Of a DNA stretch of 64,000 nt, positions 1 to 64,000 are shown one piece after another. This stretch comes from Shinella kummerowiae (lineage in GTDB: Bacteria > Pseudomonadota > Alphaproteobacteria > Rhizobiales > Rhizobiaceae): assembly GCF_009827055.1 (NCBI RefSeq), contig NZ_WUMK01000013.1, forward strand, positions 1 through 64,000, written 5' to 3'. Under the pieces are notes generated by a model, which saw only the letters and a program-made list of their open reading frames with translations, had not been told where the DNA came from and did not search any database. The position numbers and the translations under genes were made by a program. The number at the start of each line of letters is the position of its first letter. Position 1 is the first letter of the stretch.

Positions 1-99
1 CGTCTGAGGCAAGACTGCCTGAAATTCGATATCGACAGTTGCAATTGCCTGGATATTTTGAGAAGTGACGGGGTAAATGACCATTTGGTGAGGGATGCA

Positions 100-1197
100 A
101 TGCACGATGATCAGTCTTTGAAGCCGGTCTTGCACTCGGCCGAGTCGCTTCTGATGAAACCGAATGCAAGCATCTTGGACGCCATCCGCGTCATCGATGC
201 GGGAACGCAGCAGATTGCTATAGCCGTCGCAGAAGATGGGCGTCTCTTGGGCGTCGTGACCGATGGCGATATCCGAAGGGCAATCTTGCGGGGTATCGAC
301 CTTTCAGAAAAGGTATCTCAGATACTCAACAACAAGCCGACCATATGTAAACTCGCGGCAACTAGAGAACAGCTTGCCAGAACCCTGTTGAGCCAGCAGC
401 GTATTACGCGCCTGCCCGTTGTCGATAATGACGGATTTGTGGTTGGGCTGTATCGGACTGAAGACCTTGTTGCCAACCCGCTAAGCCACGAATTCCCGGT
501 TGTCTTGATGGCCGGTGGGCTTGGAACCCGTCTGCGCCCGTTTACCGACACCATGCCCAAGCCGATGATTGATGTCGGTGGGCAGCCTATCCTCGAACAC
601 ATCATCCAAAGGTTTGTCAGCCAAGGGTTCAAGCGCTTTTATATTTCCGTCAATTATCTTTCCCACGTGATTAAGGACCATTTCGGTGACGGCAACGCAT
701 TCGGCGCGGAGATCGTCTACCTCGAGGAAACGGAGCGTCTTGGCACTGCTGGCAGCCTTCGCCTACTGCCAAGGGATTTCGACGGGCCGTTTTTCGTCAT
801 GAACGGAGATCTGTTAACGGCCGCGAATTTCGGAGCCATCGCGAACTACCATCTGGAAGCCGGCGTCGATGCGACGATGTGCCTGCGTGAATACACTGTA
901 CAAGTGCCCTACGGAGTAGTAGAGCAAGCCGGTGGGCGCTTTGTCGGGATCGAGGAAAAGCCGATGCATCGCCACTATGTGAACAGCGGCATCTATGTGC
1001 TAGATACAGCGATAATAGACTTGCTGCCGGACAGCGGCTACTTCGACATGCCTTCACTTTTCGGCACCCTCATGCAGAAGGATCCAAGCTCCGCTGCCGT
1101 ATTCCCTTTGCGGGAGTACTGGTGCGACATTGGCCAAGTTTCCGATCTGGAGCGCGCACGACGGGAAATTGCCAAAATTTCCGATTATAAAAGCTGA
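100..1197 (+). CDS. ptmE: CBS-domain sugar-phosphate nucleotidyltransferase, PtmE-like (GDP-glucosamine formation)
   Basis: An N-terminal CBS pair (about residues 10-120, with GVVTDGDIRRAIL) is followed by a GT-A nucleotidyltransferase domain with the signature MAGGLGTRLRPFTDTMPKPM and later VMNGDLL. This two-part layout is that of Campylobacter PtmE, which transfers GMP to glucosamine-1-phosphate in legionaminic acid synthesis. The GDP preference here is inferred from the neighbouring leg genes; other NDP-sugars remain possible. I start at the ATG at 100 (365 aa), preceded by GAGGGA. An in-frame TTG at 58 would add 14 residues with no homology appeal. It is the first gene of the island and is separated from the next by 119 bp without an obvious terminator. 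Confidence 0.8.
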   Translation: MHDDQSLKPVLHSAESLLMKPNASILDAIRVIDAGTQQIAIAVAEDGRLLGVVTDGDIRRAILRGIDLSEKVSQILNNKPTICKLAATREQLARTLLSQQRITRLPVVDNDGFVVGLYRTEDLVANPLSHEFPVVLMAGGLGTRLRPFTDTMPKPMIDVGGQPILEHIIQRFVSQGFKRFYISVNYLSHVIKDHFGDGNAFGAEIVYLEETERLGTAGSLRLLPRDFDGPFFVMNGDLLTAANFGAIANYHLEAGVDATMCLREYTVQVPYGVVEQAGGRFVGIEEKPMHRHYVNSGIYVLDTAIIDLLPDSGYFDMPSLFGTLMQKDPSSAAVFPLREYWCDIGQVSDLERARREIAKISDYKS

Positions 1198-1316
1198 ATG
1201 GCGGTCAGGGCGCGGCCAGTACTGCTATGCAGATAGTTAAATCTGACTGTATTCCGGTTGCGGGTTCAGCATCAACTTGAACCGCAGCGCGACTACATGG
1301 GAAAAGGTGCCAGAAT

Positions 1317-3935
1317 TTGAAATCAATAGTTGCTCATCTGGGTAGATTTGAACGACGCTTCTCCCAGTCGACTCTGGCTATCATACTTACCTTGCTTGGT
1401 GCAAGGGCAGCCGAACAATACCTCAGCCATTCGCCAATCGTTCGCCGGACTCAAGCCCGCATTCTCTGGCTCCACAAGCGTATTTTGTTGCGCAAGGGAC
1501 GGGATGCGGCGGATAGGTTTGCGATCGACTATCTCTCCGCTCGGCCAAGAGTTCAGGATTACAGCACCATTTTGGTGGGAACTGGGGAAGCCTCCCTGAC
1601 CACCGATAGACTCACGGCATCTCTGCCGGCGATCACGACAGTCGCCAGAAAAAGCGCCGCTACATATATAGCGTTAATTTCAACCCTCCTTGAGCGCGGC
1701 GAAATCGAGCTCGTATCCGAGCAAATAAATGACGCGCCCAGCAATTCGTCCGCGGCCTGGCATTCGTTGCTTATGTCGCTCACCCCCCAACCTTTATTTG
1801 GGACCGAGGCCAGCGACGGCGACGTGGTGACCGCGAAGAATCTGCAACCGCCCCCGTGCAAGAGCCGGCTGATCATTATGGACGAGGAGCTGTCGCCGGC
1901 TACCATCAGAAGCCTTGCAGACGGGGCCGAAAAAGTCACACTCCTGCAATACAGGGATCTTTATGGGCGAATCGATCTCAACGCCATTCAGACCGAGTTG
2001 CCAGACTGCGAGATATCGATCGAGCATGCACGCTCCCGGGTGGACCGCTTCCACCAACGATATTTCGAATTGCATCAAAAGACGCTTAATGCGGCGGAAA
2101 CACTGAGCCGAAGCTTTATCCAGAAAACACCCTGGCTTAGAGAGCTTGTTCCCGGCCTGAAGGATCTTGACAAAGACCTGACACTCGAACTCGCCGACAA
2201 GCTGTTTTTCAAGGCATTGCGCCTGGAAGGGGTGCATCGGGCGGTGCTCGATCCGTCGTTCGACAGCGTTATTGTTTCTTTCGGCGATGGATTTGAACTG
2301 TATCGCTTGTTCTATTCTGACCCAGCACTCTGGCAAGATCCGCGCATCAAAGGCTGCTGCCGCTCGAAAAAGATCAAGACTGTAAGAAAGTTCGCCTCGC
2401 GCATTTCCGGAATGCAACACCGAGCGATCGTTGGAAGTACGGCACCGATACTTGGGCATATCGCATCGCTGAAGGAAAACGGGCAGACAACTGCCAGCCA
2501 ATTTCCACCGGAAGACGTGGCCCGCTACCTGAAATCTGCAAGCAAAATCCCAAGCGCAACGAGATCGAGCCATCTGCCGGACCACCAGACCATAGCATTC
2601 GTCGCCCAGGAGGGCCGCGCCTATGGTTCTACAGCCGTTCAACTGGCCACTCATCTCCACGCGAAATATAATGTAGACATCATCCTCACGCTTGGTAGCG
2701 GAAACAGGCTTCAAAAATCCGTGTCTTCTGCGCAGGAAGACCCTTACTTGCCAATCCAGGCGAGAGGTCGTCAGCCGAGTTATTTAAAGTTCGCGGCCCC
2801 TGCCCCTAGCCAGGCAGCAACTGGAGTTTTCTCTCGCCAATTTAATGTAACCTTGCAGGACACGATCACGACGCTGCTTTGGGCCAACCAGCAAGATCTT
2901 GCCGTGTATTCAGCGCTAGATTTCTTGCTGACATCCGGTTTGCCAGAGGCCATTTTGAGCGTATTGGCCAATGCGCGTGCTGTCGCTGCCCTGCTGGAGC
3001 GGGAAAAATACGCAGCAATTGCTATATCACCGATACGAACCCCACGTAATGCCCAGTTCACGACGCTTGCACGCGAAGCTGGAATACCCTCGATCGCCGT
3101 GGAACCGCATTGCCTGAATGCAGCCTATTGCCGCTACGGCACGGTCCTCAGTGACTATGCCGCCGTCTATTCCGACTATTATTCCGAAGAATACGATCGC
3201 CACTTTGGTATCTCCAAGGCTCGCTGCTACCTATTTGGCTCACCACGAATCCTGCGACCGATCGGCTATGACCCGATCGCCTCTCGCATGAACGCACGTC
3301 GACGCATTGGCCTGCATCAGGGGGATCCGCCAGTGATTGCAGTGCCGACACAGCCCATGCCCACCGATTACATCCTTGGGGTTTGGAGAATGATCATTCG
3401 TGCGGCTAAGTCGCTCGATATGCCGATGCGAATCTTACTTAAAACCCATCCTGAAGAAGGCGCCGGCCACATCAACCGCTACCGTCAGGTAATCGCGGAG
3501 GAAAATGCGATGCATCTTTGCTCCGTAGCCGACGTAGACATAAAGGACCTATTGATGGCTAGTGAGCTCGTGCTTACCGCCTACAGCGTTACGGCTCTGG
3601 AAGCGACCGTGCTTGAACGGAATGTGGCGATCGTCGGAAAGGCTGGGGTTGCCTATCCCACGGAGTACGACAAGATACTGGGCATTCCATTTTGTGACAC
3701 GGAGCAGAAAACGAAGGATACTATCCTGGAGGCCTTGAGCTTGGGCCGGGACGCACGATCCGGGGCGAAGGACTTCATTGCAGCGAATCCGTATCTATTC
3801 AATAATTCATCCTTCGACCGTCTCGCCAGCGCGCTAGAAGACATTATAGCCAAGGGCCCCGACGGCATCCGGCGCCACGAGGATTTGCCCTCATCGCTTT
3901 TCGTAACCGCCCCATTCCAAGAGTATCTGGTATGA
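1317..3935 (+). CDS. Large GT-B-like surface-carbohydrate glycosyltransferase candidate
   Basis: An 872-aa protein that I do not recognise by name. The C-terminal third looks like a GT-B fold of the capsule or CDP-glycerol-transferase class: a LLKTHPEE element near residue 720, then ASELVLTAYSVTALEATVL, the usual nucleotide-sugar-binding helix region, and a final helical stretch. The first 400 residues carry no motif I can name and could be a second Rossmann-like domain. No signal peptide or membrane span is evident, so it is probably cytoplasmic or peripheral. The start is TTG at 1317; the ATG at 1297 hits a stop at once. Its last codon overlaps legI (ATGA). By context it may transfer the nonulosonic acid or build its acceptor glycan. 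Confidence 0.5.
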   Translation: MKSIVAHLGRFERRFSQSTLAIILTLLGARAAEQYLSHSPIVRRTQARILWLHKRILLRKGRDAADRFAIDYLSARPRVQDYSTILVGTGEASLTTDRLTASLPAITTVARKSAATYIALISTLLERGEIELVSEQINDAPSNSSAAWHSLLMSLTPQPLFGTEASDGDVVTAKNLQPPPCKSRLIIMDEELSPATIRSLADGAEKVTLLQYRDLYGRIDLNAIQTELPDCEISIEHARSRVDRFHQRYFELHQKTLNAAETLSRSFIQKTPWLRELVPGLKDLDKDLTLELADKLFFKALRLEGVHRAVLDPSFDSVIVSFGDGFELYRLFYSDPALWQDPRIKGCCRSKKIKTVRKFASRISGMQHRAIVGSTAPILGHIASLKENGQTTASQFPPEDVARYLKSASKIPSATRSSHLPDHQTIAFVAQEGRAYGSTAVQLATHLHAKYNVDIILTLGSGNRLQKSVSSAQEDPYLPIQARGRQPSYLKFAAPAPSQAATGVFSRQFNVTLQDTITTLLWANQQDLAVYSALDFLLTSGLPEAILSVLANARAVAALLEREKYAAIAISPIRTPRNAQFTTLAREAGIPSIAVEPHCLNAAYCRYGTVLSDYAAVYSDYYSEEYDRHFGISKARCYLFGSPRILRPIGYDPIASRMNARRRIGLHQGDPPVIAVPTQPMPTDYILGVWRMIIRAAKSLDMPMRILLKTHPEEGAGHINRYRQVIAEENAMHLCSVADVDIKDLLMASELVLTAYSVTALEATVLERNVAIVGKAGVAYPTEYDKILGIPFCDTEQKTKDTILEALSLGRDARSGAKDFIAANPYLFNNSSFDRLASALEDIIAKGPDGIRRHEDLPSSLFVTAPFQEYLV

Positions 3936-4981
3936 ACAAGTCATTTTCGATTGCCGATAGAACTATTGGCCAGCGCCAACCCTGCTTCATCATTGCCGAG
4001 GTTGGCGTTAACCATAATGGCAACCCGGACCTCGCTGCCAAACTGATCAGTGCGGCTCGCCACGCCGGCGCCGACGCGGTGAAGTTCCAGACTTTTAAGG
4101 CCGATCAACTCGTGGTGCGCGCCACTCCAACGGCGGCCTACCAGAAGGCCAATACCAATCTGACCGACCAGCATGCTATGCTCGCCGCGCTGGAACTGAG
4201 CGAGGGTGCACATCTGGCCCTGCTTGAACAATGCCGCGCCGAGGGTATTATCTTTCTCTCTTCGCCGTTCGACTTGGAAAGCATTGACATGCTCGATCGG
4301 CTGGATGTACCGGCCTTTAAGGTTCCGTCACCCGATTGCGTCTCGCAATCCTATCTGTCGCATATGGGCTCGAAGCAGCGCCCCGTCATCCTCTCAACCG
4401 GCATGTGCGACATGGAAGAGGTCGCCTTTGGCGTGAACACTCTTCGCCATTCGGGCAGCCCCGACATAGCACTCCTACACTGCACGAGTTGCTATCCGGC
4501 TCCGCCCGACGAACTCAATCTCCGCGTCATTCCTGCACTCGGCGACGTGACGGGATTGCCGGTCGGCTATTCCGACCACACGGATGGGATCGCGGTTTCG
4601 ATCGCCGCCGTGGCTCTTGGTGCCTGCATCATCGAAAAGCATATGACTCTCGACCGCAATCTCCCTGGCCCGGACCATAAGGCCTCTCTGGAGCCAACCG
4701 AGTTCGCCGCGATGGTTGCGGGAATCCGAACTGTGGAGCAGGCACTCGGAAACTCGATCAAGGCTGCCCAATTGTGCGAAGCCTCGGCCCGGCAACTAGG
4801 CAGGCGCAGCGTGGCCGTCAATCGAGACCTGCCGGCCGGGCACAGGCTCACGCCCAACGACCTCATCCTGCTGCGGCCCGGTACGGGGCTTTCACCGCGC
4901 TTGGAAGGCTTGATGGCCGGCCGCATACTTGGCCGGCCGGTGGCTGCAAATACGCTTTTGGCGATCGAGGATTTAACATGA
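3932..4981 (+). CDS. legI: N,N'-diacetyllegionaminate (sialic-acid family) synthase
   Basis: NeuB-family PEP-condensing enzyme of 349 aa. It joins phosphoenolpyruvate to a 6-deoxy-mannosamine derivative to make the nine-carbon acid. The TIM-barrel part shows IIAEVGVNHNGN at the start, AVKFQTF, FKVPS, LLHCTSCYP, GYSDHT and EKHMTLDRNLPGPDHK, all family hallmarks. A C-terminal antifreeze-like SAF domain follows (about residues 285-345, RSVAVNRDLPAGHRL). Length is normal. The start overlaps the stop of the preceding glycosyltransferase-like gene, and its end overlaps legH, so translation is probably coupled. The choice of legionaminate over sialate or pseudaminate comes from the linked LegB/LegC/LegG set, not from this protein alone. 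Confidence 0.88.
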   Translation: MNKSFSIADRTIGQRQPCFIIAEVGVNHNGNPDLAAKLISAARHAGADAVKFQTFKADQLVVRATPTAAYQKANTNLTDQHAMLAALELSEGAHLALLEQCRAEGIIFLSSPFDLESIDMLDRLDVPAFKVPSPDCVSQSYLSHMGSKQRPVILSTGMCDMEEVAFGVNTLRHSGSPDIALLHCTSCYPAPPDELNLRVIPALGDVTGLPVGYSDHTDGIAVSIAAVALGACIIEKHMTLDRNLPGPDHKASLEPTEFAAMVAGIRTVEQALGNSIKAAQLCEASARQLGRRSVAVNRDLPAGHRLTPNDLILLRPGTGLSPRLEGLMAGRILGRPVAANTLLAIEDLT

Positions 4982-5625
4982 GCTCACCAAACAGTCTGAT
5001 TCTGCTTGGAGCTGGCGGTCACGCCAAGGTCGTTTCTGAGGTCGCACGCTCGGCGGGCTGGCGGATTGCAGGTTTCCTGGCGCCGGAGTGCGGTAGAGGA
5101 GAGCAAAACCTCTGCGCGCCGCTGCTAGGCAATGGCTTGGACCTAACCGCAAACCCTACATGGCTGGAGCAAAACGATCTATTCCCAGCCATCGGCCAAG
5201 GAGAGATTCGCTGGCGGGAGTTTGTGCGCCTCGCCGCCGCCGGAGCACGCGTCCCCTATCTAGTCCACCCGAGCGCACTCGTCTCGCCATCCGCGCAAAT
5301 CGAGGCCGGCGCCGTAGTCATGGCCGGCGCCATCATTCAGGCCAATAGCGTGATAGGTCCCGCCGCTATCATTAACACTGGAGCACAAGTGGATCATGAC
5401 TGTCACATCGGCGCCGGTACTATGATCGCACCGGGCGCGGTCCTATGCGGCGACGTTCATGTTGGAGATCACGCTTTCGTGGGCGCCGGCGCAGTGATTG
5501 TGCCTCGCATTCGCATCGGCAGAGGCGCATTCGTTGGGGCCGGGACAACCGTAGTCAATGACATCATGGACGGCAGCCAGATCAAGGCATCTCGGCGCTC
5601 CCATATCGTTCCGAGACCTGAGTAA
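4978..5625 (+). CDS. legH: Left-handed beta-helix sugar N-acetyltransferase, LegH/PglD type
   Basis: A 215-aa acetyltransferase with the NeuD/PglD layout. An N-terminal Rossmann-like UDP/GDP-sugar-binding half begins LILLGAGGHAKVV, and a hexapeptide-repeat left-handed beta-helix covers roughly residues 90-205 (repeats such as IGAGTMIAPGAVLCGDVHVGD). The conserved catalytic His sits in QVDHDCHIG. In the legionaminate route this enzyme acetylates the 4-amino sugar produced by LegC, using acetyl-CoA. The start ATG at 4978 overlaps legI by 4 bp; longer in-frame extensions upstream lie inside legI and lack a ribosome site. A generic NeuD-type O-acetyltransferase is the main alternative. Confidence 0.82.
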   Translation: MSSPNSLILLGAGGHAKVVSEVARSAGWRIAGFLAPECGRGEQNLCAPLLGNGLDLTANPTWLEQNDLFPAIGQGEIRWREFVRLAAAGARVPYLVHPSALVSPSAQIEAGAVVMAGAIIQANSVIGPAAIINTGAQVDHDCHIGAGTMIAPGAVLCGDVHVGDHAFVGAGAVIVPRIRIGRGAFVGAGTTVVNDIMDGSQIKASRRSHIVPRPE

Positions 5626-5628
5626 GCG

Positions 5629-6570
5629 ATGTTTGAGTTTAGACCTTACCGCAACGGAGATGAGCCAGAGATCACGGCCCTGTTCGAGACTGTCTTTGGG
5701 CAGCCGATGAGCTTGGAATTCTGGCGCTGGCGCTTTCTTGACCATCCCGCGGGCGGTCCTCTCGTCATGTTGGCCTTCGCTGAGGACAAACTCGTCGGGC
5801 ATTACGCAGCAAGCCAAGCTCCCTTATGCATCGGTGGCCAGTACTATCCCGCCGCGCTTTCCATGACAACGATGACTCACCCGAACTGGCGAGGCAAGCG
5901 GCTGTTCGAAAGAACTGCCGAGGCTCTCTACTCGACCCTTCCAGGGCATGGCATACTCGCGGTTTACGGTTTCCCAAATGCTGCGGTGCACGCCCTGCGT
6001 ATTATGCGGGCCGGTTGGCACGACAGCTACGAAGTACCAACGCTCGCGCTCGACATGGCTTCGCTACGTCGTCCTGCCCAACCCGACTCTGCCGTCAAGA
6101 TTGCTGATCGGATTGACGGCCGCTTCGGCCACTTCTTTGCTAAAATCTCCAAGGAGCTGCCAATTGCAGCACACCGGGACAGCCACATCCTTTCCTGGCG
6201 CATCGATCACAATCCCCACAATAGCTACAGACGCTTAGTACTGGAGGAAGGCAATGAGATCGCTGGATATGCAGTGACCAAGTCTTATGGTGTGGATATG
6301 CTTGATCTCGTAGAATTACGTTGTGCCGACGGGGCCGCCGCGCGTGCGCTAATTGGCACCGTGGTGGCGCATGCAGCAACCGAAGGCTGTTCACGCATCT
6401 CCACATGGTGCCTGCCGAACGACCTCCACCGTATGCCGCTGGAAATGGCGGGCTTCAAGGCTTCCGCACCGGTTACCTATTTTGGTGGCAGGACTTTCAC
6501 CGCGCCTCCTGTCGACCTGACGGATGGCCGCCTCTGGCGCCTCTCCATGCTGGATTCCGACCTTTACTGA
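5629..6570 (+). CDS. Two-domain GNAT-like acyltransferase
   Basis: A 313-aa protein that opens with FEFRPYRNGDEPEITALFETVFG and contains MTTMTHPNWRGKRLFERTAEAL, the typical acetyl-CoA-binding V/IxHPxxRGxG/K region of GNAT enzymes, at about residues 80-105. The second half (about 170-300) looks like a second degenerate GNAT fold with WRIDHNPH. It lies three bases after legH and four before legG, squarely inside the operon. It probably adds an acyl group to a nonulosonic-acid intermediate or to the finished sugar, and may work with the PIG-L deacetylase two genes downstream to swap N-acyl groups. The substrate is not visible from sequence. Confidence 0.6.
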   Translation: MFEFRPYRNGDEPEITALFETVFGQPMSLEFWRWRFLDHPAGGPLVMLAFAEDKLVGHYAASQAPLCIGGQYYPAALSMTTMTHPNWRGKRLFERTAEALYSTLPGHGILAVYGFPNAAVHALRIMRAGWHDSYEVPTLALDMASLRRPAQPDSAVKIADRIDGRFGHFFAKISKELPIAAHRDSHILSWRIDHNPHNSYRRLVLEEGNEIAGYAVTKSYGVDMLDLVELRCADGAAARALIGTVVAHAATEGCSRISTWCLPNDLHRMPLEMAGFKASAPVTYFGGRTFTAPPVDLTDGRLWRLSMLDSDLY

Positions 6571-6574
6571 GTAG

Positions 6575-7750
6575 ATGAAAATGAACAGAACTGTCCACTT
6601 CCTAACCGGTATTCGCTCCGAGTACGACATTCTCGCTCCTGTAATCGCTGCTGTGGACGCGCAGCCGGACCTTGATGCCAAGGTCATCGTAACGGGAGCC
6701 CATCTAACCGGCCTGCATGGTCATTCCGTCCGGCAGATCGAAGCAGACGGCTATCATATCGCCGCGCGTATCGAATCTCTGCTGGCCTCCGATGGTCTGG
6801 GTGGACGCGTTAAGGGAATGGCCCTTCAACTGGCGGGGCTATCCGATCTCTTCACCCGCGAGAAACCAGATTTCCTTGTCGTGATGGGAGACCGCGAGGA
6901 GGTCATGACGGGTGCTGTGGCCGCCATCTATCACCACATTCCCATCGTACATATCGGTGGTGGCGATCATGCTGACGACGGCAATGTCGACAATCTGGTA
7001 CGCCACGCGGTATCGAAAATGGCCCATCTGCACATGGCCACTACCGAGTTAAGTGCCCTCCGCCTGCGTGGACTCGGAGAGGAACCTTGGCGTATTCATG
7101 TCACCGGCGCATCCGGTCTCGACCGCATCATGGCGACTCCCAACTTGAGCCGTACCGATCTTGAAAAGGCTCTTGGTGTCGACTGGCATGGTGAACCCTA
7201 TGCGGTGCTACTGTACCACCCAACAATTACCGATTTCGCCGAAGCGAGAGCGCACATGGCGTCGATCACGCGTGTGCTTGAAACGACTGGCCTGAACATC
7301 GCCGTGATGGCGCCCAATTCTGATCCTGGCAACCAAGCGATCACCCTGGAGATCAACGCACTGATCGCCCGTTATCCCAAGGCAAAAGCATTCACCTTCC
7401 TCGAACGCACTGTGTTCATCAACATGTTGCGCCACGCGCGTGTCATGGTTGGCAACTCGTCGGCAGGCATCCTTGAAGCGCCAAGTATGGGTCTCCCCGT
7501 GATCAATATTGGCATCCGCCAGAGAGGGCGAGAGCACGGTGATAACGTTATTTTCACCGATTATGATGCTGGAGAAATTGCTGCCGCCGTCAACAAGGCC
7601 ACCACGGACGAAGATTTCCGCACCCTAGTGGCGCAGAGGCGTACGCCGTATGGCGACGGCAAGGCTGGGCAGCGAATTGCCGAGGTCTTGCGAACTGTCG
7701 AACTCGGCCGCAGCCTGCTCGACAAGAAATGGATTCAGGGAGTAAAATGA
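6575..7750 (+). CDS. legG: NDP-sugar hydrolysing 2-epimerase, LegG/NeuC type
   Basis: A 391-aa member of the UDP-GlcNAc 2-epimerase family in its hydrolysing (NeuC/LegG) branch. Visible motifs are TGIRSEYDILAPVI near the N terminus, VVMGDREEVM, PIVHIGGGDHADDGNVDN, and the C-terminal nucleotide site VGNSSAGILEAPSMGLPVINIG followed by RQRGRE. It releases NDP and yields the mannosamine-configured sugar that LegI condenses with PEP. Two in-frame ATGs (6575 and 6581) are close together; either is plausible. The stop overlaps the start of the PIG-L gene. In PtmE-type systems the released nucleotide is GDP; that detail is inferred from the cluster. Confidence 0.85.
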   Translation: MKMNRTVHFLTGIRSEYDILAPVIAAVDAQPDLDAKVIVTGAHLTGLHGHSVRQIEADGYHIAARIESLLASDGLGGRVKGMALQLAGLSDLFTREKPDFLVVMGDREEVMTGAVAAIYHHIPIVHIGGGDHADDGNVDNLVRHAVSKMAHLHMATTELSALRLRGLGEEPWRIHVTGASGLDRIMATPNLSRTDLEKALGVDWHGEPYAVLLYHPTITDFAEARAHMASITRVLETTGLNIAVMAPNSDPGNQAITLEINALIARYPKAKAFTFLERTVFINMLRHARVMVGNSSAGILEAPSMGLPVINIGIRQRGREHGDNVIFTDYDAGEIAAAVNKATTDEDFRTLVAQRRTPYGDGKAGQRIAEVLRTVELGRSLLDKKWIQGVK

Positions 7751-8430
7751 TGCTATTGGAACGCGACGGTGGCCCGATTTTGGTCATTGCCCCTCACCCG
7801 GACGACGAAACGCTCGGTGCAGGAGGCCTGTTGCTGCGTGCCCGCGCTGCGGGCCGTGCGATCCACTGGCTGATCGTCACCGGCATCACGGAGCAGGATT
7901 GGCCGGTCGAGAAGGTAGTGCGCCGTGAGACTGAAATCGACACAGTCACCAAGGCTTTCGGCTTCGCTGGCGTACACAGGCTGAACCTGCCATCGGCAAA
8001 ACTTGAAACCCTTCCGCTCGGCGAGATAATCGGTAGAATCGGCAAGGTGGTCAATACGATCAAACCGGAGATGATTCTCATTCCTCATCGCGGCGATGCT
8101 CACTCCGACCACCACGTGGTCCATGCGGCAGCAACGGCATGCGCAAAATGGTTCCGCTATCCCTCAGTTCGCTGGACGTTAGTCTACGAGACGCTGTCCG
8201 AGACCGATGCCGGCCTGTTTTCCAGCGATCCGTTCATTCCCAACATCTTCGTCGACATCAGCGAGCACCTGGAGGAAAAGTTGCACATTACGACGATGTT
8301 CAACGACGAGATCGGCGAGTTCCCCTTCCCTCGCAGCCTTGATGCCATCCGCGCCCTAGCGATGACGCGGGGAGCGGCTTCGGGAACCCGTGCCGCAGAG
8401 GCCTTTATCTTGCTTCGAGGAAGCTTTTGA
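7747..8430 (+). CDS. PIG-L/LmbE family deacetylase
   Basis: A 227-aa zinc-dependent N-deacetylase. The family signature appears at the start as IAPHPDDETLGAGG, with the second metal-site motif HRGDAHSDHHVVH around residues 120-132. Such enzymes remove N-acetyl groups from GlcNAc-like sugars. The ATG at 7747 overlaps the stop of legG. PIG-L proteins occur in many nonulosonic-acid loci but are not part of the standard legionaminate route, so it may create a free amine for re-acylation by the GNAT at 5629-6570. The following 169 bp before the next gene carry no clear terminator. Confidence 0.75.
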   Translation: MMLLERDGGPILVIAPHPDDETLGAGGLLLRARAAGRAIHWLIVTGITEQDWPVEKVVRRETEIDTVTKAFGFAGVHRLNLPSAKLETLPLGEIIGRIGKVVNTIKPEMILIPHRGDAHSDHHVVHAAATACAKWFRYPSVRWTLVYETLSETDAGLFSSDPFIPNIFVDISEHLEEKLHITTMFNDEIGEFPFPRSLDAIRALAMTRGAASGTRAAEAFILLRGSF

Positions 8431-8599
8431 GGCGGGCAATCGTTGAGGCCACCTCAATCTGCACGCCTCCTGAGTCTTGCTACTTCGTGATGAGTCCACT
8501 AGGTATCGGCGCGCCGAGAGGATGCCCAACTGGCCTGAGCGGATATTTGCCACAAGCGAAGCCGCAAACTCTGTTTAGGCAAAAGGATTTCTGGACACC

Positions 8600-9823
8600 A
8601 TGGCTTCCGTTCACCCTCATAGACGCCACGAATTTGGACTGGAGGGCAGATTACGCAAGATCGCTCAGACCGTCCGATGGTGGATGGAGGGCGCACCGGG
8701 CCGGTACAGCCGCAGGCAGTATCTGAAGCTTTATCACAGCGGTCAGTTTGAGGAGGCTGCCGTGGCTTTGCGGACTGCTCTTCAGGCGACACCGAACGAC
8801 TTCCAATTGATGTTTCAGGTTGCCAGCCTTTCGCGCTTCGGCCTGCTACCGCTTGATGAGTCGCTGCTTCTGCTGCAAAGGATTGTTGCAGAGGCGCCGT
8901 CAGTCACGGCGCGGCATGCAGCCATTCATCTCGTCAACCTGCTTTGGGAGCGCAAAGGCGCTAATGCAGCGATGGAATGGCTACCGCGCCTGATTCAGGA
9001 GGGGGAAAGGTCGCCGCGCCTCCTTCTGCGCGCAGCCGCGCTGGCCCATGAGGCAGGAGAAACAAAGGACGCCTTCGACTTGCTGGTCCAAGTTGGACGA
9101 AAGCGTCCTTCCGCTTTGTCATCGATGGGTTACCTCGATCTGATTCTGGCGGCGGCAGAAGACGGAGCAGCGAAGCTGCCCCAAGCGGAACGCGCGCGCG
9201 TTGTTGCCAACCATCTATCCCGTTTTACCGGTCGGTTCACACAGATGATCGAGCGCTCCGCTGGTAACGTGGCCGTGGTCGCGAATGGACCATCCCTTGA
9301 GAGACTTCGTCTCGGTAGCACCATCGATTTGCACCAACTGGTGGTTCGCTTCAACAATCATGCAGCGTGCCCAGGATCGGTCGACCAAGGGGAAAAGACG
9401 GATATCTGGATCCGCCCGCCCGAATTCACCTACGTGCCGATGCGGAGCATGACCGCTGACGGGCTTCTCATTCTGACTGGCTCCAACATTCGGAACCGAA
9501 ATTCGACCGGCCTGCATCTGCTGGAGCCCTATGTTCGGGAAAACCTACCGATCGAACTCGTCCCCAAGGAATTGTATGCGCGTCTGTTTGCTGCGCTCGA
9601 CGCCTCTCCGAGTGCCGGCCTAGTCGGCCTCGTCTGGACGCAAGAGGCGATGGGGCGAACATTGTCATCCACGCAGGTTTTCGGCTATGCGTTGGACCGA
9701 AATACATCCGCAGTCTCCCACTACCACGGTAAGCACCACACGGGTTCCTGGCCGAGTCGCCATAACTGGCAGGCGGAACACGCTCTTTTCCAGTCACTGA
9801 TAAATAGGGGCACATCCGCATGA
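8600..9823 (+). CDS. GT29-type sialyltransferase-like glycosyltransferase with N-terminal helical repeats
   Basis: A 407-aa protein. Residues about 45-185 look like TPR-style helical pairs. The C-terminal half follows the sialylmotif order of GT29: a large-motif region with VAVVANGPSL (225-233) and QLVVRFNN (246-253), a small-motif region SPSAGLVGLVW (336-346) then VFGYALD (360-366), motif III-like HYH (374-376), and a VS-like HNWQAE (388-393). GT29 enzymes transfer sialic acid from CMP-sialate with a single-displacement mechanism and are best known from eukaryotes. With CMP-legionaminate made by the linked LegF, the likely job is to attach the nonulosonic acid to a glycan or protein. No membrane anchor is seen, so it is predicted cytoplasmic. 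Motif assignment is by eye. Confidence 0.6.
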   Translation: MASVHPHRRHEFGLEGRLRKIAQTVRWWMEGAPGRYSRRQYLKLYHSGQFEEAAVALRTALQATPNDFQLMFQVASLSRFGLLPLDESLLLLQRIVAEAPSVTARHAAIHLVNLLWERKGANAAMEWLPRLIQEGERSPRLLLRAAALAHEAGETKDAFDLLVQVGRKRPSALSSMGYLDLILAAAEDGAAKLPQAERARVVANHLSRFTGRFTQMIERSAGNVAVVANGPSLERLRLGSTIDLHQLVVRFNNHAACPGSVDQGEKTDIWIRPPEFTYVPMRSMTADGLLILTGSNIRNRNSTGLHLLEPYVRENLPIELVPKELYARLFAALDASPSAGLVGLVWTQEAMGRTLSSTQVFGYALDRNTSAVSHYHGKHHTGSWPSRHNWQAEHALFQSLINRGTSA

Positions 9824-10773
9824 ATCCAACAGTCCTAGTCGTTGGCTGCGGCAACATCGGCCGCCGGCACATAGAGGCGCTCGCCGCCGCCGGTCGCCCA
9901 ATGCGCGTGATCGGCGTTGAACCCGTTGAGGCAGCGCGCGCCCAAGCCGAAGCACTTGTCGCCTCCTTTGAGAACGGATCGAAGGTGCTTGCAAACATGG
10001 ACGACGTGCCGGAGGCTGTGGATCTGGCAATCATTGCCACTTCGGCAGCTCATCGCCGAACCGCCTTTGAGAGAATGCTTTCCCGTTGCGTGCCGAAGGC
10101 CGTAATCTTTGAAAAGGTGCTGTTTACTACCCGCACCGACCTAGACGCCGTGGGTAAACTCCTAGCATCCCACGCAATCCCCGCCTTCGTCAATTGTGGC
10201 CGTCGGGGCTTCCCCTCTTATAACCGGCTGCGCAACCTCCTAACCACGCAACGCGGCTTGTCGATGAAGGTCACGGGAGCAGGCTGGAACCTCGGCTCCA
10301 ACGCCATTCACTTCATCGACCTTGCCGAGCATGTTCTTGGAGATCAGACCGTTGCGCTAGACGAATCTGATCTAGATCCCAACCCCGTTCCCGCACGGAT
10401 CGCAGGATGCGTCGACCTGTTCGGCACGCTGCGTGGTACCCTGGCAGGTGGTGGTACGATTGCCATTACCCAAGAGCGCGCACCCGGAAACCCGGTTTCA
10501 ATCACCTTCTTTGGTGGCGGGGAAAGCTGGTGCATCGAAGAGGCAGCGAACAGGCTCATTCACCGCAATGTCGCTGGTGAAGAGAATTTGCAGGTCTTCG
10601 AAACGTTGTTCGTTAGCGGCATGCCCTATCTCTACACCGATATATTCGACGGTAAGGGGTGCTGCCTGACGCCTTATGAAAAGTCGGCGGCGCAACACGC
10701 GCTGTTCCTCGACGCCTTGCGTCGCCGCCTTGGCCTTTCCATTTCGGAGGATGTGCAGTGCCCGATCAGTTGA
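9820..10773 (+). CDS. Gfo/Idh/MocA-family oxidoreductase 1
   Basis: A 317-aa NAD(P)-dependent dehydrogenase. The N terminus VLVVGCGNIGRRHIEALAAAG is a Rossmann dinucleotide site, AVIFEKVLF stands where the family has its EKP motif, and the C-terminal half is the substrate/dimerisation domain (NAIHFIDLAEHVLGD). It overlaps the GT29-like gene by 4 bp and the next oxidoreductase by 16 bp. The EKP proline is replaced (EKV), which is unusual and may mean altered chemistry or a structural role. Two tandem Gfo/Idh genes suggest a redox step or epimerisation on a sugar specific to this locus; the substrate is unknown. Confidence 0.7.
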   Translation: MNPTVLVVGCGNIGRRHIEALAAAGRPMRVIGVEPVEAARAQAEALVASFENGSKVLANMDDVPEAVDLAIIATSAAHRRTAFERMLSRCVPKAVIFEKVLFTTRTDLDAVGKLLASHAIPAFVNCGRRGFPSYNRLRNLLTTQRGLSMKVTGAGWNLGSNAIHFIDLAEHVLGDQTVALDESDLDPNPVPARIAGCVDLFGTLRGTLAGGGTIAITQERAPGNPVSITFFGGGESWCIEEAANRLIHRNVAGEENLQVFETLFVSGMPYLYTDIFDGKGCCLTPYEKSAAQHALFLDALRRRLGLSISEDVQCPIS

Positions 10774-11747
10774 ATACCTTGCTCCTTGTCGGTACCGGCG
10801 CCATGTCGGCAGCCTATGCCAAGGTGCTGAAGGCCCTCGGGCAGCCGTTCATTGCAGCCGGTAGGGGTGCTGAACGGGCCGAGGCCTTTGCTCGTGAATG
10901 GGGTGTAGAGGCCGGGCAAGGCCCGCTGCCTGAACAAATCTCCCGATTAAAGGAAGTACCCCAAACCGCTATCATCGCCGTTAGCGCGGCAAACCTTGCC
11001 GAAGCCACTGCACAGTTGGTCGAGGCGGGCGTGCGCCGGCTGCTGGTCGAAAAGCCGGCAGCCCTCAACCAAGCCGATGCCGAATCGCTGGATGTCCTGG
11101 CGAGGAATGCAGGCGCCGAAGTCTATGTCGCCTATAATCGCCGCTTCTACGCATCTGTCGAGGCCGCACGCACGCTCATTGACGCCGACGGCGGAGTTCT
11201 CTCGTTCAAGTTCGACTTTACCGAGGCGCGTACACGCATCGAAGCGCTGAACAAGGATCCCGCCGAACTTGCGGGCTGGCTCTACGGCAATTCGACCCAC
11301 GTCATCGATCTGGCCTTCTTCCTGGGCGGCCATCCCAAGACAATTGTCGCACAGAGCCGCGGTGGTTTGGCCTGGCATCCGTCCGGCGCGATCTTCTCCG
11401 GCTGCGGCACGACGGACAAAGGCGCCGATTTCTCCTATCACGCGAACTGGCTTGCGCCGGGTCGCTGGGGGGTCGAAGTGATGACGGCCAAGAGTCGCCT
11501 TATTCTGCAGCCAATGGAGCAACTGATGTTGCAGAACCTGCAGAGTTTTGCGGTGGAGGCCGTTGCCATCAACGATACCTTGGACAAGGACTTCAAGCCT
11601 GGCCTCTACCGGCAGACGGAGGCGTTCCTGTCCGGCAAACCCGATCCCCGATTGATGAGTCTGTCGGAACAGGCCAAGTCTTTCAAAGATTACACCGTCA
11701 TCCGAGACGGTAACCATTCGAACTTCGTAGGAGAAAACCGGCTATGA
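10758..11747 (+). CDS. Gfo/Idh/MocA-family oxidoreductase 2
   Basis: A 329-aa dehydrogenase starting at GTG with GGAGG seven bases upstream. The Rossmann entry is LLLVGTGAMSAAYAKVL, the catalytic-loop EKP is intact (LLVEKPAALNQ), YVAYNRRFY is the typical central motif, and GNSTHVIDLAFFLGG carries the family histidine. It differs clearly from its neighbour at 9820 and from the PtmF-like copy at 14926, so these are three separate activities rather than recent duplicates. The end overlaps legB by 4 bp, implying coupled translation with the core pathway. Confidence 0.72.
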   Translation: MPDQLNTLLLVGTGAMSAAYAKVLKALGQPFIAAGRGAERAEAFAREWGVEAGQGPLPEQISRLKEVPQTAIIAVSAANLAEATAQLVEAGVRRLLVEKPAALNQADAESLDVLARNAGAEVYVAYNRRFYASVEAARTLIDADGGVLSFKFDFTEARTRIEALNKDPAELAGWLYGNSTHVIDLAFFLGGHPKTIVAQSRGGLAWHPSGAIFSGCGTTDKGADFSYHANWLAPGRWGVEVMTAKSRLILQPMEQLMLQNLQSFAVEAVAINDTLDKDFKPGLYRQTEAFLSGKPDPRLMSLSEQAKSFKDYTVIRDGNHSNFVGENRL

Positions 11748-12757
11748 GCAACTTGTCTGGCAAAACCGTTCTTGTGACCGGCGCCGACGGCTTCATCGGC
11801 TCGCATCTGGTCGAGCATCTAGTGCGTCAAGGCTTCAAGGTCCGCGCCTTCTCACTTTATAATAGCTTCGGCACCTGGGGCTGGCTCGATCGCATCGCCC
11901 CCGAGGTACAGGGTTCGTTCGAGGTGTTCAGCGGCGACATTCGGGACCCGAACGGAGTGGCGACCGCCATGCGCGGCTGCGATCTCGTGCTGCATCTCGC
12001 TGCTCTGATTGCTATCCCCTATTCCTACCATTCGCCCGATACCTATATCGACACAAACATTAAGGGCACCCTCAATATCCTACAGGCGGCACGCCTCCTT
12101 GAAACGGAGCGTATCGTCCATACCTCCACCAGTGAGGTCTACGGTACAGCCCAGTTTGTTCCGATAACCGAGGAGCATCCGCTCGTCGGCCAATCACCCT
12201 ATTCGGCCTCGAAGATCGGCGCGGACCAGTTGGCCCTGTCGTTCTACCGTTCCTTTGGCACGCCGGTAACCGTGATCCGCCCCTTTAACACCTTCGGCCC
12301 ACGCCAGTCGACGCGCGCGGTGCTGCCAACGATCATCACCCAGCTTGCAGCCGGCAAGAAGGAGGTCCGCCTCGGCAAACTCAGCCCGACGCGCGACTTC
12401 ACCTATGTCGCCGATACCGTCAAGGCCTTCCAAGCCATGGCCGAAAGCCCGAACGTGCTGGGCGAAGTCGTCAATTTCGGCAGCGGCTTCGAGATCTCGA
12501 TCGAAGACAGCGTCAAGACGATTATTGACATCATGGGCGTCGACGCCAAGATTGTTTCCGAGGAACAGCGACAGCGTCCGGAACTTAGCGAAGTCGATCG
12601 GCTGTGGGCAGGCATCGATAAGGCCAAGCGCCTCACGGACTGGAAGCCTGATTATTCGGGCCACGAAGGCTTTGCCCGGGGCGTTCGCGAGACCATCGAA
12701 TGGTTCAGCAATCCAAGCAATCTGGCCCTTTACAAGGCCGAGACCTACGGTATCTGA
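11744..12757 (+). CDS. legB: NDP-sugar 4,6-dehydratase, LegB type
   Basis: A 337-aa extended SDR. It has TGADGFIGSHL for NAD binding, HTSTSEVYG and YSASKIGAD (Ser/Tyr/Lys catalytic set), and FNTFGPRQSTRAVLPTII typical of GDP/UDP-GlcNAc 4,6-dehydratases of the LegB/RmlB kind. It makes the 4-keto-6-deoxy intermediate that LegC aminates. Length and motif spacing are normal. The retaining (LegB) rather than C5-inverting (PseB) call rests on the neighbouring LegC and LegG. It overlaps the oxidoreductase upstream by 4 bp and is two bases from legC. Confidence 0.85.
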   Translation: MSNLSGKTVLVTGADGFIGSHLVEHLVRQGFKVRAFSLYNSFGTWGWLDRIAPEVQGSFEVFSGDIRDPNGVATAMRGCDLVLHLAALIAIPYSYHSPDTYIDTNIKGTLNILQAARLLETERIVHTSTSEVYGTAQFVPITEEHPLVGQSPYSASKIGADQLALSFYRSFGTPVTVIRPFNTFGPRQSTRAVLPTIITQLAAGKKEVRLGKLSPTRDFTYVADTVKAFQAMAESPNVLGEVVNFGSGFEISIEDSVKTIIDIMGVDAKIVSEEQRQRPELSEVDRLWAGIDKAKRLTDWKPDYSGHEGFARGVRETIEWFSNPSNLALYKAETYGI

Positions 12758-12758
12758 C

Positions 12759-13934
12759 ATGGCGAAACTAGATGTTCAAAGCGCCGTCAAGATCCTACGT
12801 GAGATTGCGGCGCCCGCCGGCAATTCTGTCGCCCTGCACGAGCCACGCTTTGCCGGCGCGGAATGGGACTATGTCAAGGACTGCCTCGACACCGGATGGG
12901 TCTCCTCAGTCGGCGCCTATGTCGACCGTTTTGAAAAGGAACTGGCGGAGGCCTTCGGTGTTCATCGCGCAGTCGCCGCCGTCAACGGCACGGCCGCCCT
13001 TCATATCGCCCTGATGCTCGTCGGCGTGAAGCCGGGCGATGAGGTTCTTATCCCGGCACTGACTTTTGCGGCAACGGCCAATGCAGTGGCCTATTGCGGT
13101 GCCATTCCCCACTTCATCGACAGCACCATGGAAACGCTGGGGCTTGATCCTGACGCGCTCGATGCCTGGCTCTCGGAGATTGCCGATCCGGGAGAGAATG
13201 GTCCAATCAACAGAGAGACCGGCCGTCGACTAGCAGCCGTCGTACCGATGCACGCCTTCGGCCATCCGATGGCAATCGTCCGGCTGCTCGAAGTCGGGGA
13301 AAAATGGGGCATTCCGATCGTCGAAGACGCCGCAGAATCGCTCGGCTCCCTGCTGAACGGACGTCCGCTCGGTGGCCGGGGCAAGATCGGCATCACCAGT
13401 TTCAACGGTAACAAGATTATCACCACTGGCGGCGGTGGAGCGATTCTGACCAATGACGAAGAACTCGGCGCTCGCGCTAAGTATCTGACGACGACCGCCA
13501 AGCGTCCTCACCGCTGGGCCTTCTGGCACGATGAACTTGGCTACAACTACCGCCTGCCTAACCTCAACGCGGCGCTCGGCTGCGCACAGTTGGAACAGTT
13601 GCCGACCTTCCTCGCTGCCAAACGCCGCCTCGCCGAGCGCTATAGACAAGCGTTCGAAGGTGTCGAGGGGCTTCGCTTTTTCGTCGAACCCGAGGGTTCG
13701 AAGAGCAATTACTGGCTGAACGCTGTCATTCTTGATGAGGCCGGTGACCGCGACAATTTCCTCGCCGTGACCAACGATGCTGGTTTGATGACACGTCCCT
13801 GCTGGGCCCTGATGTGTGACCTTCCGATGTACGTATCGAGTCCCTCTATGCCCCTGCCGGTTGCCCGCGCCATAGAACAGCGCCTAGTCAACATCCCTAG
13901 CAGCGCGATACTTGCTTTGGAGAGTGATGAATGA
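12759..13934 (+). CDS. legC: PLP-dependent sugar aminotransferase, LegC type
   Basis: A 391-aa DegT/DnrJ/EryC1 aminotransferase. It shows FVDRFEKELAEAFGV-like N-terminal region, VNGTAALHIAL, EDAAESLGS, and the PLP-lysine segment FNGNKIITTGGGGAI. In the pathway it converts the 4-keto-6-deoxy sugar to the 4-amino sugar with glutamate as donor. The chosen ATG at 12759 follows the legB stop directly; the longer in-frame opening upstream lies wholly inside legB. It overlaps the SGNH gene by 4 bp. WecE-, PglE- or LegC-type activities share this fold, so the name depends on context. Confidence 0.85.
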   Translation: MAKLDVQSAVKILREIAAPAGNSVALHEPRFAGAEWDYVKDCLDTGWVSSVGAYVDRFEKELAEAFGVHRAVAAVNGTAALHIALMLVGVKPGDEVLIPALTFAATANAVAYCGAIPHFIDSTMETLGLDPDALDAWLSEIADPGENGPINRETGRRLAAVVPMHAFGHPMAIVRLLEVGEKWGIPIVEDAAESLGSLLNGRPLGGRGKIGITSFNGNKIITTGGGGAILTNDEELGARAKYLTTTAKRPHRWAFWHDELGYNYRLPNLNAALGCAQLEQLPTFLAAKRRLAERYRQAFEGVEGLRFFVEPEGSKSNYWLNAVILDEAGDRDNFLAVTNDAGLMTRPCWALMCDLPMYVSSPSMPLPVARAIEQRLVNIPSSAILALESDE

Positions 13935-14917
13935 ACGAAGCATCGCCTATTTTGGCGTCAGCAGCCGAGCTGTCGTTCCCCGATGGAGTCGGAACCGTCA
14001 TAGCCGCAGCGCACGCAGCCGCAGGAAAAGGCAGGATGGATGAAGCCGTGCGGTGGTTTGACCTATGTCGCAAGCTTCTGACGACGATCGCGCCGGCAGC
14101 CGCGTTGAAAAAACGAATTGTAGCCAATGAGCAGGGGCGACGGCGTGAAGCTATCAAGTTCCACAAGGCAATTATGGATCGCGGCGCGCGCGATGCCGGG
14201 ACGCGTGTAGCAATATTCGCCGACTCGCTTGCCTTGCCTCGACCGGAGGAAATGGATGCCTTTCCTGGAAATCTTGAGCAGACCTATCCCGGCATCATCA
14301 ATGCCCGTTTGCAAGCGGCGCCGACCCTTCAGGGGGCCTCCGTCTGGGCTCACTGCGAACGCTATTTCACGACGGACAACCTAGTAGGGTTGCTATCTGA
14401 ATATCCAGAATCTGTAAGAGATGCCCATGTGCTGGTGCATCTCGGCCTCAATGATTGTGCAATTCGGATGTATATGGATGAGCAGCGACTCGCGGTCGGT
14501 CTGTTACCGGACGACATTTCCAAAGAAGTTTTGGCTTTCAGCAATAAATATCGAAGTGCTCTCGTCGAAGCCTTTCCAAATTTTTCCTATGTCCCGATTC
14601 AGAAATTCACCGCGAACCTCCACCAGATCGCACAAATAACGAGATCCGCGAATGCAAAAAGTCTCACCTTTACGACGACGATCGTAGTTCCGGAGAGGTT
14701 CTGGCCGGCAACTCCGGGGATCTGTCAGAACTTTACAGCATACAACCTGGAAACGATGAATGTCGCGAACCAAGTCGGGGCCAGAGTATTGGATGTTGAC
14801 CGACTTATGTGGGGCAGAAGCACCGGAGCCACCTTAAACAAGGATGGGATGCATCTATCGCCGGTCGGCCACGAGCTGCTCGCAACGTCCTGGCTGAAGT
14901 CCACATTCAAAATCTAG
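13931..14917 (+). CDS. SGNH/GDSL hydrolase with helical N-terminal region
   Basis: A 328-aa protein. The first 90 residues are helical and TPR-like. From residue 93 it shows the SGNH blocks: IFADSLALPR (Ser99), HLGLNDC (Asn174), and a C-terminal DGMHLSPVGHEL with Asp305 and His308. Such hydrolases act as esterases or O-acyltransferases on sugars. There is no signal peptide, so it is expected in the cytoplasm with the biosynthetic enzymes. Its place between legC and ptmF points to O-acyl editing of the nonulosonic acid or its glycan; the substrate is inferred only. Block II is weak, so a divergent subfamily is likely. Confidence 0.62.
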   Translation: MNEASPILASAAELSFPDGVGTVIAAAHAAAGKGRMDEAVRWFDLCRKLLTTIAPAAALKKRIVANEQGRRREAIKFHKAIMDRGARDAGTRVAIFADSLALPRPEEMDAFPGNLEQTYPGIINARLQAAPTLQGASVWAHCERYFTTDNLVGLLSEYPESVRDAHVLVHLGLNDCAIRMYMDEQRLAVGLLPDDISKEVLAFSNKYRSALVEAFPNFSYVPIQKFTANLHQIAQITRSANAKSLTFTTTIVVPERFWPATPGICQNFTAYNLETMNVANQVGARVLDVDRLMWGRSTGATLNKDGMHLSPVGHELLATSWLKSTFKI

Positions 14918-14925
14918 GCAAATTT

Positions 14926-15810
14926 ATGCGAATTCTGATTATCGGCAATGGCTCGATCGGGAACCGCCACGCCCGCCTTCTGGCATCCGCTGGACACGAC
15001 ATAGCCATACTGTCCACCCGACCAGTCGAAAAACATCGCAGCTTCACGGTCCTCAATGAAGCGCTGGCGGATTTCTTGCCGGACTTTGTGATTGTCGCGA
15101 GCGTGACGAGTCGCCATGGCGCAGATATTGATGCCCTCTTAGAGCGCGGGTATACCAAGCCGATTTTGGTGGAAAAGCCGCTTCTTGCAACAGTCCCCGC
15201 AGGTGATATCCCGGAGCCACGTCCTTCAGTCCGGGTTGCTTATAATCTCAGGTTCCATCCAGTGATTATAGCCTTGCGAAAGGCGTTGGAGGGAAAAAAG
15301 GTTTTCGCGGCCAACATTGTCGCCGGCCAGCATTTGTCCCAATGGCGCCCTGGGCGAGACATGCTGTCCACCTATTCCGCAAGCAAGGAGAGGGGAGGTG
15401 GCGTGGTGCGGGATCTTTCGCATGAGCTTGATCTAGCGCAGCATGTATTCGGCCCGCTTTCGCTCATAGCAAGCCACAGCGCGCGGGTAGGTTCCGTTAC
15501 GATCGATAGCGAGGACGTAGCCACGGCCATCCTGTCGTCAGCTTCATGTCCCTTGATCACGATCCATTTAAACTATCTTGATCGGCAACCCCGCCGGCAT
15601 TGGGTGGTGATAACAGATACCGGTACAATCGAGGCGGACCTGGTCAAGTCCATAATCAGCATCAATGGAGAGCACGAGACCATTCCAGTCGCCCCCGATG
15701 AGACCTATAAACGACTGCACCAAGCGGTGCTGGCCGGCGAAACCGGCCCGTGCAATTGGGATGAAGGAATTGCCGCCGTGACATTGGCTGACAGGATAGC
15801 CCCTCTATGA
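14926..15810 (+). CDS. ptmF: Gfo/Idh/MocA oxidoreductase, PtmF-like
   Basis: A 294-aa protein beginning LIIGNGSIGNRHARLLASAG with LVEKPLL as the EKP element and a central RYNLRFHP-like stretch (VAYNLRFHP). It sits directly before the CMP-transferase and SDR genes, the same F-B-A order as Campylobacter ptmF-ptmB-ptmA, where PtmF with PtmA helps supply glucosamine-6-phosphate from fructose-6-phosphate. The start at 14926 follows the SGNH stop by eight bases; a longer frame opening upstream lies inside that gene. The third Gfo/Idh protein of the island and the shortest. Confidence 0.68.
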   Translation: MRILIIGNGSIGNRHARLLASAGHDIAILSTRPVEKHRSFTVLNEALADFLPDFVIVASVTSRHGADIDALLERGYTKPILVEKPLLATVPAGDIPEPRPSVRVAYNLRFHPVIIALRKALEGKKVFAANIVAGQHLSQWRPGRDMLSTYSASKERGGGVVRDLSHELDLAQHVFGPLSLIASHSARVGSVTIDSEDVATAILSSASCPLITIHLNYLDRQPRRHWVVITDTGTIEADLVKSIISINGEHETIPVAPDETYKRLHQAVLAGETGPCNWDEGIAAVTLADRIAPL

Positions 15811-16520
15811 CCGAGACGCCGAAATTCATCTGCACCATCTGCGCCCGCGGAGGCTCCAAAGGGGTTCCGGGCAAGAACATTCGCATGCTGATGGGAAAGC
15901 CGTTGATCGGCCATTCAATCGCCCAGGCCAAGGCGACAGGGCTTTTTGCAGCGATAGCGATCAGCAGCGACAGTGAAGAGATTCTCGGTGTTGCGCACGA
16001 GTATGGTGCCGACTTGCTCATCAAGCGCCCCGACGAACTGGCATCCGACACCGCTGGCAAATTGCCGGCAATACTTCATGCCCTGGCAGAGGCTGAGGCC
16101 CGCCTAGGTGTCGAGGCTGATTATCTGATCGATTTGGACGCAACCTCGCCCCTAAGATTGCCGGAGGATATTCAGGCCTGCGCCAACCTGCTGATTGAGA
16201 CCGGCACAAGCTGCGTTATCACCGGCACGCCAGCCCATCGCTCCCCCTATTTCAATCTCGTTGAACGAACGCTGGACGGAACCGTCCAGCTAAGCAAGCA
16301 GCTATCGAAACCGGTCCTGCGCCGTCAGGATAGCCCGGAATGCTATGATATGAATGCTTCGATCTATGGTTGGCGACGCGATGCGCTAAGCAAAGATCCG
16401 AAGGTATTCTATCCAGATACCCAACTCTACGTCATGCCGCGGAATCGTTCCGCTGACATCGATGAAGAAATGGATTTCGCCATCGTAAAGATGATCATGC
16501 AGCAAAGGGAAGCGAAATGA
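15807..16520 (+). CDS. legF: CMP-nonulosonate cytidylyltransferase, LegF/PtmB type
   Basis: A 237-aa CMP-sialate-synthetase family protein. The CTP-binding motif is present as ICARGGSKGVPGKNIRML, followed by AIAISSDSEEI, and LDATSPLR marks the sugar-binding region. It activates legionaminic acid to CMP-legionaminate, the donor for transferases such as the GT29-like protein. It overlaps ptmF and the SDR gene by 4 bp on each side. The length matches single-domain bacterial NeuA/PtmB enzymes, with no C-terminal esterase domain. Confidence 0.88.
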   Translation: MTETPKFICTICARGGSKGVPGKNIRMLMGKPLIGHSIAQAKATGLFAAIAISSDSEEILGVAHEYGADLLIKRPDELASDTAGKLPAILHALAEAEARLGVEADYLIDLDATSPLRLPEDIQACANLLIETGTSCVITGTPAHRSPYFNLVERTLDGTVQLSKQLSKPVLRRQDSPECYDMNASIYGWRRDALSKDPKVFYPDTQLYVMPRNRSADIDEEMDFAIVKMIMQQREAK

Positions 16521-17323
16521 GTTACTTTCCAGCCCAGTTCGATCTGAGCGACAGAGTGGCCGTTGTCACTGGGGGAGCGGGTTTTCTCGGCCGGCATTTC
16601 TGCCACGCCCTGGCCTCCGCGGGAGCGAACGTGGTGGTTGCCGACCGTAGTCAGGAGGGAGCCGATGCGGTCGCCCATGAACTCCCGGGAAACCCACTTG
16701 CCATCGGCATTGATCTGGCCAACGAGGATCAGATCGTCGCAATGGTGCAAAAGGTCACCAGCTACTACAATCGGTTAGATATTCTTCACAATAATGCCGC
16801 AACCAAACCGAACGAGTTGCGCCGATTCTTCGACCCGGTGGAAGCCTTCTCCATGGACGTCTGGCACGAAGTCATGCGTATCAATCTGGATGCCATGTTT
16901 ATGGTGGCTCGGAACTGCGGTGGATACATGGCTAGGCAGGGACGTGGCAGCATCGTCCAGACCGCATCGATCTATGGGGTTTATGCTCCCGATCCTCGCA
17001 TTTATGAAGGTTCCGACTACCTCGGGGGACCGATCAATACTCCAGCCGTCTACAGTGCCTCCAAAGCTGGGGTTATTGGACTGACGAAATACTTCGCGAC
17101 TTATTGGGCACCTCACGGCGTGCGAGTGAACGCCCTGACGCCCGGCGGCGTCGAAAGTGGCCAAAACGATGTCTTCCGCGAAAAATACAGTGCTCGCGTG
17201 CCGCTGGGACGCATGGCCAAGCCGGAGGAAATGACCGGTGCTCTGCTCTTCCTCGTGAGCGATGCAGCCAGCTACGTTACCGGGCAAAACATCATTGTCG
17301 ATGGTGGGCTGAGCGCCTGGTGA
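16517..17323 (+). CDS. ptmA: Short-chain dehydrogenase/reductase, PtmA-like
   Basis: A 268-aa classical SDR: TGGAGFLGRHF for the cofactor, NNAAT, a serine in QTASIYG, and the catalytic pair in YSASKAG. In Campylobacter jejuni PtmA follows PtmB and acts with PtmF early in legionaminate supply; the same order is kept here. It is the last intact gene of the island: 120 bp later an IS3-type remnant begins. A perfect 8-bp inverted repeat lies at 17386-17408, without a T tract. Confidence 0.75.
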   Translation: MSYFPAQFDLSDRVAVVTGGAGFLGRHFCHALASAGANVVVADRSQEGADAVAHELPGNPLAIGIDLANEDQIVAMVQKVTSYYNRLDILHNNAATKPNELRRFFDPVEAFSMDVWHEVMRINLDAMFMVARNCGGYMARQGRGSIVQTASIYGVYAPDPRIYEGSDYLGGPINTPAVYSASKAGVIGLTKYFATYWAPHGVRVNALTPGGVESGQNDVFREKYSARVPLGRMAKPEEMTGALLFLVSDAASYVTGQNIIVDGGLSAW

Positions 17324-17385
17324 AGCCACGCCGACTTACTGCAAAGTCTCCAGCTTAAACAAATGCGGCCATCGGAAAAAAGTTC

Positions 17386-17408
17386 GCACTCCGAAACTCG
17401 CGGAGTGC
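17386..17408. repeat. Inverted repeat downstream of the leg island
   Basis: GCACTCCG and CGGAGTGC flank a 7-base loop. No run of T follows on either strand, so it is at best a weak terminator or a transposon-associated dyad; it lies between ptmA and the transposase remnant. Confidence 0.4.
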
Positions 17409-17444
17409 GGCGATGATTCTGAAGACAATGCCAAGAATGCCAAC

Positions 17445-17830
17445 ATGACGGCACGGCTCGTCCCAGATGCGCTGATCGTGGCAATCTGGCGTCGAGAAAA
17501 GCCAGAAAGGTTGCTGCACCATTCCCATCAGGGAAACCAACAACCAATAGACAAACGAGTGGTTCCAGATCCACATACGACCAACACATTGCCTGCTCGA
17601 TGCGTCGCTCTGGAAATGTCTGGGACCACGCCGCAATGGAGAGTTGCTGCTCATCATTGAAAACGATGAGAACGGCGTGAAAGGTTACCGCACGAGGAAC
17701 GACGCCAGAGCGGATGTGTTGGATGACATCGAGCTGTTCTGAAACCGAAGCGCCGCCATTCGACACTGGGCTATATCAGCCCAAAGGAATTTGAAACCAA
17801 ACGGGATGAGCTTAACCTCGTGTCCGACAA
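17445..17830 (+). pseudogene. Decayed IS3-family transposase OrfB (C-terminal part)
   Basis: Reading through frame changes recovers the tail of an IS3-family integrase-type transposase: IVAIWRREKPERLLHHSHQGNQ, then CSMRRSGNVWDHAAMES..SLKTMRTA, then YRTRNDARADVLDDIELF, and finally KPKRRHSTLGYISPKEFET. At least one in-frame stop and two or more frameshifts separate these blocks, and the N-terminal two thirds is missing. It sits exactly at the edge between the lower-GC leg island and normal-GC backbone, which supports mobile-element involvement in the island's arrival. No intact terminal repeats were found. Confidence 0.85.
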
Positions 17831-18181
17831 ACGACATCAGGCCAGTCTGGAGAGGTTGCAGAAGAGCCTCTGCGAGGATTGCGATCTGACGGTGAAACTC
17901 CTGCTGACGTCGCCCGTTCCAGTGCTGCAGGATCAGGCTTTCGATGGTCGAGCAGCGGGAACACTTTACCGTTCTGAAGCGCTCGCCGGGAGCCAGAACC
18001 CCACGGAATAGGCTCTCGTCGGCAGCCGATTGTGTGGAAGGGTCAAATGTCTTCGCGGGCCAGTCGAATAGCACGGCAAGCTGCGAGTGGCTTTACAGGG
18101 TATGGCCTGTCCGCCCCTCTTGTCAGCCGTTTACTCGACTGGCACTTTGCACAGGTGATTCACCTGCAGGGAGAAACGTCC
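17831..18181. other. Intergenic stretch after the IS remnant
   Basis: About 350 bp without a convincing gene. A minus-strand open frame covering part of it runs into the antisense of the transposase remnant and has no recognisable domain. The last 15 bases (CTGCAGGGAGAAA region) form the ribosome site of the next gene. Confidence 0.5.
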
Positions 18182-18370
18182 ATGGCGCACAAGTTCGAGA
18201 TCTACAAGGACAAGGCTGGCGAATATCGCGTTCGCTTCAAGTACAACAGCGAAGTGATGTTCGCGACGGAAGGCTATTCCAGCAAGGCCAGCGCACAGAA
18301 CGCCATCGACTCGATCAAGAAGAACGGCCCCGGCGCGCCTGTCGAAGACAACACGACGCCGCAGGCCTGA
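18182..18370 (+). CDS. YegP-family (DUF1508) small protein
   Basis: A 62-aa protein with the one-repeat DUF1508 pattern: FEIYKDKAGEYRVRFKYNSEVMFATEGYSSKASAQNAIDSIKKN. The family is small, cytoplasmic and of poorly known function; the two-repeat E. coli YegP is the namesake. The ATG at 18182 has AGGGAGAAA upstream; the longer open frame has no supporting site. A strong terminator follows, so it is a single-gene unit. Confidence 0.85.
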   Translation: MAHKFEIYKDKAGEYRVRFKYNSEVMFATEGYSSKASAQNAIDSIKKNGPGAPVEDNTTPQA

Positions 18371-18386
18371 TCCGGTCCAATCTTTG

Positions 18387-18412
18387 AAAAGCCCGCCTCC
18401 GGCGGGCTTTTT
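18387..18412 (+). terminator. Rho-independent terminator after yegP-like gene
   Basis: AAAGCCCGCC pairs with GGCGGGCTTT around a 2-base loop, followed by TTTTT. Its mirror also faces the end of the minus-strand regulator at 18430, so it may serve both genes. Confidence 0.85.
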
Positions 18413-18429
18413 GCATTTTATGAGGCTGC

Positions 18430-18978
18430 TCAGAAGGTCGGCGGGGTGCAGGCGCTGATGACCTCGCAGGGCACCGGGCCGACGCAGCGGAAGCGGTGCG
18501 GGCGGCGGCTTTCGAAATAGTAGGCGTCGCCCGGGCCGAGGATGCGGCGCTCATCGTCAACGGTCACTTCGAGGCGGCCCGAGAGCACGATGCCGCCCTC
18601 CTCCCCGTCATGCGCCAGCGGCACCTTGCCGGTGTCGGCGCCGGGTTGGTAACATTCCTTCAGGATCTGCAGGCTGCGGCCGAACAGGTTGTCACCGATC
18701 TGGCGGTACGAAATTCCGCCCTTGCCGATCTCGGTCAGTTCGTCGACACGGTAGAATGCCTTCTTCGGACGGTCCGGCTCGAAGGCGAAGAATTCGGCAA
18801 GGCCGATCGGAATGCCGTCGAGGATGCGCTTCAACGCGCCGACGGAGGGGTTTGAGGCGTTCGATTCGATCAGCGAGATCGTCGAATTGGTGACGCCCGC
18901 GCGTTTGGCGAGTTCGCGCTGCGAGAGATTGTGGGCCATGCGCAGGTGACGCAGCCTGCCTCCGATATCGACCGACAT
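18430..18978 (-). CDS. XRE-cupin transcriptional regulator, PuuR-like
   Basis: A 182-aa regulator with an N-terminal helix-turn-helix (LRHLRMAHNLSQRELAKRAGVTNSTISLIE) and a C-terminal cupin domain (HDGEEGGIVLSGRLEVTVDDERRILGPGDAYYFESRRPHRF). This architecture matches PuuR-type regulators of polyamine and amino-acid use. It is divergent from the transaminase at 19122, with 143 bp between them, so it very likely controls that gene and itself; the effector would bind the cupin. Confidence 0.82.
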   Translation of the reverse strand: MSVDIGGRLRHLRMAHNLSQRELAKRAGVTNSTISLIESNASNPSVGALKRILDGIPIGLAEFFAFEPDRPKKAFYRVDELTEIGKGGISYRQIGDNLFGRSLQILKECYQPGADTGKVPLAHDGEEGGIVLSGRLEVTVDDERRILGPGDAYYFESRRPHRFRCVGPVPCEVISACTPPTF

Positions 18979-19121
18979 GGCATTTCCTGTTCTAGATGTT
19001 CGAAATAGCGAAAACCTCGCTCTCCATATCCTTTATTTTCAATCGCTTGGCGTCAACCAGAAAAGGACTTGTTCGGCATCGCAAATCATGGCGTCAATCG
19101 CCCCAATCAGAGGAGATTGCC

Positions 19122-20459
19122 ATGAACGTTCACAACAAGCCCAATGAACCGGTGCTCGACAGCTACTGGATGCCCTTTACCGCCAACCGCCAGTTCAAGG
19201 CAGCACCGCGCCTGCTCGCCAGCGCCGAGGGCATGTATTACACGAGCGCCGATGGTCGCCAGGTCCTCGATGGCACCGCCGGCCTCTGGTGCGTGAACGC
19301 CGGCCACGGCCGCCGGCAGATCGCCTCCGCAGTCGAGCGCCAGCTGACGCAGCTCGATTTTGCGCCCTCCTTCCAGATGGGCCACCCGATCGCCTTCGAC
19401 TTCGCCGAGCGCCTGGCGGAAATCGCACCCGGCCCGGACGGCGCCAAGCTCGACCGCGTGTTCTATACCGGTTCGGGTTCCGAATCGGTCGATACGGCCT
19501 TGAAGATGGCCATCGCCTATCAGCGCGCCATCGGCCAGGGCACACGCACGCGTCTGATCGGCCGCGAGCGCGGCTATCACGGCGTCGGCTTCGGCGGCAT
19601 CTCCGTCGGCGGCATTCTCAACAACCGCCGCGTCTTCCCGCAATTGGCGGGCTCGGACCATCTGCGCCACACGCATGACCTTGCCAAGAACGCCTTCGTG
19701 AAAGGCCAGCCGGAGCATGGCGTGGAGCTTGCTGACGATCTGGAGCGGCTGGTTGCGCTGCACGGCGCGGAAACCATCGCGGCCTGCATCGTCGAGCCGG
19801 TCGCCGGATCCACGGGCGTGCTGATCCCGCCGAAGGGCTATCTCGAAAAGCTGCGTGCGATCTGCGACAAACACGGCATCCTGCTGATCTTCGACGAGGT
19901 CATCACCGGCTTCGGCCGTCTCGGCGCCGCGTTCGCCACCGACTATTTCGGCGTGACGCCCGATCTCGTCACCACCGCCAAGGGCCTCACCAACGGCGCG
20001 ATCCCGATGGGCGCAGTGTTTGCCAGCCGCAAGGTGCACGATGCGCTGATGCATGGGCCGGAAAACGCCATCGAACTGTTCCATGGCTACACCTATTCCG
20101 GCCATCCGGCCGCCTGCGCCGCCGGCATTGTGACGCTCGACATCTACCGCGACGAGGGCCTGCTCACCCGCGCTGCCGACCTCGAGGACGACTGGCAGAC
20201 GGCGATGCATTCGCTGAAGGGCCTGCCGCATGTCATCGACATCCGCACGATCGGGCTGATTGCCGGCATTGAGCTGGCCTCGCGCGACGGCGCACCGGGC
20301 ACCCGCGCCTATGACGTCTTCGTCGATTGCTTCGAGAAGGGCCTGCTGATCCGCGTGACCGGCGACATCATCGCCTTCTCGCCGCCGCTGATTGCGGAGA
20401 AGAAGCATTTCGAGGACATCGTCTCGATCCTCGGCGATGCGCTGAAGCGCGCGGCCTAA
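19122..20459 (+). CDS. Omega-amino-acid--pyruvate / beta-alanine transaminase (class III)
   Basis: A 445-aa class III PLP aminotransferase. It shows SYWMPFTANRQFKAAPRLL, the N-terminal signature of the beta-alanine:pyruvate group, YTGSGSESVDTALK for the phosphate pocket, IFDEVITGFGRLG, and TAKGLTNGAIPMGAV with the PLP lysine. The ATG at 19122 is preceded by AGAGGAGA; the longer open frame from 18996 crosses the promoter region. The divergent PuuR-like regulator suggests induction by an amine, polyamine breakdown product or beta-amino acid. Exact substrate uncertain within the omega-transaminase group. Confidence 0.85.
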   Translation: MNVHNKPNEPVLDSYWMPFTANRQFKAAPRLLASAEGMYYTSADGRQVLDGTAGLWCVNAGHGRRQIASAVERQLTQLDFAPSFQMGHPIAFDFAERLAEIAPGPDGAKLDRVFYTGSGSESVDTALKMAIAYQRAIGQGTRTRLIGRERGYHGVGFGGISVGGILNNRRVFPQLAGSDHLRHTHDLAKNAFVKGQPEHGVELADDLERLVALHGAETIAACIVEPVAGSTGVLIPPKGYLEKLRAICDKHGILLIFDEVITGFGRLGAAFATDYFGVTPDLVTTAKGLTNGAIPMGAVFASRKVHDALMHGPENAIELFHGYTYSGHPAACAAGIVTLDIYRDEGLLTRAADLEDDWQTAMHSLKGLPHVIDIRTIGLIAGIELASRDGAPGTRAYDVFVDCFEKGLLIRVTGDIIAFSPPLIAEKKHFEDIVSILGDALKRAA

Positions 20460-20490
20460 GCTTTCCTCGGCCAAAAACACTGTTATATCT

Positions 20491-20516
20491 GGGCCCGTAT
20501 TCATACGGGCCCTTTT
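20491..20516 (+). terminator. Strong stem-loop plus TTTT between transaminase and ModE-like gene
   Basis: GGGCCCGTAT and ATACGGGCCC form a 10-bp perfect stem with a 2-base loop, followed by TTTT. It ends two bases before the next start codon, so it is both a terminator for the transaminase and a structure in front of the regulator gene. Confidence 0.75.
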
Positions 20517-20517
20517 C

Positions 20518-20877
20518 ATGTCAGCACTTGCCAAAAGCCAACCGACGCTCATCTTCCGGCTCCAGTTCGAGCCGGAGGGACGGATCGGACGTGGGAAAAT
20601 CGAGCTTCTTGCGCATATCCGGGAGACCGGCTCGATTTCCGCAGGCGGGCGGGCGATGGACATGTCCTATCGCCGCGCCTGGCTGCTCGTCGATGAGATG
20701 AACCGGCTGTTCAAGGAGCCCGTGGTGGAATCGCAGCGTGGCGGCAAACAGGGCGGCGGCGCTGTGCTGACACCCTTCGGCGAGGCGCTGATCACCCATT
20801 ACCACGCGATGGAAGAGAAGGCGCGCGCGGCGCTGGCCGACGATATCGGCTGGCTCGTCGCCAACCTGGCCGATTGA
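20518..20877 (+). CDS. ModE-like winged-helix regulator without a molybdate-binding domain
   Basis: A 119-aa protein equal to the N-terminal DNA-binding domain of ModE: GKIELLAHIRETGSISAGGRAMDMSYRRAWLLVDEMN, then VVESQRGGKQGGGAVLTPFG. The two C-terminal TOBE/MOP molybdate domains of full ModE are absent, as in many alphaproteobacterial orthologues. It lies 0.5 kb from modCBA, convergent through the VOC gene, and is the natural candidate repressor for the mod operon. No Shine-Dalgarno is visible before the ATG because a strong hairpin occupies that space; leaderless translation or a hidden site is possible. Confidence 0.8.
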   Translation: MSALAKSQPTLIFRLQFEPEGRIGRGKIELLAHIRETGSISAGGRAMDMSYRRAWLLVDEMNRLFKEPVVESQRGGKQGGGAVLTPFGEALITHYHAMEEKARAALADDIGWLVANLAD

Positions 20878-20893
20878 TTTTTTTTCAAGCGCG

Positions 20894-21301
20894 TCATTCT
20901 CGGTCGGCATCGGAGGCGGCGACAAATTCAACCTTGATCCGATCCGGATCTTCGATGAACAGCGCGTAGTAATCGCTTCCGCCATTTGCGAACGGGTATC
21001 GATCGTCATAAAGGCAGGAAACGCCGTTCTCCCGGCAAAAATGCCTGAGCCTGTCGACCGTCTCCCTATCCTCTACGCGAAAAGCAAGATGGTTGAGGCC
21101 AACGCCGCTTCGGTGATAGGGCCGAAGGGCATGCTTTTCCGCCACCTGCACGAATGTCAGATAGGCATCGTTCCCATGGCCGAGCGTGAAACCATCCTCC
21201 CAACGACCACTTTCTTCATAGCCGATCTGTGCGAGCAGGGACGTCCAGAAAGTTCGCGAGGTATCGAGGTTGGACACATAGATCTCAACGTGATGGAGCA
21301 T
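20894..21301 (-). CDS. VOC-superfamily (glyoxalase/bleomycin-resistance type) protein
   Basis: A 135-aa single VOC module: LHHVEIYVSNLDTSRTFW at the start, GLNHLAFRVED in the middle and YALFIEDPDRIKVEFV at the end, giving the paired beta-alpha-beta-beta-beta units with His and Glu metal ligands. Function within this broad superfamily (lyase, dioxygenase or thiol transferase) cannot be fixed. It is convergent with the ModE-like gene and not obviously tied to modABC. Confidence 0.75.
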   Translation of the reverse strand: MLHHVEIYVSNLDTSRTFWTSLLAQIGYEESGRWEDGFTLGHGNDAYLTFVQVAEKHALRPYHRSGVGLNHLAFRVEDRETVDRLRHFCRENGVSCLYDDRYPFANGGSDYYALFIEDPDRIKVEFVAASDADRE

Positions 21302-21431
21302 CGGCTCGTCTCTCCGAAAGCAGGCTGTTCGTCACCATAAGCTATCGGTTCTCCGCCCTGATCGCCATCCACCTCTTCACGTTCGATGACAAATCTGGTG
21401 GAAGGGTTCGAGGCTCACGTCTGCAACAATT

Positions 21432-22505
21432 CTATTCCAGCGCTACCGTCTTGATGACGGCATGAACGGCAAGGCCGAGCACGAGACCGAGGCGCTCGAC
21501 GGAGAGCGCGGTGATGCGGGCACGTACGTGATCCCCACCGCAAGCGATGCGCAGGCTCGCCATGCCCTCCCCGTCCGGTTCGATAGCCTCGACCATGCCC
21601 TCGAGAATGTTGAGCGCGCTCAAGCCTTCCGGACGCACCGTCGCCACCATGACATCGCGGGCGGGGATGCGCACACGCACCGTCTCGCCGGGCGAGACGG
21701 TGGCGCCGGGCACGAGGATGGCGGCACCGCCGTCGAGGCGGATGGTGGCGAGGCCATGGGCGGCGTCGCGCGTCTCCACGCGGCCGGTGAGCACGCTGCC
21801 GGCCTCACGGCGTTCCATGGCCGAGGTGAGGCGCGGGCCGCCGAGCACGTCCGAGGCCGGGCCGATCGCCTCGATGCGGCCGCCGGCCATCAACACGACC
21901 TTGTCGGCAAGACGGGCGACTTCGGCGACGGAATGACTGACATAGACGATGGGAATGCCGACTTCGTCGCGCAGGCGCTCCAGATAGGGCAGGATTTCCG
22001 CCTTGCGCTCCTCGTCGAGAGCCGCAAGCGGTTCGTCCATCAGGAGGAGACGGGGGGAAGCGAGCAAGGCGCGGCCGATGGCCACACGCTGTTTTTCGCC
22101 GCCGGAGAGATTGGCCGGCTGCCGGCCCAGCAGGTCGCCGATCCCGAGCAGATCGACGATGCGGCCCGGATTTTCCGTGCGCGCGCTTTTCGGAGAGAAC
22201 CAGCGGCCGTAATCGAGATTCTGGCGCACCGTCAGGTGCGGGAAAAGGCGCGCTTCCTGGAAGACATAACCGAAGCGGCGGCGGTGCGGCGGCACGAAGA
22301 GGCGACGAGACGTATCGACCAGCACAGCGTCGCCCAGCTGAACGCGGCCCTCCTTCGGGCGCGTCAGGCCGGCGATGATACGCACGAGCGAGGTCTTGCC
22401 CGAGCCGGAGCGACCGAAGAGCGCGGTGACACCGCCATCGGAGGTAAAGGCCGCATTGAGCGAAAAATCGCCGAGCCGGTGGCGTGCTTCGACGATCAGG
22501 CTCAT
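21432..22505 (-). CDS. modC: Molybdate ABC transporter ATP-binding protein
   Basis: A 357-aa ATPase with Walker A ([13 protein letters not shown]), Q-loop [12 protein letters not shown], signature [17 protein letters not shown], Walker [13 protein letters not shown] and H-loop VSHS. A C-terminal TOBE/MOP domain (about residues 290-355, [28 protein letters not shown] region) is as expected for ModC. The start at 22505 ([16 protein letters not shown]) overlaps modB by 4 bp; a much longer minus-strand frame upstream is the shifted reading of modB. Confidence 0.92.
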
Positions 22506-23203
22506 TCGAGGTGCACCTTGCGGCCGATGCGCTGGGCGAGAACCTCCGAGGCGAGCAGCGCGGCCATGGAAATGGCGATGGCGACCAGCGTCAGCCGCAT
22601 GGCGCCGGCATCGCCGCCGGGCACCTGGGTGAAGGTGTAGATGGCGGCCGACAGCGTCTGCGTTTCGCCGGGAATGTTGGAGACGAAGGTGATGGTCGCG
22701 CCGAATTCGCCCATGGCCTTGGCGAAGGCGAGGATCATGCCGGCGATGACGCCGGGCAGGATAAGCGGCAGGGTGACGGTGAGGAAGACCCAGAGGGGAC
22801 TTGCGCCGAGCGTGCCGGCCGCTTCCTCCAGTTTGCGGTCCACGGCCTCGATGGAGAGGCGGATGGAGCGCACCATCAGCGGAAAGCCCATGACGCCACA
22901 GGCAAGCGCTGCCCCCGTCCAGCGAAAGGACAGCACGATGCCGAACCATTCGTCGAGCAGGGAGCCGATCGCGCCGCGCCGGCCGAACAGGACGAGCAGC
23001 AGGAAGCCGGTGACGACCGGCGGCAGGATCAGCGGCATGTGGACGATGCCGTTCAACAGCGACTTGCCCCAGAAGCGGCCGCGCGCGAGGGCAAGGGCAA
23101 CCAGGATGCCGAGCGGCAGGCTGACGAGAACCGCAACCGTCGAGACCTTGAGGCTCAACCGGATCGCCGTCCATTCCTCGTCGCTCAACGCAAGCCAGTC
23201 CAC
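22502..23203 (-). CDS. modB: Molybdate ABC transporter permease
   Basis: A 233-aa inner-membrane permease with five hydrophobic spans and the EAA loop [30 protein letters not shown] region (about residues 140-170), plus [14 protein letters not shown] typical of ModB. I choose GTG at 23203, with GAAGGAA nine bases upstream; the longer frame would add a non-conserved, repeat-derived N terminus. It is 227 bp from modA, a gap filled with palindromes, instead of the tight spacing usual for modAB. Confidence 0.88.
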
Positions 23204-23286
23204 GCGGGGTTCCTTCGAAATACAAGTGGCCCGGGCATCAGGACCGAGCCAGACCGTCGACAAGGCCCGAAAACCTTCCCTCCGCC

Positions 23287-23354
23287 ATGGTCGGGCTTGA
23301 CCCGACCATCCATGCAACTGGCGCCGCGTGGATCCTCGGGTCAAGCCCGAGGAT
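23287..23354. repeat. Paired REP-like palindromes between modA and modB
   Basis: ATGGTCGGG-cttga-CCCGACCAT at 23287-23309 and ATCCTCGGG-tcaag-CCCGAGGAT at 23332-23354 form two adjacent hairpins with related but inverted loops. The same modules recur at 47.1 and 59.7 kb. They mark a dispersed BIME-like family. Confidence 0.85.
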
Positions 23355-23388
23355 GACGAAGTGCGCGGGGTGCGATTTGTCAACACAA

Positions 23389-23413
23389 CGAGCCCCGGGT
23401 TTAGCGCCCGGGG
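23389..23413. terminator. GC-rich stem just after modA
   Basis: AGCCCCGGG and CCCGGGGCT pair around a 7-base loop, 18 bp downstream of the modA stop on the minus strand. There is no long T tract, so partial termination or 3'-end protection of the modA message is more likely than full termination. Confidence 0.55.
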
Positions 23414-23430
23414 CTGTTGCGAGGCTCGTG

Positions 23431-24204
23431 TCACTTCAGGATGGTGAAGCCTTGCTCGGTGAAGAAGGGTGCGGCCTTGTCCGACTTAAGGAAATCGAGA
23501 TAGGCGGCGGCGGCAGCGCTCTTCGATTCCGTCAGGATGGCGACCGGGTAGATGATCGGCGGGTGGCTGTCTTCCGGGAAAGTGCCGACGACGGCAACGC
23601 CCGGATCGGCGGCGGCGTCCGTCTGGTAGACGATGCCGTAGGGTGCCTCGCCGCGCGAGACGAGCGCGAGGGCCGCACGCACGCTTTCCGCACCCGCGAC
23701 CTTGCCTTCGACGGCGGACCAGACGCCGAGCTTCTCAAGCGCCGCCTTGCCGTATTTGCCGGCGGGCACGCTGTCGACCGCGCCCATGGCGAGCTTGCCG
23801 TCACCGACGAGGCCGGCGAGGTCGAAACCGTCCTTGATCTCGACGGTCGTCGCCTTGTCCTTCGGCGCCACGAGAACGATGCGGTTGCCGAGCAGGTTGG
23901 AACGGGTGTCGTCCTTGATCAGCTTCTTTTCGGCGACGTAATCCATCCAGGCCAGGTCAGCCGAAATGAACAGGTCGGCAGGCGCTGCCGCCTCGATCTG
24001 CTTGGCGAGCGCCGAGCTTGCAGCATAGGAGACCGTCGTTTCGTTGCCGCTTTCCTTCTGCCAGGCGGCATTTGCCGCATCCAGCGCGTTTTTGAGGCTC
24101 GCGGCGGCGAAGACGGTGACCTTTTCCGCGGCCGCGGCCGGCAGGGCGAGCGGGAAGCTGGCAAAGGCGGCGACGACAAGTTTCAGAAGCAGGCGACGGT
24201 TCAT
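23431..24204 (-). CDS. modA: Periplasmic molybdate-binding protein
   Basis: A 257-aa solute-binding protein with a Sec signal peptide (LLLKLVVAAFASFPLALPAAAA) and the ModA core: VFAAASLKNALDAAN, YAASSALAKQIEAAAPADLFISAD, GIVYQTDA. These are the molybdate/tungstate-ligand loops of the family. AAAGGGAGAA precedes the ATG. It heads the modABC unit; dyads at 24234-24298 are candidate ModE sites. Confidence 0.92.
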   Translation of the reverse strand: MNRRLLLKLVVAAFASFPLALPAAAAEKVTVFAAASLKNALDAANAAWQKESGNETTVSYAASSALAKQIEAAAPADLFISADLAWMDYVAEKKLIKDDTRSNLLGNRIVLVAPKDKATTVEIKDGFDLAGLVGDGKLAMGAVDSVPAGKYGKAALEKLGVWSAVEGKVAGAESVRAALALVSRGEAPYGIVYQTDAAADPGVAVVGTFPEDSHPPIIYPVAILTESKSAAAAAYLDFLKSDKAAPFFTEQGFTILK

Positions 24205-24233
24205 TTCTGTTCTCCCTTTCCTGCCTGTCCGGC

Positions 24234-24298
24234 AGCGTGATATCTCCTTGAATATATCGACATTTGTGGCTTGGCCAGCGGTATATTTTCAAAAATAC
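24234..24298 (-). promoter_or_regulatory. Candidate ModE operator/promoter region of modA
   Basis: Two A+T-rich dyads lie 30-95 bp upstream of modA: CGTGATAT...ATATATCG (24235-24259) and GTATATTT-TC-AAAAATAC (24281-24298; one mismatch between arms). ModE operators are A+T-rich imperfect palindromes with TATA-containing arms, so either could be the site. By-eye assignment. Confidence 0.4.
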
Positions 24299-24371
24299 AA
24301 TGAAACTGACTGCGGCAGATCGATCGGAAAGACCGGCCGGGGAAACGGTGCGTCGATGCCGGATCAGGCGC

Positions 24372-26108
24372 CTAGAACAGGGCGTCGTCGAAGAGGTCTT
24401 CGTCGCTCTGGGCGACGGCGGGTGCCGGGGGCGTCTCGACCGCCGTTCCGAAGATGCGGGCATGCACCTCGCGCTCGGACACCATGGTATAGGTGCGCGC
24501 GATGCGGCTGCCGAGATCGGCAAGCGCATCTTCGAGGCCGGCCGTGTCAGGCAGGTCGTGGCCGGCCAGCTCGCCCGCGCGCGCCGAGCAATCGGCCAGC
24601 ACGTCGCCGAGTTCGGCGTTGAAGTCGAGGTCGCCGATGATCCGGCCCGCCTTGGCGGACATATCCGCGCCGCAGGCGCGCAAGGCCTCCATGTCCTCCT
24701 CCATGCGGTCACCCGCACGGCGGATATGCTCCAGCACCTCTGCGAGATGCGTATCAAGCGAACCGCCTGCGGTGGCGCCCGCCTCGCCCAGCTTGCAGGC
24801 GTCGCCTTCCAGCGATTGCAGCGTCGTCAGGATGCGCTCGGCTGTATCGTCGAGCTGACCGGAGAAGGTGCGCAACTCCGCCGTCACGACATTGATCGCC
24901 CGCCCCTCTTCGCCGAGCTTGCCGCAACGCAGGTTGGTATTGAGCGCCATGTAATGGATGTCGGTACGCACGAGCTGAATGGTCTTCACGCCCTTCAGCA
25001 GTTCCTGCACGGTCTCGACCGTATTGGAGCCAAGCGCATTGGCCTTGTCGGCCGCCTGCTCGATATCTCCCACCACGGCGCGTGCGGCGGTGATATCAGC
25101 TTCCAGCGTGCGCATGGCGCGGTCGGCAGAACGGCCGTCGCCGGCATCCATGTCGCCGTGAAGCACCATCAGGCCATCGATATCCGCCCCGAAGCTGTGG
25201 ATCGTGCCGACGACGGTTTTGCATTCCCGTTCGAAATCGCTGGCGATTTCGATGAGTTGTTCATGCACGAGGTGACGCACCAGCGCGGTGAGACGCCCGG
25301 CCGCCGCGGCATCCAGCGCGCACGCCTCAAGATACTCATCGAGGAAGCTGAAGGCGGACTGGCAATGTTCGATGCGCTGGCGCGTGATGTCGCCGATCTG
25401 CATGGACGAGAGCGTGGTGGCCACCTTGCCCTGCACCCGGCGCGCCGAGGCGCCGACCTTGCCGGCGAGCTGCGACAGATGGCGGCGCTGGGCGGTAAGG
25501 TCCGCCGCGTTGCGCGAGAGGTTTCCGGCAATGTCGGGAACGCTGCGATGGAAGCGCTCCAGCGCCTGCCCGCCTCCGGCCGAAGCGGCGTCGATCACGC
25601 TGCCGAGCGTGCCGATCTTCGTGCCGAGCGCACTGACCGCGCCGGAACCGAACTGGATGCGTTCGAGAATCTCGTCCGCGAAGCCGGAAAAATCCGGAAT
25701 GGCGGCGCCGGTGATCTTTGCGGTGGTCGCGAAGGTGCGCAGATAGCGCAACGTCTCCTGCATGTCGGCGATGTAACCGCCAAGCGACTTTTCCGTGACG
25801 GCGATGCTGGCGAGGCGCTGCTGGCGCGTTTCTTCGATGCCGGGCAGTGCCGTCAGCTGGTCGATGGTCGCGACAAGCCGGGCGATCGTCGCCTCGGCGG
25901 TTTCGTCGTCGAGGGAGCCGGAGAGTTTTTCCAGCGATGCAACCATGCGGTTCAGGAGATCGAGCGCAGAGAGCAGCACCACGCCGCCATCGAGGAACCG
26001 CTGCTCGATGCGGGAACGCGCCCCTTCGAGACGGGACACGAGCTCTGACTCCGCCGTCTGCCGCTCGATGCGAACTGCGCTCGTTGTTCCTGACACGCTA
26101 TACCCCAC
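24372..26108 (-). CDS. Soluble chemoreceptor-like coiled-coil protein
   Basis: A 578-aa protein with no membrane segment. It is almost wholly helical with heptad-like stretches. Residues about 395-435 (VRTDIHYMALNTNLRCGKLG then GRAINVVTAELR) look like a diverged version of the MCP hairpin tip, where typical receptors have QTNLLALNAAIEAARAGE. The acidic C terminus ends DEDLFDDALF. It is divergent from the chemotaxis operon at 26460, sharing a 351-bp regulatory gap. Likely role: cytoplasmic signalling partner or sensor for that operon; sensory domain not identified. Confidence 0.6.
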   Translation of the reverse strand: MGYSVSGTTSAVRIERQTAESELVSRLEGARSRIEQRFLDGGVVLLSALDLLNRMVASLEKLSGSLDDETAEATIARLVATIDQLTALPGIEETRQQRLASIAVTEKSLGGYIADMQETLRYLRTFATTAKITGAAIPDFSGFADEILERIQFGSGAVSALGTKIGTLGSVIDAASAGGGQALERFHRSVPDIAGNLSRNAADLTAQRRHLSQLAGKVGASARRVQGKVATTLSSMQIGDITRQRIEHCQSAFSFLDEYLEACALDAAAAGRLTALVRHLVHEQLIEIASDFERECKTVVGTIHSFGADIDGLMVLHGDMDAGDGRSADRAMRTLEADITAARAVVGDIEQAADKANALGSNTVETVQELLKGVKTIQLVRTDIHYMALNTNLRCGKLGEEGRAINVVTAELRTFSGQLDDTAERILTTLQSLEGDACKLGEAGATAGGSLDTHLAEVLEHIRRAGDRMEEDMEALRACGADMSAKAGRIIGDLDFNAELGDVLADCSARAGELAGHDLPDTAGLEDALADLGSRIARTYTMVSEREVHARIFGTAVETPPAPAVAQSDEDLFDDALF

Positions 26109-26459
26109 TCACAAGAATCCGTGAAAGCACCCTAGGGAGAACAATGTAACGCCCAGTAAATTCGCTTTTCCTTATGGAGTAAAATCCGGCGACATCGAGG
26201 CCTTTTTCGCTCCACTACCCGAAGATGTAGCCATCCCTAGAATTAGGGATTTAGAAATAATATCTATCGTGTCTAAATTTCTAATTTTATTTTTAAAACA
26301 ATAATTTAGCTTATTTACCTGCCGTTGCGGGAGCCGGTGTATTTTTTCAAACGGACTACCAATGGGTGAATTTAGCAACCGCGCTTTACCGTTCATTAAG
26401 CCTGACCGGGGAATCTGTCGCGGGAAATACTTTCCTCAAAAACGCATCTCGAGGTCTCC
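26109..26459. promoter_or_regulatory. Divergent A+T-rich control region
   Basis: A 351-bp gap between the soluble receptor-like gene and the STAS gene. Positions about 26240-26310 are strikingly A+T-rich for this genome. No RNA gene or terminator seen; promoters for both directions are expected here but I cannot place the -35/-10 boxes reliably. Confidence 0.5.
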
Positions 26460-26786
26460 ATGTCATCGCCCCTGCCCGGTGACGCGCCGTTAACCTTACC
26501 GGCGACGCTCACCATCAAGAATATATTGGCAGTCCAGGAGTTGATCTTGGATTTTCTAAATAAAAATACGACCACCGTTCTGGATATTGATGAAGAGGCG
26601 CAGATCGACCTCAGCTTTGTCCAGCTCGTGACGGCCGCGCGCAAACAGGCGGAAATGAAAGCAGGGCGGGTTCTACTTGCCCGGCCCGCGACGGGAGACC
26701 TTTACGACGTGCTGAAGCGTGGCGGTTTCCTCGATGACATGACGCCCGAGGCCGCACATTTCTGGTTGCATCAGGAGACGAATTGA
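26460..26786 (+). CDS. STAS-domain protein of the chemotaxis operon
   Basis: A 108-aa single STAS domain (anti-sigma-factor-antagonist fold): LPATLTIKNILAVQELILDFL, then the DIDEEAQIDLSFVQLVTAARKQAEMK core. The residue usually phosphorylated in SpoIIAA proteins would be near LSFVQ, where a Ser is present. First gene of the operon, overlapping cheY at its stop. Members found next to cheY/cheA are thought to tune signalling, but no direct role is known to me. Confidence 0.8.
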   Translation: MSSPLPGDAPLTLPATLTIKNILAVQELILDFLNKNTTTVLDIDEEAQIDLSFVQLVTAARKQAEMKAGRVLLARPATGDLYDVLKRGGFLDDMTPEAAHFWLHQETN

Positions 26787-27154
26787 TGTCCGCGAAAATC
26801 TTGACCGTTGACGATTCCGCCAGCATCCGGCTGACGACACGGGTCACCCTCAGCAATGCCGGCTATGCGGTAACCGAAGCGGTCGATGGCCTCGACGGCC
26901 TGAACAAACTCAAGGCCGGCGAATACGACCTCGTCGTGACCGACCTCAACATGCCGAACATGGATGGCCTGACCATGATCCGCGAGCTGCGCAAGCTGCC
27001 CGCGCATACCGGCGTTCCGGTCATCTTCCTCACCACCGAATCCGACGGCGAAATCAAGGCCCAGGCGAAGGCAGCCGGCGCCACCGGCTGGCTCACCAAA
27101 CCGTTCGATCCGGAAAGCCTGGTCAAGATCGCCAAGAAGGTTCTCGGCAAATGA
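26786..27154 (+). CDS. cheY: CheY-type single-domain response regulator
   Basis: A 122-aa receiver: acidic pair DD at 9-10, phospho-acceptor Asp53 in VVTDLNMP, Thr in FLTTES and Lys in WLTKPFDP. It is phosphorylated by CheA and acts in the cytoplasm. Start ATG 26786 shares bases with the STAS stop; a TTG three bases earlier is also in frame. It overlaps cheA by 4 bp. Confidence 0.9.
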   Translation: MSAKILTVDDSASIRLTTRVTLSNAGYAVTEAVDGLDGLNKLKAGEYDLVVTDLNMPNMDGLTMIRELRKLPAHTGVPVIFLTTESDGEIKAQAKAAGATGWLTKPFDPESLVKIAKKVLGK

Positions 27155-29145
27155 ACAACCCGGACCCGATCTCAGTCTTCCGGACAGAAGCGGCCGAACT
27201 GCTGGAACAGATCGAGTCCGGCCTGCTGGATCTCACGCGCAGCCTCGAAGACCGCGACCAGATAGACGCGGTCTTCCGCGGGCTGCACACGCTCAAGGGC
27301 TCCGGCGCGATGTTCGGCTTCGAGGCGCTCGCGGCCTTCACCCACCATTGCGAAACCGCCTTCGACCGGGTGCGCAAGGGCGATGTGCCCGCAACGCACG
27401 AACTGGTCTCGGCGGTGCTGTCCGCACAGGACCATATGCGTGCGCTGCTCGAAACGCCGAACGGCGACCATGACGCGATGAGCGCCGCCCTGCTCGATAA
27501 CCTGCACCGCGCGGTCAACGGTGCCGGCTCCCCTACCCCCATCACCACCGTCATCGCGACCAATCCGGTTGTCGAAAAGGCGGGCGGCCTGCGCGAATGG
27601 CGCATCCGTTTCAGTCTGCCGGCCAACGCCATGGCGAACGGCACCAATCCGCTCGGCCTGCTTGATGAGATGCGCGACCTCGGCGACTGCCGGATCATCG
27701 CCGACACGACGAAGGTGCCGGAGCTTGCCACCCTCGACCCGCGCGGCATCCACCTTGCCTGGGATGTGACGCTGAAGACCGAAAAGCCGCGCAGCGATAT
27801 CGAGGACGTGTTCATTTTCGTCATGGACGACATGGCGCTGGAGATCATGGAAGTCGCCGTGGATCCGCCGGCTACTGCTCTTGTCGACATGCCGGTCGCA
27901 AAAGCCGTGGTCGTCACCGAGCGCGAAGCGCCGGCCGTGCAGGCCGCCAACGATTCCAAGCAGGCGAAATCCGCGGAAAACGTCCGCGTCCCGGCCGAGC
28001 GGCTCGACGAGATGATGGACCGCGTCGGCGAACTTGTCATCGCCCAGTCCCGCCTCACCCAGCTTGCCGGCACGGCGGCCGATCTCGGCCTGCGCTCCGT
28101 TTCCGAAGAAATCGAGCGGCTGTCCGGCGAATTGCGCGACACGATGATGGTGCTGCGCATGATGCCGGTCGCCAGCCTTTTCAGCCGCTTCCGCCGCCTC
28201 GTGCACGATCTTTCGCGTGAGACGGGCAAGGAAATCGAACTCATCACCGAGGGCGAGAGCACCGAGGTCGACAAAACGGTCATCGATCGCCTCGCCGATC
28301 CGCTCGTGCATCTCGTGCGCAATTCGATCGACCACGGCCTTGAACAGCCGGAAGAGCGCCTTGCCGCCGGCAAGGAGGCCAAGGGCAAGGTCATTCTCTC
28401 GGCGCACCAGACGGGCGGCGAGGTCATCATCACCATCAAGGACGACGGCCGCGGCATCAACCGCGAGCGGGTGCGCGCCAAGGCGGAAGCCTCGGGCATC
28501 ATCCAGCCGGGCGCGACGCTGACCGACCAGGACCTGCTCCAGCTCATCTTCCAGCCGGGGTTTTCCACAGCTCAAACCGTCACCAACCTCTCCGGCCGCG
28601 GCGTCGGCATGGATGTGGTGAAGAAGACGGTGGAGGCGCTGCGCGGCACGATCGACATTACCAGCAAGCCGGGCGAAGGCTCGACTGTCGCGTTGCGCAT
28701 CCCGTTGACGCTTGCGATCATCGAGGGCCTGCTCGTCCGTGTCGGCCAGGGCTGCTACGTCATCCCACTTTCGGCAGTGGAAGAATGCCTGGAACTGTCG
28801 CTCGAAGACGACCTGCGCTCGCGCGGGCGCAGCTTCATCTCGCTGCGCGACAGCCTCGTGCCGTTCCTCCGGCTGCGCGAACTTTTCCGCACCGGCACGC
28901 AACCCGATCCGCACCAGAAGGTCGTCGTCATCTCGACCGGCTCGGAGCGCGTCGGGCTCGTCGTCGACCAGATCATCGGCGATCACCAGACAGTCATCAA
29001 ATCCATGTCCAAGCTGCACCATGACGTCGTCACCTTCTCGGGCGCGACCATCCTTGGCGATGGCAGCGTCGCCCTGATCCTCGACGTCACCCATCTCGTC
29101 GCGGCCGGACAACAGCAGGAGGCGCAATTGCGGGCGGCAGGATGA
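27151..29145 (+). CDS. cheA: Chemotaxis histidine kinase
   Basis: A 664-aa CheA with all expected parts: Hpt/P1 with phosphorylatable His46 (LHTLKGSGAMFGF), a P2-like segment about 145-235, the P3 dimerisation region (VRVPAERLDEMMDRVGELV, about 275-340), the ATPase with N-box LVRNSIDHGLE, DDGRGIN and GFSTAQTVTNLSGRGVGMDVV, and a CheW-like P5 domain (about 525-655). It receives receptor signals through CheW and phosphorylates CheY and CheB. Coupled by overlap to cheY and cheW. Confidence 0.93.
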   Translation: MNNPDPISVFRTEAAELLEQIESGLLDLTRSLEDRDQIDAVFRGLHTLKGSGAMFGFEALAAFTHHCETAFDRVRKGDVPATHELVSAVLSAQDHMRALLETPNGDHDAMSAALLDNLHRAVNGAGSPTPITTVIATNPVVEKAGGLREWRIRFSLPANAMANGTNPLGLLDEMRDLGDCRIIADTTKVPELATLDPRGIHLAWDVTLKTEKPRSDIEDVFIFVMDDMALEIMEVAVDPPATALVDMPVAKAVVVTEREAPAVQAANDSKQAKSAENVRVPAERLDEMMDRVGELVIAQSRLTQLAGTAADLGLRSVSEEIERLSGELRDTMMVLRMMPVASLFSRFRRLVHDLSRETGKEIELITEGESTEVDKTVIDRLADPLVHLVRNSIDHGLEQPEERLAAGKEAKGKVILSAHQTGGEVIITIKDDGRGINRERVRAKAEASGIIQPGATLTDQDLLQLIFQPGFSTAQTVTNLSGRGVGMDVVKKTVEALRGTIDITSKPGEGSTVALRIPLTLAIIEGLLVRVGQGCYVIPLSAVEECLELSLEDDLRSRGRSFISLRDSLVPFLRLRELFRTGTQPDPHQKVVVISTGSERVGLVVDQIIGDHQTVIKSMSKLHHDVVTFSGATILGDGSVALILDVTHLVAAGQQQEAQLRAAG

Positions 29146-29660
29146 GCGAAGCGGCACGAAAAATCGACTATGACGCCATCTGGGGCGAGGAGGAGGACCT
29201 CTCGGTTCTCACCTTCAATCTAAACGGCGAGACCTTCGCCATCGAGGCGACCGTCGTGCAGGAAATCCTCGATCTCCTGCCGGAGACCCACGTGCCGGGC
29301 AGCAAGCCCTTCGTATCCAGCGTCATCAACTTCCGTGGCAAGGTCATCCCGCTTGCCGACATTCGCCTCGCCTTCGGCATGGATGCGACGGAAACGACCA
29401 TCGACAGCCGCATCGTCGTCATCGAACTCGATCTTGACGACGAGGCAACGCTGATCGGCATCCGCACCGACAAGGTCAACGAGGTCACCACGCTCCCCAG
29501 GCTCGCCAGCGAGCCGCCGCCGAGCGTCGGCATGCGCTGGCGAGCCGACTACATCAGCTGCCTCGTCAAGCGCGGCGGCGAATTCATCATCGTCCCGAAC
29601 CTGCACGCGATCTTCTCCTCCCAGAGAGACCGCACCGGCACGGCCACAGCGCCGAACTAG
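29142..29660 (+). CDS. cheW: CheW adaptor 1
   Basis: A 172-aa Che[42 protein letters not shown] and VNEVTTLP are standard. It links receptors to CheA. A 20-residue N-terminal extension precedes the fold. It overlaps cheA by 4 bp and is followed 16 bp later by the first receptor gene. Confidence 0.88.
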
Positions 29661-29676
29661 GCACCAGGAGAGATCC

Positions 29677-31377
29677 ATGCGCTTTACCATCAAACTCAAG
29701 CTGTTCCTGACTTTCGGCTTCATGCTTGCCGTCCTCATCGGCACCGCGGCCTATGGCATCATGAGCCTTGGCGGCCTCAACACGACGCTCGGCGACGTGC
29801 TGAACGGCCCGGCCGAGCGCCTGAAACTCGCCCAGACACTGAACAATCTGCAACTTCAGCAGATCCGCCAGCAGAAGAACATGCTGTCCTCGACCAGCCC
29901 CACCGAGACCAACCGCTATGTCGGCCTGAGCGACGACGCCCGCAAGGAATTCGACGCGACCTTCCAGGAGGTTCTCGGCAAGGCGACGGAACAGGGCAAG
30001 GTGCTGTGGAACAAGCTCGACGGCTTCACCGCCGACTTCCGCCGCGACGACGACCGTATCCGCACGCTGGCGCTGGCCGGCGACATGGCCGGCGCCACGC
30101 GCGTTTCGACCACGGATGCCCGCGCGGTGACCAACGAGATCGACAAGCTGCTCGACGAGGTCGTCAAGCTCGAGGCCGGCCGCCTGAACGATGCGGAAAC
30201 TGCGGCCGAAGCGCAATACCAAAGCACCCGCACGATCATGGTGACGGTCGCGACCATCGCGCTCATCGTCGCCACCATCGCCGCGATCTGGATCGTGCTG
30301 TCGATCAACCGTGGCATCGGCCGCGCCGTCGGCGTCGTGCAGAATGTGGCGGATGGCGACCTCACCCGCTTTGCCGAGATTTCCACCAAGGATGAACTCG
30401 GCGATCTGCTTGGTCACGTCAACACGATGATCGAGCGCCTGCGCGGTGTCGTGGCCGATGCGCTGTCGGCCTCCGACAACGTCTCGTCGGGCAGCCAGGA
30501 GCTTTCGGCAAGCTCGGAGGCGCTCTCGCAGGGCGCGACGGAACAGGCATCGTCCGCCGAAGAAGCCTCCGCCTCGATGGAGGAAATGGCCTCCAACATC
30601 AAGCAGAACGCCGACAACGCCGCCCAGACCGAAAAGATCGCCCGCCAGTCGTCCAAGGATGCGGAGGCTTCCGGCCAGGCCGTCGGCCGCGCCGTTGGTG
30701 CCATGCGCACCATCGCGGAGAAGATTTCCATCGTGCAGGAAATCGCCCGCCAGACCGATCTGCTTGCCCTCAACGCTGCCGTCGAGGCCGCACGCGCCGG
30801 CGAACATGGCAAGGGCTTTGCCGTCGTCGCCTCGGAAGTGCGCAAGCTCGCCGAGCGCAGCCAGGCGGCAGCCGCTGAAATCAGTGCACTCTCCGGCGAG
30901 ACGGTCTCCGTCGCGACCGAAGCGGGCGAAATGCTGAACCGGCTGGTGCCGGATATCCGCAAGACCGCCGAACTGGTGTCGGAAATCTCCGCTGCCTGCC
31001 GCGAGCAGGACATCGGCGCCTCGCAGATCAACGAGGCGATCCAGCAGCTCGACAAGGTGACGCAGCAGAACGCCGGCGCCTCGGAAGAGATGTCGGCGAC
31101 CTCCGAAGAACTTGCCGCCCAGGCGGAAGAGCTTCAGGCCTCCATCGCCTTCTTCCGCGTCGACAATGCGTCGCGCAGGGAGCAGCAGGACCATGCCGGC
31201 AAGCTGCGGGCCACCGCCGCGAAGATGGCGACCCCCGTCGCCGCCAAGCGCCCGGTCGCCACGGCAGCCTATCGCCCGGCACCGACGGCCGCCAAGGCCC
31301 GCGGCAATGGCTTTGCCCTCGACATGTCGATGGGTGGCCCGGATGCCGACGACGCGGATTTCCGCGAAAGCGCCTGA
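29677..31377 (+). CDS. Methyl-accepting chemotaxis protein 1
   Basis: A 566-aa transmembrane receptor. The first span is at residues 5-30 ([23 protein letters not shown]), a four-helix-bundle-type periplasmic domain follows, the second span is near 187-210, then HAMP and the signalling hairpin with [21 protein letters not shown] and [15 protein letters not shown]. The C terminus ends [17 protein letters not shown], with no NWETF-type CheR tether. The signalling half is almost identical to that of the next gene, pointing to recent duplication or gene conversion. Confidence 0.9.
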
Positions 31378-31570
31378 TCAGGAATATGGACGGCGCGCCC
31401 GGTGATGGGTGCGCCGTCAGATCGACCCGGCGTGTGTAGGCGCTGGCAAAAGGACCGCCTTCCCGCGGTCCGCGGAAGGGTGAATGTATCGGTCTTCGCG
31501 CATAACGGGCCCCGTCGTCTCGGGTGCCCTGCCAACCATACGGCATCTGCGACCAAAGGAGCCCTTCGAA

Positions 31571-33379
31571 ATGCGCTTTACCATCAAACTCAAACTGGCG
31601 ATCGCCTTCGGCGTCATCATCCTGATGATGGCCGGCACGGCGGTCTACGCCATTATGAGCCTGTCCTCGCTCAACCAGGCGATCACCAACATGATCGCCG
31701 GCCCGTCCGCCCGTCTGGAGGCGGCACAGAACCTTGCCAATTACCAGCTTCGCCTGGCCCGCGCGCAGATGAATCTTGCACTTTCCAGCAATCCCCGCGA
31801 GGCCGCGATCCATATCGAATCCAGCGACCGCAACCGGCAGCATTTCGAGGAAACCCTCGCAACCCTGGTCAACCTGTCGACCGATCCGGTCGCCATCCAG
31901 CAATGGCAGGCCATCGGCGAAAAGGAAAAGCAGCTCATCCGCATCGACGACCAGGTGCGGTCGCTGGTTGCCGCCGGCAATTCGGCCGAGGCCGTGCGCC
32001 TCGTCGGCAGCGAAAGCCGCCGCCTGATGGACGAGATCGAAGAGACGATCAATGTCCGCATCGACAGCAACAAGGGGCTGATGAAGCAGGCGGACGAGGA
32101 TACCGAAGCGCAGTATGCCACGACCCGCAATCTCATCCTTGCCATATCCGGCGTTGCCCTGTTGCTCGCCATCGGTGCTGCCGCCTGGATCGCGCTCAGC
32201 ATCAATGCCGGCCTGCGCAAGATCCAGTCGGCCGCGCAAGCCGTCGCCATCGGCGATCTCAACCAGACCGTCGAGGTCAAGACGAACGACGAGATCAAGG
32301 ACCTTGTCAACACGATCAATGTGATGACCGCAAATCTGCGTACCACCGCGTCGATTGCCGACCAGATCGCCAATGGCGACCTGACCGTGACGCCGAAGCC
32401 GCTGTCGGACAAGGACACGCTGGGCATTTCGCTGGAAAGCATGGTCGAGCGTTTGCGCGGCGTCGTTGCCGATGCGCTTTCGGCCGCCGACAACGTGTCC
32501 TCCGGCAGCCAGGAACTGTCGGCAAGCTCCGAACAGCTCTCGCAGGGCGCGACGGAACAGGCGTCCTCCGCCGAAGAGGCCTCCGCCTCGATGGAGGAGA
32601 TGGCCTCCAACATCAAGCAGAACGCCGACAACGCCGCCCAGACGGAAAAGATCGCCCGTCAGTCCGCCAAGGACGCCGAGGCTTCGGGCGAAGCGGTGGG
32701 CCGCGCCGTCGGCGCCATGCGCACCATCGCGGAGAAGATTTCCATCGTACAGGAAATCGCCCGTCAGACCGATCTGCTCGCCCTCAACGCTGCCGTGGAA
32801 GCAGCGCGTGCCGGCGAACATGGCAAGGGTTTTGCCGTCGTCGCCTCGGAGGTGCGCAAGCTCGCCGAGCGCAGCCAGGCGGCAGCCGCCGAAATCAGCG
32901 CGCTTTCCGGCCAGACGGTTTCCGTCGCCACCGAAGCGGGAGAAATGCTGAACCGGCTGGTGCCGGATATCCGCAAGACAGCCGAACTGGTGTCGGAAAT
33001 CTCCGCCGCCTGCCGCGAGCAGGATATCGGCGCCTCGCAGATCAACGAGGCGATCCAGCAGCTCGACAAGGTGACCCAGCAGAATGCCGGCGCCTCGGAA
33101 GAAATGTCCGGCACCTCGGAAGAGCTTGCCGCCCAGGCCGAGGAATTGCAGACCTCGATCGCCTTCTTCCGCGTCGACCGCGCTTCCACCGCCTCGACAG
33201 TCGCCCAGCGCCGCCCGGCACCAGTTGCGGTCCGCCCGATCGCCAAGTCCGTCGTCGCACCGGTTCGCAAATCCGACAACAGCGTCAACAGCCAGCAGGC
33301 GCGCGCCCGCGGCTTTGCCCTCGACATGTCGATGGGCGGCCCGGATGCCGATGACGCAGACTTCAGGGAAAGCGCTTGA
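31571..33379 (+). CDS. Methyl-accepting chemotaxis protein 2
   Basis: A 602-aa receptor with the same MRFTIKLKL opening and a near-identical HAMP-distal signalling half as its neighbour, but a different periplasmic part (about residues 35-185), so the two should sense different cues. The start at 31571 has AAAGGAG; a frame opening at 31484 lies in the intergenic stretch. An extra HAMP-like segment (about 245-300) makes it 36 residues longer. It ends with the same [11 protein letters not shown] tail. Confidence 0.9.
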
Positions 33380-33381
33380 TC

Positions 33382-33876
33382 ATGGCCGGCACATCCTCCG
33401 AATCCCAGTTCGTCACCTTCAGTCTCGACAACGAGGTCTTTGCCGTGCCGGTCTCGGTGGTGCGGGAAATCCTCGACCATGAGGATGCCTTCAAGATCCC
33501 GCACGGGCCGGACTACCTGCTCGGGCTTCGGGATGTGCGGGGCCAGGGTGTGCCGGTGATCGATCTGCGTCTTCGTCTCGGCATGACGAAGACGGAGAAG
33601 ACGCCGCACACGCGGGCCCTCGTGCTCGATGTGCCGATCGGCGACAAGACCCTCACGCTTGGCCTCGTCGCCGACCGGGTCTTCGAGGTCATCCCTTTCC
33701 GCGAGGAGGAAATCGAGGGTGCGCCGGATATCGGCGTGCGCTGGCGCTCCGACTACATTGCCGGCGTGGTGCGCCGGAACGGCGGCTTTGTCGTCATCGT
33801 CGATCTTGCGCGCCTGTTTTCCGGCGCGGAGGTCGCGATGATGGGCACCGCCAACCGCCTCGCCGCCACGGCATAA
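33382..33876 (+). CDS. cheW: CheW adaptor 2
   Basis: A 164-aa CheW: VTFSLDNEVFAVPVSVVREILD, DVRGQGVPVIDLRLRLG and VFEVIPF. It differs enough from the first CheW to suggest distinct partners. The ATG at 33382 is two bases after the receptor stop; the annotated-by-length TTG at 33376 is less likely. Confidence 0.87.
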   Translation: MAGTSSESQFVTFSLDNEVFAVPVSVVREILDHEDAFKIPHGPDYLLGLRDVRGQGVPVIDLRLRLGMTKTEKTPHTRALVLDVPIGDKTLTLGLVADRVFEVIPFREEEIEGAPDIGVRWRSDYIAGVVRRNGGFVVIVDLARLFSGAEVAMMGTANRLAATA

Positions 33877-33892
33877 TTTCAGGAGAACGGGC

Positions 33893-34744
33893 GTGGGAGC
33901 AGCATTGCGCGCGCATGGGGCAGACGAAGGCTTGAGCAGCCGGAACTTCGACGCCCTGTCGCGCTACATCTATGACTATAGCGGCATCAAGATGCCGGTC
34001 ACGAAGCTGACGATGCTGGAAGGCCGCCTGCGGCGACGGCTGCGGGCGACCGGCATCGCCAACTTCAACGACTATTGCGACTATCTTTTCAAGCACGGCG
34101 GCATCGACAAGGAGGCGATCTTCCTCATCGATGCCGTGACGACCAACAAGACCGATTTCTTCCGCGAGCCGAAGCATTTCGAGTACATGGCCGAGACCGG
34201 CCTGCCGGAAATGGTGGCCGCCGGCCACAAGCGGCTGCGGCTGTGGAGCGCCGCCTGCTCGATCGGCGCGGAGCCCTATACGATGGCGATGGTGTTGCAG
34301 GATTTCATCGATGGCCAGTCCGGTCTCGACTACCGCATCCTCGCCACCGATCTTTCGACCGACGTGCTGCAGGCGGCGCGACGCGGCGTCTATCCGCGCG
34401 ACATGGTCCAGCCCGTCCCTGCCGACATGAAGCGCCAATATGTCATGACATCGCGGGATGCCGCGCGCGGCGAGGTGCGCATCCATCCGCGCCTGCGCTC
34501 GACGATCGGCTTTGCGCGGCTGAACCTCATGGATAGCGCCTACAAGGTCGGCGAGCCGATGCACATGATCTTCTGCCGCAACGTGCTGATCTATTTCGAC
34601 AAACCGACCCAGGCAAAGGTGCTGTCGAGGCTGTGCGATTGCCTCGTGCCCGGCGGCTTCCTCTATGTGGGCCACTCCGAAACGGTCACCGGCATCACGC
34701 TGCCGGTGCGCCAGGTCGCCAACACGGTTTTCAAGAAGATCTGA
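33893..34744 (+). CDS. cheR: Chemotaxis protein methyltransferase
   Basis: A 283-aa CheR: an N-terminal all-helical domain, then the SAM-binding part with [33 protein letters not shown] and [10 protein letters not shown]. It methylates receptor glutamates. It starts at GTG with AGGAGA upstream, and overlaps cheB (TGATG). Confidence 0.9.
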
Positions 34745-35832
34745 TGCCCCTTCCGGTCAAGAAAATCCGCGTTCTCATCATCGACGACTCGGCCAGCGTG
34801 CGCCAGGCGCTGACCCACGTGCTGGAGCAGGATCCGGAGATCGAGGTGATGGGGGCCGCCTCCGACCCTTTCATGGCGGCGAAGAAGATCCAGGAAGAGA
34901 TCCCCGACGTCATTACGCTGGATGTCGAGATGCCGCGCATGGACGGCATCACCTTCCTGCGCAAGCTGATGTCGCAGCGGCCGATCCCCGTCGTCATGTG
35001 CTCGTCGCTCACCGAGGAAGGCTCCGAAACCTTGATGCAGGCGCTGGAGGCCGGCGCCGTCGATATCATCCTGAAGCCGAAGATCGGTGCTGCCGACCAT
35101 CTCGCCGAATCCGGCACGCGCATCCGCGAGGCGGTCAAGGGTGCTGCCGTGGCGCGTCTTGGCCATGGCCGGCGCTCGGCTGCTGCAAGCGGCACGACGG
35201 CAAAACTCACGGCTGACGCCGTTCTGCCACCGCCAAGCGGCCGCGCCATGGCGAAGACGACGGAAATGGTTGCCTGTATCGGCGCTTCGACCGGCGGCAC
35301 CGAGGCTTTGCGCGTGCTGCTCGAGCAATTGCCGGCGAATTCTCCCGGTATCGTCATCGTGCAGCACATGCCGGAGAAATTCACCGCCGCCTTCGCCAAG
35401 CGGCTGAACAGCCTTTGCGAAGTCGAGGTCAAGGAGGCCGTGCATGGCGATCCGGTGCTGCGCGGCCATGTGCTGATCGCGCCCGGCGACAGACACATGA
35501 TGCTGGAGCGGCAGGGCGCGCGCTATCACGTCGCGGTGCGCGAAGGTCCCCTCGTCTCCCGACACCGGCCATCCGTCGATGTGCTCTTCCGGTCCGCCGC
35601 CCGTTCGGCCGGCGGCAATGCAATGGGCGTCATCATGACCGGCATGGGTGACGACGGCGCGCGCGGCATGGCCGAAATGCACCAGGCCGGCGCCTATACC
35701 ATCGCGCAGGATGAGGCGACTTCGGTGGTTTTCGGCATGCCGAAGGAGGCCATCGCCCATGGCGGCGTCGACCGCATCCTGCCGCTCGACCAGCTTGCCC
35801 GCGAAATCCTTGCGGCCGACCGTCGGCGATAG
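34744..35832 (+). CDS. cheB: Chemotaxis methylesterase/response regulator
   Basis: A 362-aa CheB: receiver with DD at 14-15 and Asp60 in [12 protein letters not shown], a linker of about 55 residues, then the esterase with the Ser of [10 protein letters not shown], the His of [15 protein letters not shown] and the Asp of [12 protein letters not shown]. It removes methyl groups under CheA control. Last gene of the operon; cheD and cheZ are absent from this locus. No flagellar gene is nearby. Confidence 0.92.
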
Positions 35833-35902
35833 TCTATCCTTTTGTTTTTGCGCCGTTCCGGGCGCAAACCGCATCGCGAAAACACCAGATTTTCACGCGC
35901 CA

Positions 35903-35910
35903 TTAACCAT
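35903..35910 (+). promoter_or_regulatory. Candidate CtrA half-site upstream of parA-like gene
   Basis: TTAACCAT, a known CtrA half-site form, sits 82 bp before the ParA start within an imperfect dyad (CGCCA...TGGCG). It would tie the ATPase to the cell cycle if bound. Confidence 0.4.
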
Positions 35911-35991
35911 AATTGGCGAGGATGACGAAGCACCATGCGGGGTGCGCTGTGATGAGCGATGACCGGCTCACGAACCGATCCGGGGACCATC

Positions 35992-36699
35992 ATGCCTGTC
36001 ATCACCTTCGCCAACACCAAGGGCGGCGCCGGCAAGACCACCGCCGTGCTGCTGCTCGCGACCGAACTCGCCCGCCTCGGCTTCCGTGTCTCGGTGCTCG
36101 ACGCCGATCCGCAACACTGGATCACCCGCTGGTATGAAAATTCCGAGGGCCTGCTCGGCAACCGCCTGAACGTTGTGCCCTATGTCACCATGAGCACGAT
36201 CGACCGGCAGCTCCAGGAAGAGAAGGCCCGCGCCGATTTCGTGCTGATCGACCTGCCGGGTTCGCGCAGCTCGCTGCTGGCCAAGGCGGTTGGATATGCC
36301 GACTATGTGCTGATCCCCGTGCAGGGCTCCGCCATGGATGCGCAAGGCGGCGCAAACGTCATCGAACTGCTGCACTATCTTGAAGACAAGGCTGATATCC
36401 GCATTCGCCATTCCGTCGTGCTCACCCGCGTCAATTCCATGGTGACGACGCGCGCCATGACGGCCGTCAAGGATCTGCTCGCCGCCCGCCGGGTGCATCT
36501 GCTCGAAACGCCGATCATCGAACGCGCGGCTTTCCGCGACATGTTCGGCTGCGGCGGCACGCTGTATTCGATGGACGCGAAACGTGTCAGCAATCTCGAC
36601 AAGGCGCAGGAGAATGCCCGGGCGCTGGCGCTGGAGGTGCTGAAGCAGATTCCCGCGGCCCAATATGCCGGCGCGCCGAGCCTTCGAAGCGTCGCCTGA
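35992..36699 (+). CDS. Orphan ParA-family ATPase
   Basis: A 235-aa deviant-Walker ATPase: ITFANTKGGAGKTTAVLLLATELA (Walker A), VLDADPQHWITRWYE, and DFVLIDLPGS (Walker B). No ParB gene or parS-like repeat lies nearby, so it is not a classic partition system. It follows cheB by 159 bp on the same strand. In Rhodobacter and Vibrio, ParA-like proteins (PpfA, ParC) position chemoreceptor arrays, which is a reasonable but unproven idea here. Start at 35992; terminator immediately after. Confidence 0.82.
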   Translation: MPVITFANTKGGAGKTTAVLLLATELARLGFRVSVLDADPQHWITRWYENSEGLLGNRLNVVPYVTMSTIDRQLQEEKARADFVLIDLPGSRSSLLAKAVGYADYVLIPVQGSAMDAQGGANVIELLHYLEDKADIRIRHSVVLTRVNSMVTTRAMTAVKDLLAARRVHLLETPIIERAAFRDMFGCGGTLYSMDAKRVSNLDKAQENARALALEVLKQIPAAQYAGAPSLRSVA

Positions 36700-36726
36700 A
36701 AGCGTCTTCGTACCGTCGATTTCGAG

Positions 36727-36751
36727 AGGCCGTGGTTTCCGCGGCCTTTTT
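36727..36751 (+). terminator. Terminator after parA-like gene
   Basis: AGGCCGTGG and CCGCGGCCT pair (one G-T) around TTT, followed by TTTT, 28 bp after the stop codon. Confidence 0.85.
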
Positions 36752-36774
36752 CATTTTGGAGAAACGAGGGTCCA

Positions 36775-36936
36775 GAAATGGAAAAGCCTGCCGCGGGAGG
36801 AGGTGCGGCAGGCTTTCCGATAGAACCGAATGACGACTGGGAGGAGGAGTGTCGCCATTCCCGCAGTCGGCCCTGGGAGGAGGAGTGGGCCTTCTGCAAC
36901 ATCGAAGCTTCGTGGGAGGAGGTACGTTGCTTCGAT
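36775..36936 (-). ncRNA. Cuckoo-type (CcsR / alpha-r14-like) anti-Shine-Dalgarno RNA with four hairpins
   Basis: Four consecutive hairpins occur, each showing CCTCCTCCC-type loops on the minus strand: 36901-36936 (13-bp arms with a 2-base bulge pair), 36863-36897, 36828-36860, and 36783-36816 (12-bp perfect stem). The last is followed on the minus strand by TTTTCC, giving a terminator-like 3' end. The loop sequence is complementary to a Shine-Dalgarno and equals the anti-SD of 16S rRNA. The DUF1127 gene at 37124-37270 lies upstream on the same strand, the order seen in Rhodobacter ccaF1-ccsR. Ends are approximate. Confidence 0.85.
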
Positions 36937-37066
36937 AAATATGACTATATGCGATTCTTGATCATTTCATAGGCATTGTTTTGCAAAGCAGCTATGCGTT
37001 ATGCGCGTATCGAATATCTCAACTTGCCGAACCAATCCCAGCTCGAGAGTTTCTCTTCGCACATGC

Positions 37067-37096
37067 GAAGACGCCCGCCGAGGGGCGGGCGTCTTC
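37067..37096. repeat. Strong stem-loop between DUF1127 gene and cuckoo RNA
   Basis: GAAGACGCCCGCC and GGCGGGCGTCTTC form a 13-bp perfect stem with a 4-base loop. No T run follows on the minus strand, so it may be a partial terminator or an RNA-processing element separating mRNA from the sRNA. Confidence 0.7.
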
Positions 37097-37123
37097 AAAT
37101 TCTGCCGGTAGACAGCGCGTCGA

Positions 37124-37270
37124 TCAGAAGCCGACGGCGGCGCGGGCGACCGACTTGATTTCCGAGCGCTCGATGCCGAGGTCGCGCAGTTCGCGTGCGG
37201 TCATGCGGTCGAGTTCGTTGACGGTCTGACGGTATTTGCGCCAATTGCTGAAGGAACGTGCCATGTTCAT
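37124..37270 (-). CDS. DUF1127 small basic protein (CcaF1-like)
   Basis: A 48-aa protein, MNMARSFSNWRKYRQTVNEL then DRMTARELRDLGIERSEI, the usual DUF1127 core (formerly YjiS-like). A longer reading to 37357 is possible but AAGGGGAT lies right before the ATG at 37270. In Rhodobacter the homologue CcaF1 is an RNA-binding protein encoded in front of CcsR RNAs and influences their maturation; the same arrangement is present here. A second perfect hairpin at 37385-37407 lies upstream. Confidence 0.88.
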   Translation of the reverse strand: MNMARSFSNWRKYRQTVNELDRMTARELRDLGIERSEIKSVARAAVGF

Positions 37271-37384
37271 GATGATCCCCTTTCGTGAGGCTCTCTGTTC
37301 GGCACCTTTCCGTGGCGCCGCGTCTTTCGATGGCCGTTTTATAGCTCCATGCTGCAATGCGGAACAGCGCTAAGCCGACACGCC

Positions 37385-37407
37385 ACCCATGCGATTGGCG
37401 CATGGGT
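37385..37407. repeat. Hairpin between aminotransferase and DUF1127 gene
   Basis: ACCCATGCG and CGCATGGGT pair around a 5-base loop; CTTTT follows on the plus strand. It lies 42 bp past the end of the minus-strand aminotransferase and may stop or stabilise that transcript. Confidence 0.55.
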
Positions 37408-37448
37408 CTTTTAAGCTTTCCTTCAGGAAACGAGCGAAAAATCAGCCA

Positions 37449-38585
37449 TCAGGCCGCTAAATTGGCCCTTTCCTCTGCCAAAAAGGCCGAAATCCGCTGC
37501 AAACCCGCGCGCAACACGTCTTCGCCGTTCGTGTAGCCGATGCGCAGGTATCCCTCCATGTCCATGGCGATGCCGGGTGTCAGCATGACGCCGGTGCGCT
37601 CCAGGAGCCGGATGCAAAAAGCCTCCGAGGTGATCGGCAGGTCGTATTTCAGCAATGCCGTCGTGCCCGATTTCGGCTTGACCCAGGAGATCAGCGGCTC
37701 ACCGTCCACCCATTCGGCAAGGATGGCGAGGTTGGTGCGGGTGATGGCGTGGCTGCGGGCGAGGATCTTGTCGCGGTTTTCCAGCGCGATGGCGGCGAAA
37801 TGATCGTCCAGCATGCCGACACTGATCGTATTGTAGTCGCGGTGGATCGAGACGGCGTGTAGCAGGTCCTTCGGCCCGACGATCCAGCCGAGGCGCAAGC
37901 CCGCCAGGGAATAGGTCTTCGACATGCTGCCGGTGCTGATGCCCTTTTCGTAGAGATCGGCGATCGAGGCGGTGATGCCGTTGCCGTGCTGGTCGGTGCC
38001 GCGATAGACCTCGTCGCACAGGATCCAGGCGCCGCAGGCCCGCGCGATCCCGACGACCTCGAGCAGGAAATCCCGATCCATCAGCGCGCCGGTCGGATTG
38101 TTCGGGTTGTTGAGGCAGATGAGCCTGGTGCCGGGCGTCGCAAGGCGGCGCAATTCCGCCAGGTCCGGCAGGAAGCCGTGCTCTTCCGCCAGCTTCAGGA
38201 TCTGCACGTCCGCGCCAAAACTTTCCGGAATGGAATAGTGCTGCTGGTAGGTGGGCAGGACCGAGATAACCCGGTCGCCCGGTTCCACCAGCGTCTCGTG
38301 CACCAGCGCATTGGCGCCGATCGCGCCGTGGGTCACGACGACATTGTCCGATGCCTGTTCTTCATACATGCCGGCGATCAGGCCACGCAGCCGCTCGCTG
38401 CCTTCGATGGCGCCGTAGGTCAGCTTCATCGGCAGGAGTTCGGCGAGGATATCGTCCCGCTTGCCGGCCATATCCAGGAGTTCCGCAACGGTCAGCGATT
38501 CCACGCAGGTTTCAGCGAGGTTCAGCTCGCAATGGTTCTCGTAGCGGTTCATCCAGATTTCAACTCCGAAATCGCGTATCTTCAT
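37449..38585 (-). CDS. Class I/II PLP aminotransferase
   Basis: A 378-aa fold-type I aminotransferase: LTYGAIEGSERLRGLIAGMY, NNPNNPTGALMD, CDEVYRGTD, and the lysine segment GSMSKTYSLAGLRLGWIVG. The N terminus MKIRDFGVEIWMNRYENHCE plus LAETCVESLT defines a recognisable subgroup with no fixed substrate that I know. Start at 38585 chosen from that conserved opening. Divergent from an XRE-cupin regulator, which probably controls it. Confidence 0.82.
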   Translation of the reverse strand: MKIRDFGVEIWMNRYENHCELNLAETCVESLTVAELLDMAGKRDDILAELLPMKLTYGAIEGSERLRGLIAGMYEEQASDNVVVTHGAIGANALVHETLVEPGDRVISVLPTYQQHYSIPESFGADVQILKLAEEHGFLPDLAELRRLATPGTRLICLNNPNNPTGALMDRDFLLEVVGIARACGAWILCDEVYRGTDQHGNGITASIADLYEKGISTGSMSKTYSLAGLRLGWIVGPKDLLHAVSIHRDYNTISVGMLDDHFAAIALENRDKILARSHAITRTNLAILAEWVDGEPLISWVKPKSGTTALLKYDLPITSEAFCIRLLERTGVMLTPGIAMDMEGYLRIGYTNGEDVLRAGLQRISAFLAEERANLAA

Positions 38586-38649
38586 GGCCGGGTCCTTTCG
38601 GGTTAGAAGGCGGCATGCGGCAACACCGCCCATTCAATATCGGGACGAT

Positions 38650-39219
38650 ATGAGCAATATATTGCACAGTCAAGAACGCGGCGACGTGCTCGCCCATGTC
38701 TCCGGCAACCTGCGGCGCCTGCGGCAGACGGCCGGACTCAGCCAGGCGGCGCTCGCAGAAGCGTCCGGCATCAGCCGGCGCATGATCGTCGCCCTCGAAG
38801 GCGGGGACGCTAATATCAGCCTGTCCAGCCTGGACAAACTCGCCGGCGCGATCGGTGTCGGTTTCGTCGATCTGGTGCGCGATCCCGCTCAGGCCACTTC
38901 CGCCGAGATCAACGAGGTGACGTGGCGGGGCGCCGATCCTGCAAGCACTGCGGTGCTGCTCGGCTCGGCGCCGGCGACAAAGGAGACACAGATGTGGCTC
39001 TGGTCGCTCGGACCCGGCGAGCGCTACGATGCCGAGCCGGATCCGGCAGGCTGGCACGAGATGGTGTTCGTGACGGAAGGCACGCTGCAACTGGAGCTCT
39101 CCGGCACCGCGAAGCACTATGCCGCCGGCACATTCGCCGTCTACGGCACCGACCGCAGCTACGCCTATGCCAATCCCGGCACCGAAACGGTTCGCTTCAT
39201 ACGCAACGTGATTTCTTGA
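38650..39219 (+). CDS. XRE-cupin transcriptional regulator
   Basis: A 189-aa protein with helix-turn-helix LRRLRQTAGLSQAALAEASGISRRMIVALE and a C-terminal cupin (WHEMVFVTEGTLQLELSGTAKHYAAGTFAVYG). It is separated by only 64 bp from the divergent aminotransferase, so both promoters overlap. A perfect palindrome covers codons 2-6 of this gene and may be an autoregulatory site. Confidence 0.8.
   Translation: MSNILHSQERGDVLAHVSGNLRRLRQTAGLSQAALAEASGISRRMIVALEGGDANISLSSLDKLAGAIGVGFVDLVRDPAQATSAEINEVTWRGADPASTAVLLGSAPATKETQMWLWSLGPGERYDAEPDPAGWHEMVFVTEGTLQLELSGTAKHYAAGTFAVYGTDRSYAYANPGTETVRFIRNVIS
38654..38665. promoter_or_regulatory. Palindrome at start of XRE-cupin gene
   Basis: GCAATATATTGC is a perfect 12-bp palindrome just inside the coding region; a further CAATAT lies at 38635-38640. 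Suggests an operator for the encoded regulator on the shared promoter region. Confidence 0.4.
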
Positions 39220-39223
39220 CGCC

Positions 39224-40624
39224 TCAGCCGGCCAGCAGCGTCCAGGCCATCCCGGCAACGGCGCACAGGCCGAGCGTCAGCAATACCGACGCCTTGAGAC
39301 GGAAGAGCGCGAAGGCCGCAGCGACCGCCAGCAGGGCGGCGGGCAGGATGATCGTCGCGACGACTGGCAACTCGACATGCAGCGGCCCGGCGGCAAACAC
39401 CGTCACGCCGGCAAACAGCGTGTGCACGGCCAACCAGACCGCGAGGTTGAGGATGACGCCGACGACGGCCGCGGTTATGGCCGACATGGCCCCTGACAGC
39501 GCCACATTGCCGCGCAGCCGTTCGATGAAGGGCGCGCCGAGGAAGATCCAGAGGAAACACGGCACGAAGGTGACCCAGGTGGTGAGGATCGCCGCCAGCG
39601 TCGCGGCCGTCATGGGATCGAGACTGCCCGGATTTCGATAGGCGCCGAGGAAGCCGACGAATTGCAGCACCATGATGAGCGGCCCCGGCGTCGTCTCCGC
39701 CATGCCGAGCCCGTCGAGCATTTCGCCGGGGTTAAGCCAGCCGTAGTGCTGGACCGCTTCCTGCGCGACATAGGCGAGTGCTGCATAGGCCCCACCGAAG
39801 GTGACGACCGCCATCTTGCTAAAGAAGGTGCCGATCTCTGCGAAGACGCTGTTTCCGCCGGCGAAAAACCAGATCAGCAGGACAGGCCCGAGCCAGAGAC
39901 AGACAAGTGCGGCCGAAATCTTCAGGGACCAGGCGAGGTTGGGACGGGCATGAGCAGGCGTGGCCTCGCCCAGCAGCGAATCACGATCCTGAAGTACGGC
40001 CCCCCTGGCGGCCGCATGACCGCTCAGGGTGCGGAAAAGCCGCGACCCGGATTTCGAGCCCAGATAACCCACAAGGGCGGCGACGAGAACGATGAGCGGG
40101 AACGGCACCTTGAAGGCGAAGATGGCGACGAAAGCGGCCGCAGCGATGGCGATCATCGCTGGATTAGCGAGCGCCCGGCTGCCGATGCGGAACACCGCCT
40201 GCACGACCACTGCCAGCACCGCCGCCTTGAGGCCGAAGAACAGGCCCTCGACCAAACTCGCATCGCCAAAGATGACATAGATGTAGCTCAGCGCCAGGAT
40301 GGCAAGAAAGCCCGGCAGGATGAACAGCAGGCCGGCGGCGATGCCACCGGGCGTGCGGTGCATCAGCCAGCCGATATAGACGGCGAGCTGCTGGGCTTCC
40401 GGCCCCGGCAGCAACATGCAGTAGTTCAGGGCGTGCAGAAAACGGCTCTCGCCGATCCAGCGTTTTTCATCGACGACGATGCGGTGCATGACCGCGATCT
40501 GCCCTGCCGGGCCACCGAAGCTGAGGGCCGCGACACGCGCCCAGACGCGCAACGCCTCGCCGAAGGGCACGCCGTGGCCGGCCGGTTCCGTTGGATCGGC
40601 CGGCGAGGCCCCGCTGTTGCTCAT
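39224..40624 (-). CDS. chrA: Chromate efflux transporter (ChrA family)
   Basis: A 466-aa inner-membrane protein with about ten hydrophobic spans in two homologous halves, each carrying the FGGP/FGGA motif (LSFGGPAGQIAVMH, VTFGGAYAALAYV) and a PGP element (MLLPGPEAQQ, ETTPGPLIM). This is the long, two-domain ChrA. It exports chromate or a related oxyanion by proton motive force. Start at 40624 (MSNSGASPADP) is preferred to a longer frame that would run into the divergent promoter. Confidence 0.9.
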   Translation of the reverse strand: MSNSGASPADPTEPAGHGVPFGEALRVWARVAALSFGGPAGQIAVMHRIVVDEKRWIGESRFLHALNYCMLLPGPEAQQLAVYIGWLMHRTPGGIAAGLLFILPGFLAILALSYIYVIFGDASLVEGLFFGLKAAVLAVVVQAVFRIGSRALANPAMIAIAAAAFVAIFAFKVPFPLIVLVAALVGYLGSKSGSRLFRTLSGHAAARGAVLQDRDSLLGEATPAHARPNLAWSLKISAALVCLWLGPVLLIWFFAGGNSVFAEIGTFFSKMAVVTFGGAYAALAYVAQEAVQHYGWLNPGEMLDGLGMAETTPGPLIMVLQFVGFLGAYRNPGSLDPMTAATLAAILTTWVTFVPCFLWIFLGAPFIERLRGNVALSGAMSAITAAVVGVILNLAVWLAVHTLFAGVTVFAAGPLHVELPVVATIILPAALLAVAAAFALFRLKASVLLTLGLCAVAGMAWTLLAG

Positions 40625-40754
40625 CAAGAAATCCCTCTTGCCGTCGCGATCAATCGCAGCGGCCCCCTCCCCTGTCAAGTCGCGGCCGGGCTTGACGGAT
40701 TGGCGCGATGGCTTTATTAAACTCATAAGCTAATTAACCTGATGGATAAATAAT

Positions 40755-41096
40755 GTGAGCGACCCGCTGAGCTTGACCTTCGCCGCCCTCGCGGACCCAA
40801 CACGCCGGGCTATCCTTGCACGACTTTCCGAAGGGGATGCGACAGTCAACGACATCGCCGCACCTTTCGCCATGAGCCTCCCGGCCGTCTCGAAGCACCT
40901 GAAGGTGCTGGAAACGGCCGGCCTCATCACCCGCAGCCGCACGGCCCAGTGGCGTCCTTGCCATCTCGAGGCCGCACCGCTGAAGGACGCGAACGGCTGG
41001 ATTTCCCGCTACCGGCGTTTCTGGGAGGCGAGCTTCGACCGGCTAGACGATTATCTCGCGGAATTGCAGGCCGGCGACCCGGACAAGAAGAGCTGA
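40755..41096 (+). CDS. ArsR-family winged-helix regulator
   Basis: A 113-aa ArsR-type protein: LADPTRRAILARLSEGDATVNDIAAPFAMSLPAVSKHLKVLETAGLI. No Cys pair for metal sensing is visible. It is the non-metal type usually paired with an SRPBCC gene, as here. GTG start at 40755. The C terminus (FWEASFDRLDDYLAEL) is typical of that group. Confidence 0.85.
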   Translation: MSDPLSLTFAALADPTRRAILARLSEGDATVNDIAAPFAMSLPAVSKHLKVLETAGLITRSRTAQWRPCHLEAAPLKDANGWISRYRRFWEASFDRLDDYLAELQAGDPDKKS

Positions 41097-41107
41097 GGAG
41101 GAAGACG

Positions 41108-41566
41108 ATGCAACAGACCGCCAAACCCACCGAACCGATCGGCCTTGTCATCGAGCGCCTGATCGACGCGCCGTCTTCCCTCGTCTTCAAGGTCTGGACC
41201 ACGCCGGAGCACATGGCCCGCTGGCTGGGGCCGAAGGATTTTTCGTCCCATTCGATCCGTCTGGATTTTCGCCCGGGCGGCGCCTGGTCGGCCGTCATCC
41301 GCTCACCAGAGGGCGAGGACTACCCGATGGGCGGCACCTATCGCGAGATCGTCGAAAACCGCCGCATCGTCTTCACCTTCCGCTGGACCGGGGAAGACGG
41401 GCCGGACACGCTGGTAACCGTCACCTTCGACGATCTGGGAACAAGGACGCGGCTGACCTTCGCGCAGACGCCCTTCGATACCGTTGAATCCCGCGACAGC
41501 CATGCAGAGGGCTGGGGCGAATGCCTCGATCGGCTCGTTGCCTACATCCTGGAAAACCGCACCTGA
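41108..41566 (+). CDS. SRPBCC (AHSA1-like) protein
   Basis: A 152-aa START/Bet v1-fold protein: IERLIDAPSSLVFKVWTTPEHMARWLGPK, the AHSA1 opening, then GGTYREIVENRRIVFTF and a C-terminal GWGECLDRLVAYI. It sits 11 bp after the ArsR gene with GAGGAGGAAGACG in front; this pair is a common operon of unknown ligand. Confidence 0.82.
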   Translation: MQQTAKPTEPIGLVIERLIDAPSSLVFKVWTTPEHMARWLGPKDFSSHSIRLDFRPGGAWSAVIRSPEGEDYPMGGTYREIVENRRIVFTFRWTGEDGPDTLVTVTFDDLGTRTRLTFAQTPFDTVESRDSHAEGWGECLDRLVAYILENRT

Positions 41567-41576
41567 GGAGGAAGCG

Positions 41577-42002
41577 ATGAAGAAGACCTATCACGGCAGC
41601 TGCCATTGCGGCGCCATCCGCTATGAATGCGTGCTCGATTTCGACGAGGGTCTGCGGCGCTGCAACTGCTCCTTCTGCCGGCGCACGCGCATGCTGAAAA
41701 CCTTCACGAAGCGCGAGGATTTCAAGCTGCTTTCCGGCGGGGATCACCTCGTCAGCTACCGCGCCGACACATCAGGCTGGCCGGTCGGCGACGTCGACCA
41801 CTATTTCTGCAAGCGCTGCGGCATCCGCCCGTTCTCGCGCGGCTACCTCAAGGATTTCATGGGACATTTCTATTGCATCAATGCCGGCACGCTCGACGAC
41901 GTCTCCGAGGAAGAGTTCAGCGCAGCACCCGTCATCTACGAGAACGGCCTGGCGGACGACTTCTTCAACCCGCCGCCGGAGAACCTGAGAGCGCACCTGT
42001 AA
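41577..42002 (+). CDS. GFA-family (glutathione-dependent formaldehyde-activating-like) zinc protein
   Basis: A 141-aa protein with the GFA cysteines CHCG, CNCSFC and CKRCG. The fold binds zinc; the glutathione-formaldehyde role is known only for few members. It follows the SRPBCC gene by 10 bp with GAGGAGGAAGCG. Its last 38 bp overlap the convergent SRPBCC gene. Confidence 0.82.
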   Translation: MKKTYHGSCHCGAIRYECVLDFDEGLRRCNCSFCRRTRMLKTFTKREDFKLLSGGDHLVSYRADTSGWPVGDVDHYFCKRCGIRPFSRGYLKDFMGHFYCINAGTLDDVSEEEFSAAPVIYENGLADDFFNPPPENLRAHL

Positions 42003-42465
42003 CCCCGGCGCGTGCCGTGCGCTGGAGGTAACCATCCATCGCCTCCAGCATGGCCCGCCAGCCGTCGCGATGGTCGTCGGCCTTGTCGCGGCCATCGAAA
42101 TAGCTGCCCTGCTCGACAAACCGCATGCGCGTGCCGCCCTGCACCGTTTCGAAGGTGACCACCACCGTGCCCGCGAAGGTGAGCGTGCCACCCTCGCGCA
42201 GCAGGCTGGCATAGACGATGCGTTTCTCCGGCATGATTTCCAGACAACGGTTTTCGTTGAGATAGGTCGGACCATCCTTCGAGCCGAACCGGCAGATATC
42301 GCTTTCGCCGACAGTGAAGCGGAAGCGCTCGAAATGCATCTGCCAGTCCGGGCCGGGATCGCCCCAGGCCCGCTGCGCGGCCTCTTCCGCCCAGGCCGAA
42401 AAAACCGCCGCGGCTGGCGCTGCGAAGGTTTTGGTGATGTCGATGGTTCCCTGTTCGATGCTCAT
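41965..42465 (-). CDS. SRPBCC-family protein 2
   Basis: A 166-aa START-fold protein: IDITKTFAAPAAAVFSAWAEEAAQRAWGDP then WQMHFERFRFTVGE, and GWRAMLEAMDGYLQ near the end. It is similar in type, but not closely, to the protein at 41108. Start at 42465 is set by the conserved opening and AGGATAAC upstream. The 3' end overlaps the GFA gene convergently. Confidence 0.75.
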   Translation of the reverse strand: MSIEQGTIDITKTFAAPAAAVFSAWAEEAAQRAWGDPGPDWQMHFERFRFTVGESDICRFGSKDGPTYLNENRCLEIMPEKRIVYASLLREGGTLTFAGTVVVTFETVQGGTRMRFVEQGSYFDGRDKADDHRDGWRAMLEAMDGYLQRTARAGVTGALSGSPAAG

Positions 42466-42571
42466 GTTATCCTCTCCTGTGCGATTGGTGATGACGCAGC
42501 ATGGCGTAGTGGACGCCCACCGCGTAGAGACGTTCTCGACATATTCGGGGCAAATGTGCCAAACTCCGACC

Positions 42572-43579
42572 ATGCCATCACGCCCCAGACCAACCGCCCC
42601 CCTGACCGTTGCCATCCTTTCGCTTCCCGAAAGCGGAACCATGGCGTCCTATGGCCTGCACGAGGTTCTGGGCGAAGCCGGCCGCGGTCCAAACGCATCG
42701 CACAGTCTTCGCCCCACGCTCGTTGCAGCCAAGACGGACGCCTATGAGGCGGGCGACCGGCTGCGCGTGACACCGCAGCGGGGACTGGACGGCCGCACCG
42801 CCGATATCGTGATCATCTGCGACATTCATCTCGATCCGGGCATGTCGCCGGAGGGCCGCTGGCAGGAGGAAATCGGTTGGGTGCGTCAGCATATCGAAGC
42901 CGATGCGCTGGTCTGCTCGGCGTGCAGCGGCGCGGTATTGCTGGCCGAAGCCGGCCTGCTCGACGGCGCGGAGGCGGCGTCGCACTGGATCATGGCGGAC
43001 CTGTTTCGTGACCGCTATCCGGCGGTGAAATTCCGGTCGGAGCGCATTCTCTGTGACAGCGGGCGCGCCGGGCGGCTGATCACGACCGGCGGCGCCTCGT
43101 CCTGGCAGGACCTAGCGCTCTATCTCATCGGCCGCTTCTGCGGCGCGGAGGAAGCGGCACGCATCGCGCGGCTCTTCGTCATCGGCGACCGACGCGAAGG
43201 CCAGCTTCCCTTTGCCGCCATGGCCCGGCCGCGCCAGCACGGCAATGCCGCCATCGCCGACGTGCAGACCTGGCTCGCCGACAACTATGCCAGCCCGAAC
43301 CCGGTGACGGCGATGGTCGTGCGCTCTGGCATGGCGGAGCGCACCTTCAAGCGGCAGTTCAAGGCCGCGACGGGTTATGCACCGGTGGACTATGTGCAGG
43401 CAATGCGTATCGAGGAAGCCAAGCAGATGCTGGAAACCGAGCCGACCGCCATCGAAGACATCGCCGTTGCGGTCGGCTACGAGGATCCGACCTTCTTCCG
43501 CAAGCTCTTCCGCCGCCACGTCGGGGTGACGCCGGCACAATACCGCCAGCGCAACCGGTTGCGCACGCTCGGCGATTAA
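42572..43579 (+). CDS. GlxA-family AraC regulator (DJ-1/PfpI plus AraC domains)
   Basis: A 335-aa regulator. The N-terminal DJ-1/PfpI-like domain (about residues 10-190) carries CSACSGAVLLAEAGLLDG, keeping a Cys at the nucleophile-elbow position. The C-terminal double helix-turn-helix is AraC-type (VTAMVVRSGMAERTFKRQFKAATG, then IAVAVGYEDPTFFRKLFRRHVG). GlxA-type proteins often govern choline, betaine or amino-acid use. It precedes a GST and, beyond, the dimethylglycine-dehydrogenase-like gene. Confidence 0.82.
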   Translation: MPSRPRPTAPLTVAILSLPESGTMASYGLHEVLGEAGRGPNASHSLRPTLVAAKTDAYEAGDRLRVTPQRGLDGRTADIVIICDIHLDPGMSPEGRWQEEIGWVRQHIEADALVCSACSGAVLLAEAGLLDGAEAASHWIMADLFRDRYPAVKFRSERILCDSGRAGRLITTGGASSWQDLALYLIGRFCGAEEAARIARLFVIGDRREGQLPFAAMARPRQHGNAAIADVQTWLADNYASPNPVTAMVVRSGMAERTFKRQFKAATGYAPVDYVQAMRIEEAKQMLETEPTAIEDIAVAVGYEDPTFFRKLFRRHVGVTPAQYRQRNRLRTLGD

Positions 43580-43672
43580 TGGCCTGTTTGCCCCGAAGAC
43601 AGCCGATTTGCCTCTAACGTCTCCGCACAATCGCCGTCAGATTGGTTTCATCACAAACCGAGGAGACGCGTG

Positions 43673-44275
43673 ATGGACTTCTACTATTCCCCAACCGCCT
43701 GCAGCCAGGCCGCCCATATCCTGCTGCACGAAACCGGCCTGTCCTTCCGGCCGCACAAGGTCGATATCTACCAGGGCAAGCTGGAGGACGGCAGCGGCTA
43801 CACTGTGGTCAACCCGAACGGCTATGTGCCGGCACTCGTCTTCGACGATGGCATGCTGCTGACGGAGAATGTCGCGCTGCTCGACTGGATCGCCATGCAG
43901 GGCGACGGCCTTGTCCCGGATGGCGCCTTTGGCCGCACGCGTCACCTGCAAATGCTGGCCTTCATCTCGACGGAACTGCAAAAGCCGTTCGTGCGGCTGT
44001 TCTTCGCCGAAGGCGAGGAGGACAAGGCGTTTCTTGCCGCAGCACTTACCCGGCGGTTCGACTGGATCGCCACCCGCATCGAAGGCACCTATCTGTTCGG
44101 CGACCACTTCTCCGCATCTGACGCGTTTCTCTATGTGATGCTGCGGTGGGCGGCAATGTGCGGCCACACCGTGCCGGCCGCTCTGCAACGGCTTGCGGGC
44201 CGGATCGAAACACGTCCGGCGGTGCGCAAGGTGCTTGCAGGGGAAGCGGTCGAACCGCTTGGCATGGCGGCATAA
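43673..44275 (+). CDS. Glutathione S-transferase
   Basis: A 200-aa GST with a thioredoxin-like N-terminal half (YYSPTACSQAAHILLHETGL, NPNGYVPALVF, LTENVALLDWI) and an all-helical C-terminal half (FSASDAFLYVMLRWA). It is closest in look to bacterial beta-class GSTs, with Cys at position 9 or so. ATG at 43673 with GGAGACGCG upstream; the GTG three bases earlier is an alternative. Confidence 0.85.
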   Translation: MDFYYSPTACSQAAHILLHETGLSFRPHKVDIYQGKLEDGSGYTVVNPNGYVPALVFDDGMLLTENVALLDWIAMQGDGLVPDGAFGRTRHLQMLAFISTELQKPFVRLFFAEGEEDKAFLAAALTRRFDWIATRIEGTYLFGDHFSASDAFLYVMLRWAAMCGHTVPAALQRLAGRIETRPAVRKVLAGEAVEPLGMAA

Positions 44276-44310
44276 CGCCAGCGAAAAGCGTTGCGCCGGC
44301 CGGGTGATCC

Positions 44311-44426
44311 TTTAGGGTCTCGCCGCCGGCGCAGGATATCGCGGCCCGCGCCTGTTCCGGCGACTGTCGGAACTGGTCGCGGACCCGTCGCAGACAGGCT
44401 GCACTGGCACCGAACGAGGCCCTAAA
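44311..44426 (+). ncRNA. Possible structured leader RNA of the FAD/GcvT oxidoreductase gene
   Basis: TTTAGGGTCTCG (44311-44322) pairs with CGAGGCCCTAAA (44415-44426) as a 12-bp closing stem with one G-T pair. Inside lie GTTCCG...CGGAAC (44354-44373) and other GC-rich arms. The element ends 32 bp before the start at 44459. A long-range closing stem around internal hairpins is riboswitch-like, but it fits no class I recognise. Confidence 0.4.
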
Positions 44427-44458
44427 ATCGGCCGCAATATTTCATCGGGGTCCAGCAC

Positions 44459-47020
44459 ATGGCAGAGTTTCCGCAAAAGGCGAAGGTCGTCATCATCGGT
44501 TTGGGTGGCATCGTGGGCGCGTCGATCGCCCATCATCTCATCGAGCGCGGATGGGACGACATCGTGGGCATCGACAAGTCGGGCATTCCGACCGACATCG
44601 GTTCGACGGCGCATGCCTCGGACTTCTGCTACACGACGAGCCATGACTATCTCTCGGTCTGGACCACCCAGTACTCGATCGATTTCTACGAGAAGATGGG
44701 CCACTACGCCCGCATCGGCGGCCTGGAAGTCGCCCGCACCGGCGATGACACCTGGATGGAAGAGATCAAGCGCAAGCTTTCCTCCGCCAAGGCTTTCGGC
44801 ACCCGCGCGCACTACGTCTCGCCGGCCGAAATCAAGGAGATGTTCCCGCTGATCGAGCAGGATCAGGTGATGGGCGGTATGTTCGATCCGGATGCCGGCC
44901 TCGTCGTGCCGCGCTCGCAGACGGTTGCCGGCAAGCTGGTCGATGCGGCCGAAAAGTCCGGCAAGCTGCAGGTCTACGGCAACACGCCGGCCCAGTCGCT
45001 GATCGTCGAGGGCGGCCGCATCAAGGGCGTCGTCACCCATCGCGGCACGATCATGGCGGACCACGTCATCGTCTGCGCCGGCATCTGGGGTCGCCTGATC
45101 GCCGCAATGGTCGGCGAGGACCTGCCCGTCATGCCGGTCGACCATCCGCTGACCTTCTTCGGCCCGTACAACGAATTCGAAGGCACCGGCAAGGAAATCG
45201 GCTATCCCTTGCTGCGCGACCAGGGCAACTCCGCCTATATGCGCGACACCGGCGACCCGAAGACCACCGAGGGCGGCCAGATCGAATGGGGTTACTACGA
45301 GCAGACCAATCCGCGCCTCTGCCATCCGCGCGACATTCTCGAAAAACATGAGGCGCGCCTGTCGCCCTCGCAGCGCGACCTCGACATGGAGCAGATCCTC
45401 GAGCCGCTCGAAAAGGCCATGGAGCTGACGCCGATCCTCGGCGAGCTCGGCTACAACGAAGGCCATTCCTTCAACGGCCTGCTGCAGGTTTCCGCCGCCG
45501 GCGGCCCGTCCTGCGGCGAGAGCCAGAAGGTACGCGGCCTGTGGTACTGCGTTGCCATCTGGGTGAAGGACGGCCCCGGCTACGGCAAGCTGATTGCCGA
45601 CTGGATGACCGACGGCCGCACCGAGATCGACCACAACTCGATCGACTACTCGCGCTTCTACCCGCACCAGCTGACGGAAGAGTTCATCGAGGGCCGCTCT
45701 TACGAGGCTGCCCAGAAGATCTATTTCCCGGCCGTACACAACCGCGAACCCTATGCCTCCGGTCGCGGCGCCAAGCGCTCGCCCTTCCATGAGCGCGAAA
45801 AGGAACTCGGCGGCTACTTCATGGAACTCGGCGGCTGGGAGCGTGCGCACGGCTACGCCGCCAACGAACACCTGCTGGAAAAATACGGCAACCGCGTTCC
45901 GGTGCGCGAAAACGAATGGGACAGCCGCCATTTCTGGCGCGTGTCCAACGCCGAGCATCTGGCGATGAGCGAGGATTGCGGCATCGTCAACCTCTCGCAT
46001 TTCCACATGGTGGATATCGAAGGCCCTGACCATGTCGAGCTGCTCGAATGGCTCTGCGCGGCAAAAATCGGCGGCGACGGCAATATCGGCAAGGGCGTCT
46101 ATACCCACTTCCTCGACGACGAGGGCATGGTGCGCGCCGACTTCACGGTCTTCCGCATGGCCGACCGCTGCCGCCTCGTCAACGGTGCGGACGCCGGCCC
46201 GCGCGACTTCCATTATATGAAGCGCGTTGCCGAGGATCGCGGCCTCGACGTCACCATCACCGACACCTCGGAAAAGTACATCACCATCGGCATCTGGGGG
46301 CCGAACGCCCGTGAGAACCTGAAGAAGGTGGTGGCGGATCCGGCCGGTCTGGACCAGGAAAACTTCGCCTTCGCCGCGATCAAGCAGATCGAAATCGCCG
46401 GCAAGAATGTGACCGCCTTCCGCATCTCCTATGTCGGCGAGCAGGGCTGGGAACTGCATATGAAGTATGAGGACGGCCTTGCCGTCTGGGATGCGCTGCG
46501 CTCCACCGGCGTCATGGCCTTCGGCGTCGAGACCTATGCCAACTCGCGCCGCATGGAAAAGAGCCTGCGCCTGCAGAATGCCGACCTGCTGACCCAGTAC
46601 AACCTCATCGAAGCCGACCTTGCCCGTCCGAAGGTCAAGGAAGCCGATTTCCGGGGCAAGGCCAAGCATCTGGAATACAAGGCGCGCGACCACCAGCCCG
46701 CCATGCTCTGCACGCTGGTCATGACCGAAAACACAGACAAGGCTGGCGTAAAACGCTACCCGCTCGGCAACCTGCCGGTCATGGATCCAGAAACCGGCGA
46801 GGTGTTGATCGACGAGCTCGGCCGCCGCTCCTACACAACCTCGATCGCCTTCGGCCCGACCATCGGCAAGAACATCGCGCTGGCCTATCTGCCGCACGCC
46901 TATTGCCAGGAAGGCCGCAAGCTCAACATCGAGTACTTTGCCGAGACCTACCCGGTCGAGGTGGTCGGCATCGGCTACAAGCCGCTGTACGACCCGGAGA
47001 ACTCGAAGCCGCGGACGTAA
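44459..47020 (+). CDS. FAD-dependent oxidoreductase with GcvT domain, dimethylglycine-dehydrogenase-like
   Basis: An 853-aa fusion. The N-terminal DAO domain (VVIIGLGGIVGASIAHHLIE, HASDFCYTT, about 1-390) oxidises an N-methyl amine using FAD. An FAO_M-type link and a GcvT-like folate domain follow (about 440-850), which would pass the methylene group to tetrahydrofolate (WGPNARENL, FGVETYANSRRMEKSLRL). Relatives include dimethylglycine and sarcosine dehydrogenases and related tertiary-amine enzymes; the exact substrate is not fixed. The upstream GlxA-type regulator fits betaine-pathway control. Terminator follows. Confidence 0.82.
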   Translation: MAEFPQKAKVVIIGLGGIVGASIAHHLIERGWDDIVGIDKSGIPTDIGSTAHASDFCYTTSHDYLSVWTTQYSIDFYEKMGHYARIGGLEVARTGDDTWMEEIKRKLSSAKAFGTRAHYVSPAEIKEMFPLIEQDQVMGGMFDPDAGLVVPRSQTVAGKLVDAAEKSGKLQVYGNTPAQSLIVEGGRIKGVVTHRGTIMADHVIVCAGIWGRLIAAMVGEDLPVMPVDHPLTFFGPYNEFEGTGKEIGYPLLRDQGNSAYMRDTGDPKTTEGGQIEWGYYEQTNPRLCHPRDILEKHEARLSPSQRDLDMEQILEPLEKAMELTPILGELGYNEGHSFNGLLQVSAAGGPSCGESQKVRGLWYCVAIWVKDGPGYGKLIADWMTDGRTEIDHNSIDYSRFYPHQLTEEFIEGRSYEAAQKIYFPAVHNREPYASGRGAKRSPFHEREKELGGYFMELGGWERAHGYAANEHLLEKYGNRVPVRENEWDSRHFWRVSNAEHLAMSEDCGIVNLSHFHMVDIEGPDHVELLEWLCAAKIGGDGNIGKGVYTHFLDDEGMVRADFTVFRMADRCRLVNGADAGPRDFHYMKRVAEDRGLDVTITDTSEKYITIGIWGPNARENLKKVVADPAGLDQENFAFAAIKQIEIAGKNVTAFRISYVGEQGWELHMKYEDGLAVWDALRSTGVMAFGVETYANSRRMEKSLRLQNADLLTQYNLIEADLARPKVKEADFRGKAKHLEYKARDHQPAMLCTLVMTENTDKAGVKRYPLGNLPVMDPETGEVLIDELGRRSYTTSIAFGPTIGKNIALAYLPHAYCQEGRKLNIEYFAETYPVEVVGIGYKPLYDPENSKPRT

Positions 47021-47041
47021 GCCATTTCAAGCAGCAAAAAG

Positions 47042-47071
47042 AAAGGGCGTGCCGATGGCACGCCTTTTTGT
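47042..47071 (+). terminator. Terminator after the FAD/GcvT gene
   Basis: AAAGGGCGTGCC and GGCACGCCTTTT pair around a 3-base loop and run into a T tract, 21 bp after the stop. Confidence 0.88.
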
Positions 47072-47143
47072 TTTGAATGGCTTGGATGCTTTGGATGCCT
47101 CTGCATCCTCCTTCCGGTTCCCTCCACATTCGTCTCCTTCGTC

Positions 47144-47219
47144 ATCCTCGGGCTTGACCCGAGGATCCATCCACACGCGCTGAGTTTGCCGCGTGGATCC
47201 TCGGGTCAAGCCCGAGGAT
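47144..47219. repeat. Inverted pair of REP-like palindromes
   Basis: ATCCTCGGG-cttga-CCCGAGGAT (47144-47166) and ATCCTCGGG-tcaag-CCCGAGGAT (47197-47219) face each other across a 30-bp spacer, with the outer flanks GTC/GAC also paired. The whole unit can fold into one large cruciform, typical of a BIME-like dispersed repeat. Confidence 0.88.
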
Positions 47220-47321
47220 GACGGAGGAGAGCTAAGCGGTCATTTGAAGGGTAATAGACGAGGCACGATCAGGCCGAGAGCTACCAAACCTCACCAATGC
47301 CAGCTTTCTTCGAGAGGGTGT

Positions 47322-48521
47322 CTACCGGATCACATGTCCATTCTCCGCAACCAACCGCCCGCCCTTGAACACCCGCCGCCCCTTCGGCACCGCGACCACC
47401 GCTTCGGGCACATGCTCCGCCGCAAGCGTCACAAAATCGGCCTTGGCCCCGACCGCGATGCCGTAGTCTTCGACGCCGAGCGCCTTGGCGCTCGCTGCGG
47501 TCACGACATCGAACGCAGCAGAGAGCTCTTCGTCCGTGTAGAAGCCGGAGCGGTAGCCGATCATCATCGCGCGGCCGAGCATGTCGCCGTCGCCATAGGG
47601 CCACCAGGAATCACGGATGTTGTCGCTGCCGGCGAAGACGGTGACGCCCTCGGCACGCAGCAGGGCAACCGGCGGGAAGGCGTGATCGCCGGGCGCATTG
47701 GTCATGATCGAGACGCCGGCAGCGGCGATCTTCGCGCCGATGCGGCGGGCAGCGTCCGCATCGAGATCGCCGAGGCCATAGGCGTGGCTGATCGCCACCT
47801 TGCCCTGCATGCCGAGCGCCACGGTGCGTGCGCAGATTTCCTCGACGGTGAAGGCACCGAGCGAACCGAAATCGTGCAGGTGGATATCGACGCCGACACC
47901 GCGGTTGTCCGCCACGCCGAAGACCACGTCGAGATGGCCATTCAGGTCGCGGTCGAAGCTTGCCGGGTCGAGCCCGCCGACGAGATCGGCGCCCATGCCA
48001 ATCGCCTCGTCCAGCAATTCGCGTGTGCCAGGGCTTTTCAGGATGCCGCTCTGCGGGAAGGCGACAAGCTGGATATCGATGATGCCGCGATATTCCTCGC
48101 GGATTTTCAGGATCGTCTCCAGCGACGCCAGCCCAACCGAGCCATCCACCATGACGTGGCTGCGCATGTGGAGAGAACCGTTGGCAATACAGAGTTCGAG
48201 CTGCTTGCGGGCGCGCTCCTCCATGGGCGCGGCGGTAGCCATGTTCTCGGCCTGGAAGGCAACGCGCTCGTGGACGTCAAAACCGTTGGTGCAGGGTTTG
48301 TGCGGGATCCATGTGTCGCCGTAGAAGCTGGTATCGAGATGGATATGCCCCTCGACGAAGCCCGGGACAAGCAACGCGCCGGCGATGTCCACCTGTCTTG
48401 CCGCGCCCGCCGTCGCACCGGCGTTCTCGATCGAAACGACGCGGCCCGCGGCAACGCCGATATCCTTCAGCGAGCCATCCGCCAGTTTCGCATTGGTGAA
48501 AAGCGTGTCGATCCTGGCCAT
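47322..48521 (-). CDS. Amidohydrolase, cytosine-deaminase-like
   Basis: A 399-aa metal-dependent hydrolase: VEGHIHLDTSFYGDTW (first metal pair), HVMVDGSVGLASLETIL, DIHLHDFG (bridging His), ISHAYGLGDL and FAGSDNIRDSWWPYGDGDML (catalytic Asp), the pattern of the CodA/AtzC-like branch. It should deaminate a pyrimidine or triazine-like ring; the natural substrate may be cytosine or another heterocycle. Start 48521 chosen at MARIDTLFTNAKL. Confidence 0.78.
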   Translation of the reverse strand: MARIDTLFTNAKLADGSLKDIGVAAGRVVSIENAGATAGAARQVDIAGALLVPGFVEGHIHLDTSFYGDTWIPHKPCTNGFDVHERVAFQAENMATAAPMEERARKQLELCIANGSLHMRSHVMVDGSVGLASLETILKIREEYRGIIDIQLVAFPQSGILKSPGTRELLDEAIGMGADLVGGLDPASFDRDLNGHLDVVFGVADNRGVGVDIHLHDFGSLGAFTVEEICARTVALGMQGKVAISHAYGLGDLDADAARRIGAKIAAAGVSIMTNAPGDHAFPPVALLRAEGVTVFAGSDNIRDSWWPYGDGDMLGRAMMIGYRSGFYTDEELSAAFDVVTAASAKALGVEDYGIAVGAKADFVTLAAEHVPEAVVAVPKGRRVFKGGRLVAENGHVIR

Positions 48522-48612
48522 GATGTCGCATCTCCATTTGCGCACAGCTTGACCCGCCGCGCAAAGGGCGGGTCAATGATTGTACGCAATAACGCGCGAA
48601 AATCGTATGCAG

Positions 48613-49329
48613 TCAATAGGCGGCGGCAACCGCCGCATTGCCCAGCACTACGATGGGCGTGCCGTTCTGCACGCGGTTGAACAGATCGACCACGTCCTGG
48701 TTGATCATGCGCACGCAACCGGAGGAGACCGACTTGCCGATCGTCCACCATTCCGGCGAACCGTGAATGCGGTAAAGCGTGTCCTCGTTGTTCTGGAAGA
48801 TATACATCGCGCGAGCGCCGAGCGGGTTCTTCAGGCCCGGTTCCATGCCGCCATTGGCGATGCTGTAGGGCTGCAGCTCCGGCTGGCGGGCGACCATTTC
48901 GTCCGGCGGCGTCCAGCGCGGCCATTGCCGCTTGTACTGGATGACGCCGCGGCCGGCCCATTCGAAGCCCGCGCGGCCGAGACCGACGCCGTAACGCATC
49001 GCCTGGCCATCCTCATAGGTCAGGTAGAGGAAGTGGTTCGCCGTATCGACGACGATCACGCCCGGCCGCTCGCCGGTCGGGTTCTGCACCATCTGGCGAT
49101 AGAAGCGCCGGTCGACCTTCTGGTAGGGGATCGCCGGCAGCGGAAACTGCTCGTCCGGCTTCGGCCCGTACATGGTGGCATAGATGCTGGTATCGACCGG
49201 CTCCGGCGCGACGACGACCCTCTCACGGACCGGCGTGGTACAGCCGGCCAGAACCGTGGTTGCCAATCCCGCGCTGCCGAGCAGGAAGGATCGGCGGCTT
49301 ACGCTTTCACCCGTCAATACAGACCTCAC
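48613..49329 (-). CDS. L,D-transpeptidase (YkuD fold), lipoprotein/Tat-like signal
   Basis: A 238-aa protein with SRRSFLLGSAGLATTVLAGC at its N terminus, combining a twin-Arg-like stretch and a lipobox (Cys30). The YkuD catalytic motif is complete: HGSPEWW (His189) then SVSSGCVRM (Cys205). It makes 3-3 cross-links in peptidoglycan or attaches proteins to it, in the periplasm. It is immediately downstream of another L,D-transpeptidase on the same strand. Confidence 0.88.
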   Translation of the reverse strand: MRSVLTGESVSRRSFLLGSAGLATTVLAGCTTPVRERVVVAPEPVDTSIYATMYGPKPDEQFPLPAIPYQKVDRRFYRQMVQNPTGERPGVIVVDTANHFLYLTYEDGQAMRYGVGLGRAGFEWAGRGVIQYKRQWPRWTPPDEMVARQPELQPYSIANGGMEPGLKNPLGARAMYIFQNNEDTLYRIHGSPEWWTIGKSVSSGCVRMINQDVVDLFNRVQNGTPIVVLGNAAVAAAY

Positions 49330-49332
49330 ATG

Positions 49333-50376
49333 TCAATGATCATAGGGATCGGCCAGCGCGGCTTCGGGCCGGCTGACCGGATATTTGGTGCGCGAGATCC
49401 GGGCGGCAAGGCCCTTGGCACCCTGCTGTTTCAGCAGCGTGCGGAAACTCGGATGCATGCCGCCGTCCGCATAGGCAAAGCTCGATACGGTCGTGGTGGT
49501 CGCGATGGCAGCATCCAGTTTCTTCTGTTCCTCGCCGATCTTCGCCATCAGGTCACCTTCGGATCCGCCGACGACGGCCGGGCATTGCGCCAGCGGATCG
49601 TCCGGCTCGCCGTCGACAAACTCCTTGTTGAAGACGTAGCGGCTGCCGCAGACGGAGACCTTCGGCTGGCGCTTCGTGAAGGCGAAGGCGTCATAACCTT
49701 CCTTCAGCGTGCGCCAGAACGGCATGTTCGGGTCGCCCTTGTGCTTGGCCATGTTCTCCGTCGTCATTCGGAAGGGATAGGCCTGCACCTGGAAACGCTG
49801 CTGACCGCCATCCAGAGCCTTCTGCACGATGGCATAGATTTCGCCCACACCCTGGTCGGTCATGGCATAGCAGCCGGAGGACGAGCAGGCGCCATGCACC
49901 ATCAGCGCCTCACCCGTATAGCCGAGCGCGGATTCCAGGCGGTTCGGATAACCGAGGTTGAACGAGACGTAATATTGCGAGTTCGGGTTCAGCATGCCGG
50001 CGGAGACGTGGTAAAACCCTTCCGGCGCCTGACGGTCGCCACTCTTGGTCTTCGGCCCGAGTTTGCCGGACCAGCGGCACATCGGGTAGGTCTTGAACAA
50101 CGCATATTGGCCGCTGGCATTGACCTTCCAGACTTCCAGCTCGCTTTCCTGCTTGAAGATGCGCACCAGCACCGGGCTGGTCGGGCTCATCTTCTTTTTC
50201 GCCATCTCCCCCTTCACCTTGCTGGAAAGCTGCGGCGCCTCGGCGAGCGAGGCGACATCCATGGCCATGCAGCCGGCAAGCAGACCACCGGCGACGGCTG
50301 CTGCGGCAAGCCGCGCGACGAGCGCGAGGCGGGGACGGGCGTTTTGAAGAAAAGGACGGTGGCGAAGCGCAAACAT
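49333..50376 (-). CDS. YafK-type L,D-transpeptidase lipoprotein
   Basis: A 347-aa protein with a signal sequence and lipobox LLAGC (Cys36). The catalytic region LMVHGACSSSGCYAMTDQGVGEIYAIV has His161 and Cys169, matching the YafK/DpaA subgroup rather than the classic HGT...SxGC type; such enzymes can cleave or form meso-DAP links. A 165-residue C-terminal region with no recognised domain follows. Start at 50376 (MFALRHRPFL). It is four bases from the next L,D-transpeptidase. Confidence 0.82.
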   Translation of the reverse strand: MFALRHRPFLQNARPRLALVARLAAAAVAGGLLAGCMAMDVASLAEAPQLSSKVKGEMAKKKMSPTSPVLVRIFKQESELEVWKVNASGQYALFKTYPMCRWSGKLGPKTKSGDRQAPEGFYHVSAGMLNPNSQYYVSFNLGYPNRLESALGYTGEALMVHGACSSSGCYAMTDQGVGEIYAIVQKALDGGQQRFQVQAYPFRMTTENMAKHKGDPNMPFWRTLKEGYDAFAFTKRQPKVSVCGSRYVFNKEFVDGEPDDPLAQCPAVVGGSEGDLMAKIGEEQKKLDAAIATTTTVSSFAYADGGMHPSFRTLLKQQGAKGLAARISRTKYPVSRPEAALADPYDH

Positions 50377-50643
50377 GGGTCGTTTTCGGTTGTTAGGGGT
50401 CCGTGGCGCGCCGCATGGCAAACGGCGCATCTCGGGCTTAGAGTCCAAGCGATTGCTTAGAACTTCGTTAATCTTATGGCTGCCATCGGCCTCATGCCGT
50501 CTTTGGCAGCCGAATCCGAGGCTCCAGCCAATGCAGGCGAGCATAAAACCTCAAGCCGCTTGAGCATCAAGCCCCTCATTTCCGGTTTCCTGCGCCAAAC
50601 GATCACGAACGGACACGCAGCGAACAACAAATCGTTAGCAGCG

Positions 50644-51150
50644 CTACTCGAAATCCCCGATGCCGTGATGATGCGACGTGCGCACGCCGCCCGGCGGGTG
50701 CAACTTCACCGGAACCGTCAGAATGTTTCCATCGTCGAACGTGGCGGACATCATCCGCTCGCCGGCGACGTCCAGCGTTTCGTCCATTTCCAGGAAAAAC
50801 GAATCCGTCGCCATGTACAGTTCCGCCTGTCGCGGGATGACGAGGAAGGCATCCGCGACCGTGAGGGTTTCATACATCCCGGCATCCCGGCGCTTGACGA
50901 TCGGCGCGCTGAACCCATCTGCGGAAATGGCCATGATGCGTTTGCCGGCGGTGCCGGCATTGTAGATGGTCAGGTAGGCGCGCGCAGGCGCATTCTGCGT
51001 GCCCGGGACGATATCGGCATGTTCGACGACAAGCCCGGACAGCACCGCCTCATGCGGCACGATCCCGCCGGCAGCCCCCATCGGCGCGGCAACCACCGGG
51101 GTGGCGGCGATGAACAGGAGCAGCGACAGAAAGCAGGCTTGATTTGACAC
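50644..51150 (-). CDS. PCuAC-like periplasmic protein lacking the usual copper ligands
   Basis: A 168-aa secreted protein: signal peptide to about residue 22, then a PCuA(C)-type cupredoxin fold with APARAYLTIYNAGTAGKRIMAIS. The canonical ligands (H...M...HxM) are replaced: IVKRRDAGMYETL where the first His is expected and SFFLEM in place of the GYHxM region. A C-terminal SHHH might bind metal. GTG at 51150 follows AGGAC. Close to MerR, SCO1 and metal-ATPase genes. Confidence 0.6.
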   Translation of the reverse strand: MSNQACFLSLLLFIAATPVVAAPMGAAGGIVPHEAVLSGLVVEHADIVPGTQNAPARAYLTIYNAGTAGKRIMAISADGFSAPIVKRRDAGMYETLTVADAFLVIPRQAELYMATDSFFLEMDETLDVAGERMMSATFDDGNILTVPVKLHPPGGVRTSHHHGIGDFE

Positions 51151-51256
51151 GATTGTCCTCACATTTGTGTGCGGGCACTGTAGAGCCCTTGCGCAGGACG
51201 ACACTTCAGGATTTCGTGAAGGTCGAAAATGTCGCGGTCGCGACGAGGAGCAAAAG

Positions 51257-51673
51257 ATGCTGACGATCGGAGATCTTTCCAAAACCACGGGCGTCAAGGT
51301 TCCGACCATCCGCTACTACGAGCAGATGGGCTTGCTCTCTCATGCCGAACGCTCCGAGGGCAACCAGCGGCGCTACTCGAACGAGGAGCGCGAACGCCTC
51401 GCCTTCATCCGGCACGCCCGCGATCTCGGGCTGACCATCGATGCCATCCGTGAATTGATCGTCCTCAGCCAGCACCCGGAGCGCCCCTGCCACGATGCCG
51501 ACCGTATCGCCGCCGAGCAGCTTGCGACCGTGCGGCGCAAGATCGAGCGTTTGCAGAAGCTGGAGGCGGAGCTGGTGCGCATCACCAGCCATTGCCACAC
51601 CGACCAGGTCCGCGACTGCTATGTCATCCGCGCGCTTGCCAACCACGACCTCTGCCACGACGAGCACGATTAG
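51257..51673 (+). CDS. MerR-family metal-responsive regulator
   Basis: A 138-aa MerR protein: LTIGDLSKTTGVKVPTIRYYEQMGLL helix-turn-helix, a long dimer helix, and a metal-site loop with Cys in RPCHDAD and HCHTDQVRDC, ending HDLCHDEHD. The pattern suits CadR/PbrR/ZntR-type sensors of soft divalent metals. It is convergent with SCO1 (4-bp overlap) and is the likely activator of the neighbouring P-type ATPase gene. Confidence 0.8.
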   Translation: MLTIGDLSKTTGVKVPTIRYYEQMGLLSHAERSEGNQRRYSNEERERLAFIRHARDLGLTIDAIRELIVLSQHPERPCHDADRIAAEQLATVRRKIERLQKLEAELVRITSHCHTDQVRDCYVIRALANHDLCHDEHD

Positions 51674-52239
51674 GACGCGGCAAGCAGCTTCAGCTTCTGG
51701 AGCTGCGTTTCCCGCGGCTCGTGCATATCCAGCATGCCCTGGAGCCGGCCATCCGCGCGGATGAGGAAGAGGCCAGCGGTGTGGTCCATCGTGTAGCTGT
51801 CCGAGGCCGTTGGCACCTTCTTGTAGGTGGCCGAAAAGGCATCCGCCGCCGCCTTCGTCTCGGCCGCATCGCCGCGGAGCGCGATGATGCGCGGGTCGAA
51901 GGACGTCATATAGAGTTTCAAAAGCCCAGCCGTGTCGCGCTCGGGATCGATGGAGATGAAAAGCGGCGTGATGCGGTCCGCCGCCGGGCCGATGTCCTTC
52001 AACAACGCCGTCAGCTCGAAAAGTGCCGTCGGGCAGACATCCGGGCAATGTGTGAAGCCGAAGAAGACGAGATAGGGTTTTCCGGCAAGATCGGCCGAAC
52101 CGAAGGCCTTGCCATCGACCGTCTGCAAGGCGAAGACCCGCCGTTTCGGCCTCTCCCTTGTTGGGACCTGTGCCGCGACCGTCGCCCCGACGATCGCGGC
52201 CAGCACACCTGCAAGACCGATAAATGTCCTGCGCTTCAT
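51670..52239 (-). CDS. SCO1/SenC copper chaperone
   Basis: A 189-aa membrane-anchored thioredoxin-fold protein: N-terminal span (FIGLAGVLAAIVGATVAA), the CxxxC motif in FFGFTHCPDVCPTAL and a distal His in TMDHTAGL. It helps insert copper into cytochrome oxidase. The start at 52239 overlaps the stop of the metal-ATPase gene by 4 bp, an odd pairing for a respiratory-assembly protein. Confidence 0.88.
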   Translation of the reverse strand: MKRRTFIGLAGVLAAIVGATVAAQVPTRERPKRRVFALQTVDGKAFGSADLAGKPYLVFFGFTHCPDVCPTALFELTALLKDIGPAADRITPLFISIDPERDTAGLLKLYMTSFDPRIIALRGDAAETKAAADAFSATYKKVPTASDSYTMDHTAGLFLIRADGRLQGMLDMHEPRETQLQKLKLLAAS

Positions 52240-54509
52240 TTGATCGGCCGCAGCAGGCGCAGCGCGTTCAGCGTGACGAGCACGGTGGCGCCGGTATCGG
52301 CGAGGATCGCCGGCCACAGGCCGGTTATGCCGATGATGGTCGTTACCAGGAACACGCCCTTGAGGCCGAGCGAGAGGACGATGTTCTGAACGATGTTGCG
52401 CATGGTGCGCTTCGACAGGTCCGTCATCAGAGCGACGTCGCCGACGCGGCCGTGCAGGATGGCGGCGTCCGCCGTTTCCAGCGCCACATCCGTGCCGCCG
52501 CCCATGGCGATGCCGATATTGGCGGCCGCGAGTGCCGGCGCGTCGTTGATGCCGTCGCCGATCTTGCCGACGACAAACCCTTCGCGCTGCAGTTCGCCGA
52601 CGATGCGCTGCTTGTCCTCCGGCATCAGTTCGGCGCGCACCTCGATGCCGAGTTCGGCGCCGACGGCCTTTGCCGTACGGGCATTGTCACCCGTCAACAT
52701 GATCGTCTTGATGCCCGCATCCTTCAGGGCCTTGAGACCGGCCGCCGCGTCGGGGCGCGGCTCGTCGCGCATCGCAACGGCACCCACGAGCATGCCGTCG
52801 ACGACCAGCATGGAAACGGTCTTGCCGTCATCGTTGAGCGCGGCCGTGGCGGCCTTGACCTCGTCGGAGAGCGTAACCTGTTCGGCAACCGCCTTCGGCG
52901 AACCGAGGAAGACCTGCCTGCCCTCGACGGTGGCTGTGACGCCCTTGCCACCGAGTGCCCGCGAGCCGCTCGCCACCGGCGGCACGATGCCGTCTTCGGC
53001 GGCCTTGCCGAGGATGGAGAGCGCCAGCGGGTGGCTGGAACCGGCTTCGAGGGCGGCGGCGAGGCGCAGCACCTCGTCGGCCGGCTGCGCGAAAGCGACG
53101 ATGTCGGTGACCTTCGGCTTACCTTCCGTCAGCGTGCCGGTCTTGTCGAAGGCGATGGCGGTGAGCTTGCCGAGGCCTTCCAGCACCGCGCCGCCCTTCA
53201 TCAGCAGGCCGCGGCGGGCACCGGCGGAGAGCGACGCGGCGATGGCCGCAGGTGTGGAGATAACCAGCGCGCAGGGGCAGCCGATCAGGAGAACGGCGAG
53301 GCCCTTGTAGACCCATTCACTCCAGATGCCGCCGAGAAACAGCGGCGGGATGATCGCGACGAGGGCGGCAACGACCACCACGCCGGGCGTGTAGTATTTG
53401 GAGAAGCGGTCGATGAACCGCTCGGTCGGCGCCTTCGATTCCTGAGCTTCCTCGACCAGCTTGATGACGCGGGCAATGGTGTTGTCCGCCGCCGCCGCGG
53501 TGACACGCACGCGCAACGCCGCATCGCCGTTCACCGTGCCGGCGAAGACGCTGTCGCCGACTTCCTTGTTGACCGGCGTGCTTTCGCCCGTAACCGGGGC
53601 TTCGTCGATGGCGCTCTCGCCGTCGATGATCACGCCATCGGCGGAAATGCGGTCGCCGGGGCGCACGAGGATGACAGCACCGACGGCGAGCGATTCAGCC
53701 GGCACTTCCTTGGTGCGGCCGTTTTCTTCGAGAAGCGCGGTCTTCGGCACGAGGGCGGAGAGCGAGCGGATGCTGTCGCGCGCCTTGCCGGCGGCGACCC
53801 CTTCCAGCAGTTCGCCGACGAGGAAGAGGAAGACGACGGCGGCCGCCTCTTCCGTCGCATTGATGATCACCGCGCCGACGGCGGCGATCGTCATCAGCAT
53901 CTCGATGGAAAAGGGCGTGCCGGCGAGTGCGGCCATGATGGCGCGTCGCGCGATCGGCAGCAGGCCGACGAACATGGCGATGACGAAGGCGTAGGTTTCG
54001 ATGGCCGGGAAGAGATGGCCGATGCCGTAGGCGATCACCAGTGACGCGCCGGCGAGAATCGTCAACCGGCCCTTCTTGCCCTTCCACCACGGACCTTCGG
54101 ACGGGCCGTGATCGTGGCCGTGCAGTCCCTCGACGACCGCAGCCTTCGGCTTGTGGTCGTGGCCAGCATGATCGTGGTCATCGTGATCATGGTCGGCGTG
54201 ATCATGGGAATGGTCGTGCCCATGGCCATGATCGTGGCTGCAACCGGGGCCATGTTCGTGCTTCGCGGCCGGCTTTTCCGCGACCGCTGCCGCCGGTGTC
54301 ACCGCATAACCGAGGCCCGAGACTTTCTTGCGGATCGCCTCCAGGTCGCTCGTCACGTCGTGCTGCACGCGCATGGTGCCGGCCGTCACGGAGACCGACA
54401 CATCGGAAACCCCCGGCATGCGGCGCACGGCCGTGTCGATCTTGCTGGCGCAGGAGGCGCAATCCATGCCGCCAACCCGAAAACGCGTCTCTTTCACATC
54501 GGACATCAT
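52236..54509 (-). CDS. Zn/Cd/Pb-exporting P1B-type ATPase
   Basis: A 757-aa heavy-metal pump. It has an N-terminal HMA domain with GMDCASC, a His/Asp-rich linker (about residues 88-125, many HDH repeats), eight membrane spans, the CPC metal site in GCPCALVIS, phosphorylation motif FDKTGTLTEG and hinge GDGINDAPAL. The CPC plus His-rich tail points to zinc or cadmium (ZntA/CadA type). Start ATG 54509 or 54506; GAGGAT lies upstream. Likely regulated by the MerR protein. Confidence 0.9.
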   Translation of the reverse strand: MMSDVKETRFRVGGMDCASCASKIDTAVRRMPGVSDVSVSVTAGTMRVQHDVTSDLEAIRKKVSGLGYAVTPAAAVAEKPAAKHEHGPGCSHDHGHGHDHSHDHADHDHDDHDHAGHDHKPKAAVVEGLHGHDHGPSEGPWWKGKKGRLTILAGASLVIAYGIGHLFPAIETYAFVIAMFVGLLPIARRAIMAALAGTPFSIEMLMTIAAVGAVIINATEEAAAVVFLFLVGELLEGVAAGKARDSIRSLSALVPKTALLEENGRTKEVPAESLAVGAVILVRPGDRISADGVIIDGESAIDEAPVTGESTPVNKEVGDSVFAGTVNGDAALRVRVTAAAADNTIARVIKLVEEAQESKAPTERFIDRFSKYYTPGVVVVAALVAIIPPLFLGGIWSEWVYKGLAVLLIGCPCALVISTPAAIAASLSAGARRGLLMKGGAVLEGLGKLTAIAFDKTGTLTEGKPKVTDIVAFAQPADEVLRLAAALEAGSSHPLALSILGKAAEDGIVPPVASGSRALGGKGVTATVEGRQVFLGSPKAVAEQVTLSDEVKAATAALNDDGKTVSMLVVDGMLVGAVAMRDEPRPDAAAGLKALKDAGIKTIMLTGDNARTAKAVGAELGIEVRAELMPEDKQRIVGELQREGFVVGKIGDGINDAPALAAANIGIAMGGGTDVALETADAAILHGRVGDVALMTDLSKRTMRNIVQNIVLSLGLKGVFLVTTIIGITGLWPAILADTGATVLVTLNALRLLRPIK

Positions 54510-55035
54510 ACAATCCTCTTCAGTCTGTCGAGGCTGTTCTACGACCTCTAGCGACTAGAGGTGCAAGAGGGGATACGAAAAAAATGCGGACAAAGAGGCG
54601 CATTGATATTTCCCGCCCCGCCATGTTAGAGAGCGCCGACTTTATTTGCAGGTTTCATCTGCTGGTTGGGGAGGACGCCATGTCTTGGCATACCCTCTTC
54701 CAATCGGGGATGGGCGCTCTTGATGCCCCCCGAACGGAAGAACGCTTTTTGATGGGTGCCCTTGTGGCACAGTCGGGCTATCACGCCGCTTCGCCGTCGG
54801 GCTCGCTCACGCCCGTGAAGGCACCCCGCCTGCCCGCCCTTTTCCCGCTCAAGCACCGCGACCGTGGCAACAGCGCAAAAGCGCTGTCACATCGCCGTGC
54901 CCGTACGGCGATACCGTAACATCGGTCTCCCCTTTTAGCCGTTTGAAGCAGGAGGTTTGCGCCTCCGCTTTGCGCGTTGCTATCGCGCTGCCGGCCCGAC
55001 CGGCGCCACTCCACACGCCAAGAAGACAGGTCCCT
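54510..55035. promoter_or_regulatory. Long leader region upstream of nspC
   Basis: 526 bp that hold the divergent promoters and a candidate leader. Three stacked hairpins occur near its end: ACAGCGC-aaaa-GCGCTGT (54870-54887), ATCGCCGT...ACGGCGAT (54891-54912) and GGAGG...CCTCC (54951-54966). A short ORF ends inside this set. In alphaproteobacteria, the speF motif RNA occurs before genes of this decarboxylase family. Confidence 0.6.
54680..54919 (+). CDS. Candidate leader peptide ORF in the nspC leader
   Basis: A 79-codon frame beginning MSWHTLFQSGMGALDAPRTE, with GGGGAGGA six bases before the ATG, the best ribosome site in the area. It ends in the tail of two strong hairpins (54870-54912), so a ribosome at its end would melt them. 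The protein has no known domain and is rich in Arg and Ala toward its end. It could be a regulatory leader or a spurious frame. Confidence 0.35.
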   Translation: MSWHTLFQSGMGALDAPRTEERFLMGALVAQSGYHAASPSGSLTPVKAPRLPALFPLKHRDRGNSAKALSHRRARTAIP

Positions 55036-56136
55036 ATGTCCCTCACGACCCCCTATTATCTGATCGACAAGTCGAAGCTCCTCGCCAACATGGAGAAGGT
55101 CGCGCGCCTGCGTGACCTTTCCGGCGCCAAGGCGCTGCTGGCGCTGAAGTGCTTTGCGACATGGTCCGTCTTCGACCTGATGCGCGACTACATGGACGGC
55201 ACGACCTCGTCGTCGCTCAACGAGGTGCGTCTCGGCCATGAGCGTTTCGGCAAGGAAACGCACGCCTATTCCGTCGCCTATGCCGACTACGAGATCGACG
55301 AGGTCATCAGCCACGCCGACAAGATCATCTTCAATTCGGTGAGCCAGCTCGACCGTTTCGGCGACAAGGCATCCGGCATCGTACGGGGGCTCCGCCTCAA
55401 CCCCGGCATCTCCTCCTCGACCTTCGATCTCGCCGATCCGGCCCGCCCGTTTTCCCGCCTCGGCGAATGGGACGTGAAGCAGGTGGAACCGGTGATGGAC
55501 CGCATCTCCGGCTTCATGATCCACAACAATTGCGAGAACGGCGATTTCGACCTGTTCGACCGCATGCTCGGAACGATCGAGGAAAAATTCGCACCGCTCT
55601 TGAAGAAAGCCGAATGGGTGAGCCTCGGCGGCGGCATCCATTTCACCGGCGAGACCTATCCGCTGGAGAAATTCGCCGAGCGGCTGAAACGCTTCTCCGG
55701 CGAATACGGCGTGCAGGTCTATCTGGAACCGGGCGAGGCCTCGATCACCAAGTCCACCACGCTGGAAGTGACGGTGCTCGATACGCTGAACAACGGCAAG
55801 GACCTCGCGATCGTCGATAGTTCGATCGAAGCGCACATGCTGGACCTGCTGATCTACCGGGAGAATGCGAAACTTCTCCCCAATACCGGGCCGCACCGCA
55901 CCATGGTCTGCGGCAAGTCGTGCCTCGCCGGCGATATTTTCGGCGAGTTCAATTTCGAGGCCCCGCTGAAGGTCGGTGACCGCATCTCCATCCAGGATGC
56001 CGCCGGCTACACCATGGTCAAGAAGAACTGGTTCAACGGTGTGAAAATGCCGGCGATTGCCATCCGCGAACTGGACGGCAGCATCAGAACGGTCCGCGAA
56101 TTCACCTACGCGGACTACGAAGAAAGCCTCTCCTGA
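55036..56136 (+). CDS. nspC: Carboxynorspermidine/carboxyspermidine decarboxylase
   Basis: A 366-aa fold-type III PLP decarboxylase: YYLIDKSKLLANMEKVARL, LLALKCFATWSVFD with the PLP lysine, HNNCENGDFDLFDRM, SLGGGIHFTGETYPLEKF and EPGEASITKS. It removes CO2 from carboxyspermidine to give spermidine, in the pathway used instead of the SAM-dependent one. The dehydrogenase that makes its substrate lies 32 bp downstream. Start 55036. Confidence 0.88.
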   Translation: MSLTTPYYLIDKSKLLANMEKVARLRDLSGAKALLALKCFATWSVFDLMRDYMDGTTSSSLNEVRLGHERFGKETHAYSVAYADYEIDEVISHADKIIFNSVSQLDRFGDKASGIVRGLRLNPGISSSTFDLADPARPFSRLGEWDVKQVEPVMDRISGFMIHNNCENGDFDLFDRMLGTIEEKFAPLLKKAEWVSLGGGIHFTGETYPLEKFAERLKRFSGEYGVQVYLEPGEASITKSTTLEVTVLDTLNNGKDLAIVDSSIEAHMLDLLIYRENAKLLPNTGPHRTMVCGKSCLAGDIFGEFNFEAPLKVGDRISIQDAAGYTMVKKNWFNGVKMPAIAIRELDGSIRTVREFTYADYEESLS

Positions 56137-56168
56137 GGCGATACGGGTAGAAGGAGATATCCCCCGAC

Positions 56169-57407
56169 ATGAAAAAGAACGTGCTCATCATCGGCGCCGG
56201 CGGCGTCGCACAGGTCGTCGCGCACAAATGCGCCCAGAACAACGACGTGCTCGGCGATATCCATATCGCGTCGCGCACCAAGGCGAAGTGCGAAAAGATC
56301 ATCGCGTCGGTCCATGAGAAGAAGGCGATGAAACAGCCGGGCGTGCTCGAAGGCCATGCGCTCGACGCGCTCGACATCGAGGCGACCAAGGCGCTCATTA
56401 CCTCCACGAAGTCGCAGATCGTCATCAATGTCGGCACCGCCTTCCTCAACATGTCGGTGCTGCGCGCCTGCATGGATACGGGCGTCGCCTATATCGACAC
56501 CGCGATTCACGAAGAGCCGGGTAAGATCTGCGAGACGCCACCGTGGTACGGGAACTACGAGTGGAAGCGCGCGGCCGAATGCGAGGAGAAGGGTATCACC
56601 GCCATCCTCGGCGCCGGCTTCGATCCGGGCGTCGTCAACGCCTATGCCAAACTCGCCAAGGACGAATATCTCGACACAGTGACCGACGTCGACATCGTCG
56701 ACATCAATGCCGGCAGCCATGGCAAGTACTTCGCCACGAACTTCGACCCGGAAATCAACTTCCGCGAATTCACCGGCGTCGTCTATTCCTGGCAGAACGG
56801 TGAGTGGCAGACGAACAAGATGTTCGAAATCGGCAAGGACTACGACCTGCCGGTCGTCGGCACGCGCCGCGCCTATCTCTGCGGCCACGACGAGGTGCAT
56901 TCGCTCGCCAAGAACATGGACGGCGCCAACGTGCGTTTCTGGATGGGTTTCGGCGATCACTATATCAACGTCTTCACCGTGCTGAAGAACCTCGGCCTGC
57001 TTTCCGAACAGCCGGTGAAGACTGCCGAAGGCCTCGAAGTCGTGCCGCTCAAGGTCGTCAAGGCGGTGCTGCCGGATCCGTCGTCGCTTGCACCGAACTA
57101 CGAAGGCAAGACCTGCATCGGCGACTATGTGAAGGGCATGAAGGACGGCAAGGAAAAGACCGTCTTCATCTACAACGTGGCCGACCACAAGGAAGCCTAT
57201 GAGGAAGTCGGCTCGCAGGGCATTTCCTACACTGCCGGCGTGCCGCCGGTCGCAGCCGCAATGCTGGTCGCCACCGGCGAGTGGGACGTGAAGAAGATGG
57301 CGAACATCGAAGAACTGGCGCCAAAACCCTTCATCAACCTGCTCAACGGCATGGGCCTGCCCACCCGTATCCAGGACGAAGACGGCGACCGCGCCGTCAG
57401 CTTCTAA
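56169..57407 (+). CDS. Carboxynorspermidine/carboxyspermidine dehydrogenase (saccharopine-dehydrogenase family)
   Basis: A 412-aa protein: NVLIIGAGGVAQVVAHKCAQNN for NAD(P)H, NVGTAFLNMSVLRAC, YIDTAIHEEPG and GAGFDPGVVNAYAKL, typical of CANSDH. It joins aspartate semialdehyde to putrescine or diaminopropane. It works with NspC and is in the same operon. A terminator follows at 57416. Confidence 0.86.
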   Translation: MKKNVLIIGAGGVAQVVAHKCAQNNDVLGDIHIASRTKAKCEKIIASVHEKKAMKQPGVLEGHALDALDIEATKALITSTKSQIVINVGTAFLNMSVLRACMDTGVAYIDTAIHEEPGKICETPPWYGNYEWKRAAECEEKGITAILGAGFDPGVVNAYAKLAKDEYLDTVTDVDIVDINAGSHGKYFATNFDPEINFREFTGVVYSWQNGEWQTNKMFEIGKDYDLPVVGTRRAYLCGHDEVHSLAKNMDGANVRFWMGFGDHYINVFTVLKNLGLLSEQPVKTAEGLEVVPLKVVKAVLPDPSSLAPNYEGKTCIGDYVKGMKDGKEKTVFIYNVADHKEAYEEVGSQGISYTAGVPPVAAAMLVATGEWDVKKMANIEELAPKPFINLLNGMGLPTRIQDEDGDRAVSF

Positions 57408-57415
57408 GCCTGAAG

Positions 57416-57452
57416 ACACCGGCTGCGCCTCGTGCGCGGCCGGTGTTTCTTT
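57416..57452 (+). terminator. Terminator after the polyamine operon
   Basis: ACACCGGC and GCCGGTGT pair around a 15-base loop that itself has short GCGC arms; TTTCTTT follows. Confidence 0.75.
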
Positions 57453-57583
57453 GCCGGCGGCCCTTGGTCCGCGGCCAGGCCGTTCCGGCCCCTCCCCCGA
57501 AAAACACATCGAAATCAACCACGTCCGGCTCATGGCTTCGCTTTGAACCGTTGCGCCGTCCTGCGTCCGCGCATCTATCATGC

Positions 57584-57599
57584 CAGTGAAATATCACAG
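57584..57599. promoter_or_regulatory. Candidate GntR operator copy 1
   Basis: CAGTGAAATATCACAG, an inverted repeat lying three bases before the -35 box of the flavin-reductase promoter. It matches the site at 63405 in 15 of 16 positions when read in reverse complement. Confidence 0.6.
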
Positions 57600-57601
57600 C
57601 C

Positions 57602-57630
57602 TTGACACATCCCAAAATTAGCTTTATAAC
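57602..57630 (+). promoter_or_regulatory. Sigma70-type promoter of the hydroxylase operon
   Basis: TTGACA at 57602-57607 and TATAAC at 57625-57630 are 17 bases apart, an almost ideal housekeeping promoter. Imperfect direct repeats TTAGCTTTATAAC and TTAGCTATATTAC overlap the -10 area. Confidence 0.7.
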
Positions 57631-57668
57631 TTAGCTATATTACAAACAATCACTAGGGAGGACAGGCG

Positions 57669-58187
57669 ATGGACGAGCGGCAGTTTCGCAATGCGCTTGC
57701 CGAATACGCAACGGGCGTGACCATCGTTACGGCGCTGTCGAAATCGGGCGAGAAGATCGGCATGACGATGACCTCGTTCAACACGGTCTCGCTCGATCCG
57801 CCGCTGGTGCTGTTTTCCGTCGGCGTCAAGGCACTGAGCCTTGATGCGCTGCGCGAGGCGGATGCATATGTGGTGAACATCCTCGCCCGCACGCAGGAGA
57901 ACCTCTCCAACCAGTTCGCCCGCGCTTCGAGCGACAAGTGGGCCGGCGTGCACCACACCGAGGGCCACAAGGGTGCGCCGCGGCTGACCAATGCCATCGC
58001 CCAGTTCGAATGCGAGCCCTATGCCTGCCACGAAGGCGGCGACCATCTGATCTTCCTCGGCCGCGTCGTCAATTTCCGCACATCCGATACGGCGGCCGAG
58101 CCGCTGCTGTTCTTCCGCGGCCGCTACCACAGCGTCGCCGGCCCGCGCATCGACGTCGATGCCTGGCCCCTGCCCCTGCATTACTGA
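57669..58187 (+). CDS. Flavin reductase (HpaC-like) component
   Basis: A 172-aa flavin-reductase-like protein: FRNALAEYATGVTIVTALSK, GMTMTSFNTVSLDPPLVLFSV, and ILARTQENLSNQFAR. It reduces FAD or FMN with NAD(P)H and hands it to a monooxygenase, here the HpaB-type enzyme 22 bp downstream. AGGGAGGACAGG precedes the ATG. Confidence 0.88.
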   Translation: MDERQFRNALAEYATGVTIVTALSKSGEKIGMTMTSFNTVSLDPPLVLFSVGVKALSLDALREADAYVVNILARTQENLSNQFARASSDKWAGVHHTEGHKGAPRLTNAIAQFECEPYACHEGGDHLIFLGRVVNFRTSDTAAEPLLFFRGRYHSVAGPRIDVDAWPLPLHY

Positions 58188-58209
58188 AACCCTCTGGAGG
58201 ATGCATACT

Positions 58210-59697
58210 ATGAGCAAGTCCGAACCAAAATCCGGCAAGGAGCACCTTGCCAGCCTGCGCGATGGCCGCGAGATTTTCATCAATGGCGCCCGTGTCAACG
58301 ACGTGACGACGCATGACGCCTTTTCCAATGTCGCGCGCTCGGTCGAAAAGATGTTCGACTTCGCAAAGGCCCCTGACAATGCCGAGCTGATGACCTATGC
58401 GACACCAGAAGGCGGGCGCGCCAACCGCATCTGGGAACTGCCCGGCAGCTACCACGAGCTGGTCAAGCGCCGCGCCGGCCTTGAAGCCTGGACCGGCCTG
58501 CACGGCGGCTTCCTCGGCCGCGCGCCGGACCACGTCGCCTCCTGCATCGCCGGCATGTATATGGGCCGCAACGTCTTCGAGGACTACAATCCGAAATTCG
58601 CGCGCAACCTCGCCGACTATTACAAATATGCGCGCGACAACGACCTCTACCTGACCTACGTCATCATCAACCCGCAGGCCGACCGCTCGAAGAATGCCGC
58701 CGAACAGGCCGATCCGTTCCTAACGGCCGGCGTGGTCGATCGCGACGCGGAAGGCATCACCGTGCGCGGTGCAAAGATGCTGGCGACCGGCGGTGTCGTC
58801 GCCAATGAAGTCTTCGTCACCTGCATCCAGCCGCTGAAGGCGGGTGAGGAGAACTACGCGCTGTCCTTCGCCATTCCGATGAATGCCAAGGGCCTGAAGA
58901 TCCTGTCGCGCAAATCCTATGAGGCAGCCTCGCCCTCGGTCTTCGACAATCCGCTGGCGAGCCGCTTCGACGAGAACGACGCCGTGCTCTATTTCGACGA
59001 CGTGAAGGTTCCGTGGGATCGCGTCTTCATCGACGGCGACGTCGCCATGTGCGCCAAGCAGTTCCATGCGACACCGGCGCATGTCTACCAGAACTACCAG
59101 GCAATGATCCGCCTGTCGGTCAAGCTGCGCTTCCTCGTCGGCATTGCCAAGCGCACCACCGACGTCAACGGCATCTCGCAGTTCCCGCAGGTGCGCGAAA
59201 TGCTCGGCCAGCTCGCCGCCGAGGCCGGCATGGTGGACGCATTGGTCGCCGCGATGGAAGCCAAGGGCAAGCAGGTCGGCGCCTATTTCGTGCCGGATGC
59301 GGCAACGCTCTACAGCGCGCAGGTGCTGACCCAGCAACTCTACCCGAAGATCCTGAATACGCTGCGCGAACTTGCCGGCGGCGGCATGATCATGCTGCCC
59401 TCCTCGGTGGACGACTTCGGCAATCCGGAACTGGCGCGCCTCATCGACAAGACGCAACAGTCGCCGGCCGCCTCTTCGCGCGACCGCGTGAAATTCTACA
59501 AGCTCGCCTGGGATGCGGTCGGCTCGGAATTCGGCTCGCGCCATCACCAGTATGAAATGTTCTATGCCGGCGCGACCTTCGTGACGAAGAACCACGCCTT
59601 CCGCACCTACGACTGGTCCGCCGCCGACGGGTTGCTGCAGAACATGCTCGATTCCTATTCGCTCGAGGACAGCCTGAAGGCCGCCGAGGCTGCGTGA
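58210..59697 (+). CDS. HpaB-type FADH2-dependent aromatic hydroxylase
   Basis: A 495-aa member of the 4-hydroxyphenylacetate 3-hydroxylase large-component family: an acyl-CoA-dehydrogenase-like fold with VFEDYNPKFARNLADYYKYA, TYVIINPQADRSK, GVVANEVFV and FDDVKVPWDRVFIDGDV. It adds an oxygen to an aromatic or heteroaromatic ring using reduced flavin. I place the start at 58210 (nine bases after GGAGG); the ATG at 58201 abuts that site. The substrate may not be 4-hydroxyphenylacetate, since no hpa pathway genes are linked. Confidence 0.85.
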   Translation: MSKSEPKSGKEHLASLRDGREIFINGARVNDVTTHDAFSNVARSVEKMFDFAKAPDNAELMTYATPEGGRANRIWELPGSYHELVKRRAGLEAWTGLHGGFLGRAPDHVASCIAGMYMGRNVFEDYNPKFARNLADYYKYARDNDLYLTYVIINPQADRSKNAAEQADPFLTAGVVDRDAEGITVRGAKMLATGGVVANEVFVTCIQPLKAGEENYALSFAIPMNAKGLKILSRKSYEAASPSVFDNPLASRFDENDAVLYFDDVKVPWDRVFIDGDVAMCAKQFHATPAHVYQNYQAMIRLSVKLRFLVGIAKRTTDVNGISQFPQVREMLGQLAAEAGMVDALVAAMEAKGKQVGAYFVPDAATLYSAQVLTQQLYPKILNTLRELAGGGMIMLPSSVDDFGNPELARLIDKTQQSPAASSRDRVKFYKLAWDAVGSEFGSRHHQYEMFYAGATFVTKNHAFRTYDWSAADGLLQNMLDSYSLEDSLKAAEAA

Positions 59698-59733
59698 ACC
59701 GCCCGAACAAGTGCGCTTTCGCGGATGCAATGG

Positions 59734-59847
59734 ATCCTCGGGTCAAGCCCGAGGATGACGAAGGAGAGGCAGAGCAGGGATAGTCGAAGCCGGTGATCCC
59801 GGTCTCGCCAACCTCTCCTCCGTCATGGTCGGGCTTGACCCGACCAT
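59734..59847. repeat. REP-like palindrome pair downstream of the hydroxylase gene
   Basis: ATCCTCGGG-tcaag-CCCGAGGAT (59734-59756) and ATGGTCGGG-cttga-CCCGACCAT (59825-59847), the same two modules as at 23.3 kb but in the opposite order. It splits the hydroxylase from the cupin gene. Confidence 0.85.
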
Positions 59848-59929
59848 CCACAGCCGCGAGCGCCGCCACCCCAAATGGCCTGCACGCCCTCGGCGTGCCC
59901 GCCGTTCAAATGCACCACAGGAGGACCCG

Positions 59930-60310
59930 ATGCCGGTCAACAAGAAACACGACGAATTCTACACGCTCGACATGACGACCGGCTGGGAAGTGCCCGCCGG
60001 CTATCCGCAGGGCATCAAGCAGAAGATCATTTCGGGTGCGCTCGACGAGGAAAACCGCGGCGGGACGCGCACGCGTCTTCTGAAGTTCGATCCGGGCGTC
60101 TTCACCACCAAGCCGTTCGAGCATGAATATTGGGAAGAGGTCTATCTCGTCTCCGGCGACCTGACGGTCGGCAACGACGAAAACGGCGATGGCGGCGAGA
60201 CATTCCCGCCGAACACCTATGCCTGCCGCCCGCCGCATGCACCACATGGCCCCTTCAAGTCGGAGAAGGGCTGCATGCTGCTCGAAATCCACTATTTTGA
60301 TCCGGTCTGA
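59930..60310 (+). CDS. Cupin-domain protein
   Basis: A 126-aa single cupin: FEHEYWEEVYLVSGDLTVG (motif 1) and AHG-type PPHAPHGPFKSEKGCMLLEIHYF (motif 2). His and Glu ligands for a metal are kept. It may open a ring or act as a ligand-binding enzyme in the cluster's pathway. Start at 59930 with CAGGAGGA; longer frames run into the REP element. Confidence 0.75.
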   Translation: MPVNKKHDEFYTLDMTTGWEVPAGYPQGIKQKIISGALDEENRGGTRTRLLKFDPGVFTTKPFEHEYWEEVYLVSGDLTVGNDENGDGGETFPPNTYACRPPHAPHGPFKSEKGCMLLEIHYFDPV

Positions 60311-60335
60311 TTCGGGCATAGGCAGGAGATAAACA

Positions 60336-61682
60336 ATGCGCGCAACACTGAACGAACTTGCGGCCGATCTGGCGATGGGTAAGGTCACGTCGTCGCAACT
60401 GGTCGAAGCATCGCTCGCGCGCATTGCCGACGAGACAGGCGAAGGCGCCCGGGCCTTCGTCAAGGTCCATGCGGACAAGGCCCGGACCGCAGCGAAGGCC
60501 GCTGACGACCTGCGCAAGGCAGGCCTCGCCCCCTCGCGCTTCGCCGGCATTCCGATTGCCGTGAAGGACCTGTTCGACCTCTCCGGCGATCCCACCCCCG
60601 CCGGCTCGAAAGTGCTGGCGAATGCAGCGCCCGCCGAGACCGATGCGCCCGCCATCGCCCGCCTCAAGGCCGCAGGCTTCATCGTCGTCGGTCGCAACAA
60701 CATGACCGAATTCGCTTTTTCCGGCGTGGGCATCAACCCGCATTACGGCACGCCGGCCAATCCCTATGACCGCGCCACCGGCCGCATCCCCGGCGGCTCG
60801 TCCTCGGGTGCGGCCGTGTCCGTCGCAGATGGCATGGCGGCGGCTGCGATCGGCTCGGACACCGGCGGCTCCTGCCGCATCCCGGCAGCGCTCTGCGGTA
60901 TCGTCGGGTACAAGCCGACCGCCAGCACCGTTCCGCTCAAAGGCGCCTTGCCGCTCTCGTTCACGCTCGACTCCATCGGCCCGCTGGCCAACAGCGTCGA
61001 TTGCTGCGCCAGCCTGCATGAAATCCTGAGCGGCACCTCGCTGGATGGCGAAGCCGCGCGCTCCGTCGCCGGCCTGCGCATCGCCGTGCCGCAATCCGTC
61101 GTCTTCGATGGCATCGAGCCGCATGTCGCCAAGACCTTCGAAGCGGCAATGAAGCGCCTCGCCGATGCCGGCGCCATCGTGACGGAAATTCCGCTCAGGG
61201 AATTCGAGATGGTCGGCCGCATCAACGGCAAGGGCGGCTTCCCGGCGCCGGAAGCGTTGTCCTGGCATCGCGACCTCATCGAAGAACACGGCGAAGACTA
61301 CGACCAGCGCGTTCGCGCCCGCATCCTGCGCGCCAAGGAGCAGACCGCAGCGGACTATATCGACATGCTGCACCTGCGCCGCGCCTATATCGAGGAGACG
61401 AACCGGGCGATCTCGCCCTACGACGTCCTCGCCATGCCGACCGTGCCGATGGTCGCCCCAGCCATCGCTTCGCTTGAGGCCGACAACGACCTCTTCGTGA
61501 AGACCAACCTGACGCTGCTACGCAACCCCGCACTGATCAACATGCTGGACGGCTGCTCGATCTCATTGCCCGCGCACGCCGAGGGCGAGGCTCCAGTCGG
61601 CCTGATGCTGGCGGCGGCCGGTGGTCGCGACGCGGCGCTGTTTGCCAATGCGCGTGCGGTGGAGGCGGCGCTGCGGCGGTAA
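60336..61682 (+). CDS. Amidase-signature family amidase
   Basis: A 448-aa amidase with catalytic Lys77 (GIPIAVKDLFD), cis-Ser around 155 (PGGSSSGAA) and nucleophile Ser179 (GSDTGGSCRIPAA). Length is normal. It lies 25 bp after the cupin gene, so the pathway probably yields an amide that is split to an acid and ammonia. The amide is not identified from sequence. Confidence 0.85.
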   Translation: MRATLNELAADLAMGKVTSSQLVEASLARIADETGEGARAFVKVHADKARTAAKAADDLRKAGLAPSRFAGIPIAVKDLFDLSGDPTPAGSKVLANAAPAETDAPAIARLKAAGFIVVGRNNMTEFAFSGVGINPHYGTPANPYDRATGRIPGGSSSGAAVSVADGMAAAAIGSDTGGSCRIPAALCGIVGYKPTASTVPLKGALPLSFTLDSIGPLANSVDCCASLHEILSGTSLDGEAARSVAGLRIAVPQSVVFDGIEPHVAKTFEAAMKRLADAGAIVTEIPLREFEMVGRINGKGGFPAPEALSWHRDLIEEHGEDYDQRVRARILRAKEQTAADYIDMLHLRRAYIEETNRAISPYDVLAMPTVPMVAPAIASLEADNDLFVKTNLTLLRNPALINMLDGCSISLPAHAEGEAPVGLMLAAAGGRDAALFANARAVEAALRR

Positions 61683-61722
61683 GTGGTAGAAAGCCCCCTC
61701 ATCCGGCTGCCGCCACCTTCTC

Positions 61723-61815
61723 CCCGCGAGCGGGGCGAAGGGATGTGCCGCACCGTTTTCCTGCATTCTACTGCCCTCTGGGGCACGTCCCCTCTCCCCG
61801 CCTGCGGGGAGAGGG
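61723..61815. repeat. GC-rich dispersed palindromes after the amidase gene
   Basis: CCCCGC-ga-GCGGGG (61723-61736) and CCCTCTCCCCGC-ct-GCGGGGAGAGGG (61790-61815) with flanks CCCCTCATCC and GGGTGAGGGG, a well-known rhizobial intergenic repeat type distinct from the ATCCTCGGG family. Could also stop transcription from both sides. Confidence 0.75.
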
Positions 61816-61853
61816 CTAGGGTGAGGGGCAAGCTGCTTGTCTAAGGGGCGCCT

Positions 61854-62555
61854 TCAAAACTGCCGGACGATATTTTCCCTGAAAGCCTCGATATGCTCGC
61901 GGATCGCCTTTTCCGCCTGGTCGGGGTCACGCTTGCGGATGCCCTCCACCACTGCCGCATGCTGTTCGCACACGCGCACATGGTGCTCGTTGGAGCGCAG
62001 CGAGATGAACCAGAGCCGCGTCGAGCGGTCATGCAGGTTGCCCATGATGTCGGGCAGCATGGAATTGCGCGAACTTGCGGCAAGAAGGGCGTGGAACGCG
62101 CGGTCGAGGTTCATCATGGCCTCGATTTCGCGGTCCTTGGCGGCCTGCCAGGTGGCGTCGAGGTTTTCCGAGAGGCGGGCGATATCGGCGGGCTCGGCCA
62201 GTTCCGCCACCCTTCGCACACAATAGGCCTCATTGACGAGGCGCACGTCGATGATGTCGAAGATTTCGTTCAGGCTGATGGGCTTCACCATGATGCCCTT
62301 GCGCGGCAGCACGTCGATCAGCCCGTCCGCCGCCAGCCGGTCGATGGCCTGGTGGACGGGCGTGCGGCCGATGTTGAGCTCGGTGCTCAGCACGCCCTCA
62401 CTCAGCACCTCGCCCGGCTTGAGATCGCAGGTGATGATGCGGCGCTTGATAGCCTCGTAAGCCATATCGCGCAGGGAGACGACGGGGTCGCCGCGCCTGC
62501 GCCGGGTGGGAGATGCATCGTCGGTCTCGGCAGTCTCATCGGCCGTCATCGTCAT
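61854..62555 (-). CDS. GntR-family (FadR-type) regulator
   Basis: A 233-aa regulator: winged helix SLRDMAYEAIKRRIITCDLKPGEVLSEGVLSTELNIGRTPVHQAI and an FCD ligand domain (DVRLVNEAYCVRRVAELA, LDRAFHALLAASSRN, REHIEAFRENI). It sits within the catabolic cluster and probably binds the shared palindromes at 57584 and 63405. GAAGGA lies before the chosen ATG. Confidence 0.86.
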   Translation of the reverse strand: MTMTADETAETDDASPTRRRRGDPVVSLRDMAYEAIKRRIITCDLKPGEVLSEGVLSTELNIGRTPVHQAIDRLAADGLIDVLPRKGIMVKPISLNEIFDIIDVRLVNEAYCVRRVAELAEPADIARLSENLDATWQAAKDREIEAMMNLDRAFHALLAASSRNSMLPDIMGNLHDRSTRLWFISLRSNEHHVRVCEQHAAVVEGIRKRDPDQAEKAIREHIEAFRENIVRQF

Positions 62556-62650
62556 GTCCGGTTTTCCTTCACTCGCAGCCCGTGAGGGCCGGCAGGCCGA
62601 TTCATATCGACTTGCCGGACCGAGACAAGCGGAACGCCCCTGTCGGGGAA

Positions 62651-63337
62651 TCACCCCGCGATGGGCAACGTTTTCACGTCATAGCCGAAAGCGATCTTGC
62701 GTTGCAAAACCGGATCCTCCAGTTCGCCCTCGAAGCGCGTGCCCGGACGCACGCCGCCGATGGCAGGCATGGTGCCGCCGAACATGGCGGTGCCATCGGG
62801 GAGCGTTCCATCCGCCGCCCAGCCGCCGATCAGGTTCGCCGGCGCCAGAAGGCCGGAGAGCGGGCCTTCCTGGTAGAGCACGCGCACGCCGTCGATGACC
62901 GCGTGGCTGCGCAGGATCAGGTCGTCCCAATGGTCCGCCACCTCCTCGAAGGGCCAGACGGTGGTGGCGACCGGCTTGTCGCAGACCTGCTTTGACACCG
63001 TAACGCCATAGGTTTCCACCTTGCGGTCGGTATGGTCGGAGCCGACGCCGACATGCAGCTTGCCATCCTTGGCGATCAGCAGGGCCTCCACCTCGCCGCT
63101 GCCGGCTCCGCCGGCGTCCTCGATGGCCTCGGCCGTGGAAAGCCGCGCGGCGGCGACGCGGTAATAGGTCGGGGTTGCGGCGGGACGGGCGACGCCGAGC
63201 GCCTCGAGCTCGCGGATATGATGCTCCATCGCTTCCTTGTTGCGGCCGGCCCAGCCGGCGATCACCAGATTTTCGACGTCGACCGTGACCGGCGTGCGGC
63301 CGTCGCGGCTTTCCAGCGTGAGATTGAGTGTCGTCAT
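62651..63337 (-). CDS. DUF2848 family protein (FAH-like fold)
   Basis: A 228-aa protein with the DUF2848 pattern: LVIAGWAGRNKEAMEHHIREL, VGSDHTDRKVE and GPLSGLLAPANLIG, ending FEGELEDPVLQRKIAFGY. The last part resembles fumarylacetoacetate-hydrolase-like enzymes. Function unknown; by place, a hydrolase or decarboxylase of the cluster's intermediates. Upstream of GntR on the same strand, 95 bp apart. Confidence 0.8.
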   Translation of the reverse strand: MTTLNLTLESRDGRTPVTVDVENLVIAGWAGRNKEAMEHHIRELEALGVARPAATPTYYRVAAARLSTAEAIEDAGGAGSGEVEALLIAKDGKLHVGVGSDHTDRKVETYGVTVSKQVCDKPVATTVWPFEEVADHWDDLILRSHAVIDGVRVLYQEGPLSGLLAPANLIGGWAADGTLPDGTAMFGGTMPAIGGVRPGTRFEGELEDPVLQRKIAFGYDVKTLPIAG

Positions 63338-63404
63338 GTGCAGTTACTCCCTAGACAGCCGTCCCGGCTACTTGCTAACATCGCTTTGCTACAAAATTAA
63401 ATGT

Positions 63405-63420
63405 CAGTGATATTTCACTG
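63405..63420. promoter_or_regulatory. Candidate GntR operator copy 2
   Basis: CAGTGATATTTCACTG, with perfect 6-bp arms, in the divergent gap between the DUF2848 gene and the ABC binding-protein gene. It is the near twin of the site at 57584. Confidence 0.62.
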
Positions 63421-63589
63421 CAGTTTTATCTTGCATATGAAATGCGATTACGCAATCATCAAAAACAGGGCGCAGGACGAGGAAAACCAACGCCGAATTC
63501 AGCTCCGGAGCCTCGCTCCGGGCGGCGATGCCGCATGGCCGAAAAAACCGGAACCCGGCGCAGAGCCCGGGCCAAAAAGAGGGAATGAG

Positions 63590-64000
63590 ATGATCAGCTA
63601 CCGAAACATTCTTTGCTCGGCCGTTGCGGCCGCAGCCTTGCTCGCTGGCCCGGCGCTGGCCGAAGACAAGCCCGCCGCCCTTGGCGTCGGCGTGTTCAGC
63701 TTCACCTCCGGCGGCACCGCCGCCTATGGCAAGCCGGGGCGCGACGCCGCCGAACTGATGATCGAGCGCATCAACGCCAAGGGTGGCATCGGCGGCGTGC
63801 CGCTGTCCGCTACCTATGTCGACGAGGGCCAGGGCACCGAGGGTGTGATCGCCGAATACCGCAAGCTCGCGGGCGATGCCGCGACAGAGGTGATGATCGC
63901 CGCCCTGTCCTCCGGAAACTGCATGGCGCTTGCCCCGGTCAGCGATCAAATGAAGGTGCCGACCGTCGGCTGGAACTGCGACACGCACCAGCTCTACCTC
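63590..64000 (+). CDS. Branched-chain-amino-acid-type ABC substrate-binding protein (5' part)
   Basis: The first 137 codons run to the window edge. A signal peptide (ILCSAVAAAALLAGPALA) is followed by LGVGVFSFTSGGTAAYGKPG, AELMIERINAKGGIGGVPL and VMIAALSSGNCMALAPVSDQ, the LivJ/Peripla_BP_6 pattern. ATG at 63590 with AGAGGGA upstream. It is probably the uptake receptor for the compound handled by the hydroxylase/amidase cluster. Confidence 0.85.
   Translation, partial: MISYRNILCSAVAAAALLAGPALAEDKPAALGVGVFSFTSGGTAAYGKPGRDAAELMIERINAKGGIGGVPLSATYVDEGQGTEGVIAEYRKLAGDAATEVMIAALSSGNCMALAPVSDQMKVPTVGWNCDTHQLYL

Follow-up and report, generated by a model that had tools for sequence, protein, structure and literature searches.

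GT29 is the family of the animal sialyltransferases, and bacteria have been proposed as its source (PMC5811610). The same study (Petit et al., 2018) analysed 23 bacterial GT29 sequences, the function of which, as reported there, could not be predicted. In 2026, a GT29-GT107 protein was linked to the putative poly-Kdo K6 capsule of E. coli (PMC13171606). In the open-access literature we found no measured activity of a bacterial GT29, no GT29 associated with legionaminic acid and no GT29 in rhizobia. Capsules of the group-2 type are described as being assembled on a poly-Kdo glycolipid, which is primed by transition transferases and then elongated by a polymerase (PMC11666461). According to the same source, the polymerases studied require a TPR domain to elongate the primed linker, and TPR domains have been reported in many capsule polymerases (PMC5974469, PMC11666461). 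Among rhizobia, the K-antigen is stated to matter for symbiosis in PMC4881576, which also treats the rkp-3 region of S. fredii. The K-antigen of S. fredii NGR234 is reported to contain pseudaminic acid, and a mutant in its NeuB gene (rkpQ) to lose the capsule and keep motility (PMC7591256).

The DNA that we analysed is a stretch of 64,000 nucleotides from Shinella kummerowiae (contig NZ_WUMK01000013.1, positions 1 to 64,000), referred to below as the window. Positions 8600..9823 of its plus strand hold a real open reading frame of 407 codons with an ATG start, encoding a TPR-GT29 protein that we predict to be a CMP-legionaminic acid transferase. A predicted helical (TPR-like) solenoid, recognized from an AlphaFold2 model, weak TPR matches and a profile match to a consensus TPR structure, covers residues ~47-200 (8738..9199, plus strand). 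It is followed by a GT29 catalytic domain, assigned with sequence profiles, at residues 206-407 (9215..9820, plus strand). Motif L of this domain occupies residues 226-253 (VVANGPSL...IDLHQLVVRFNN, then DQGEKTDIW), motif S residues 336-345 (SPSAGLVGLV), motif III residues 374-377 (HYHG) and motif VS residues 388-393 (HNWQAE, i.e. H-x4-E). The four sialylmotifs, named here as in PMC5811610 and in the sequence-only reading of this DNA, were present in order, with the H-x4-E, at the positions given by that reading. The only cysteine is C257, and the motif L/S disulfide cysteines of Golgi-type GT29s are absent. Peak 19-residue hydropathy is 1.29, with no obvious transmembrane segment and no type II membrane anchor. 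The earlier proposal that the protein lacks a Golgi-type anchor and is located in the cytoplasm agrees with these values, and the prediction of a soluble, cytoplasmic protein holds. The bacterial GT29s of Petit et al. (2018), as described in PMC5811610, similarly have four sialylmotifs, no anchor and no paired cysteines. Animal GT29s, in contrast, differ from the window protein in its want of a signal anchor, its single cysteine, its TPR-like half and its presumed legionaminic donor.

We considered the possibility that the motifs had been matched by chance. Pfam PF00777 (GT29) recognized the protein at 34 bits (cut-off 23), over residues 218-275 only, which correspond to motif L. The downstream half, 136 residues with motifs S, III and VS, was therefore taken alone, and it scored 54.9 bits (E 9.8e-16) with a profile made from the corresponding halves, after motif L, of 13 distant bacterial GT29s. 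None of these had been recruited via the window protein; all came from searches with the Pfam model, the matches of which fall mostly on motif L. With the same profile, the best of 2,000 same-letter shuffles reached 9.7 bits, and none of the 268 other ORFs in the window rose above that value. An earlier profile of 16 halves had given 62.2 bits against a best shuffle of 7.4; three of the 16 (L016, L044 and L046) had been recruited by the window protein and were for that reason removed for the 13-half control. A chance match was rejected, as the shuffle controls fell far below the real score.

Comparison with solved enzymes led in the same direction. A hand-picked profile of 22 of the 36 cut domains (A3) matched ST3Gal1 (2wnb) at E 8.8e-19, with a likeness over the catalytic domain in which motifs L, S, III and VS were all aligned and the PSxG, GF, HY and H-x4-E positions lined up. 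All 22 aligned bacterial domains match PF00777 at E up to 0.01, 13 of them having been recruited with that model. An 11-sequence profile (A4), recruited only by the window protein, reached PDB sialyltransferases at E 8e-11 through motif L only, the region in which ST6Gal1 (6qvs) and ST8Sia (5bo6) resemble it. Seventeen residues are invariant in the 11 homologues (V227, N229, G239, I242, D243, V248, R250, N252, D262, G264, S338, G340, G352, G362, H388, W390 and E393), most of these columns falling within or beside motifs L, S and VS. When the C-terminal half was searched alone against solved structures in the PDB, nothing was found up to E 10, a result that counts against an independent proof of the fold. 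AlphaFold2, run with six close sequences, gave ten-residue blocks of the catalytic domain at pLDDT 25-40 and a mean of 33.6 for the domain alone; five scans of viral contigs gave no diverse relatives usable for folding. Given these low models and the C-terminal half without a PDB match, membership in GT29, a family with a GT-A variant fold and inverting transfer from a CMP-ulosonate, rests on sequence profiles. On these, the GT29-type claim was confirmed, with a Pfam match over cut-off, the downstream half far above its shuffles and the match to ST3Gal1. A best match to an unrelated family such as DUF115 had been named beforehand as the outcome that would speak against it. PF01973 (Maf/MptE-like), which we take to be the former DUF115, was searched for and was absent from the scan of the window protein; the organism's genome gave no match to it either (E up to 1). 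A Maf/DUF115 identity was rejected, since the protein has no PF01973 match.

The N-terminal half was modelled by AlphaFold2 as helical hairpins over residues ~47-200, with 13 of the 15 ten-residue blocks of 51-200 at pLDDT 68-93 and the other two at 51 and 59. Pfam TPR matches in the window protein were all below cut-off, one of five orthologues scanned (L012) exceeded a TPR cut-off, and the A4 profile matched a consensus TPR structure at E 3.4e-4. The hairpins and the weak Pfam matches support the TPR-like N-terminal part that had been proposed. In tblastn, the alignment of the window protein with the GT29 of an E. coli capsule locus begins at residue 151, within the helical half, so that part of this half is common to the E. 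coli enzyme, in which Pfam found no TPR. A stretch of 143-530 residues precedes motif L in 26 of the 37 collected GT29s. Ten GT29s were scanned with Pfam: L017 has clear TPRs and L022 a TPR match below cut-off, a Capsule_synth domain is present in L024 and L029, a polysaccharide pyruvyl transferase domain at the C-terminus of L016 and L030, and the remaining four have GT29 only. As separate observations, GT29 and Capsule_synth lie in a single frame in L024 and L029, from genomes of the same order, the pair also described from E. coli K6; GT29 is followed by the pyruvyl transferase in one ORF in L016 and L030 and, by near-identity to the scanned ones, in L031. Two GT29 genes adjoin each other in one genome (L070:9544-11531), and G364 also has two neighbouring matches.

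The gene belongs to a legionaminic-acid operon that is conserved in Rhizobiaceae, all members of which lie on the plus strand of the window. The leg setting recognized by the sequence-only reading was upheld by the LegB 4,6-dehydratase (11744..12757; TIGR04180, 509 bits, cut-off 475) and the LegC aminotransferase (12759..13934; TIGR04181, 522 bits, cut-off 420), both models being typed hypoth_equivalog. The first gene (58..1197), conserved in relatives, encodes a CBS and nucleotidyltransferase protein of the sugar-1-phosphate type, whose matches, to nucleotidyltransferase families and over a CBS stretch of the KpsF type, stay under the equivalog cut-offs, and to which we presumptively assign a PtmE-like role. 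Between it and the GT29 gene are those for an 872-residue putative capsule glycosyltransferase/polymerase partner (1317..3935), a NeuB-family synthase (3932..4981; PF03102, 306 bits), a NeuD/PglD-family sugar acyltransferase (4978..5625; TIGR03570, 194 bits, cut-off 161), a GNAT acetyltransferase (5629..6570; PF13527), a NeuC/LegG-type nucleotide-sugar 2-epimerase (6575..7750; TIGR03568, 371 bits, cut-off 236) and a PIG-L deacetylase (7729..8430; PF02585). For the synthase we propose a LegI-type role; it scored 389.6 bits with NeuB_NnaB (cut-off 399.65) and 281.7 with PseI (cut-off 340.25), the only two models listed, with no LegI model among them. After the GT29 gene come two GFO/IDH/MocA oxidoreductases (9820..10773 and 10758..11747; both PF01408), LegB, LegC, a GDSL/SGNH hydrolase-like protein that may modify the polymer (13931..14917; PF13472), a third GFO/IDH/MocA oxidoreductase (14926..15810; PF01408), a CMP-nonulosonate synthetase (PseF/NeuA-like; 15807..16520; TIGR03584, 132 bits, below the cut-off of 206) and an SDR oxidoreductase (16517..17323) with no listed model over cut-off, presumably in a PtmA-like role. 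The PIG-L deacetylase and the three GFO/IDH enzymes suggest that the operon product is a legionaminic acid derivative carrying a further modification.

The 872-residue protein scored 20.7 bits with Capsule_synth (cut-off 20) and 19.3 with Glyphos_transf, below cut-off; its S. mexicanum homologue reached 33.3 bits with Glyphos_transf, over cut-off. A search of this family against the PDB yielded no glycosyltransferase; the matches obtained were weak and mostly to helical repeats. Its gene accompanies GT29 in the window and in seven close loci, in one of them (L011) as a fragment only. Elsewhere in the window, an ar14 alphaproteobacterial sRNA was found at 36779-36903 on the minus strand (102.6 bits), and 26783-35832 holds what is, by the look of the ORFs, a chemotaxis-type gene cluster.

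Six further Rhizobiaceae-type loci encode this GT29 protein, 65-71% identical over the full length, and the S. mexicanum homologue is 42% identical over residues 19-401. Genes g01-g12 are collinear in L008, L010, L012 and L013, and L009 has the same order without the GNAT gene. The operon of L011 is in pieces, apparently through frameshifts, and has no GNAT match; as its GT29 reading frame breaks, it was left out of the alignments. This locus comes from a complete chromosome record (Rhizobium sp. RCAM05350), and the breaks in several of its operon genes, GT29 included, reflect decay or sequencing error. Beyond LegC the gene order varies: L013 has the window's g13-g16, L008 and L012 have g13 and g15, and L009 and L010 have divergent genes. 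L013 lies on a contig binned as Arenimonas and holds the whole Rhizobiaceae-type operon, g13-g16 included, probably through a binning error and possibly through transfer. In a tree of 35 GT29s, built without L024 (incomplete) and L032 (motif missed by the search pattern), the window's clade formed a separate branch of seven rows with support 100/99; alignment A6 was made without L045, also missed by the search pattern.

In a family sample of 297 genomes, three had a match, the organism's own included, and one of the three (G084) had a distant GT29 only; none of four other genomes of the genus had one. Among genomes sampled from the order, 12 of 347 had a GT29 at E up to 0.001, as did 9 of 398 sampled from the phylum, the organism's own being counted in each. 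GC content is 54-60% across the operon against 61-67% at 18-30 kb, where one kilobase is at 53%; the window contains no tRNA genes. This occurrence together with the GC pattern would fit horizontal spread of the leg/GT29 operon. The idea that a GT29 would be an outlier among bacteria did not survive these counts, three plasmid records annotated 'glycosyltransferase family 29 protein' and the 23 bacterial sequences of the 2018 study.

The neighbourhood of its relatives bears on what the protein may build. In S. mexicanum (L043), the GT29 ORF begins 48 bp past an rkpR-type gene (11874 to 11923), the product of which is 84-85% identical to its NGR234 and S. meliloti counterparts and scores 241 bits with TIGR01010, below the cut-off of 437.5. 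Ahead of the rkpR-type gene are a Capsule_synth gene and then an ABC ATPase gene, the latter product 89-90% identical to those of NGR234 and S. meliloti. After it follow GT29, two GFO/IDH genes, LegB, LegC and the nucleotidyltransferase, with the 872-residue protein, NeuB, NeuD, GNAT, NeuC and PIG-L in the opposite direction and Capsule_synth, KpsM-like, GDSL-like and CMP-sugar synthetase genes farther out. NGR234 has NeuB, NeuA-like, LegC/PseC-like and LegB/PseB-like genes after rkpR, in the place where S. mexicanum has the leg and 872-residue-protein genes; we take the NGR234 set to be the one behind the pseudaminic acid of this strain's K-antigen described in PMC7591256.

Among the closer loci, L008 and L009 have Capsule_synth genes upstream of the operon, L012 and L013 have a similar-looking ORF, and the G234 record has KpsM-like, Capsule_synth and CTP-transferase genes downstream. 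The window contig starts right at the operon (1-58), so that the gene upstream of it lies outside the sequence. KpsE-M-T- and KpsS-C-like genes are present in the same genome on contig C7. The upstream Capsule_synth protein of L008 matched, in that genome, only two modules of the C7 KpsC (47% and 33%), and no close counterpart of it was found in this search; a Capsule_synth match of 44.8 bits at the end of contig C16 was not hit by the L008 protein. We also searched 20 more distant GT29 neighbourhoods by tblastn, a subset of the GT29s found (L024, L031, L032, L034, L039 and L040 were not among them; L034 adjoins L031, and a near twin of L034, in G399, lies within L070). Six of the 20 had a capsule, nonulosonate or Kdo marker: capsule export (KpsT/KpsE/KpsS) in L065 and L066, NeuB with NeuA in L062 and L080, a KdsB-like gene in L068 and, in L069, a KpsS-like stretch that is the fused domain itself. 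The other 14 gave no marker save generic matches, which were left uncounted (LegB-like in L079, NeuD-like in L075, SDR/GFO, low-identity ABC ATPases and KpsT at 20-35%). A distant GT29 is found together with kdsB in the plasmid capsule locus of E. coli HNSQ2209. L046 is an E. coli plasmid (IncFIA, pig source) with a kps-type capsule region that holds GT29, kdsB and an IS1-like transposase. A capsule role is well supported for the window's clade. Because 14 of the 20 distant neighbourhoods lack a counted marker, this conclusion is limited to that clade and does not extend to every bacterial GT29.

These findings had to be weighed against other acceptors and another donor. The build of the protein recalls FlmG of Caulobacter, a cytoplasmic enzyme with an N-terminal TPR half that is described as binding flagellin, a C-terminal transferase and a nonulosonate donor (PMC7591256). 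By analogy, the window protein might be a TPR-guided cytoplasmic protein O-glycosyltransferase with flagellin or another protein as the acceptor of legionaminic acid, and the sequence-only reading had suggested a protein acceptor. Speaking for this are five Flagellin_N matches in the genome, by sequence reading four flagellins and one FlgL-like protein, and a genome free of Maf/MptE-like family matches. Yet FlmG is described as a GT-B enzyme, whereas the catalytic half here is GT29 and no link to flagellin was found: the flagellin genes are on a different contig, and tblastn (E up to 1e-3) detected no flagellin near GT29 in 40 stretches, which included the window and the fetched GT29 neighbourhoods. 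Orthologues lie within or beside K-antigen genes instead, the TPR is a common feature of capsule polymerases in the sources cited above, and the helical half is in part shared with the E. coli capsule-locus GT29. A protein or flagellin acceptor was thus set aside as first choice on the capsule gene context and the lack of a nearby flagellin, and we regard it as very unlikely. A specific version, in which the TPR would pick the protein and the GT29 domain would, still in the cytoplasm, link legionaminic acid directly to its Ser/Thr residues, seems highly improbable; such a protein O-legionaminyltransferase, if true, would have converged with FlmG and with eukaryotic OGT while being built on the animal sialyltransferase family.

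A different donor is conceivable as well. The enzyme could transfer Kdo, to the linker or the repeat unit of the capsule, instead of legionaminic acid. The dual GT29-GT107 protein of E. coli K6, with its putative poly-Kdo capsule (PMC13171606), and kdsB in the E. coli plasmid locus are in keeping with this. In plants, RCKT1 has been proposed to be a Kdo transferase of family GT29 (PMC11288761), which points to possible use of Kdo by the family. However, the leg operon around the window gene includes a CMP-sugar synthetase of its own, and the separate KpsS/KpsC-type genes of the genome would serve a poly-Kdo linker, which makes this account unlikely. Decoration of lipopolysaccharide or O-antigen with legionaminic acid would be consistent with the lipopolysaccharide changes also seen in S. 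fredii HH103 rkp-3 mutants (PMC4881576), but the genes neighbouring GT29 in relatives are those of capsule export and Capsule_synth, and we give this account very little credence.

We therefore favour, as the likely explanation, a cytoplasmic GT29 that moves a legionaminic-acid-type nonulosonate from CMP to a K-antigen-type capsule, probably with the 872-residue partner. GT29 homology across the catalytic domain, the predicted solenoid, the leg pathway, the conservation of the operon and the rkp-type setting of S. mexicanum were computed; from these we infer the donor, the acceptor, the linkage, the partner and a capsule role for the window's own operon. In this scheme the leg operon around the GT29 gene would make the CMP-linked donor, and the GT29 would attach the legionaminic residue with inversion of the anomeric carbon. 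The acceptor would be the capsular polysaccharide of group-2 type (K-antigen/KPS) that grows at the inner membrane. The GT29 and the 872-residue putative glycosyltransferase are the two candidate transferases of the operon and most likely cooperate. The GT29 might form half of a polymerising pair, or might serve as transition transferase and begin the chain on the poly-Kdo anchor. Through its TPR-like half, the GT29 may bind to its partner or to the growing polymer and be held in the assembly complex.

Such an arrangement has parallels in the TagF-like capsule polymerases and transition transferases, which, as described in PMC11666461 and PMC5974469, also combine a TPR with a transferase in ABC-transporter capsule assembly but differ from the window protein in transferase fold and donor. 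The GT29-GT107 protein of E. coli K6, as reported, and the GT29 of HNSQ2209 share with the window's clade a GT29 domain in a transporter-dependent capsule locus. The K6 protein, however, combines two transferases and has a putative poly-Kdo product, whereas the window protein joins a TPR to GT29 and has a leg pathway adjoining. What is new is the TPR-GT29/legionaminic/K-antigen combination; bacterial GT29 itself was already known.

A soluble GT29 beside its own donor pathway makes bacterial GT29 activity testable. Transfer of legionaminic acid, if true, would suggest that GT29 worked with nonulosonates besides Neu5Ac, and the protein would be of use as a tool enzyme for this sugar, which several pathogens carry. 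It would also aid in finding an enzyme that assembles the variable part of a rhizobial K-antigen.
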